Below, piece by piece: positions 1-32,679 of a stretch of DNA of 32,679 nt. The notes beneath the pieces are model-generated. The model was not told where the DNA came from and did no database searches. It saw only the letters and a list, made by a program, of their open reading frames with translations. The DNA is from a virus, in IMG/VR virus record IMGVR_UViG_3300046534_000592, positions 1-32,679 of that record; one strand, 5' to 3'. The position numbers and the translations under genes are program-made. The first letter of the stretch is position 1; each line of letters begins with the position of its first letter.

Positions 1-126
1 AGCAAGATCTATGTCTTTCTGAAGAGCAAACCACATGCCCACCACGGTAACAACAAAGCCTACGATTATTAATAATGTTTTTAAATCTAAAGTTAATTCA
101 GTGTTTTCTGAAATTTTGTTACTCAT
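1..126 (-). CDS. Small membrane protein, 3' end cut by window edge
   Basis: The first 42 codons of a gene that runs off the left edge. The protein starts MSNKISENTELTLDLK and continues into one clear hydrophobic segment at about residues 17-35 (LLIIVGFVVTVVGMWFAL), followed by a polar turn (QKDIDLA) where the window ends. The short polar N-terminus, single membrane span and charged exit resemble small one-span membrane proteins found late in the lysis or structural modules of marine phages. It begins 24 bases after the lipoprotein stop, so it is probably the next gene of the same transcript. Its function is unknown to me. A role at the host membrane is inferred from the span alone. The start is the only ATG before the span. 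Confidence 0.7.
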   Translation of the reverse strand, partial: MSNKISENTELTLDLKTLLIIVGFVVTVVGMWFALQKDIDLA

Positions 127-150
127 TGTTTTATTTGTATTTTTTAAATA

Positions 151-789
151 TTAATTTCCTTTTTTACTAACTCTTGTAACAATAAGAGTTGAGCTGTTGT
201 TAGGTTTTGAATTATAACTAGGTCTAGAGTTATAACTAGGTTTACTGTTAAAACTAGGTTTGTTATTAAAACTAGGTTTAGAATTAAAACTAGGTTTTGG
301 TTTGTTATAATTAACTTTAGGTCTTATAACTGGTTTATAGCTCACGACTGGTTTGTTATTTAGAACGAGTCTAGATCTATTAAGTTTGCCTAGAGCTAAA
401 GCATCTTTAACTTTTAGTTGGTTTCTTCTACTAGAATTATAAACTACATTATAACCTTGATTATTAAAAGGTCCTTGATTCCAAGGTACCATATAGTACT
501 CCCAATAATTCCAAGGTCTGTAAAAGCTAGAATAGTAGTTATAAAAATTTCCTTGATAAAAATTAAAATCCATCCATAAAGGTCTCATACTCCAGTAACC
601 ATAGTTATTAGTAAAATAAAAACGAGCCTTAAAAGGTTCGAATTTTATACGCACTATGCTTGTGTCAAAACCAGTAAACATAGATGTTATATCTTTTGGA
701 GACGTTTGCACATCTACATAAGTACTAGGAACATATTGATAACTTCCACAGCTACATAGTAGCATTACTAATATTACAAGTTTTTTCAT
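151..789 (-). CDS. Phage-encoded lipoprotein with aromatic core and KPSFNS repeats
   Basis: A 212-residue protein with a lipoprotein signal: MKK, a hydrophobic stretch (LVILVMLL) and the lipobox L11-C-S-C14, so C14 should be lipidated after signal peptidase II cleavage. I chose the ATG at 789 because it puts MKK directly before the hydrophobic segment and avoids overlap with the giant gene, which ends at 791; a start at 819 would add ten residues and a 29-base overlap. Residues about 60-110 are very rich in Tyr, Trp, Phe and Asn. The last third has about five K-P-S-F/Y-N-S/N repeats. No acidic surface-export signal follows C14, so it may face the periplasm. The family is unknown to me. Plausible roles are envelope change during infection or superinfection exclusion; both are inference. 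Confidence 0.8.
   Translation of the reverse strand: MKKLVILVMLLCSCGSYQYVPSTYVDVQTSPKDITSMFTGFDTSIVRIKFEPFKARFYFTNNYGYWSMRPLWMDFNFYQGNFYNYYSSFYRPWNYWEYYMVPWNQGPFNNQGYNVVYNSSRRNQLKVKDALALGKLNRSRLVLNNKPVVSYKPVIRPKVNYNKPKPSFNSKPSFNNKPSFNSKPSYNSRPSYNSKPNNSSTLIVTRVSKKGN
201..300. repeat. 18-base tandem repeat inside the lipoprotein gene
   Basis: Five complete 18-base units starting with TAGGTTT or TAGGTCT lie head to tail at 201-218, 219-236, 237-254, 255-272 and 273-290, followed by a partial unit to 300. The length keeps the reading frame and encodes the K-P-S-F/Y-N-S/N repeat of the lipoprotein. Units differ mainly in the middle bases, so this is a moderately diverged coding minisatellite. Confidence 0.9.
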
Positions 790-790
790 G

Positions 791-3700
791 TTATTTAAGT
801 TTTTTGTTTTGTAATTCAATTATTTTTTTAATTCTAACTTCTTCGTATTTTAAAGCTTTTATTTGTTGTTTGGTTAAACCTAAATCTAATAACATTTGTT
901 TTTGTTCTACTACACTAGTATCTTTCTTCATTTTTAAAACCTTATCTCTAAGTATCGTCTGTGGTGTTTGTATTTCTTTGTCTTCAACGCCATAATAAGG
1001 TAAACCTACGTCCCAAGTTCCCCAACCAAGAGATAATGCAACTTTTTGCCATTTTTCAGAACTGTCGCTAAATATAGCTCTAAGATTGTTGATTTTTTGT
1101 ATAGCTCTATCTAACGGTATGTTTGTTAAAGCAGAGACTACTTGAGCTCCTGCTAAATACGCTGGGTTATTTAAACCAAAACCTTCTTCTTCCATTCTTT
1201 TTTGATCCCAAGATAATGTATTAGCAGCAGATTTAAGTTTTCTAATTTTAGAATCTAATGGTGGTGAGAAACCAAACAAATCAAATATAGCTTTTGCAAA
1301 ATCAGGAGATCCAGATTTATCGTTTTCTCTAGCTATAGTCATTATAGCATCTTTTAAAGCAACAACAGCAGCTCCTTGTATTCCAAGACCTCTTAATAAT
1401 GAATCCGCCATACCGTTAGCTATTCTACCTGTTTTATCATCTATTTTCTTTTGTCTTGCTTCGTCTGTTTCTTCTTCTTCGTCATCAAACGCTAGAGCAA
1501 ATAACGCGGTTTGTAAAGCGTTAAACATTAAATTCTGTATAGCAGCATAGTAAACTATTTTAGACACGTTACTTCTCCAATCACCTCTACCATTTATTAA
1601 ATCTTGTGTCGATCTTTTTATTATACGAGCATATTGCATAGGTGTGTTAGCAAAAGCTAATATTACACGACCAGCACCTGAAGCTTGTTGTTGAGATATT
1701 TTACTTGGATTACTAGATTGTTGACTTGTTTCTGCGATAGCATAGAAATCTTGAAAAGCTTGAGCTTCGGCATCTTTTTTACTCATGCCTTGTTTTATCA
1801 ATGAATTAACTCTATTTCTAAAAAACGTAGCACCACCAGAAGCTATAGCAAAACTATCTGCGAATCTTGTTAATACAAATCCTTTACTTAATAATAAATT
1901 AAGAAATGCTTTAGGTTTATTAGTGCTTTCAGAAACTGCATCAGCAATTTCAGATTCACTTACGTTTATTTTTAATCCATCACGTCTATCAACTAAGTAA
2001 GGTGAATTCATTAATGTCATAAAATCTTTCCAGTATTGTTTTTGATTTGCAAAAGCTTTACCAGCAGCTACTATATTATTATCACCCCAATTTATGAAGT
2101 TTACCGCAGATATGGTTTGTAATACAGCAGACCTTGTGTTTAAGAACATTATAGCGCCAACAGAGTTGTTTAACCAATCTAGTAAATTGTTTACTATTCT
2201 AGATCCTCCTATTGGTCTGTTAGAGCCAGATTTCATTCTAGCTAATTGATCTCTTAAAGCTTCTACATATCTTGGGCCATAGGCAGCTTCAAGTTTAGCT
2301 AAGTTTTTTTCTGAGAATATAATATCTACATTTTCTTGCCACTCTTGTAAGTACTCTTTTCTATTTGTCTTATTGATATCGTTTATTATATCTGAAACAA
2401 TAGTACCAGCTAACCAGTTTTCTCCAGCTTTAGGATATGGTTTACCTTTTTGCATTTTTATTAATTCATCAGCAAACACATCTAGCTCAGCGTTGTTATC
2501 TACAAAATCATTTAATTGTTTAACATCTCTTTTAGATAAACCAGGTATTGTCATACCTTGTCTTGTCCATATAGCAACTCTTACTGCTTGGCCAAACGTA
2601 AAACCTCCAATACCAGTTTGTTTAGATAAAGACTTAGGTAATGTTTTTAGTTTATTTTTTAAAGCCTTAAAGTCGTTTGCAGCGCTAGTTTTAGCTCTTA
2701 TCAAAGCTGTTTCTGCTCTATTATATGGATCTATTACGTTATCTTTGAAAAAAGCCATTTGAGCATCTCCAACTTTACCTTTACCAAGAAGCTTGTATAT
2801 TAACCCTAAGAAATCTTCAGCCGATGGAGTTGTAAAGAAACTGTATTTACCTTTGTTAGCTCCAACCGTTTTAGCTCTAGCTGGTGAATATTCTTTATAA
2901 GACTCAATACCTGTAGCGCCTTCAATAACATCGTTCATTATTTTATCAAAATTCAACGATTTACTAAATTTAGCTTGTTGAACCTTAGACTTAACATCTA
3001 CTTGATCTAGTATTTCTTTAACAGCTTTAACATTTCCAATAGCATCATCGGCAAAATAAAAATCATTGTAACCTTCTGCTGTCTTACTTACTACCCAATT
3101 AGCCTTAGCTTGTGGTGATCCATTTTCTAAGCCTGTGATATTTTCTAATGGTAAATTTAAACCTATGCCATCTAAAAACGTTTTAATACCTGTAGCTGCT
3201 ATTTGTGGTCTAGCTGTTAATACAAATATATCTTTACTTCCAAACTTACCTTGACGTCTTAACGCTAAATCAGCAAGTGGTCCTTTTTGAGTGCCTTTAC
3301 TTACGTTTTCAAAATTAGTAAAATCAAACGTAGCACCATCGTCTTGTAAGTCACTAGCTTGTTCTGCAAATTGAGCAGCGCTAATTTCTTTTATGTTACC
3401 ATCAGCACTTGTTACTATAACTTTTTCTTTTGTTCTAGCTAAAGTATCATCAAAGTCAAAAACACTAATACCTTTAGGTTTTGTGTTTAAAGATTTTGAA
3501 AACTTAAGAGTTTTATCGTAGTTTTCTAATACTTCTATTTGTTGATCCATACTCATGTTTGTATCAACTTTTCCTGGAAATAAACTAGCGTTATTTTTGC
3601 TAGCACCTATTACTGATTCACCTAAATTATTAACATAAGTATTTAATCTGCCTACAGATCTAGAGAATTTCATGTTAGGATCTGTAGCTTGCTCTAGCAT

Positions 3701-6700
3701 TAGTTTTTTCTGAATACTAACTGAATTAGGATCTGTTTTGAATTTACCTTTTAAAGGATAACCCATAGTAGTTGCTATATCTAAACCAGTGTTTAGATCT
3801 TGAATTGTGTTTAGATTGATATCAGCGGCAGCTAATCTTAAGAAACCAGCATTTGGCGTTAATATATTGGTTCCATCAGCAAATCTTGCACCTAACTTAG
3901 CTTTATCTAAAAGAACATCTGAAGAATTAGATAGTTGAACTTGAACAAAATTATCTTTAACTCCTTTCATTATTGGCGTAACTGTGTTTGTGGCTAAACC
4001 ATAAATAATAGAAAGACCAACTTTAGAAGCAGGTGGACTATGTTCTTCAATATAATCAAGATATCTTTTAGCTTGTTTTGTACCTTTAGGTGCTTTTACA
4101 AAAACATCAGAAACACCTACAAACGGTGCTGATATTTTTATTAAACTTGTAGTACCTTGATAAGCTTGAGAAATAAATAAAGCAGCGTCATTTAATGGTA
4201 TCGTTTTATTTTGAACTCCTTTATCTAGTATTTTAACAAAATCAGCTAAAGCTTTTTGATTTATTTCTTCTTGAGCTTTATTTGCTTTTTTCTGTTTTCT
4301 AGTTAACTTTGTATTTCTTGGTATTATAACTCTTCCTACGTTTTTAAAGTTATCTATAACTTCAGACGAATACAAACTGTTGTTAGCATCTGCAACCCTC
4401 ATCATTTCTATATAAGCAGGATCAGTTTTGCCGTAGTATAAAGATCCTTTAGCTGCTTGAATTTTAACATTTTGACCTGGGTAAGCAGCTTCGATACTTT
4501 GTAAAGTAGGTAGAGTATAAAGTTTAGGTCTAGTTCCATCTTCACGTTTTTTACCATATCTTTGTTTACCATCTTTATCAAGTGTAGGTGTACCTATTAT
4601 AGTTTTACCATTATCTAAAGTATAATAATAATCTCCATTTTTAGCCTCTGTTCTTTTAGCACCAAAATTACCTAATCCTAATAAGTTTATAGCAGCAGCA
4701 GGTATGTTACCTTTTATTATAGACTGTAACACAGAGTCTTGTCTAGCTTTTCTGTTACTGTCAGTAGCTGTTATGTCACCTTTTAATAAACCTTTATCTT
4801 TTAAATAAATAGCCAAATTATCAATACCGTTTAAGCTTGATACTTCAGTAAGCTGAGTATTTTGTAGAGATGTTATAGTTTTGCTATACACTTTTTTACC
4901 TCTACCAGATCCCATTCGTTGTTTCTGAGTAGCGTCTTTAATATTAGATCTAGCTACAACGTTTGCTAACTGTTGGAATATTATTTTGTTTATTCCTTTT
5001 ATAGTTTGAGCTTGCTTAGATCTATATAGCTTAGCATCGTCAGGAGATTTCATAGCATCAGCAATTTCTTTTATGCGTATGTCTTTTCTTTTTACTAGTT
5101 TTCCATCAGAGTTTGTAGTGTAAAATAATTCTTTAACGTTACCTGGTATACCAGTTGCTTTACCTAAATCATCATAAGCGTCAGGCAACAACTCAATAAC
5201 TTCTTGAGCGTTTTTATTTATAAAAGTTCTTAACGTTCTAAAAGCTTCGTTTTCTTTTTCTTTAATATTTTCAGCAGCACTAACTTCTTGTTGTTTACCA
5301 CCTTTCATGCCCATAGCAAATAATAGCTTTGGGTTCAAACCAAATACTTTACCCCAAGCATCTGCTAATTGTTTTCCTGGCTTTATACTTTTAAAATTAT
5401 CTTTAGAAAAATCTCTACCTTTTTGATCTGATTCAATAGCAGCAATCAAAAGCGGCATATTTTTACCATCACCATCCTCTAAAAATTGTAACTTTCTAGC
5501 GTCTACAAGTTTTTTCTCTGCTTTATCATTTAAGTTACTTTTAGCGTTTAAATCACCTGGCATTTGTAAAGTACTATCGTCAATACTTTTTTCTTGCTTC
5601 TCTTTTTCTCCTTTTTTAAATAATTCTTTATTACTATCTCTTTGACTAAAATTAGTATTTGAAGTTATAAACTCTGCAAAACCTTCCGGGCCAACAATTT
5701 TTCCATCTGCTCTTTTTTTAGCAGGATCAAAGTTTAATAATCTGTCTGCTATGTTTTTTAAATTTAAAGTAACCTGCTCAGGTGATGTAGACTTTGTAAT
5801 TACGTACGCTTTAATTAATGGGTTTAATTCCCCTTTATTAGTGTTTGGATTTATTGAAAAAATCTTGTTAAACACTCTAGGGTTAAAAAAATCTTGCTGT
5901 GTTTTTACATCACTAGGAACTAGCTCCTTTATTTTTTGAAATAAATCTTTAGAATCTTTGCTTACTGTTTTAGAGGTTTTTTTATCTGTACTTTTCAAGC
6001 CATCTCCTTCGTCCATAAGCTTTTGAGCTCTATCAGATATTATTCCGCTTTCAGTGTTTTTATTATAAGTCTTAATAAAGTCATATAAATCTTGACCATC
6101 TTTAAAACCTATATCACTTGGCTTAACGTCTTGACCTGTTGGGTTTTCGTTAGCAGCATTAGAAAATATTTTTGAAAAGAAATCACTTAATTTTTTTATT
6201 AACGTAGGTTTTTCAACAATTGATTCCTGTGTTATTCTGCCTTCGGCTACTAAAGAAGAAAATATAGCTAAGTATTCGTCTGGGTTTCTTTCTAAATATT
6301 CCGGCGGATATAGTCTATTACCAGTTTCCGGGTCAATTTGCTCCATCCTGGAAATTAATAAACTATAGGCATCTGGGTCTTCTTTTTTTAATATTTCTAA
6401 AAACTCATCTTTTAGTTTTTCACCATTAGGTCCTGAAAATTCAGACTTAAGTATTTTATGTAACAATTCATGTCTACCAACGCCAACCGCGCCAGCTTCT
6501 CTCATGTGTTGTTTATTAATAAATATTTCTCCTGTCTTAGCGTCTACATAGGCATCTACGTTAGGATCTGTTTCCCCTGTAGCTTCCATAAATTCAGCGC
6601 TAGTTTCAAATGACTTTACCTTACCTTTGCCGTATTTTTTAGCAAGAGCAACTTCGTTTTCTACTTTTTTATTAATTTTATCTTTGTATTCTTGTAGTTG

Positions 6701-9241
6701 TTCTGGTGTTAGATTTTGTGTTTGTATTTGCTTTAAGCGTTGATCAATTTCTTTTATTCTATTAGAAGCACCTTCTGTCAAAGCAGCATTTCCACCGGTT
6801 TTTATCTTTCCATCTAAAACTTCTGCTTCCGCAAGTAAGTCAATTGCTTCTGCTCTTGCTTGACCAGTTAAAGCAGTTGCGTTAAGCTGGTTGTTAGCAC
6901 CTTGTTGTCTTTTAAAGTTAGCTTTTATCTCATCAGACTTAGTAGTAGTAATCTCACCGTTATCTACTTTTCTTTTTAACTCCGTGTTCAAAAACATTTC
7001 TGCTTGAGGGTTTTCAAGTATCTTAGTACGTTTATTAGCTTTATCATCTAAAGTTAACTTAGGTTTAGAATCAACTTTTTGATTACTCTCTTTTTTATAA
7101 TTTCTACTAGTATCTAAAGAATCACTTTCAACAACTGCCTCAGCATCAGACTTTTTAATTGTAGCTTGTCTATTGCCTTTCTCATTAACTTGAGTTTCAG
7201 TTTCAGCTACTTCATCTTCTAAAGTTTTAGATTTTTTACTTTCTATTTTTTGATCTTCAATTGATTCTTGGCCTTTAACCGTGTCTTGAACTGGAGTAGA
7301 TGTTTCTTTAGCGTCTCTTATAGGTCCAGAACCTTGGTCATCAGGACCTTCTTCGTTAGGTGGTCTTTTAGTTGTAGAATCTTCCATTCCAGTGATAGCC
7401 TCAGAACTTAAATCAAACATTCCACTTAAACTAGTGTAGCCAGATTGTTTTAAATTTGTACCAATTCTTTTTGAATTAATAGTTGACCTAAGTACTTGTG
7501 CACCTGAACCAGCAAAACTCATACCTCCACCCATAACACCACCAATTAAGAAAGTGTCCATAATTTCTCCCCATGCAGGTATCCAATTCTTAACCTCATC
7601 TTTATAGACGTAATCAGCGGCTTGATTAATCATTAAGGTTGCGGTTTCAGACAAACCTTCTTGACCAAATTCTTTTAATACTTTTGTAGCGTGTTGTAAT
7701 AAACTTTTTTTGATAACTTCTTTACCTCCGCCTCTTAAGCCTTGGAACATTCCTTTACCAATCTTTTTAGTAACTAATTCTAGTAAACCTTCAGACGCAC
7801 CTATTACATAAGCATGACCTATTCTATCCCAACCTAAAGGTCTTCCGTCTTTAGCGCTTTCCATATTTGTTTTAGCTGCTTCACCTACAACAATAGAAGC
7901 AATACCAACGTACGGTACCATAGATTGAACGACAGAAGGTAACGAACCTAGCGCTGCTGCGGTTATTCTGGAAGATCCTGTTACCCAAGCAGCAAGTCTT
8001 TCTTTACCTGTAAGATCTCCGTCAAATGCTTTTCCTAAAGTTTCAGTCATACCAACCTTATTAAAATCAAATAAAGTTTGGTTTAACTGATTTGCTTTCT
8101 TACTATAAACATCGTAAGCTTTTTCCCCACCTTCAACTAAATCTTTTTGAGTAATAAAATCTAATGCGACTTCGCCGGTCATGTTTCTTAATGCTTTCAT
8201 CGCAGTGCTGTTTAGAAAATCTTGAGCACCTTGTGGTAATATTTCACCTAAAGAATCACCAATAACTTTTTTAGTGTCTGCTAAAAGTTTAGGTGCAGCC
8301 ATTAGCCCCATACCTATGTTTAACATGCCACTTTCAACAAGATCTCCTACCTCTTCTCCGAAATCATAACTTTCACCATAAGCACCGGCTTTTCCACCAT
8401 CTCCTATAGCAAACTCTGTAACTATATCGTTAACAACATTATCAAAACTTATACCATCCCAAGAGTCATCTTCATAATCACTAAAGTCTAATATACCGGC
8501 GTAATTTAAAGCACCAGCTATAGGCTCAAGAACGAAATCAGCATAAGCATCCACCCCATCTATAAGAGCTTCAACACCTTCGCCTGATGCTCTAGCAATT
8601 GCTTCACCCCATTTAGCGTCGTCAGCAAAGAAATTAAAATCTTCTTGACCTACTTTCCACCAATTATCTGTATCAATAATATCAGACAACTGTAAACCAT
8701 CACCACCAGTAATCATACCATGCCAACCTAATTCATTATCTGCTTTGTATTTTAATACAGCTTCTTTTCTATCTATCTCTTGTTGCTTTTGACCTTCTAC
8801 TTGGCTAAAGTATTGTTCTCTTTTTTCGTCATCAAAATCAGAGTGACCAAATAGATTAGCTATTGAAGCTTTTGCAACATTGCCTTCGTCTGAAGTATTA
8901 TCGTTAGCGTTCGTCCACTCTTCTTTAGATCCTTCTTTTCTAGAGTAATAAATCCCTTGAGACTTGTCTTCTGGATTTAATTCAAATTTGTATTCATAAC
9001 CATCGCCTCTTGACAAGACTTGACCTGGGTTAGCGGTTGGTCGTGAAGCCGATGAACCATCTCCCGATTGTGATTCCGTGCTGGATGCGTTGGCGTTCGT
9101 TGACACCGCAGTTGCATCCTGATTCTGGGTGTCGTATGTCTTTACTGGATTATCTATATCGTATTGTCTTGCTTTTTCAAAGACTTCGTTGCTGTTTGCT
9201 CCTTGAGCTATCAAGCTTTCTATGTATTCTAACTTATTCAT
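791..9241 (-). CDS. Giant polyvalent virion protein with zincin and HAD phosphatase motifs
   Basis: At 2816 residues this is by far the largest gene. Residues 1-120 are polar and low in complexity. Hydrophobic Gly/Ala-rich stretches lie at about 415-457 and 555-580. A charged, probably disordered linker covers about 630-780. A zinc-peptidase motif HELLH is at 924-928. A HAD hydrolase set follows: DFDDT at 1929-1933 (nucleophile D1929, acid/base D1931), VLTARP with T2009, and FADD with D2065-D2066. The helical C-terminal part has a hydrophobic run near 2560-2583 followed by an acidic EEEE patch. Multi-enzyme giant proteins at the end of phage structural modules are known as polyvalent proteins, thought to be packaged and injected with DNA. 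Position after the ejection-type gene supports that role. Substrates of the two enzymes are unknown. The stretch from about 1000 to 1850 I cannot assign. Confidence 0.85.
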   Translation of the reverse strand: MNKLEYIESLIAQGANSNEVFEKARQYDIDNPVKTYDTQNQDATAVSTNANASSTESQSGDGSSASRPTANPGQVLSRGDGYEYKFELNPEDKSQGIYYSRKEGSKEEWTNANDNTSDEGNVAKASIANLFGHSDFDDEKREQYFSQVEGQKQQEIDRKEAVLKYKADNELGWHGMITGGDGLQLSDIIDTDNWWKVGQEDFNFFADDAKWGEAIARASGEGVEALIDGVDAYADFVLEPIAGALNYAGILDFSDYEDDSWDGISFDNVVNDIVTEFAIGDGGKAGAYGESYDFGEEVGDLVESGMLNIGMGLMAAPKLLADTKKVIGDSLGEILPQGAQDFLNSTAMKALRNMTGEVALDFITQKDLVEGGEKAYDVYSKKANQLNQTLFDFNKVGMTETLGKAFDGDLTGKERLAAWVTGSSRITAAALGSLPSVVQSMVPYVGIASIVVGEAAKTNMESAKDGRPLGWDRIGHAYVIGASEGLLELVTKKIGKGMFQGLRGGGKEVIKKSLLQHATKVLKEFGQEGLSETATLMINQAADYVYKDEVKNWIPAWGEIMDTFLIGGVMGGGMSFAGSGAQVLRSTINSKRIGTNLKQSGYTSLSGMFDLSSEAITGMEDSTTKRPPNEEGPDDQGSGPIRDAKETSTPVQDTVKGQESIEDQKIESKKSKTLEDEVAETETQVNEKGNRQATIKKSDAEAVVESDSLDTSRNYKKESNQKVDSKPKLTLDDKANKRTKILENPQAEMFLNTELKRKVDNGEITTTKSDEIKANFKRQQGANNQLNATALTGQARAEAIDLLAEAEVLDGKIKTGGNAALTEGASNRIKEIDQRLKQIQTQNLTPEQLQEYKDKINKKVENEVALAKKYGKGKVKSFETSAEFMEATGETDPNVDAYVDAKTGEIFINKQHMREAGAVGVGRHELLHKILKSEFSGPNGEKLKDEFLEILKKEDPDAYSLLISRMEQIDPETGNRLYPPEYLERNPDEYLAIFSSLVAEGRITQESIVEKPTLIKKLSDFFSKIFSNAANENPTGQDVKPSDIGFKDGQDLYDFIKTYNKNTESGIISDRAQKLMDEGDGLKSTDKKTSKTVSKDSKDLFQKIKELVPSDVKTQQDFFNPRVFNKIFSINPNTNKGELNPLIKAYVITKSTSPEQVTLNLKNIADRLLNFDPAKKRADGKIVGPEGFAEFITSNTNFSQRDSNKELFKKGEKEKQEKSIDDSTLQMPGDLNAKSNLNDKAEKKLVDARKLQFLEDGDGKNMPLLIAAIESDQKGRDFSKDNFKSIKPGKQLADAWGKVFGLNPKLLFAMGMKGGKQQEVSAAENIKEKENEAFRTLRTFINKNAQEVIELLPDAYDDLGKATGIPGNVKELFYTTNSDGKLVKRKDIRIKEIADAMKSPDDAKLYRSKQAQTIKGINKIIFQQLANVVARSNIKDATQKQRMGSGRGKKVYSKTITSLQNTQLTEVSSLNGIDNLAIYLKDKGLLKGDITATDSNRKARQDSVLQSIIKGNIPAAAINLLGLGNFGAKRTEAKNGDYYYTLDNGKTIIGTPTLDKDGKQRYGKKREDGTRPKLYTLPTLQSIEAAYPGQNVKIQAAKGSLYYGKTDPAYIEMMRVADANNSLYSSEVIDNFKNVGRVIIPRNTKLTRKQKKANKAQEEINQKALADFVKILDKGVQNKTIPLNDAALFISQAYQGTTSLIKISAPFVGVSDVFVKAPKGTKQAKRYLDYIEEHSPPASKVGLSIIYGLATNTVTPIMKGVKDNFVQVQLSNSSDVLLDKAKLGARFADGTNILTPNAGFLRLAAADINLNTIQDLNTGLDIATTMGYPLKGKFKTDPNSVSIQKKLMLEQATDPNMKFSRSVGRLNTYVNNLGESVIGASKNNASLFPGKVDTNMSMDQQIEVLENYDKTLKFSKSLNTKPKGISVFDFDDTLARTKEKVIVTSADGNIKEISAAQFAEQASDLQDDGATFDFTNFENVSKGTQKGPLADLALRRQGKFGSKDIFVLTARPQIAATGIKTFLDGIGLNLPLENITGLENGSPQAKANWVVSKTAEGYNDFYFADDAIGNVKAVKEILDQVDVKSKVQQAKFSKSLNFDKIMNDVIEGATGIESYKEYSPARAKTVGANKGKYSFFTTPSAEDFLGLIYKLLGKGKVGDAQMAFFKDNVIDPYNRAETALIRAKTSAANDFKALKNKLKTLPKSLSKQTGIGGFTFGQAVRVAIWTRQGMTIPGLSKRDVKQLNDFVDNNAELDVFADELIKMQKGKPYPKAGENWLAGTIVSDIINDINKTNRKEYLQEWQENVDIIFSEKNLAKLEAAYGPRYVEALRDQLARMKSGSNRPIGGSRIVNNLLDWLNNSVGAIMFLNTRSAVLQTISAVNFINWGDNNIVAAGKAFANQKQYWKDFMTLMNSPYLVDRRDGLKINVSESEIADAVSESTNKPKAFLNLLLSKGFVLTRFADSFAIASGGATFFRNRVNSLIKQGMSKKDAEAQAFQDFYAIAETSQQSSNPSKISQQQASGAGRVILAFANTPMQYARIIKRSTQDLINGRGDWRSNVSKIVYYAAIQNLMFNALQTALFALAFDDEEEETDEARQKKIDDKTGRIANGMADSLLRGLGIQGAAVVALKDAIMTIARENDKSGSPDFAKAIFDLFGFSPPLDSKIRKLKSAANTLSWDQKRMEEEGFGLNNPAYLAGAQVVSALTNIPLDRAIQKINNLRAIFSDSSEKWQKVALSLGWGTWDVGLPYYGVEDKEIQTPQTILRDKVLKMKKDTSVVEQKQMLLDLGLTKQQIKALKYEEVRIKKIIELQNKKLK

Positions 9242-9253
9242 TTAATTTAATTT
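9242..9253 (-). promoter_or_regulatory. TTAAA repeat leader before the giant gene
   Basis: The message reads AAATTAAATTAAATG before the start of the 2816-residue gene, and the same bases close the upstream gene. This is the third copy of the A/U-rich leader and it lacks a Shine-Dalgarno sequence. Confidence 0.4.
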
Positions 9254-10343
9254 ATTGGTTACCTTCCATGAACTGTTGAGCTTTGGCTTTTCTAGCTTCT
9301 GCTAAATCAAATACCGCAGCGTCTTCTTCTACGCTAGGCAATTTATTTGTAAGAAATTGTTTTAAATAATTATTAAAAAAGTACTCTTTGTATTTTTGTG
9401 AAAATAACATTTTTTTATTTTGATCAAGAGGTAAATCATCTTTATAAGACCATGACTCCATTCCAGCGTTTGCATTTTGAACCATTTGATCGTCTTCTTC
9501 TTCACTAGTTCCTTTAGATAAAAATACGTTCCAAGCAGCTACAGCTTCTTGTTCTGCTCCAAGTACTCCTGCTATTTCAGCGTTCATAAACGGAGCTACT
9601 TTTTTATCTATCTTGTCTATATCATATCTATATACATTTCTTCCTTTACCATTACCTATGTCAATTATCTCGTAATCAGGTTCACCGTTGAATTTTAATA
9701 TAAATTCTTCTGATATTTTAGCGGCAGAAGATAACTGTTGATTTTCCCCAATAGAATCTGGAGGAAATATACCAGTTTCAACTAACAACCTACCCATATC
9801 TCCAGCTAAATCAGGAGTATCTGCTACTAGAGAAGTATCTGAATCTAGCATTGTTGAAAGAGCAGCGCTATTTATAGATAAAGGCGTATCAAATCCAGGA
9901 CCTACAAAAGTTAGTTGTTGGCTTCCGTTTGCTACTAACTGCAACACTATATCATAACCATCTGTTTTAGAAAAACCAGGTTTTTTAGTTAATATACAAT
10001 TAGCTATCATAAAAGAAAAATCATTATTAACATCGTAATAAGGAGTTTCAGTAACGCTTAGCTCTCCAGTTACATTAGCTAAAAATTCTAAAGATAACTG
10101 CGGAGCGGTTTCTAATTGAACTACTCTAGCGTTTTCAACTGTACAGTATTGATCCATACATTTACCTTGTTGTATGTTCATTTTTAATGTAGCATACTCT
10201 CTACCAGTTTCTTGATAAGCTTTGTTTAAAACACCAAATTCAGTATCAATAGGTTTAGATACATAGTCCATGTTATAAGCGATAGCATCACTTTGTATCA
10301 TTTGCTTTATTAAAAGATTTGTTGTAACGTTTCTATTTTCCAT
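9252..10343 (-). CDS. Conserved virion-module protein of unknown function
   Basis: A 363-residue soluble protein with no signal peptide or membrane span. The N-terminal half is mixed helix and strand with two close cysteines (KCMDQYC, about residues 61-67). The middle is acidic, and the C-terminus is helical and charged, ending in EARKAKAQQFMEGNQ. It lies between the ejection-type protein (1 base away) and the giant polyvalent protein (10 bases), so it most likely belongs to the same set of internal or ejected virion proteins. I do not recognise a domain. An alternative is a chaperone or packaging partner for the giant protein, which its position would also fit. Confidence 0.75.
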   Translation of the reverse strand: MENRNVTTNLLIKQMIQSDAIAYNMDYVSKPIDTEFGVLNKAYQETGREYATLKMNIQQGKCMDQYCTVENARVVQLETAPQLSLEFLANVTGELSVTETPYYDVNNDFSFMIANCILTKKPGFSKTDGYDIVLQLVANGSQQLTFVGPGFDTPLSINSAALSTMLDSDTSLVADTPDLAGDMGRLLVETGIFPPDSIGENQQLSSAAKISEEFILKFNGEPDYEIIDIGNGKGRNVYRYDIDKIDKKVAPFMNAEIAGVLGAEQEAVAAWNVFLSKGTSEEEDDQMVQNANAGMESWSYKDDLPLDQNKKMLFSQKYKEYFFNNYLKQFLTNKLPSVEEDAAVFDLAEARKAKAQQFMEGNQ

Positions 10344-10344
10344 G

Positions 10345-11025
10345 TTAGTTTGCTTTTGCTTTGTTTGCCATGAAAGATCCAGCAGCTGAAGCTACTCCAC
10401 CTATCGCTCCAGTTAATGCAGCTGTTTGATCTCTTGACGCTTGAGCTTTTATACCTTGTTGGTTATCTATTTGTCCCTGTAATCTATTTAATTGCATCAT
10501 TTCTCTTCCTTCTTGTTGTCCATAAACAAATGATTTCCCCGCGGCGTCTAAGCTTTGCATTCTTTGTTCTTCACTTATTTTAGCTTGCTGTAGTCTTTGT
10601 TCTCCAGCTGCTCTTTTATCTTCATTAGATTTTTCTTGTGATTCTATATCAGCAGCAACACCTTTTTTGCTAGCTAAAGCAGCTTGAGCTAAAGCAGTTG
10701 CACCACCAGCACCACCACCTGTAGCTCTAATAGTGTCTAGTGTGTTCGCTAGACTTATGTCAGCTTCTTCTATTTGCATTTCAGCAGCTTGAGTAGCTAC
10801 AGATAAATTAGCCATAGGATTGCTCATCATACTACTTAAGTTAGTGGAATCTTCATAAGGATTTATTATTTCTTGTCTGTTAGCCTCTAAACTCTCCATC
10901 TTAGCGTTCATTTTCTTTAGCTTTTTAGCGGCTTTTCTTTTTGCTTTTCTAGCTTTACCTCCACCGATAATGCCGCCAATGATACTTGCTCCGGCGCTAA
11001 CAGCTCCTGCGATTATAAAGGTCAT
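10345..11025 (-). CDS. Probable internal virion / DNA ejection protein
   Basis: A 226-residue protein of the composition seen in ejected virion proteins of short-tailed phages (T7 gp14-like). The N-terminus has a Gly/Ala-rich hydrophobic segment (IIAGAVSAGASIIGGIIGGG, residues 4-23), followed by a strongly basic helix (KARKAKRKAAKKLKKM). A long Ala/Gln/Glu-rich helical region follows with a Gly-rich hinge (ATGGGAGGATALAQAAL), and a second Gly/Ala-rich hydrophobic patch (TGAIGGVASAAGSFM) near the C-terminus. Such proteins are carried in the head or neck and inserted into the host envelope to make a path for the DNA. The ATG overlaps the stop of the cupin gene (ATGA), so translation is probably coupled. 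The family call rests on composition and position, not on a conserved catalytic motif. Confidence 0.65.
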   Translation of the reverse strand: MTFIIAGAVSAGASIIGGIIGGGKARKAKRKAAKKLKKMNAKMESLEANRQEIINPYEDSTNLSSMMSNPMANLSVATQAAEMQIEEADISLANTLDTIRATGGGAGGATALAQAALASKKGVAADIESQEKSNEDKRAAGEQRLQQAKISEEQRMQSLDAAGKSFVYGQQEGREMMQLNRLQGQIDNQQGIKAQASRDQTAALTGAIGGVASAAGSFMANKAKAN

Positions 11026-11471
11026 ATATTTTTGTATTTATTATTGTATTCTTCTGTTGTCATTGAGACTATTTCTTTTTCTAGTTTAGATATATCTTGA
11101 GTATTTGTTGGGTTTTTGTGAACATTAACAAATATAGAATCTTCAAGAGCTAGTATAATTCTTTGAGATCCTGGTTTAGAAACTGTATAGCAAGGAGCTA
11201 TATGTTCTATTTTTTCACCGTTATTATTTATAACAACTTTTCCAGTTAGTAAAAACCAAACATGCAAATGATTATGAACAGCTCCTACAATGACGTGGTC
11301 TTTTTTTAAATCCATTTGTCTTACGTATAATTGATCTGCAAAACTATGTTTAATAGGTATGTCTGGTATAGTAGCTATGTTTTCTCCATCACCATAAAAT
11401 CCATTCTTTTCTTTGCCTGAAAACATTAAGTCTTTCAAAGCAACTATACTTTCAATGTTTTTTAATTCCAT
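11022..11471 (-). CDS. Cupin-fold protein in tail module
   Basis: A 149-residue protein with a single cupin-like double-stranded beta-helix. The first cupin motif is visible as G63-x2-H66-N-H68-L-H70 followed by a Gly at 77. The second motif keeps P100-G101 and a late histidine at 118, with the usual glutamate of motif 1 replaced (VWFL instead of an E). Three closely spaced histidines could still bind a metal. The C-terminal 30 residues are a charged helix. It sits between the beta-rich tail protein and the ejection-type protein and is coupled to the latter by ATGA. In a virion module a cupin fold can be a sugar-binding or purely structural part; I cannot tell enzyme from scaffold. Confidence 0.7.
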   Translation of the reverse strand: MELKNIESIVALKDLMFSGKEKNGFYGDGENIATIPDIPIKHSFADQLYVRQMDLKKDHVIVGAVHNHLHVWFLLTGKVVINNNGEKIEHIAPCYTVSKPGSQRIILALEDSIFVNVHKNPTNTQDISKLEKEIVSMTTEEYNNKYKNI

Positions 11472-11491
11472 TTAATTTAATTTAATTTAAT
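11472..11491 (-). promoter_or_regulatory. TTAAA repeat leader before the cupin start
   Basis: Four TTTAA units on the plus strand lie directly before the cupin ATG and run into the stop of the upstream gene, so the message reads TTAAATTAAATTAAATG. The same short leader is found before the giant gene (9242-9253) and the coiled-coil gene (28445-28459). There is no Shine-Dalgarno sequence here. It is probably an unstructured A/U-rich start region of the kind Bacteroidota ribosomes use. Confidence 0.5.
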
Positions 11492-13025
11492 ACCCGTTGT
11501 TCATCGTGTATACCGCGCCAACGTTAAATAATTCTTTTTCACCTCCAACATTTGTTGTGTTGTCAGTAGATAAAGTAACTGTAGAATAGAAACCTTTAAT
11601 ACCACTCATTGCGCTACCAAAAACAACTTCACCTAAAGACGCTGCACTGTTGTTTATTAAATTTGCAACGTATTTGTTTTCTTTTCTATCAAAGCCCGCA
11701 CGTAGTATTGGTGGAGTTAACGCCGCAGGATACTCGTTACCCAGTAAATCATATTGACCTTGTTGGTAACTATACACTGAAGGTGGTAACACAGCGGGAG
11801 ATACAACTGTTGGTAGTGATGAGTCATATGATGAGTTTACTGTCTCGTCTTGTGTTTCTTGATATTGAACTCCGCCTAAAAGATCTTCACCTGTAGAGTC
11901 ACTTATGATGCTACTAACTTGCCAGCCGTTACTTCCTTCGTAGGATATTGTTCTAAAAGTTTTAGAAAAATTAGGTTGAGGATTAAAAACAAAAGTTATT
12001 GAACTAGGTGTAGACACTCCATAAAAATTACCTCGTAGCGCTGAAGGATCCGTAGAGTAATGTTGCCACAAAGCTCCATCTTTAAGCGTATATAGTTTAT
12101 CTCTTAAGCTAAGCATTTGATCAGGTTTAAAACTATAGAAAGTTGACCAACCTTCTCCACCGCCTATTGATTGACCATAAGCCAACGTTGAATAAGTTGC
12201 TGTAGGAAACTGTATTGGATCTTGATATAAAGAAACTACATACTGTTTGTTATGTATATCCCATCCACCATGAACAAAACCAGGAGCAACAGATTGGTTT
12301 ATAGAGTTTAAAGTGTCTCTAAAATAATCAGTCATACCTTCTCCAGATATTTCCCTTACGCTTCCACCTGATAACTTTAACATAACGTTATTGTTTTCGT
12401 CTGAAAAATACTTATCATAACCATATACAGCAAAACTTTCTGGGTTTCTACTTATACCGTATTGACCAGGAAAAGGTTGAATAACACCAATTGTTAAATT
12501 AGAAGAGGTTACTGTTGCGTTTCCTTCAGCAGAGTAAATAGCACTTTTATTAACTAAAGCTCTACTTATTTTATTTTCTTGGAATATAACTAAATTAGTA
12601 TCTTCAGCGTATAACTTTTGTATTGATCCATTTGCTGGATCAGCGCTTTTTGTAATACTTTGTCCAACCGAAAAAACGTTAGTATCATTTACTCCAGTTC
12701 TAGAATTAAATATACCAGAAAAAATTAAAGTATTAATTCTGATTGAAGAATTTGGTTCATCTTCTACTATATAAGCTTTCACGCCAAAGTCTACAGAAGT
12801 ATTATTATAACCACCTCTTATTCTTGCTTCTTCTATTATCCAATTATTAGCGTTATCAGTGGTAGTAGTTGAGTAAACATTGAAACCACCAATAGTTTGA
12901 GGTATACCAAAAGAGCCGTTCCATACAGGCGCAGTTAATGCTACTGGTGTTGCTGGTTGGCTGTTTGTCATAGTTTTTCTTAATAAAAAACTGTTAAAGT
13001 ATTTAACTTCTACTACTACTCCCAT
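11487..13025 (-). CDS. Beta-rich tail/muzzle-type structural protein
   Basis: A 512-residue protein rich in Ser, Thr, Asn, Tyr and Gly, with alternating polar and hydrophobic residues as in beta-propeller or beta-sandwich virion proteins. Typical stretches are NVFSVGQSITKSADPANGSI (about 120-140), SRNPESFAVYGYDKYFSD (about 193-210) and GGWDIHNKQYVVSLYQDP (about 255-272). These match my memory of tail or receptor-region proteins of marine phages, often as part of one larger protein. It directly follows the 1252-residue beta-rich protein, 39 bases away, so the two probably build the same neck or tail-tip structure. There is no signal peptide and no catalytic motif I can see. Exact position in the particle is inferred. 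Confidence 0.7.
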   Translation of the reverse strand: MGVVVEVKYFNSFLLRKTMTNSQPATPVALTAPVWNGSFGIPQTIGGFNVYSTTTTDNANNWIIEEARIRGGYNNTSVDFGVKAYIVEDEPNSSIRINTLIFSGIFNSRTGVNDTNVFSVGQSITKSADPANGSIQKLYAEDTNLVIFQENKISRALVNKSAIYSAEGNATVTSSNLTIGVIQPFPGQYGISRNPESFAVYGYDKYFSDENNNVMLKLSGGSVREISGEGMTDYFRDTLNSINQSVAPGFVHGGWDIHNKQYVVSLYQDPIQFPTATYSTLAYGQSIGGGEGWSTFYSFKPDQMLSLRDKLYTLKDGALWQHYSTDPSALRGNFYGVSTPSSITFVFNPQPNFSKTFRTISYEGSNGWQVSSIISDSTGEDLLGGVQYQETQDETVNSSYDSSLPTVVSPAVLPPSVYSYQQGQYDLLGNEYPAALTPPILRAGFDRKENKYVANLINNSAASLGEVVFGSAMSGIKGFYSTVTLSTDNTTNVGGEKELFNVGAVYTMNNGY

Positions 13026-13042
13026 GTTCTATTAATATTATT

Positions 13043-13051
13043 ACTTGTTTT
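13043..13051 (-). promoter_or_regulatory. AAAACAAGT intergenic motif, copy 1
   Basis: The minus strand reads AAAACAAGTAATAATATT in the 39-base gap before the 512-residue tail gene. The same nine bases followed by a purine and an A/T-rich tail occur in two other gaps (18882-18890 and 28501-28509). It could be a promoter part or an RNA processing site; with three copies the case is suggestive only. Confidence 0.3.
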
Positions 13052-13064
13052 TTATGTTTTTTAA

Positions 13065-16000
13065 CTACGGAGTTGGTCCGCTTCCACAGTTTGGAGGGTT
13101 ACTATTGAATACTCCAGTTCTATCTACTATTGGTATACTCGCTGGTGGGTTAACTAACGCCCATGTTATAGAAGTACCTAATGCTTGTGTGCAATAAGTT
13201 CCGCCGTCTGCCGCTATATTATCAACAGTAGTTGCGCCGTTACAATTTTGATAAGTAACATCTAACATTTGAATATTTCCACTAGCATCAAAATCATAAT
13301 CTGGAACTGGATTTGCGGTAGAAGAACTTACAAAGTTACACACAGTGGCAGCGATAACAACATTAAATGTACATGCAGCTTCCAAATTGCCAGCGTCAGC
13401 AGCACCAACTTTTAACGTATAAGTTCCATTTGGAGGATCACCACCAAGTGTTCTTGCTGTTATAATAGCTTTTAAAGCATTGTTTCCCGCGGTTGGATAA
13501 TCAACAGCCGTGCTAACAGCTATGTCAAAATAGTTATTACCTTGAGCCTCTGTTAATGTCCAGGTTAAATCTGTTTGTTTGTTTGCGCCATAAGAACTTC
13601 CATTCACCGCGTAAAGTGTAGCTGCAATTGAAAAAGCAGTACCATTACCACCTGTTAAAGTAACATTACCTGCTGGACATCCAGTAATAACTGGATCTAG
13701 ATTTTCTAATGTAACATCTTCATAAAAAGTTTCAATAATACCATTCACGACACTTTGAAATAAAAACCTAAATGATCTTGCTTCTATTGGAAATCCATAA
13801 TAATAATAAGGATTGCTCGCGCTACCAGTGACGCTAATAGTATAATATCCAGTACTAGGATCATTAAAAGTAAACTCTGCTGATCTATCTTGCGGTGAGC
13901 TTTGTGTGTCAAAAACACTTACTAAACTTAAAACACCTTGGTTAGTTCCTGTTCCATAAGCAATATGTGCGCTAGCTGCATTTACTAAGTCAAAAGTAGC
14001 TGTGCCAATTGCAGGTCCAGCTGTAGGTGGACTTGTAGAAACTCCTGGTATTATTGATTCTTTGAAATTAGTAGTATTAAAACCATTTAAAGTAGCAGCC
14101 GCAGAACTATTCTCTATTATAGCTGTATTTAAATCTGTTATTAATCCACTGCTTGATGTTTCCCAGAATATATCTAATTCAGATAAAACTGGATCTGTTT
14201 CAAAAACTGCTAAGTTTTGTAGGTTAACTATTGGAACTGACTTGTGAAAGTTTAAAGTAGTGCTAGCTACTAATGTTTGGTTTTTGTTAACTGTTATAGA
14301 CGCGGTCCCAGTTATTGCTGTTATAATAGTTCCAGGTAGAATTGTTCCACCAGTCACCGTATCTCCAATGTCAATTGTTCCAAACACGTACGCCGCTACA
14401 GCACTAACATCAATAACTTTAGTATCTGGAGTTGAGGTACCAAGTGTTAATCTAGTGGCATTTTCATTTATAACGCCAAATTCTTTTGTTGTAGATATTC
14501 TAGCAATAAATGGATCAGAATCAATACTATAAAAAGCTTGGCTTGGAATGTAATTAGTTAAAGTGTTTTCTCCATTAAACAAATCGTCATCACTAGCTAT
14601 AGTACTTACTATGCTACCTGCTTTTTTAGGATAAAATTGCTTATTTGTCAGTGCCGGTTGAGTAGGAGATGCGTCCTCGTTTTCTACTCGGCCGTTTAAA
14701 TCTACACTACTTCTAAATTGTTTTTGTGTTGGACCTACTTCAGTTAAATCTCTAGGAACTTTGTTTATATTGTCATTTATTAAAACCGCGTGAGAAGTCT
14801 TACCTAACTCTAATTCTTTATCATTTGGATAAGCAGCCAAAACACCAGGAAGATATACATTGTAGTATTCTTGCTCTTGTTGTTTTACAACTATTTTATA
14901 CGAATACCATCCAAGAGGATTGTAATCAGCGCTAGTGTCATCTCCATTATATATACCAGGCCAACCAGTATTTGCGTTAGGTTGAACTGGACTAATTGGT
15001 TGATTAAACAATACTCTTAAAGCATTACCTGGAAATTCTGCCTTATCAATAGAACTACCTAGGTAGCCAGTATAAGTTGTTGATCCTCCAAACTCTTGAG
15101 AGTTATTTGTCTGTGAAGCGTCTTGATTTGAAAGTATTACAGTTGACTGTCTGCCGTATCTATCTGATAAAACTACACCAACTTGATATGTTCTGTTTTG
15201 CTTTAAAGTACTACTTGGATATTCTAATTTACCAACTGCACTTTTTATTGTTCTAGGAGTAATAGTAGCTGTATTGTCTTCTTTTAAATTCACACCAACG
15301 CTGTAGTCTATGCTAGCAGGTGGAGTGTGTTTAGTTTGAAAATTACCATATATAACTCTATTGGCTGATATTTCTTGTGAAAAAGCTTTTACAGGTACCT
15401 TGTCAAATACTCTTATTATTTCATCAGAAGGTAAAGTTTTAAAAGGTTTTTTAGAGTTGTAATTATAAGTGAATATATCTGGTTCTACTGTTTGCGCTAC
15501 TATGTTTTCTATAGGTATTGTGTCTATAACTTTAACAGCTAAAGCATCAGACTCTTTGTAAAGAATATCAATAGAAATTATCTTATGTAGTGATTGTAAA
15601 GTAGCTTTTGTAGAAGGTAAAGGTATTCTAAGTCCTATTTTAGTAACTTTATTTTCCATAAAATCAACTATAGTACTTCTGTAAGTATCTTGCTCATCTG
15701 TTGTTTGAGCGGTTAAATCATGCCAATCTTTGTTATACATAAAATAACCATCTTGTTCTGGTATAAAAGTTGGCTGTGTAAATGGAGCAAATATAGAATA
15801 CTCGTTGTCATCAAATTGAAATCTATAACTAAATCTTATAAATTTATCTTTTAAGAATTCAGAATCTCCAGTAAAATCATCTTCATAATAAGGATTTGCA
15901 TTGAAAACAAACTCAAGCTTAGTAGTTGCAGAATAAGCAGCTATATCAGCGGTAGTTGTAAAAGATTTAACAGTTGGAGTTGGAGCAGTAACAACAGTAA

Positions 16001-16823
16001 CGCCAGTATCAATCATCACACCAAGAGTGTTTATATAGTAAACAGCATCACCTTCAACAGGCGATGTACCTCCAATTACGTTTCCTTCAGCTGTACCAAT
16101 ATCTAACAATATAGGCGCGCTAAAACCTGTAGCAAATTGTAATGGATTTGTTCCGTCACTAAAAGCTGACCCTCCGTTAGGATAAAATTTACTAGTCACA
16201 TCGAACATAGTAGTTTGATAATCGCCTTCAGCAGGTAGTAAAAGTGGATTAGCAGTTGCCATAGCTGGTGTTATGATTTCAAACAGTTCTATAGATTCAT
16301 AAGGATTATATGTTGCAACAGATATTTGATCCTCTGTTGTATAATAATTAAGTGTGTTAGCGCTAACAACATTTATTTTTCTAGGTTGATTTCTGTTATC
16401 TGTCCAGAATAATAATCCTTCTAGTATGTTAACTCCGTATATAGGATTTAGTTGTGAGAAATTTAAAAAAGCACCTTGTACTAAAACAACGTAAGTTTCT
16501 TGAAGTGAGTTGTATGATATTATAAAGTTTTTAGCACCTGGATCATATTTGTTAACTGAATGATTAGTAAGAAAAATATAAACAGTATTGTTTATTTCGT
16601 CAGTTAAGTAACCAATAGATTTTAGATCAGTAGTTTGAGTTAAAGTATTAAAATCTTGAACTAACGTATTTCCTAATACATTTTCCAAAGCGCCAACATT
16701 AGCACCTTCTGATTTACTTACTTGAGCATTGATCGCGTTTCTATATTCTCCATTTTGCAACAACCTAGCATCTAGGTCTTTATTCATTTTGCCTTTAAGG
16801 AAATTATTACTAATATTTGCCAT
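13065..16823 (-). CDS. Large beta-propeller-like tail/neck protein with Ig-like C-terminal part
   Basis: A 1252-residue structural protein. The N-terminus (NNFLKGKMNKDLDARLLQNG, residues 6-25) is a signature I know from tail or stabilisation proteins of marine podovirus-like phages, where it leads into a beta-propeller; here KSIGYLTDEINNTVYIFLTN at about 68-87 looks like a propeller blade. The middle (about 300-750) contains further beta structure and ring-contact-like loops. The last 250 residues carry Ig-like repeats (GNVTLTGGNGTAFSI, NGTYTLKVGAADAGN), common in adhesive phage proteins. Together this suggests a protein that closes the neck and reaches outward, possibly with host-binding ends. 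It begins 5 bases after the upstream ring protein. P22 gp10-like or muzzle-like are alternative names for the same job. Confidence 0.7.
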   Translation of the reverse strand: MANISNNFLKGKMNKDLDARLLQNGEYRNAINAQVSKSEGANVGALENVLGNTLVQDFNTLTQTTDLKSIGYLTDEINNTVYIFLTNHSVNKYDPGAKNFIISYNSLQETYVVLVQGAFLNFSQLNPIYGVNILEGLLFWTDNRNQPRKINVVSANTLNYYTTEDQISVATYNPYESIELFEIITPAMATANPLLLPAEGDYQTTMFDVTSKFYPNGGSAFSDGTNPLQFATGFSAPILLDIGTAEGNVIGGTSPVEGDAVYYINTLGVMIDTGVTVVTAPTPTVKSFTTTADIAAYSATTKLEFVFNANPYYEDDFTGDSEFLKDKFIRFSYRFQFDDNEYSIFAPFTQPTFIPEQDGYFMYNKDWHDLTAQTTDEQDTYRSTIVDFMENKVTKIGLRIPLPSTKATLQSLHKIISIDILYKESDALAVKVIDTIPIENIVAQTVEPDIFTYNYNSKKPFKTLPSDEIIRVFDKVPVKAFSQEISANRVIYGNFQTKHTPPASIDYSVGVNLKEDNTATITPRTIKSAVGKLEYPSSTLKQNRTYQVGVVLSDRYGRQSTVILSNQDASQTNNSQEFGGSTTYTGYLGSSIDKAEFPGNALRVLFNQPISPVQPNANTGWPGIYNGDDTSADYNPLGWYSYKIVVKQQEQEYYNVYLPGVLAAYPNDKELELGKTSHAVLINDNINKVPRDLTEVGPTQKQFRSSVDLNGRVENEDASPTQPALTNKQFYPKKAGSIVSTIASDDDLFNGENTLTNYIPSQAFYSIDSDPFIARISTTKEFGVINENATRLTLGTSTPDTKVIDVSAVAAYVFGTIDIGDTVTGGTILPGTIITAITGTASITVNKNQTLVASTTLNFHKSVPIVNLQNLAVFETDPVLSELDIFWETSSSGLITDLNTAIIENSSAAATLNGFNTTNFKESIIPGVSTSPPTAGPAIGTATFDLVNAASAHIAYGTGTNQGVLSLVSVFDTQSSPQDRSAEFTFNDPSTGYYTISVTGSASNPYYYYGFPIEARSFRFLFQSVVNGIIETFYEDVTLENLDPVITGCPAGNVTLTGGNGTAFSIAATLYAVNGSSYGANKQTDLTWTLTEAQGNNYFDIAVSTAVDYPTAGNNALKAIITARTLGGDPPNGTYTLKVGAADAGNLEAACTFNVVIAATVCNFVSSSTANPVPDYDFDASGNIQMLDVTYQNCNGATTVDNIAADGGTYCTQALGTSITWALVNPPASIPIVDRTGVFNSNPPNCGSGPTP

Positions 16824-16828
16824 CTAGT

Positions 16829-18058
16829 TTATGATTTTATCCATTTAGATTTACCTCTCATCACTTGAGTTATTTCATCAAGTTTGATATTAGATAGTCT
16901 TATTTTAGCATTTCTAAGTTTTGCACTACGGTCTCTTTTAAAACGTTGAACAACGCCCTCTGGAGTTCCAGCTCTTGTAGATAGTATAGAATACAGCAAA
17001 TGAGAATACATTGCATCTTCGGCCATCTTAGGAACTCTACTGTCTAAGTCGTAAGCAAGTCCATCAGATATGTATTCTAATACAATTAATCTATCTGCTA
17101 AGTTACTAGAAAAAGCTATTCTACCTTCTCTTTCGTTCATATTAAACCAACCATTAACTTGAGAAACAGCAGGATCTAAACCGTATCTTCTTCCAAAAGC
17201 ACCAAGTCCGTATCCATATCCATCTTGCATAAAATCAAAAAACGTGTTTAAATTATCATTATTAAAGCCACCTGTTAAAAGTCTATCGTTTGCGTTTTTC
17301 CATCTTTCCGAAGTTATAGAAGTTCCTTCTAGATTATCCCCAAAATTATCTTGTGTTGGTTGCCCAGCGTTATCTTGTAAAGGCATTTCATAAGGACTTA
17401 TAGTAAGGTTGTTTGCTGGGTATATAATACGCTTAACACCAAGAGTATCTATAGAAGATATTCTAACGTAATTAACGTAATCTTGTGGCAAGATAACCGC
17501 AAGGCTAGGCGGTACAGTTAGCTCTTGTGATTTAACACTTTTCAAAGTGTCATAACTAAATTCTTGCATTCCACGTTTAACGTGAAAAACAACATCCGAT
17601 TTTTTACATGTTTGAATTAATTTACCGTCACCTACGTAACCAACCATGAAATTGTCTATAATATCACCAATAGTAATATAAGCATAACCACCGTAATTTT
17701 CTTCAACAGCTTCGCCTGTAGCATTTCTAGCTCCATAAGCACCACCGTCTAAGGCTTTCATTTGAACAACTACGTAAGTTCCAAGAGCAATAGCCGCTGT
17801 GAAAGTTACTATATTGTTTACTATCGTATAAGCTAATATATATTCTGTGTATGTTATGCCGTCAGCGCTAGTGTATAGTTTAAAATTATTTAAAGCATAA
17901 TTTGCCTGCGTTGGATCAGAGCTGCCAAATATTAAATCTGTATTAAAGCTTGTTGTAAACTCTTGATTCTGCAGTGCGGTTAGTGCTCTAAAGCCTTGCG
18001 CGCCTGCGTAATATTGTTTGTTAGTCTCGGTTATTAAACCTCCGTTTGGAATTGGCAT
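16829..18058 (-). CDS. Tail tubular / ring connector protein
   Basis: A 409-residue protein of the neck. The central and C-terminal parts hold the features of adaptor or tail-tubular proteins of short-tailed phages (T7 gp11 and crAss-like ring proteins): ITIGDIIDNFMVGYVGDGK (about 131-149), a helix with FHVKRGMQEFSYDTL (about 158-172), then PPSLAVILPQDYVNYVRIS (about 182-200), a pattern of an N-terminal helix bundle packed on a beta-sandwich. The C-terminus is helical and basic (RFKRDRSAKLRNAKIRLS). The N-terminal 110 residues look like an added beta domain (DLIFGSSDPTQANYALNNF). It sits between another ring protein and the large beta-rich tail protein, the expected order from portal outward. 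I am confident of the connector role and less so of which ring it forms. Confidence 0.75.
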   Translation of the reverse strand: MPIPNGGLITETNKQYYAGAQGFRALTALQNQEFTTSFNTDLIFGSSDPTQANYALNNFKLYTSADGITYTEYILAYTIVNNIVTFTAAIALGTYVVVQMKALDGGAYGARNATGEAVEENYGGYAYITIGDIIDNFMVGYVGDGKLIQTCKKSDVVFHVKRGMQEFSYDTLKSVKSQELTVPPSLAVILPQDYVNYVRISSIDTLGVKRIIYPANNLTISPYEMPLQDNAGQPTQDNFGDNLEGTSITSERWKNANDRLLTGGFNNDNLNTFFDFMQDGYGYGLGAFGRRYGLDPAVSQVNGWFNMNEREGRIAFSSNLADRLIVLEYISDGLAYDLDSRVPKMAEDAMYSHLLYSILSTRAGTPEGVVQRFKRDRSAKLRNAKIRLSNIKLDEITQVMRGKSKWIKS

Positions 18059-18064
18059 ATTTTA

Positions 18065-18826
18065 TTAACTTTTTTCATTAATTTCTACTTGCTGTGCTTC
18101 AGCTTGTGCAGATTGAACGATTTCTGGATCTCTTATTATTATACCACAATACTTGAGCACGTTTGTTATAATGTTTGTTTGCTCTGATACGTCTAGTTCA
18201 AAATTAGTAGAAGTAGTTGGGTTGAAAGTGTATTGACCAAAACTACCAGTTGTGAAACCCCAAACAGGGTTAACGGGTCTAAATAAGCAGTTTACACTTA
18301 CTGAGCTAGGTACAGGTGATATATTCAACACAAGTCTAGCTGGCGTTGCTGGAGTAGTTACTATTGTAGCGTGTGTAGTATAACCAATAGGATATTGGTT
18401 TGTTGGAGAAGTTAGGTTGGATCTTGTAATTGTAGAAAAATCGCTTCTACTTGTTAGTTGAGTTATAGAATTGTAAGTAGGATTTCCTGTGTATGTAGAT
18501 ATTATTTCACCTATTTTATAAACCGTACGTAGACCATTATAATAATATGATTGCGAAGGTACATCTAAAGTGAATGCAGTGTCTTGTTCAAAAGGATAAA
18601 GTTTATAAGCATTGCCTTTAAACATGTTAAAAAACTCTGTATCGTTTTGTTGATTGTTTTGATTGAATCTATTAAGTTGATTACCATCTGGAAAATATGA
18701 AGCAAAGATTTCTTCTTGTACTTGAACAGCTAGGCTGTTAAACTCTATTGGAGTAACGTATCCTCTTTGTTCTTTGTTTAATATGTACAAGACTGTTGTA
18801 TATACTGTGTTTATATTTACCGCCAT
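18065..18826 (-). CDS. Head-tail ring protein
   Basis: A 253-residue protein whose N-terminus (NINTVYTTVLYILNKEQRGY, residues 4-23) followed by TPIEFNSLAVQVQEEIF matches a neck/ring family I associate with marine and crAss-like phages. A helical N-terminal third is followed by a beta-rich middle (TLDVPSQSYYYN, RLVLNISPVPSSVSVNCLFR) and a helical C-terminus ending AEAQQVEINEKS. Stacked rings of such proteins join the portal to the tail hub. The gene lies 6 bases before the tail-tubular gene, as expected for partners made together. Its own leader contains a strong stem-loop (18842-18880) that separates it from the previous gene. Confidence 0.7.
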   Translation of the reverse strand: MAVNINTVYTTVLYILNKEQRGYVTPIEFNSLAVQVQEEIFASYFPDGNQLNRFNQNNQQNDTEFFNMFKGNAYKLYPFEQDTAFTLDVPSQSYYYNGLRTVYKIGEIISTYTGNPTYNSITQLTSRSDFSTITRSNLTSPTNQYPIGYTTHATIVTTPATPARLVLNISPVPSSVSVNCLFRPVNPVWGFTTGSFGQYTFNPTTSTNFELDVSEQTNIITNVLKYCGIIIRDPEIVQSAQAEAQQVEINEKS

Positions 18827-18841
18827 TATTGTTTGTTTTAA

Positions 18842-18880
18842 ATACTATGAAGGCGACGTTAAGCCGCCTTATAATAGTAT
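18842..18880. terminator. Stem-loop between capsid-linked gene and ring gene
   Basis: Outer arms ATACTAT (18842-18848) and ATAGTAT (18874-18880) pair perfectly, and inner arms AAGGCG (18850-18855) and CGCCTT (18865-18870) pair around a nine-base loop. In an AT-rich genome a GC-rich inner stem is conspicuous. On the minus strand the bases after it are TTAAAACAAAC, without a real U run, so it is a weak terminator at best. It may be a partial terminator or an RNA processing or stability element. Confidence 0.6.
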
Positions 18881-18881
18881 C

Positions 18882-18890
18882 ACTTGTTTT
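18882..18890 (-). promoter_or_regulatory. AAAACAAGT intergenic motif, copy 2
   Basis: The motif directly follows (and overlaps by one base) the stop of the 272-residue gene and precedes the stem-loop at 18842-18880. The minus strand reads AAAACAAGTGATACTATTAT. It lies 55 bases before the next start codon, nearly the same spacing as copy 3 (56 bases). Confidence 0.3.
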
Positions 18891-19708
18891 TATAGTTTTT
18901 TATCTATAGACTTATAGATTTCTACACCTTCATCAGTCTTTAAGAAAGCTGCAAATGCAGAATAAGGGTTTTCATCAAACGGAACGTTCATTAACTTTCT
19001 GTTATTTGTTCCCCAATGAATTGTTCTTTGATCAGCAGACAACGATATGATTCCAGCTTCTGCAGCTCTAATCGCAAAGTTTCTAAGTTGAACGTTTTCA
19101 TCATTAACTAAACTCATAAATAATGCAGGATCTTTCTTAGCAAATAATAGTAAATCTCTTTTAAGTTCTTTTGAACTCATTTCATTTACTTTTGATCCTA
19201 CTTCCACTCTTAATATAGCTTCAGCGTGATCTATTTCTAAGTCTCTTGCTGCATTTAAAGCATCGATTTGCAAGTCTAATGTTTCAAGCTCATCTTCTGC
19301 AACTGCAACTGCACTAAATTCATGATATAGTCTTCCTTTTAAAGGATGATATAAAGATAATAATTTTTGTAAGTTTTGTTTTGTTTTAGGAACCATTAGT
19401 GTGCCATTATGAAACGTTATATGTCCCATTGTTGCTTCACCTTTTTGTTCGTCTACAAACGGCGAATCCATATTGGTCGCGTATCTAATTTCTCTTTGAG
19501 TTCCAGTTTTTTCATCAAAAAACAATAAAGAATGTTTTCTTGTATGCTTTCCTGGAATAGTTAGAGTTAAAGGAGATTTAGCTCCATCTAAAAAATATGT
19601 TCTATCTTTCATTTCCCAACTTGATTTAGTTGGTTTTGTTGGCGCTACTTGTGTAGCTACCGCCTGAGGTGCAACCTCAATGTTTTCTGCTTGAGCTTTT
19701 TTAGCCAT
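18890..19708 (-). CDS. Capsid-linked structural protein of unknown fold
   Basis: A 272-residue protein directly after the major capsid gene. The first 30 residues are Ala/Pro/Lys-rich and probably flexible. A beta-rich middle follows (KDRTYFLDGAKSPLTLTIPG, about 34-53; LLFFDEKTGTQREIRYATN), then FVDEQKGEATMGHITFHNGT and a helical block. The C-terminal third is helical (SKELKRDLLLFAKKDPALFM) and ends with a small compact unit (RTIHWGTNNRKLM). I recall homologs in marine phages beside the capsid gene but no proven function. Candidate roles are a head-completion, capsid-bound or portal-ring protein. It is flanked by two stem-loops (19744-19770 before, 18842-18880 after), so its dose may be set separately from capsid and rings. 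Confidence 0.7.
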   Translation of the reverse strand: MAKKAQAENIEVAPQAVATQVAPTKPTKSSWEMKDRTYFLDGAKSPLTLTIPGKHTRKHSLLFFDEKTGTQREIRYATNMDSPFVDEQKGEATMGHITFHNGTLMVPKTKQNLQKLLSLYHPLKGRLYHEFSAVAVAEDELETLDLQIDALNAARDLEIDHAEAILRVEVGSKVNEMSSKELKRDLLLFAKKDPALFMSLVNDENVQLRNFAIRAAEAGIISLSADQRTIHWGTNNRKLMNVPFDENPYSAFAAFLKTDEGVEIYKSIDKKL

Positions 19709-19743
19709 AATATAATAAAATTAAATAGTTATAAAAGTAATAG

Positions 19744-19770
19744 TTACCCCCGTTGATGTAACGAGGGTAA
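19744..19770. terminator. Stem-loop after the major capsid gene
   Basis: The arms TTACCCCCGTT (19744-19754) and AACGAGGGTAA (19760-19770) form an eleven-base stem with a single mismatch and a five-base loop (GATGT). It lies 22 bases after the capsid stop codon. The minus-strand downstream sequence is CTATTACTTTTATAAC, with only a four-T run, so it is at most a leaky terminator; it could also protect the 3' end of the capsid message. Confidence 0.65.
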
Positions 19771-19792
19771 AGATTACATTAATTTTGAATCA

Positions 19793-21277
19793 TTAGATTC
19801 CTTTGAATAATACAAAGTTGTTAGCAGCTTGAGTTACTAAACATCTTTCAGATAGGAAGTTTACTTCCATAGCATCAAGAGTTGAGTTCATTGCTCCACC
19901 AGCAGAACCAGTCAACCAAGATTTCATTCTTCTATCATCAGCTTGAGACGCTCTATATCTTACGTGTAAGAAAGGTCTTCTGATGTTAGTTCCTAAAATT
20001 TGATCGTAAACTGTAGAAGTTCCAGCAGGAACTAAAACACCTTCAACAGAATTGATACCAACAATACCACCTCTTGTAGAAGCGTCATTTAAGTATTTCC
20101 AATCTGTTTTGTAGAAATCATAAGAACCTCTTCTGAAACCACTAAAACCTAAGTTTAAAGCCATTTCTTCAGAATTTTCGAATAAACCGAAAGCAGTTCC
20201 ACCAGCAAATCCACCAGAGATAGAAGCTAACATATCGTCAAAATCAAGAGATGTTTGTCTCTGTAAGAATAACATGTTTTCTTCAATTGCTCCTTGAGTA
20301 TCAAGATTTTTAAGTATTGCATCAAATTCAGTAAGTCCAGCAGCAGCAGTAAATCCTACTTCTACATTTCCTCTTGAAGTTATAGCAGCAAATAAACCTT
20401 CAGTACCTGGTAAAACTAAGTTACCAACACCTACACCAGCAGCTATCTGATTGTATTCACCTTCTACTAAAGCCATTTCTAAGTAATCTTCGAAACGAAG
20501 TCTAGTTTCAGATTCAGCTTTTAGATACCATAAGAATCCAGAAGCACCATCTTCAGTTGCAACTTCAACCCATCCAATTTGAGCCATATCAGAACCAGAG
20601 ATAGTATATTGATCTCTAATGATGATTGGTGAATTAGAATATTGAGTTAACTGAGGTGTAATGGAATTTCTTGCAGCAGTTCCTGCAGCAACAGTTCCAG
20701 CAGGCGAAAGATTAGTACCTTTAGCATAAGCAGAACCATATACAAACATTTTAACGTTTGAAGCTCCAGCAGCTACAACAGCAGGTACAAGAGAAGTACC
20801 AGCAGCAGCAACAAGACCAGCTCCAGCGATGAAAGGAACAACAGTAATAGTTCCTCCAGCACCTGGCGCAGAAACAGTTACGATACATTTTCTTTCAGCA
20901 CCAGTGTTTCCGTTCATTAATACTACTGTATCATTTACGGATATAACATTAGTAACGTTTGCTTGTACAGTAATAATGTTAGCACCAGCAACATTTGCAG
21001 CAACACCAACAGAGGCATAACTAACGTGTAATCTATTTTGTTCAGACCAAATTACTTGATCAGAAGTCATTGGCATTTCAGCGCCAACCATTTTTAAAAA
21101 TCCAGATAACGTTCTGTTTCCATAACGCTCTACTTCTTGTTCGTAGATTTCTGGTAAGTACTGTTGAGCAAAATCATTTGCTCCCGCAGCAGCGGTGTTA
21201 AATTGTAGGTAGTTACTAGGCAGAAGTTGTTGAGCCTGCGAAGGTATTAAACTACCAAATTGAGGACTTAAAGCCAT
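19793..21277 (-). CDS. Major capsid protein
   Basis: A 494-residue protein in the expected slot after portal and scaffold. It has the layout of an HK97-fold capsid protein: a helical N-terminal arm with YLPEIYEQEVERYGNRTLSG (about 40-59), an Ala/Gly/Val-rich beta insertion (about 90-200), a spine-helix region (ETRLRFEDYLEMALVEGEYN, about 256-275) and a C-terminal A-domain-like section (LHVRYRASQADDRRMKSWLT near 436-455). The absence of a protease and of an obvious cut site suggests the scaffold is a separate protein rather than a cleaved delta domain. The family assignment is from position, length and pattern; it resembles capsid proteins of marine Bacteroidota phages. It is probably the most highly expressed gene here, consistent with a stem-loop right after it. 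Confidence 0.85.
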   Translation of the reverse strand: MALSPQFGSLIPSQAQQLLPSNYLQFNTAAAGANDFAQQYLPEIYEQEVERYGNRTLSGFLKMVGAEMPMTSDQVIWSEQNRLHVSYASVGVAANVAGANIITVQANVTNVISVNDTVVLMNGNTGAERKCIVTVSAPGAGGTITVVPFIAGAGLVAAAGTSLVPAVVAAGASNVKMFVYGSAYAKGTNLSPAGTVAAGTAARNSITPQLTQYSNSPIIIRDQYTISGSDMAQIGWVEVATEDGASGFLWYLKAESETRLRFEDYLEMALVEGEYNQIAAGVGVGNLVLPGTEGLFAAITSRGNVEVGFTAAAGLTEFDAILKNLDTQGAIEENMLFLQRQTSLDFDDMLASISGGFAGGTAFGLFENSEEMALNLGFSGFRRGSYDFYKTDWKYLNDASTRGGIVGINSVEGVLVPAGTSTVYDQILGTNIRRPFLHVRYRASQADDRRMKSWLTGSAGGAMNSTLDAMEVNFLSERCLVTQAANNFVLFKGI

Positions 21278-21293
21278 AATTTTCGTGTTTTAA

Positions 21294-22511
21294 TTAGTTA
21301 AATTTTCTTGTTTTAATTTTTAAATTTTTTGAGTCAAATCCACTAATTGCTTTTACTTTAAAACCACCAACACTGATATCGCCTGAACTTCCTGTTCTAG
21401 CTTTAGTATCGGTTAAGTTTTTAGATTTATTAATGACGTCTTTAACGGCATCAGCTTTTCCTTGTTCGTAAAAGTGACTAGCAATTTTATCAACATTTTC
21501 AGCAGCGTACATGGCTTTGTGATAACCAGAAGTATCCACTACGTCTCCATCTTCGTTTAAGAACTTCTTAACTAAGTTATTGAGATTCGATTGATTTTCT
21601 GCTACTTTTTCACGATTTTGAATATTGTACTTAAAACTCTTTTCTCCTACTGAGATATCAAAACCTTTGAAATCCTCGTTAAATAGTTCTTGAGTGTTAT
21701 GTTTAAACTTTTCGTGTTGTTCAGTAGCCACATCTTGTTGCTTGTTGTAGCGATTAAAAAAGTCTGTAGCTTTTTGTTGGTCTTGAGTTACTCCGGGTCT
21801 CAACTTGATTTCCTCGTAGTATTTTACCTTAGTTTCCTCTAAAAAGTTTTTAGCTTTTGCAATCTCTTCTTTTTTAGCGAGTTTCTTTTTTCGGACTTCA
21901 CGCTCTTCGTCCATGTCTTCATCATATTGGAAATTATCCTCCATAACGAATCCAATCTCTTCCTCGTTTAAATGAGGTTTTGCTTTTTTATAATACTCTT
22001 TTAATAAAGTATCATCATCAATGCTTGAATAATCAGCATTGAGTCTTGTATAATCTTCTATAGTTCCACCAGTTTCTTCCATAAAAGTAACTAACTTTTC
22101 AATGTTCTCTGGTAATTGTTTGCCTAATACTTTTTCGTCTCGTAAAGCTTCTTTTACTTCTTTAGTAGCTTGCTTTACTTCTTGTTCTGTAACTTCTGTG
22201 ACTGCAGAAAACCCTTCAGTAGTCTCGTTGGACTCTTGTATAGATTCTCCCACCTTTGCGCTATCTCCGGATGGTTTTTCCACAGGTACTTCCTTTGTTT
22301 CTCCGATTTGAATGGCATCTTCTTTTTTTAATACATCGTTAGGTATAGTAACTTTTGTTACTTCATCTGGTAATTCAACTAAAGGTTCTTTTAAGTTAAC
22401 CTTTATAATCTCTTGTTCTGGCTTACCTAATTTTTTAGGTGTTGTTTTTTTAGACTTTATTTTAAAGTCTCCTTCCTGTTTAACAGGTTCATTTGTTTTT
22501 GTTTCTGACAT
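21294..22511 (-). CDS. Scaffold-like capsid assembly protein
   Basis: A 405-residue, very charged (Glu/Lys-rich) protein without hydrophobic core in its first 130 residues, followed by long predicted coiled coils (EVREKK-like stretches: EEREVRKKKLAKKEEIAKAK near 203-222; FLEETKVKYYEEIKLR). The C-terminal 40 residues become basic and Gly-rich (GGFKVKAISGFDSKNLKIKT), as in scaffolds that contact the capsid shell through a basic end. Its place between portal and capsid gene and 16 bases before the latter is the classic scaffold slot. No protease motif is visible. Sequence alone cannot prove scaffolding, but composition and place agree. Confidence 0.75.
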   Translation of the reverse strand: MSETKTNEPVKQEGDFKIKSKKTTPKKLGKPEQEIIKVNLKEPLVELPDEVTKVTIPNDVLKKEDAIQIGETKEVPVEKPSGDSAKVGESIQESNETTEGFSAVTEVTEQEVKQATKEVKEALRDEKVLGKQLPENIEKLVTFMEETGGTIEDYTRLNADYSSIDDDTLLKEYYKKAKPHLNEEEIGFVMEDNFQYDEDMDEEREVRKKKLAKKEEIAKAKNFLEETKVKYYEEIKLRPGVTQDQQKATDFFNRYNKQQDVATEQHEKFKHNTQELFNEDFKGFDISVGEKSFKYNIQNREKVAENQSNLNNLVKKFLNEDGDVVDTSGYHKAMYAAENVDKIASHFYEQGKADAVKDVINKSKNLTDTKARTGSSGDISVGGFKVKAISGFDSKNLKIKTRKFN

Positions 22512-22540
22512 AATATAATATGATTAAATAATTAATAAAA

Positions 22541-24928
22541 TTAAGGACTTGGCATAATAGAAGCCATATCTTTTTGTTCAAAATCTATTGGTGGTAAATC
22601 TGATTTTCTTTGATCTATCATTTGACTTTGTTGCGTACCTTCCATTTTGATACGTTTGTCTTTACGATCTTCAATCAATTGCTCTTTTTGACCATTAGCC
22701 TGCATATCCATTTGTTTTAACTGCATATCAAACTGAAATTGTGTTTGCATTTTTTGTTGCTCTAATTGAGCAGCTAGGTTCATGCGCTGTATTTCCATTT
22801 GGTTACTAGCTTGTTCAAATTGAACTTTAGAACCAGATATTGCTTCTTGCTTTTGTACTTCAGACATTGCTATTTTTTCAGCAGAATCAGCCTGAGCATC
22901 AGCCTGAGCTTTAATATTAGCTTGTTGGTTTTCTTGATCTTGCTTACCTTTAAACTTACGTTTTATCTTAAGCATTTGATTTGCTAGTTTAAGATTTTTA
23001 ATTTGTCTTAAATCAATAGCATCTTCTAAATCAATTCCACCACTTTGCAATGCTACTTGTATATTTTGCTCTAATTGAGCTTGTTCTTCTTCGTCTGGTT
23101 CTAGTTCTAAGAATATACCAAAGTCATGAAGATTTAAATTACTAACCTCTATTAATGTATTAACATTATAATTAGATATAGAATTAGTTAAAGCCTCTGC
23201 AGTTAGCGGAAACTCTAGCGCATCAGCTATTTTTAATGCAATATTTTCTGATACTCTAAGAGTTAAATATAAACTTGACTGCTTGATATGTCTAGTGGCT
23301 ACGTTGGACGCGTTAGCAGCCATCTTTTGCAACCCTACTAGTGTTTGTTTGTCTGGAGTACTTCCATCACGAGCCTCATTAAGTCCTGTTACATCTCTTA
23401 TCATTTGTAAATAATATTGATAAGTTTGTATTAAACTTTGTATTTTACCTTGGCCACTAGAACTATTAAGTTCTTGTATAGGCACTTTACCAGCGTTCAT
23501 TTCACCATCCTGTGTAAGTGATCTACCTACAATAGAACCAGTTTGGAAATACATATTAAGTGCTTCCGCTGCGTTATAGTTTGTTCCATTACCTAAATCA
23601 ACCTCAGCTAAACCATCCATGTCTAAATAAACACCATCTGGTACCATTCTAGACATTACTTGCTGTAACTTAAGATGAGTTAATTGAATCATGTCAGCAA
23701 AACCTATACACTTACTTACCAAAGATTCAATTCTACCTTTGTATATTCTTGGTGCACATATAGCGTAATTCATTTCTACTTTCGTAGTATCAGCTAATGG
23801 TCTTGACATATTTTCAGCCATCTCCCATTTAAGCATTGTGTTTGTTCCTAATACTTTAGCACCGTTGTATAAAACTTCAATAGATCTTGATACTCTTTGA
23901 AATCCATCATTTTCTGGTGGGTTAAACGAGTCATCTTTTTCTAGTGCTTTTTCTAAACCTTGATCAGTTTGTTTTATTTTAAACACTTGGTTATGATAAG
24001 TTTTATAATCAAAGTATAAAACCTGAACAGTGTTCTCGTCATAATTTCCCCAACCTGTTACGTATTGTCTATTACCAGGCATTTTTTGAATTCTTTCTAA
24101 TTCATCTTTGCTGATATTTGGAAATTCTTTTTTAAGCTCTGGTATAGTTATTGATTTAACTTCACCAACGTAGTATATATCTTCAAAGTTTGGATCTTCA
24201 GTATATGAATAAACCATGTAAGCAGGATCTACATAATCAACAGTAATTCCTTCAGCTGTATTAAAACTTGTTTTACTTGCAGCAATACCGCAAACAGTCA
24301 AGTCCATGTTAATTCTACGTCTAATTAAATCGAATTTGTTTTGTGCTAGTACAGAAGATATAGCTTCTTCTTCAGCTATCTCAATTGATTGCTTGTAACT
24401 AAGTTGCATATGCAATTCTAATTCTTCTTCAGATTCTGGAAGAGCACTTGGATCTACGCTTTGATACAAATCAATACCTAAAGAATTTTTTAATTCATTT
24501 AAGTAATCTTTAGCCATCATGTCTTCGTATATTCTTGAAGCATAATCAGTTCTTTTTTTAACTGAATTAGGATCTTGAGCATAGGCTTTTATATCATAAC
24601 TTTTTTGTGATATACCATTTACAACTATATCTACAAATTTAGATAAAATAGGTACTGGTTGCCAGTCTAAATTAAGATAAGACAAATCACCATTAATAGA
24701 TAACTCATCTTTGTATTTTTGAGGTGATTGCTCACCACGAGCGTATTGCCTTAAGTTATGGAAGTTATTCCAATTAGTTAAATATCTATTACCGTTAGTT
24801 CTACCTTGGTCAAACCACTCGTATTCAATTGCCATAGCAACTTGACTACCGTACTCTTCACTTGCTTTGTCTGCATCACTAACCACTTGACTAGGAAAGG
24901 CGCTATTGCTATTAGTATATATATTCAT
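22541..24928 (-). CDS. Portal protein
   Basis: A 795-residue portal of the large P22-like type. The N-terminal half contains a wing/clip-like region with YVTGWGNYDENTVQVLYFDY (about 289-308) and the stem region around TGLNEARDGSTPDKQTLVGL (about 513-532), where helix-rich segments line the DNA channel. The C-terminal 150 residues form a long Gln/Glu/Met-rich coiled coil (QLEQQKMQTQFQFDMQLKQM), like the extended barrel of P22 and related portals. It starts one base before the terminase stop (24929) with no gap, so terminase and portal are made together. The dodecameric portal is the DNA gate, the terminase docking site and the base of the ring stack. Confidence 0.85.
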   Translation of the reverse strand: MNIYTNSNSAFPSQVVSDADKASEEYGSQVAMAIEYEWFDQGRTNGNRYLTNWNNFHNLRQYARGEQSPQKYKDELSINGDLSYLNLDWQPVPILSKFVDIVVNGISQKSYDIKAYAQDPNSVKKRTDYASRIYEDMMAKDYLNELKNSLGIDLYQSVDPSALPESEEELELHMQLSYKQSIEIAEEEAISSVLAQNKFDLIRRRINMDLTVCGIAASKTSFNTAEGITVDYVDPAYMVYSYTEDPNFEDIYYVGEVKSITIPELKKEFPNISKDELERIQKMPGNRQYVTGWGNYDENTVQVLYFDYKTYHNQVFKIKQTDQGLEKALEKDDSFNPPENDGFQRVSRSIEVLYNGAKVLGTNTMLKWEMAENMSRPLADTTKVEMNYAICAPRIYKGRIESLVSKCIGFADMIQLTHLKLQQVMSRMVPDGVYLDMDGLAEVDLGNGTNYNAAEALNMYFQTGSIVGRSLTQDGEMNAGKVPIQELNSSSGQGKIQSLIQTYQYYLQMIRDVTGLNEARDGSTPDKQTLVGLQKMAANASNVATRHIKQSSLYLTLRVSENIALKIADALEFPLTAEALTNSISNYNVNTLIEVSNLNLHDFGIFLELEPDEEEQAQLEQNIQVALQSGGIDLEDAIDLRQIKNLKLANQMLKIKRKFKGKQDQENQQANIKAQADAQADSAEKIAMSEVQKQEAISGSKVQFEQASNQMEIQRMNLAAQLEQQKMQTQFQFDMQLKQMDMQANGQKEQLIEDRKDKRIKMEGTQQSQMIDQRKSDLPPIDFEQKDMASIMPSP

Positions 24929-27139
24929 TTAACTTATAATTTTTGATGTAAATCCTTTGTTATCGTATTTTTTAATACCTAGTTCAACTGCTTTGATTTG
25001 AATCTTGGCTGATGGTGCGTATCTATGTTTGTTACAAGCCATTAAAGCTAATCCCGAACTAATAGAAGCATCGTGAGAAGTTCTGTTATTTATATTAAAT
25101 TGTGCCCAATCTTCTAATGTTCTTTGGAAATACATATCTCCGTAGCCTGTTTCTTTTATTCCAACAAAATGCTCTATATAAGATTCTATTGCAGAAGCGT
25201 GTGCTTGTTTAATATCTTCACTAGAGTTTGGCATTCCGCCTATTTCTCTTTCTGTTACCGATAGTTTATTATGTTTTTTATCTGGTCGATTCATAGAATA
25301 TGATCTATAACCTCTTCTTTTAAAATGATATAATAATCTAGGTTTATTGTTCTCTGCTAGTATTGGCATTCCATAAAATATACAAGCCATTAATACATCT
25401 TCAAAAAATATCTCAGCTGTTTGTGGACGAGCTATGTATTCTAAAAAGAAATGATTAGGTGGAACATCTTCCATGCTAAACTTAGTTAAACCGCTTAAAG
25501 CTCCATTAGAACCTCTTCCGTCTACTGTTCCTGATATATCATATGGATCACATCCAAAAGCACCACAGTGCTCGTTACCTGGATATACTCTACCATTTTT
25601 CTTTATAGTTCTATTCTGTAATTCAACTGGTGGAACCCATGATATTAAAAATCTACCACTTTTGTTTGGTACAAACATAACCTTAGTATCTTTAATTCCG
25701 TTTTCCCATTGAAAACTACCTTTTGTAATTGATAGTGAATTTTTTAAATCCTCATTAAAATCGATCTGTTCGTATATCTTTGTAAGATTAAATAAAGACT
25801 CTTTACTTTCATCTCTAAACGCGTGTTTTGTTGTGCGTGGAAACTGTCTATAAAATTCATTTAAACCATCTTGATCTTCTTTTAAACCAGCTACTTCATT
25901 ATCCCAGTATTCAACAACCCCGATTTTGATTGGAGTTCCATGAGGTCCAAACACAGGTTTCTGTGGGGTTTCGAAGACAGGGTAGCCATAAGAATCAATG
26001 TATCCCTCGTAGTTCCATTCCATAGGAATGAACAAAGAATAGAGTCCTGAACGTGTTTGTCCATTTGCATTTCTTTTATTAACATCTGAGTCATCGTATA
26101 ATTTTTTAAAGTTTCTACCACCTTTATCTAAAGCGTTTGATGTTGATCCCATCATACACTTTCCAATAATTCTTGATCCTAATCTAAGGGTTGTTTTTGT
26201 AACACGCCAGTTGTTTAATATATTATTAGGTCTTTCCCATTTACCTGATTCATCATGAACTAAAAGCTTTAGTTTTTCTCCATCATAAGCATTGTCTCCA
26301 GTGTTTTTCCAATCTATAGTTGTATCTAGCCCAGCAAGATCTTCTGGTTTATCTGTAGAAACTATAGATCTTCTTGTAAATTTAGAAGCTGGTACTCTAT
26401 AAGCTAACTCTGTTTTAGGACGATCCATACCGTCTTGTATTGGTTTAAAGAAAAAAGGATAGTTAACCGAAATAGGAACTACCTTGTCTGTAAACATTTT
26501 CTTTGCATCAGATCCAGATTTAGATAAAATACCAAAACGTGCATCAGTTGATATCGTGGCCATGTTAACACATTCACCAGACGCCATAAATGAAAATCCA
26601 GAACGTCTGTTTTTTAGATAAGACATTCCATAGCATCTATAATCTGCTCTACAAGCTTCCCAAAATATAAAGAACAATCTATTTGATTCTCTAAAGTCTG
26701 GTTGACCTACATCAATTTTAGACCATTGTAAGTACATGTAATGAGTGCCAGTAAGATAAGTAGGAATATTTTTATTGATATACCAGAAACCTTCTTCACG
26801 CCTTTTGAATTCATTATCAATGTAGTCGTAATGTTTTTCTTTGAATTCTTCTGGATATTCTCTCCAGTCGAATACTGTTTTTATTCTTTTTAATTCTTTA
26901 GGATAATGAAATAAGGTCCATCTATTTTCTTTGAACTCATGGACTTCTTCAGCTTTAGGTAAAGCTATTATTAAGTTTTGTATTTCGTATATTTCTCCAA
27001 TTTCACCAGTCTTAGATATAACAACCATGTCATGATCTTCGTTGTATCCATACTCCCATTTTTTATACCTATTCATTCGTTTAAGAACTTTAGGTTTAAC
27101 GTAATCGGGTAATACTTTATATAGTGTTTGCTCGTACAT
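24929..27139 (-). CDS. terL: Terminase large subunit
   Basis: A 736-residue packaging motor. The ATPase P-loop is the deviant form K176-N-R-R-S-G-F-S183, as in many terminases with an arginine-rich Walker A. Walker B is LKLLVHDE with D296 and E297. The C-terminal RNase H-like nuclease shows its first acidic residue in GCDPYD (D531 and D534) and a late one in TSHDAS (D690). About 130 extra residues precede the ATPase domain, making it longer than usual. The ATG overlaps the stop of the upstream small gene (TAATG), and a real Shine-Dalgarno sequence AAGGGAGG (27148-27155) lies 8 bases before it, rare in this window. It translocates DNA into the prohead and cuts it. Confidence 0.9.
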   Translation of the reverse strand: MYEQTLYKVLPDYVKPKVLKRMNRYKKWEYGYNEDHDMVVISKTGEIGEIYEIQNLIIALPKAEEVHEFKENRWTLFHYPKELKRIKTVFDWREYPEEFKEKHYDYIDNEFKRREEGFWYINKNIPTYLTGTHYMYLQWSKIDVGQPDFRESNRLFFIFWEACRADYRCYGMSYLKNRRSGFSFMASGECVNMATISTDARFGILSKSGSDAKKMFTDKVVPISVNYPFFFKPIQDGMDRPKTELAYRVPASKFTRRSIVSTDKPEDLAGLDTTIDWKNTGDNAYDGEKLKLLVHDESGKWERPNNILNNWRVTKTTLRLGSRIIGKCMMGSTSNALDKGGRNFKKLYDDSDVNKRNANGQTRSGLYSLFIPMEWNYEGYIDSYGYPVFETPQKPVFGPHGTPIKIGVVEYWDNEVAGLKEDQDGLNEFYRQFPRTTKHAFRDESKESLFNLTKIYEQIDFNEDLKNSLSITKGSFQWENGIKDTKVMFVPNKSGRFLISWVPPVELQNRTIKKNGRVYPGNEHCGAFGCDPYDISGTVDGRGSNGALSGLTKFSMEDVPPNHFFLEYIARPQTAEIFFEDVLMACIFYGMPILAENNKPRLLYHFKRRGYRSYSMNRPDKKHNKLSVTEREIGGMPNSSEDIKQAHASAIESYIEHFVGIKETGYGDMYFQRTLEDWAQFNINNRTSHDASISSGLALMACNKHRYAPSAKIQIKAVELGIKKYDNKGFTSKIIS

Positions 27140-27414
27140 TATTTAGACCTCCCTTCAGCAAAACCACGAAACGTGCTTTCTTTTTTAACTTCTTTAGGTT
27201 TTTCCTCTAGTATGTTCTTCTCTTCTTCAATTCTATTAAGAATTTCAAAAGCATCGAATATAGCTAGTTTCTTTGTAGCTGCGGCATTTTTTAATCTATC
27301 AGCTGATATATCATCTGCTGTATCTATAATAGCTTCTTTAGCAACTTTAATAAGTTCTTCAACTGCTATGTGCCCAGCTTGGATTATACTCAACTTCGTT
27401 TCCTTCGTGTTCAT
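27139..27414 (-). CDS. Candidate small terminase subunit
   Basis: A 91-residue, mostly helical protein directly before the large terminase and overlapping its start by one base. The N-terminal half (LSIIQAGHIAVEELIKVAKE, residues 8-27) and middle (DRLKNAAATKKLAIFDAFEI) form amphipathic helices, then a charged tail with a Glu/Lys-rich coil ends in FRGFAEGRSK. It has no clear helix-turn-helix, so DNA binding cannot be claimed from motif. Its place and size are what a small terminase would have. The first 56 bases overlap the end of the GroES-like gene in another frame. No later ATG fits, so the overlap is probably real. An alternative is an unrelated packaging helper. Confidence 0.6.
   Translation of the reverse strand: MNTKETKLSIIQAGHIAVEELIKVAKEAIIDTADDISADRLKNAAATKKLAIFDAFEILNRIEEEKNILEEKPKEVKKESTFRGFAEGRSK
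27148..27155 (-). promoter_or_regulatory. Shine-Dalgarno sequence for the large terminase
   Basis: The minus strand reads AAGGGAGG followed by eight bases and the terminase ATG. It lies inside the last codons of the small upstream gene. Other starts in this window have only A/T-rich leaders, so this site stands out; chance through the codons for Glu-Gly-Arg cannot be excluded. Confidence 0.45.
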
Positions 27415-27964
27415 ATTTTATAACAATATCATTAGATTTCATACAATAAAGACGTTGACCGTCTATTAAAAAATCCCATTCACCATTAGGTGTATAACCT
27501 ACAAGGTCTCCAGGACTTATTTTAAGCGCTTCTAAAGAGCTATTACCTATTTTTAGTATACCAACAAGTTCTTTTTCTTTATCAAGCGTTAAATCATTGT
27601 CACTTTTAATTGGCATGACAAAACATCTATCACCAAATGACTTCCACTCTTTGTCTCTTTTATATAAATAGACCTGATCTATAGCTAAAAAATATAAATC
27701 ATCTTTAAAATAAGATCTACTTTTTTTTCTAGCACCTTTCATATCATAAAAAGTTCTAAACACATTGTGATGTATAACTACTATATCTCCTTTTTTAATA
27801 GAAGTTTTATAAGCTTTTGGCGTTTCAACAACAACCGCTAGATTATTAACAGACTTATAACTTTCTATCGTTGTGTTAAGAATTAATGTTTTATCGCCTA
27901 TTTTAACTGTGTTATCATATTCGTCACCTAGTGGCTTTATGATAAAGTCAAATAAACTTTTCAT
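27359..27964 (-). CDS. Tandem GroES-like co-chaperonin
   Basis: A 201-residue protein that looks like two GroES folds in one chain. First half, residues about 5-100: FIIKPLGDE, a loop with a hydrophobic triplet (TLIL, 26-29) in the place of the mobile loop that binds the chaperonin, then KKGDIVVIHHNVFR (57-70) matching the GroES strand V-G-D-I-V. Second half, about 108-185: DRCFVMPI, then SPGDLVGY (150-157) and IDGQRLYCMKSNDIVI (167-182), matching the GroES end I-D-G-x2-L...D-I-L. Phage co-chaperonins (T4 gp31 type) fold their capsid protein with the host GroEL; the double form recalls chloroplast Cpn20. The stop and start of neighbouring genes overlap (TAATG at 27962-27966). The call is from pattern and needs a profile search. 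Confidence 0.6.
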   Translation of the reverse strand: MKSLFDFIIKPLGDEYDNTVKIGDKTLILNTTIESYKSVNNLAVVVETPKAYKTSIKKGDIVVIHHNVFRTFYDMKGARKKSRSYFKDDLYFLAIDQVYLYKRDKEWKSFGDRCFVMPIKSDNDLTLDKEKELVGILKIGNSSLEALKISPGDLVGYTPNGEWDFLIDGQRLYCMKSNDIVIKYEHEGNEVEYNPSWAHSS

Positions 27965-28191
27965 TAATACTCTAAATCATATTCAACTGATATTGCCATG
28001 TTAGAATTAAATTTTTTCCATGGCAATACTTCGTTGTTTTTTTTGATGTGTATATTATAAGAGTTATCGGATTCTGCAAAAAGTATATGAGAAATCTCAT
28101 GACCTCCATAAACCTGTTGGCCTACGGAATAATGCATTGCATCATTTTTGTAATCAGATCCGATACTAATCTTTCTTATATTATTCTTCAT
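27964..28191 (-). CDS. Small conserved phage protein, unknown function
   Basis: A 75-residue protein starting MKNNIRKISIGSDYKNDAMH and containing VGQQVYGGHEISHI. I recall this N-terminal pattern from small genes upstream of the terminase in marine phages, without a known role. I chose the ATG at 28191, which overlaps the previous gene by 11 bases, over one at 28233 that would overlap by 53 bases and add a leader not resembling the family. The fold is probably small and beta-rich. It is coupled to the GroES-like gene by TAATG. Confidence 0.65.
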   Translation of the reverse strand: MKNNIRKISIGSDYKNDAMHYSVGQQVYGGHEISHILFAESDNSYNIHIKKNNEVLPWKKFNSNMAISVEYDLEY

Positions 28192-28444
28192 CTTCTTTTT
28201 CGATCTCAACGTAAGAACCATCTTTAAGATCAATGTTAACTTGACCGTATTCTTCTTCTAGTTCTTTTTTAGTAGCTTCAATCTCTTTAGATAGTTCAGC
28301 TATTTGACCGTGAACATTTTGCTTTTGAACATCTAGTACTCCTAAAGTTCTTAACCCTTCGGTTAATTTAGCTTGCTGCTCTTGAACAGTTTTTAATTGT
28401 TCTTCAGTGATCATCGCTTTAATTTTTTCTTCTGCTTTTTTCAT
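28181..28444 (-). CDS. Small coiled-coil phage protein
   Basis: An 87-residue protein. Residues about 12-68 form a single long coiled coil (TEEQLKTVQEQQAKLTEGLR, then QIAELSKEIEATKKELEEEY). It ends in the conserved tail YGQVNIDLKDGSYVEIEKED. Such proteins occur in the same neighbourhood of several Bacteroidota and marine phages; the function is not known to me. The hairpin-like heptads suggest oligomerisation, perhaps as a chaperone-like (prefoldin-shaped) helper near the GroES-like gene, which is inference. The leader before its ATG carries three TTAAA units. Confidence 0.7.
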   Translation of the reverse strand: MKKAEEKIKAMITEEQLKTVQEQQAKLTEGLRTLGVLDVQKQNVHGQIAELSKEIEATKKELEEEYGQVNIDLKDGSYVEIEKEDEE

Positions 28445-28459
28445 TTAATTTAATTTAAT
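28445..28459 (-). promoter_or_regulatory. TTAAA repeat leader before the coiled-coil gene
   Basis: The message reads AATTAAATTAAATTAAATG at this start. It is the same A/U-rich leader as before the cupin and giant genes. No Shine-Dalgarno sequence is present. Confidence 0.4.
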
Positions 28460-28500
28460 TGTTAATTATTAATTGTTATTTTACTCTTAGTTATATAGTT

Positions 28501-28509
28501 ACTTGTTTT
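28501..28509 (-). promoter_or_regulatory. AAAACAAGT intergenic motif, copy 3
   Basis: The minus strand reads AAAACAAGTAACTATATAAC just after the stop of the 273-residue gene and 56 bases before the coiled-coil gene start. It matches the motifs at 13043-13051 and 18882-18890. Confidence 0.3.
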
Positions 28510-28513
28510 TATA

Positions 28514-29335
28514 CTATTTACCTACTATTAAGTTAGTTGCAGCTGCTGCACCTGGTACTAATATGTAATCAAATACTACTGGAAGTATTGTTCCAGCTTG
28601 AGCACCTAAAAATTCTATTGCATCACTAGCTACCGGAGGCAAAGATTGTACTGCATCTATTCTAATAGTGCAATTTCCGTCACTTCCAGCTTGTGTAACT
28701 GTTAATATGTCTCCTATAGCATATTGTTGACCAGCAGCTCTTGGTATTACAGCAGTTACCGCTCCGTTGGGTGCTGTAGCTAAAGTTATAGAACCGCCAG
28801 TTCCACCACCATCTACTATTGTTAATACATCAGCAACTGCGTAACCAGATCCGCCTCTTGTTATAGTAAAAGTTCCTATAGGACCTGTTGCTCCACCACC
28901 TGTTATTGTATCTATTGTTCCAGTTAATCCACCGGCTTCTGTTACCGTAAAAGGTCCAACGCTATATCCTGTTCCAGGAACTAACGCGTTTGTTGTTGGA
29001 ATTGGTACTGTTATATCCACCGTACATCCAGTTCCAGAAGAAGCTGGTACTATACTAGTTACAGTTGTTAATAAACCTGTAGCTGTAAAATATGCAGCGC
29101 CTGCCGTTAATATTGATCCTAAAAGAACTACAGTTCCTTGAACACCTTCTGTTCCAGCTACTATACCTCTAACGGTTCCAGTTACGCCTACGTAAACAGA
29201 AGAACCTGAAAGGAATGTTCCTAGTGTTCCACTTTGATTTTCAAACAACCAAGCAGATCTAGGATCTATTGTGTTAGTTGGTGTGTATGCTAATGCTCTA
29301 GATATAAAGCTACTATTTGTTGGAAATTGTCCCAT
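28514..29335 (-). CDS. Gly/Thr-rich beta-repeat structural protein
   Basis: A 273-residue protein made almost only of Gly, Thr, Val, Ala, Ile and Pro. About three repeats of G-x-G-Y-x-V/I-G/A-D-x-L-T-V/I can be aligned in the second half (PGTGYSVGPFTVTEAGG, GGSGYAVADVLTIVDGG, AGQQYAIGDILTVTQAG), the pattern of stacked beta units in phage fibre, baseplate or decoration proteins. The N-terminus (MGQFPTNSSFISRALAYTPT) is the only region with mixed composition and may be the anchor. There is no signal peptide. It is placed between the holin and terminase groups rather than with the tail genes, which would fit a decoration or accessory virion protein. The precise site in the particle is unknown. 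Confidence 0.65.
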   Translation of the reverse strand: MGQFPTNSSFISRALAYTPTNTIDPRSAWLFENQSGTLGTFLSGSSVYVGVTGTVRGIVAGTEGVQGTVVLLGSILTAGAAYFTATGLLTTVTSIVPASSGTGCTVDITVPIPTTNALVPGTGYSVGPFTVTEAGGLTGTIDTITGGGATGPIGTFTITRGGSGYAVADVLTIVDGGGTGGSITLATAPNGAVTAVIPRAAGQQYAIGDILTVTQAGSDGNCTIRIDAVQSLPPVASDAIEFLGAQAGTILPVVFDYILVPGAAAATNLIVGK

Positions 29336-29346
29336 CTTTTAATTTT

Positions 29347-29799
29347 TTATTTATTACTTATTGTTTTATATTTTTCAACTCCACGTGATCCAAAATAGGC
29401 TACATAAACTGTGGTTACTAAAGTTTTTAGTAAACCTATCCATTCTTGTTCCACTGTAAAAGATATTTCATGATGACTATCAACCCATATAAAAGCTATT
29501 GTCATTACAGATAAAAATATCAAACATAGTGGACGCGTGTTTTTCGAAAGCCATGAGTCGCTTTTCATATCGCTCTCCCAGCGTTTTGTTATTTCTTTCA
29601 TTTCTGTCATGTCTTGTTCTAGTAACATGAGTGCTTTTTCTTTGTCTTCCACAGGAAGAGCAGTATCTTTTTTAATTAAATTCTTTACTAAACTAAATAA
29701 ACCAGCATCAGGCAATACGTCACCCGCTACATCTAATATACTTGGAGCAACTTTACTTAAAAATGCTCCTACTTTAGTTTTGTTAAATTTCTTTTTCAT
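29347..29799 (-). CDS. Holin of the 3TM gene-transfer-agent-like type
   Basis: A 150-residue protein with an amphipathic N-terminal part and helices around 20-65. It then shows the signature SDSWLSKNTRPL (residues 80-91), known from the GTA-holin/3TM holin family, followed by two membrane spans at about 91-107 (LCLIFLSVMTIAFIWVD) and 119-137 (EWIGLLKTLVTTVYVAYFG). The C-terminus is short and basic. Holins form lesions in the inner membrane to time lysis. I chose the ATG at 29799 because it overlaps the upstream stop as ATGA; a start at 29826 would overlap by 31 bases and only add basic residues. The neighbouring gene is a small zincin. No separate endolysin is visible here. Confidence 0.75.
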   Translation of the reverse strand: MKKKFNKTKVGAFLSKVAPSILDVAGDVLPDAGLFSLVKNLIKKDTALPVEDKEKALMLLEQDMTEMKEITKRWESDMKSDSWLSKNTRPLCLIFLSVMTIAFIWVDSHHEISFTVEQEWIGLLKTLVTTVYVAYFGSRGVEKYKTISNK

Positions 29800-30104
29800 C
29801 CTTTTTCGTAAGCTTCTTTTTCCCAAGGCAAATCTTTTGCGCCTTCTTCCATGTCAGCTCTTGAGTATTTTTTTCCTTTCCAATAAACGTTTTCGTTGTC
29901 GTAATCTAAATCACCACGTTTCATTTGGTCTAAGTGTATTTTTTCATGAGAGACTACATCGTCTACTTCACTTGGATCCAAATCTTTGTTTATAATTATA
30001 GAACCATTATTATTAGCTTTACCCATAACGCCATCTTCCATGTCAACTCTATATATAGGAGTATTATCTACTATGTAAGGTGGATTTTTTAGTGTAAATG
30101 CCAT
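29796..30104 (-). CDS. Small zinc metallopeptidase-like protein (HEKIH)
   Basis: A 102-residue protein with a zincin motif H53-E54-K-I-H57 in SHEKIHLDQ. The possible third zinc ligand is E95 or E97 in LPWEKEAY, near the C-terminus, as in small gluzincins with W-E-x-E-A. Between them lies GDLDYDNENVYWKGKKYSR, conserved in my memory of such phage proteins. The N-terminal half has several beta strands (PIYRVDMEDGVMGKAN, SIIINKDLDP). It overlaps the holin by the ATGA sequence, so the two are translated together. Targets may be a host envelope protein, a phage protein, or none if the fold is only structural. No signal peptide is seen. Confidence 0.7.
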   Translation of the reverse strand: MAFTLKNPPYIVDNTPIYRVDMEDGVMGKANNNGSIIINKDLDPSEVDDVVSHEKIHLDQMKRGDLDYDNENVYWKGKKYSRADMEEGAKDLPWEKEAYEKG

Positions 30105-30107
30105 TTT

Positions 30108-30260
30108 TTATTTGTAAGGTAAAAGTTTATTTAATGCTTTTTTACGAGCAGAACAGCCGCAGGGAATATTTAATCCTTCTGCGACTTTATCTACTACATT
30201 TTTAATACCAGTAGCTTTGGTGAATTTTTCTATACTGTCTCCTAGGCCTCTGGATTCCAT
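30108..30260 (-). CDS. 50-residue CxC phage protein
   Basis: A short gene between the 129-residue protein (stop at 30263) and the zincin (start at 30104). The protein reads MESRGLGDSIEKFTKATGIK, then NVVDKVAEGLNIPCGCSARK and ends KALNKLLPYK. The pattern G-L-G-D-x-I-E-K-x-T-x-A-T-G-I-K followed by C-G-C and a P-Y end is one I recall from small phage proteins, so I take it as real despite its length. The two cysteines (34 and 36) could bind metal or form a disulfide. The stop of the upstream gene is two bases before the ATG. Function unknown. Confidence 0.75.
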   Translation of the reverse strand: MESRGLGDSIEKFTKATGIKNVVDKVAEGLNIPCGCSARKKALNKLLPYK

Positions 30261-30262
30261 AA

Positions 30263-30652
30263 CTATGCTGTGAAAGCAGCGCTAGTGTAAGAAACTGATA
30301 TTTGTGGAGTTGTTACTGCTATACGTCCAACATTTCCTCCAGTATTAGCAGCATTAGCTCCTTGAGCTAAAGGAATTTGAGCTACGTTTACTGGTGAACC
30401 TACTGTAGATACTACTCCTCCTGGATTAGAAGTCATTGCAGATTGAATAGCGTTTAACACGTCATTAGCAACTAAAGGTGCTAAATGTGTTACTGTCCAT
30501 TTTTTTGTAGCTGTTACAATGTTATCAAAAAAGATATCAGTTGTAGTTGTGCTTGCTGTTGCAATTCTTGTAATTTGGTCGATGTTAATCAACAATTCTG
30601 AACCTGTAGTCGCTCCTGGAGTGCTAAGGTTAAATTTAATGTACTTTGCCAT
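30263..30652 (-). CDS. Small conserved virion-like protein
   Basis: A 129-residue protein starting MAKYIKFNLSTPGATTGSEL, a beginning shared with small proteins of marine phages. It is rich in Thr, Ala, Val and Asn, with a beta pattern (INIDQITRIATASTTTTDIF), a short helix (ANDVLNAIQSAM) and a long Ala/Val/Thr tail. The composition resembles virion decoration or minor head proteins. The leader in front of its ATG contains a hexanucleotide tandem repeat (30659-30691). Function is not known to me. Confidence 0.65.
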   Translation of the reverse strand: MAKYIKFNLSTPGATTGSELLINIDQITRIATASTTTTDIFFDNIVTATKKWTVTHLAPLVANDVLNAIQSAMTSNPGGVVSTVGSPVNVAQIPLAQGANAANTGGNVGRIAVTTPQISVSYTSAAFTA

Positions 30653-30658
30653 TTTTTT

Positions 30659-30691
30659 GTTAGTGTTAGTGTTAGTGTTAGTGTTAGTGTT
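30659..30691. repeat. Hexanucleotide tandem repeat (GTTAGT x 5.5)
   Basis: Five perfect GTTAGT units plus a half unit lie just upstream of the 129-residue gene start (30652), so the message has ACTAAC repeated between the SPL-family gene and this ATG. The repeat leaves six bases (AAAAAA) before the ATG. Exact short repeats in a leader can change length by slippage. Confidence 0.85.
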
Positions 30692-30721
30692 TTGGCTGAG
30701 ATTTATTACAGTTCTCTTCTG

Positions 30722-30946
30722 TTATTTTCTTACTGCTCCTGTTTTATAATGAGAATCCATAAATCCTTCGTCTTCAAATTTTTTACCATCATGTTCCATT
30801 AATGGTGATCCTTTAGATCCACCCATATGCTTTAATATCATTGGTCTCCCGCTGCTAGCATCTCTAGCTATTGGGTTGTCATTCATTAAATCAGATTTTT
30901 CTTGTTTTGCGTAACCTTTATTTAGGTTGTTTAGTGGTGAACTCAT
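30722..30946 (-). CDS. Small SPL-motif protein A
   Basis: A 74-residue protein that begins M-S-S-P-L-N and has a second S-P-L at 47-49 (GGSKGSPLMEHDGKKFEDEG). It is rich in Lys, Asp, Gly and Met, with no hydrophobic core, so it is likely disordered or folds only on binding. An M-N-D stretch (DLMNDNPIARDASSG) resembles NIMNDKKRGPNPEGG in the neighbouring protein. It is one of at least four small neighbours with the same motif, so it is probably part of a paralog family that diverged after duplication. Family and function are unknown to me. Confidence 0.65.
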   Translation of the reverse strand: MSSPLNNLNKGYAKQEKSDLMNDNPIARDASSGRPMILKHMGGSKGSPLMEHDGKKFEDEGFMDSHYKTGAVRK

Positions 30947-30971
30947 TGTTGTATTTTAATTAGTTAATGTT

Positions 30972-31397
30972 TTATTTTTCTTTTATTATGTTAGAATCTC
31001 CTCCAGGTTTACCTCCATGATGCGAAGCTCCTTTTTGATGTCTTGCCCAACGTTCAGCATCAGAAACACCACCCTCTGGATTTGGTCCTCTTTTTTTGTC
31101 GTTCATTATGTTACTGTGGTTATCTTTACCGCCTTCTTGGTTTAAAGGTGAAACCATTTTAGCAACAGATCCATGATGTTTTTCATCGTATTTTAAATCT
31201 CCAGCTAATTTTGAAATATGCTTTTCATCAGCTGTCATAGACGCATCACTTCCACCATGCTTACTATCATAGTCAATATCTTCTTTAATATATGTCATGT
31301 GAGCTTCATCGTCTCTTTTTGTTGCTCCCATGTTACTGTTTGTAACTTTTGAATGTCTTGCATTGCCTGTGTAATGACCGTAGTGTCCTTTTTCCAT
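30972..31397 (-). CDS. Small His/Gly-rich SPL-motif protein B with internal repeat
   Basis: A 141-residue, very polar protein. Two internal units align: EDIDYDSKHGGSDASM (39-54) and GDLKYDEKHHGSVAKM (66-81). The S-P-L motif is at 83-85 (MVSPLNQEGGKDNHSN). The C-terminus carries ERWARHQKGASHHGGKP (115-131), which closely resembles EYWRVHQKTSHHKKP in protein D. Eighteen or so histidines could bind metal, but they may simply reflect a sticky, flexible chain. No known domain. The neighbours on both sides share its motifs. Confidence 0.65.
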   Translation of the reverse strand: MEKGHYGHYTGNARHSKVTNSNMGATKRDDEAHMTYIKEDIDYDSKHGGSDASMTADEKHISKLAGDLKYDEKHHGSVAKMVSPLNQEGGKDNHSNIMNDKKRGPNPEGGVSDAERWARHQKGASHHGGKPGGDSNIIKEK

Positions 31398-31409
31398 TTT
31401 AATTATGTT

Positions 31410-31967
31410 TTATGATCTTGGTGGCCTTGGCCATTTTGCGTTTAATGCCGCTACTCCTTCTTTTGTATTTCCAAATGCAAGTTTATCAGCTTCGTAAGCT
31501 TTCAAGTCAGCCGTTATTTTATTTGTAACAACGAGTTTTCTATCTTCAAGTTCTTTTGTTTTTTTATGGAATTTTATAGCTTTTTTTGAACCTCCTGTAA
31601 CTTTACCAAAACTAGGATTAGCTGTAGTGCCGTCTTGTAAAAATTCGTTTTCATCAAATGTAACTTTTTCAATTGCATCTTTTCTATCATCTCCTCTTAA
31701 AATCTTACCATCAGGTCCAAAACTAATAAGTTTCTTTCTAACGTTTCTACTTCCTTCTCTATCTCCTCTTTTTGCAATTCTATTAGTGAGTTTTGTTTCT
31801 GTATCTTCATCAGTCCAACTTGACATAACTTGATCCGCAGCTGCTTGAATTTTTCCTTGCATTTCGCGAAACGCTGGTTGATCAGATAGATAAACTTCAC
31901 CTCTACCACCGTCACCATAGCTATTTAATGGTGATTTCATTTGGAATGGGCTATTAGTTTTTTTCAT
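31410..31967 (-). CDS. SPL-motif protein C
   Basis: A 185-residue protein starting MKKTNSPFQMKSPLNSYGDG, with S-P-F at 6-8 and S-P-L at 12-14. I chose the ATG at 31967: an upstream ATG at 32141 would overlap the previous gene by 161 bases and add a Gln-rich region that reads as a shadow of that gene. The remainder is charged and helical (QGKIQAAADQVMSSWTDEDT, KELEDRKLVVTNKITADLKA) and ends in KWPRPPRS. It is larger than its paralog-like neighbours and may be the founder of the group or a fusion of the motif to a different protein. Function unknown. Confidence 0.65.
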   Translation of the reverse strand: MKKTNSPFQMKSPLNSYGDGGRGEVYLSDQPAFREMQGKIQAAADQVMSSWTDEDTETKLTNRIAKRGDREGSRNVRKKLISFGPDGKILRGDDRKDAIEKVTFDENEFLQDGTTANPSFGKVTGGSKKAIKFHKKTKELEDRKLVVTNKITADLKAYEADKLAFGNTKEGVAALNAKWPRPPRS

Positions 31968-31980
31968 GAATCTATTTATT

Positions 31981-32400
31981 TTATTGTTCTTTTTTTGATT
32001 TTGGTTTTTTATGGTGTGAGGTTTTTTGGTGCACTCTCCAATACTCACTTGCTGACGCAGTCCCTGCGGTACCTGAATTATCAGTTCCTGCTTGCATATG
32101 CGGGGGGTGACCGCTTCTTCCTGCTGATGCAGTTGTATCAAGTGGTGAATTCATGTTAATCATAGAATCATCAGCTTCGTAATTCATATTTGCGGGTGGC
32201 GGTTGATCCCCTGGTGTAGCATGCTCAGCATTTTTCAATTCTCCTTTAGCTTTTAATTTCATTACTTTATCGTTTTCGTAATTAAAATCTCCATCTTCGC
32301 CATCTTTTTCAGATAGTTTTTTTGCTCTTTGTAGAAATTTATCTCCGTGATTATGTAATGGTGATTTAGCGCTGAACGCTTTTTGGAATGGTGAACTCAT
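31981..32400 (-). CDS. SPL-motif protein D
   Basis: A 139-residue protein starting M-S-S-P-F with S-P-L at 13-15 (AKSPLHNHGDKF) and again at 85-87 (NMNSPLDTTASAGRS). Charged middle with GDFNYEND and a Pro-rich stretch (ATPGDQPPPANMNYE). The C-terminus EYWRVHQKTSHHKKPKSK (119-136) matches the end of protein B. It shares the G-D-x-x-Y-D/E element with protein B and with the zincin gene product (GDLDYDNE). Nothing in it suggests an enzyme. Likely flexible, perhaps bound to a virion component through the S-P-L/S-P-F motif; this is inference. Confidence 0.65.
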   Translation of the reverse strand: MSSPFQKAFSAKSPLHNHGDKFLQRAKKLSEKDGEDGDFNYENDKVMKLKAKGELKNAEHATPGDQPPPANMNYEADDSMINMNSPLDTTASAGRSGHPPHMQAGTDNSGTAGTASASEYWRVHQKTSHHKKPKSKKEQ

Positions 32401-32415
32401 AGTTTTATTGTTTGA

Positions 32416-32679
32416 TTAATTACCTTCGTTTTTATTACTTTCTTTGTCAGCTAAAAATTTTTTATATTTAGCCAAGTTTCTTTTATTATCTTTTTTATTT
32501 CCATTATCGTATCTCCACTGAGTATATCCTTTGTTTTTATCTGCTGTAGAATCTTCAGAGTCGTCATTAGTATCTGGTGGCGCAAGTGATGGGTGATTGT
32601 GTTTGCCCACAGTAAGTCCATGCCCTGCATCAAAAAATGGAGTTTCGCCTCTAACACCGCCACTTCTTTTTCTTTCAGC
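32416..32679 (-). CDS. Small polar protein, 5' end cut by window edge
   Basis: The reading frame is open from the right edge to its stop, so the true start lies outside. Visible residues (87) begin AERKRSGGVRGETPFFDAGH and continue GLTVGKHNHPSLAPPDTNDD, then a Gly/Asn/Lys-rich tail with GYTQWRYDNGNKKDNKRNL. A GTG at 32610 could start a 64-residue form, but the well-formed upstream residues argue for a longer protein. The tail K-x-x-Q-W-R-Y is weakly like the W-x2-H-Q-K end of its neighbours. It is polar like the SPL group but lacks a visible S-P-L. Confidence 0.6.
   Translation of the reverse strand, partial: AERKRSGGVRGETPFFDAGHGLTVGKHNHPSLAPPDTNDDSEDSTADKNKGYTQWRYDNGNKKDNKRNLAKYKKFLADKESNKNEGN

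Follow-up and report, generated by a model that had tools for sequence, protein, structure and literature searches.

A short S-P-L/F tag on otherwise unrelated small proteins of uncultured marine phages, a candidate virion-sorting signal

The stretch of DNA analysed here (the window, 32,679 bases) is an IMG/VR virus record and a fragment of a genome. It belongs with flavobacterial phages by its terminase (phrog_6681), its portal (phrog_6547) and a capsid-type protein (phrog_13704); the hosts of the matching cultured phages are Flavobacterium, Cellulophaga, Tenacibaculum and Maribacter, and a terminase scan finds a related terminase encoded in at least 600 uncultured stretches. The gene for the terminase large subunit (24929..27139, minus strand; phrog_6681) marks the phage group in which the tag described below occurs. 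Candidates for the scaffold (21294-22511) and the major capsid protein (19793-21277) and two ejection-type proteins (9252-11025) are encoded elsewhere in the window. Upstream of it in the reading direction lies an array of four small open reading frames (ORFs), all on the minus strand and all present where an initial annotation had placed them: (i) a 74-residue tagged protein beginning MSSPLNNLNKGYAKQEKSDLMNDNPIARDAS (30722..30946), (ii) a 141-residue protein of the GHYGxYTGNARH family (30972..31397), which has no N-terminal tag and carries an internal AKMVSPLN and a C-terminal WARHQKGASHH, (iii) a 185-residue tagged protein beginning MKKTNSPFQMKSPLNSYGDGGRGEVYLSD (31410..31967), in whose family SPL is followed by a Tyr- and Gly-rich stretch, and (iv) a 139-residue tagged protein beginning MSSPFQKAFSAKSPLHNHGD (31981..32400), with an N-terminal double tag, an internal MNSPL and a C-terminal WRVHQK..SHH module. 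A homologue of the last protein in L002 bears the same tag. None of the four proteins matches a Pfam or PHROGs family, and their sequences read as different, the tag and one C-terminal module being all that they visibly have in common; nothing suggests that the bodies are paralogs, the term used for them at first. The array is part of a bigger modular gene set that reaches past the window's end. A short run of about five GTTAGT repeats is seen at 30660-30692, between genes 30263-30652 and 30722-30946.

The four array proteins contain eight copies of SP[LF] against 0.18 expected, a number never reached in 20,000 shuffles; nor did any of the 20,000 shuffles of the four place a copy among the first 20 residues of three proteins, as is observed. 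All copies lie on the minus strand. The 74-residue protein has an SPL tag at residues 3-5 (30932..30940) and an internal SPL at residues 47-49 (30800..30808; KGSPLMEHDG), and the 185-residue protein has SPF at residues 6-8 (31944..31952) and SPL at residues 12-14 (31926..31934). In the 139-residue protein SPF at residues 3-5 (32386..32394) is followed by SPL at residues 13-15 (32356..32364), the second half of a double tag SPFQKxFSxKSPL, and by an internal SPL at residues 85-87 (32140..32148; INMNSPL), with Met at position -2 as in fused gene starts. The motif had been described as often lying near the start, which holds for these three proteins and fails for the product of 30972-31397, where it occurs at residues 83-85 only (31143..31151; KMVSPLN). 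Outside the array, among the window's selected ORFs, SP[LF] is present in 18890-19708 only. The KSPLTL and DSPF of this structural protein were considered as part of the system and rejected, as relatives read K-T-P-L-T, K-E-P-L-T or Q-P-L-T; the match is a chance variant of K-x-P-L-T.

Two further motifs had been reported for the array. The W-x2-H-Q-K..SHH element is indeed found in the products of the 30972 and 31981 genes; in a whole-body motif enrichment the exact W-x2-HQK pattern is confined, among array proteins, to these two copies, variants are present in relatives, and in the close relative G001 SEYWRKHQQLSHHKK is carried by the homologue of the 30722 gene instead. The element is thus a mobile module. 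The second motif, GDxxY[DE], is present in the same two array proteins and in a neighbouring gene product, as had been noted, but the latter copy is explained by its own family. This neighbour is a small zincin-like metallopeptidase (29796..30104, minus strand; HEKIH) with the N-terminus MAFTLKNPPY, which lacks SP[LF]. Its GDxxYD follows just after the HExxH and looks like part of the conserved core of the zincin family. That family is found in tagless genomes too; a relative in L070 starts MAFKMNSPF, and one of 49 distinct matches is tagged.

Enrichment of the tag in related phages was measured on a set assembled independently of the motif. From 81 loci selected by their terminase, a simple script called 617 short same-strand ORFs upstream of the terminase, and these form 108 homology clusters. 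SP[LF] lies within the first 30 residues in 18.3 weighted clusters of the 108, compared with 0.9 under shuffling (highest of 200 shuffles, 4.6), the clusters being BLAST-based, so that remote homologues may count separately. None of 111 ORFs downstream of the terminase has the motif in its first 30 residues, and SPL and SPF rank first and second among all tripeptides in N-termini upstream of the terminase. Such strong enrichment removes the objection that the motif might be no commoner than expected in relatives. Because the bodies have different Pfam or PHROG assignments, the sharing is not a matter of hidden homology alone. The proposal that a short motif rather than a common fold is kept is supported; the observation is confirmed and is bigger than first seen, the shared tag is strongly supported as real, and the sharing of a common tag fits the data.

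The tag is conserved at the level of the protein. Its core consists of S-P and a following hydrophobic residue and often occurs twice, as in SPFQKxFSxKSPL; the same core sits on quite different leaders: MSSPFQK, MAYTQNSPF, NPLSRxSSPL and MKSPLNIKE. In 15 tagged proteins with an FPEIK domain, S and P are invariant and the leader is otherwise variable in both length and sequence; in one family the third tag residue itself drifts (MKSPLNIKE, MKSPVNIKE, MKTPLNIKN, MSSPAKIKE). The 41 tags in terminase-chosen loci use 27 different 9-base spellings, with serines of both the TCN and AGY types, and TCA and CCA codons are somewhat over-used; loci from the MSSPFQK pattern search, which demanded TCN at the second serine, were kept out of this count. 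Selection therefore acts on the protein and not on a DNA site, and a DNA-level motif such as a promoter or recombination site is rejected on the same 27 spellings. The spellings also weigh on a functionless origin, in which gene starts were copied repeatedly within the array by recombination and so gave unrelated bodies one leader. Near-identical MSSPFQKxFSxKSPL on neighbouring genes and the evident shuffling and fusion of modules are what such copying would leave behind; yet S-P-hydrophobic alone is kept where the rest of the leader varies, many different codon spellings occur, and several quite different leaders share the core, which makes this origin very improbable.

The tagged bodies span the DUF6321, DUF5872 and phrog_7595 families, the FPEIK domain, an M78-like zincin and others. 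Gathering scores are reached for DUF6321 (PF19846; cut-off 28.5 bits) by L160:2196-2465 at 45.9 bits and L110:2963-3235 at 34.6 bits, and for DUF5872 (PF19197; cut-off 27.5) by L156:3393-3617 at 47.8 bits; none of these is a window gene. Tagged and untagged forms of one body exist, the untagged ones in related genomes that have no tags. The FPEIK domain is tagged in 15 of 15 distinct proteins of tagged genomes, with an untagged form (MANQFPEIK) in L069, whose 5 kb of upstream sequence shows no tagged gene; the CAKSEGG domain is tagged in five cases and untagged in L078, and phrog_7595 is tagged in two and untagged in L059, L063 and L053. Pooled over the three families, the tag is associated with tagged genomes (Fisher p = 0.0003, relatedness ignored). 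Basicity does not clearly separate tagged from small untagged proteins in either direction (p = 0.05). Several tagged proteins (in L138, L147 and L098, and G001:41460-42305) contain a second short motif, G-G-[IFT]-D-Y-E, often as EGQGGIDYE and sometimes repeated.

The modules also fuse. In G001 a single 281-residue protein unites a tagged protein of the 31981 type with the 31410 protein, the latter downstream, and has the sequence INMSSPLNSY where the two meet. Met stands two residues before the internal SP[LF] in 22 of 73 distinct copies against 3% expected, several of these copies coming from one family (AKMVSPL); the internal "MxSPL" would seem to represent gene starts that were fused in. 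An SP motif at the join of modules known in both fused and split forms is also what a processing site would produce, one at which a protease of the phage, for example the small zincin that the array itself encodes, cuts to free modules from fused precursors. Old start codons of fused genes are the better explanation of Met at -2, however, little would be gained by cleaving a small protein at residues 2-5, and zincins of this family occur in tagless genomes too, so that cleavage at the motif is to be given little credence.

Tagged genes occupy late positions and a patchy range of genomes. A scan for MSSPFQKxF returned 67 stretches in 65 contigs, and 57 of the 65 records encode the window's terminase family (L011 being there by terminase selection); of the other eight contigs, several tagged genes are seen in the fragment L124 and one doubtful ORF in L106, while the remaining six show no tagged ORF. 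In four whole contigs (G001, G002, G006 and G008) the tagged genes map to two late places, the interval from groEL/groES to the terminase and the end of the late region that is concerned with lysis. ISPF matches in one early gene of G006 and in G003 look like chance. Within the clade the tag is present in 17 of 27 genomes, a pattern for which the well-supported branches of a quick tree force at least six changes; being patchy, the tag is therefore dispensable. Its presence in all phages of the family is rejected, as the checked genes of cultured Cellulophaga, elemo and Tenacibaculum phages and of some uncultured relatives are without it. A 22-residue tag query found no match in cultured phages, and a longer tag pattern, run against GTDB genomes to name the host, found none there. 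Stop codons or a frame change interrupt the terminase gene in two contigs (G007:C1:7228-9437 and G004:C1:37626-39836), through insertion, decay or assembly error.

The gene position leaves room for a partner outside the virion, such as the phage GroEL/GroES, the lysis machinery or a host protein, with the tagged proteins acting late in the infected cell. In whole genomes the array is close to the phage groES/groEL and ends near lysis-type genes, and a second tagged set adjoins an endolysin-type region. The tagless G003, however, has groEL/groES in a similar place, and the FPEIK domain is found elsewhere in virion cargo proteins; such a partner is rather unlikely.

Structural models and gene neighbourhoods bear on a virion role. 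In AF2 models the tagged FPEIK protein has a low-confidence tag leader, the rest being a three-helix domain, and the 31410..31967 protein has pLDDT 45-49 over the tag stretch and up to 88 in its C-terminal helices. The description of the array proteins as polar and probably disordered therefore holds for the polar bodies and for the tag stretch, but some bodies are not disordered. A PDB fold search with the FPEIK model gave no match. By sequence, the FPEIK domain aligns, with 12 invariant columns, to part of crAss phage proteins that are encoded right after the muzzle/stabilization gene, where cargo protein C1 is located, and BFVD labels several of these 'Cargo protein 1 compact domain-containing'. 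Virions of phiCrAss001 were found to contain C1 (gp45), which was observed at the portal as well as in the tail (PMC10172136). Stand-alone FPEIK copies are encoded between portal and major capsid protein in the crAss-like cr50_1 (L163:5971-6189) and cr10_1 (L187:5974-6201); these small proteins, which have the domain in common with C1 too, are labelled 'transcriptional regulator', a doubtful label.

Other bodies have comparable relatives. Those of a tagged DUF5872-related domain have their genes beside the ones for scaffold and capsid in P-SCSP2, and adjacent to the terminase gene in cyanophage Bellamy. Domains of the KRKFKVWPSAYAS type, related to DUF5872, occur as a tagged stand-alone protein at L096:3898-4053 and in the large protein beside the Bellamy terminase (cyanophage example L189:3939-5795), with matches in 120 phage records, nearly all of Synechococcus phages. 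In the cultured relative phi40:1, for which virion data exist, gp069 and gp080 are small basic virion proteins by MS/MS and are encoded upstream of the terminase; the proteins checked in this phage, the MS-detected ones included, have no tag. By eye, the tagless genome G003 encodes a gp080 look-alike with a KDYDH motif. A small K/R-rich protein with KDYDH or QDYDH, again by eye, recurs in the late region: L085:7488-7793 (gp080), G003 17848-18081 and G008 39814-40002. A virion role is thus favoured by hints that come from the bodies and not from the tag. A search for a receptor of the tag by gene presence, comparing four tagged genomes with one tagless whole contig, gave no convincing candidate.

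A place on the virion could also be an external one, with the tag pinning proteins to the head or tail exterior as a decoration or fibre-anchoring peptide. A disordered leader on unrelated bodies would suit this, and fast turnover of bodies suits exposed proteins too. Pfam and PHROGs nevertheless show no likeness of the bodies to known domains of the decoration, Ig-like or fibre kinds, and the FPEIK link points to cargo; exterior pinning is decidedly unlikely.

The tag is probably a sorting or docking signal. That it sorts or docks late, otherwise unrelated small proteins to the virion is the preferred reading, held tentatively at not far below an even chance. A short, disordered N-terminal S-P-hydrophobic tag would mark these proteins for recognition, most likely by a scaffold or structural protein in the head or tail as it is being assembled, and they would travel inside or on the particle and perhaps enter the next host from it. 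Selection would retain the tag as bodies were swapped quickly, in units separate or fused, each beginning with its own SP motif. Enrichment, modularity, conservation as protein and late gene position are observed facts, whereas recognition by a virion partner, packaging and delivery are inferred. Weighing against the reading are the patchy and dispensable tag, the tagless phi40:1 proteins, the receptor comparison with no convincing candidate, the lack of a clear difference in basicity, and, in contrast with the T4 signal, several internal SP copies and no head protease seen. Somewhat more tentative is the fuller proposal that the S-P-L/F leader is an undescribed virion-sorting code, differing from the T4 signal, which loads fast-changing effector or DNA-condensing modules in widespread uncultured marine phages. 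No earlier description of the tag was found in the literature searched, most subscription papers lying outside that search.

The closest known parallel is the set of T4 internal proteins, in which a short conserved signal is borne by otherwise diverse small proteins that change fast between relatives (PMC3012670). The capsid targeting sequence of IPI, IPII, IPIII and Alt resembles the tag of three of the four window genes in being a conserved short N-terminal signal on unrelated small proteins. The window tag differs in its S-P-L/F core, often doubled and with several copies internal, and the system differs in that no head protease or cleavage is seen (none of the ten structural-region proteins of the window that were scanned matches a protease family) and in the unrelated host and phage groups. 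The tag may therefore work like the T4 signal, a likeness in logic between uncompared sequences, and cannot be called a member of that system. Encapsulin cargo-loading peptides are likewise short motifs on cargo for loading into an HK97-fold shell (PMC10960027, PMC8346489); encapsulins, however, are compartments of the host and take few types of cargo, unlike the many candidate cargo types in one phage here. Some homologues of crAss C1 (gp45 of phiCrAss001) include a domain of the FPEIK type, which in the tagged phages forms a separate SP-tagged protein. C1 is nonetheless large, portal-bound and encoded after the muzzle gene, whereas the tagged FPEIK proteins have 65-72 residues and share the small domain alone; C1 homologues show no consistent SP tag. 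Polyvalent proteins of phages and conjugative elements, predicted to be virion-carried and delivered, combine many small domains, zincins included (PMC5512222), and FPEIK is present in a crAss-like protein named PolyVal ADP-ribosyltransferase. Their domains are joined in one long chain, in contrast with the mostly separate genes sharing a tag here.

If the tag does load virions, it offers a way to recognise from sequence what a common, uncultured marine phage group carries as cargo, and a second independent example of the T4 internal-protein logic, one small address on exchangeable payloads. It would then point to candidate counter-defence or host-control proteins missed by sequence annotation, and the tag alone could find new injected phage proteins. 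The window also encodes a 2816-residue protein (791-9241, minus strand) with no Pfam or PHROG match at E 0.01. By eye, this protein combines a zincin HELLH motif with a HAD-like FDFDDTLA...FADDA, a combination that an injected multi-domain protein might show.
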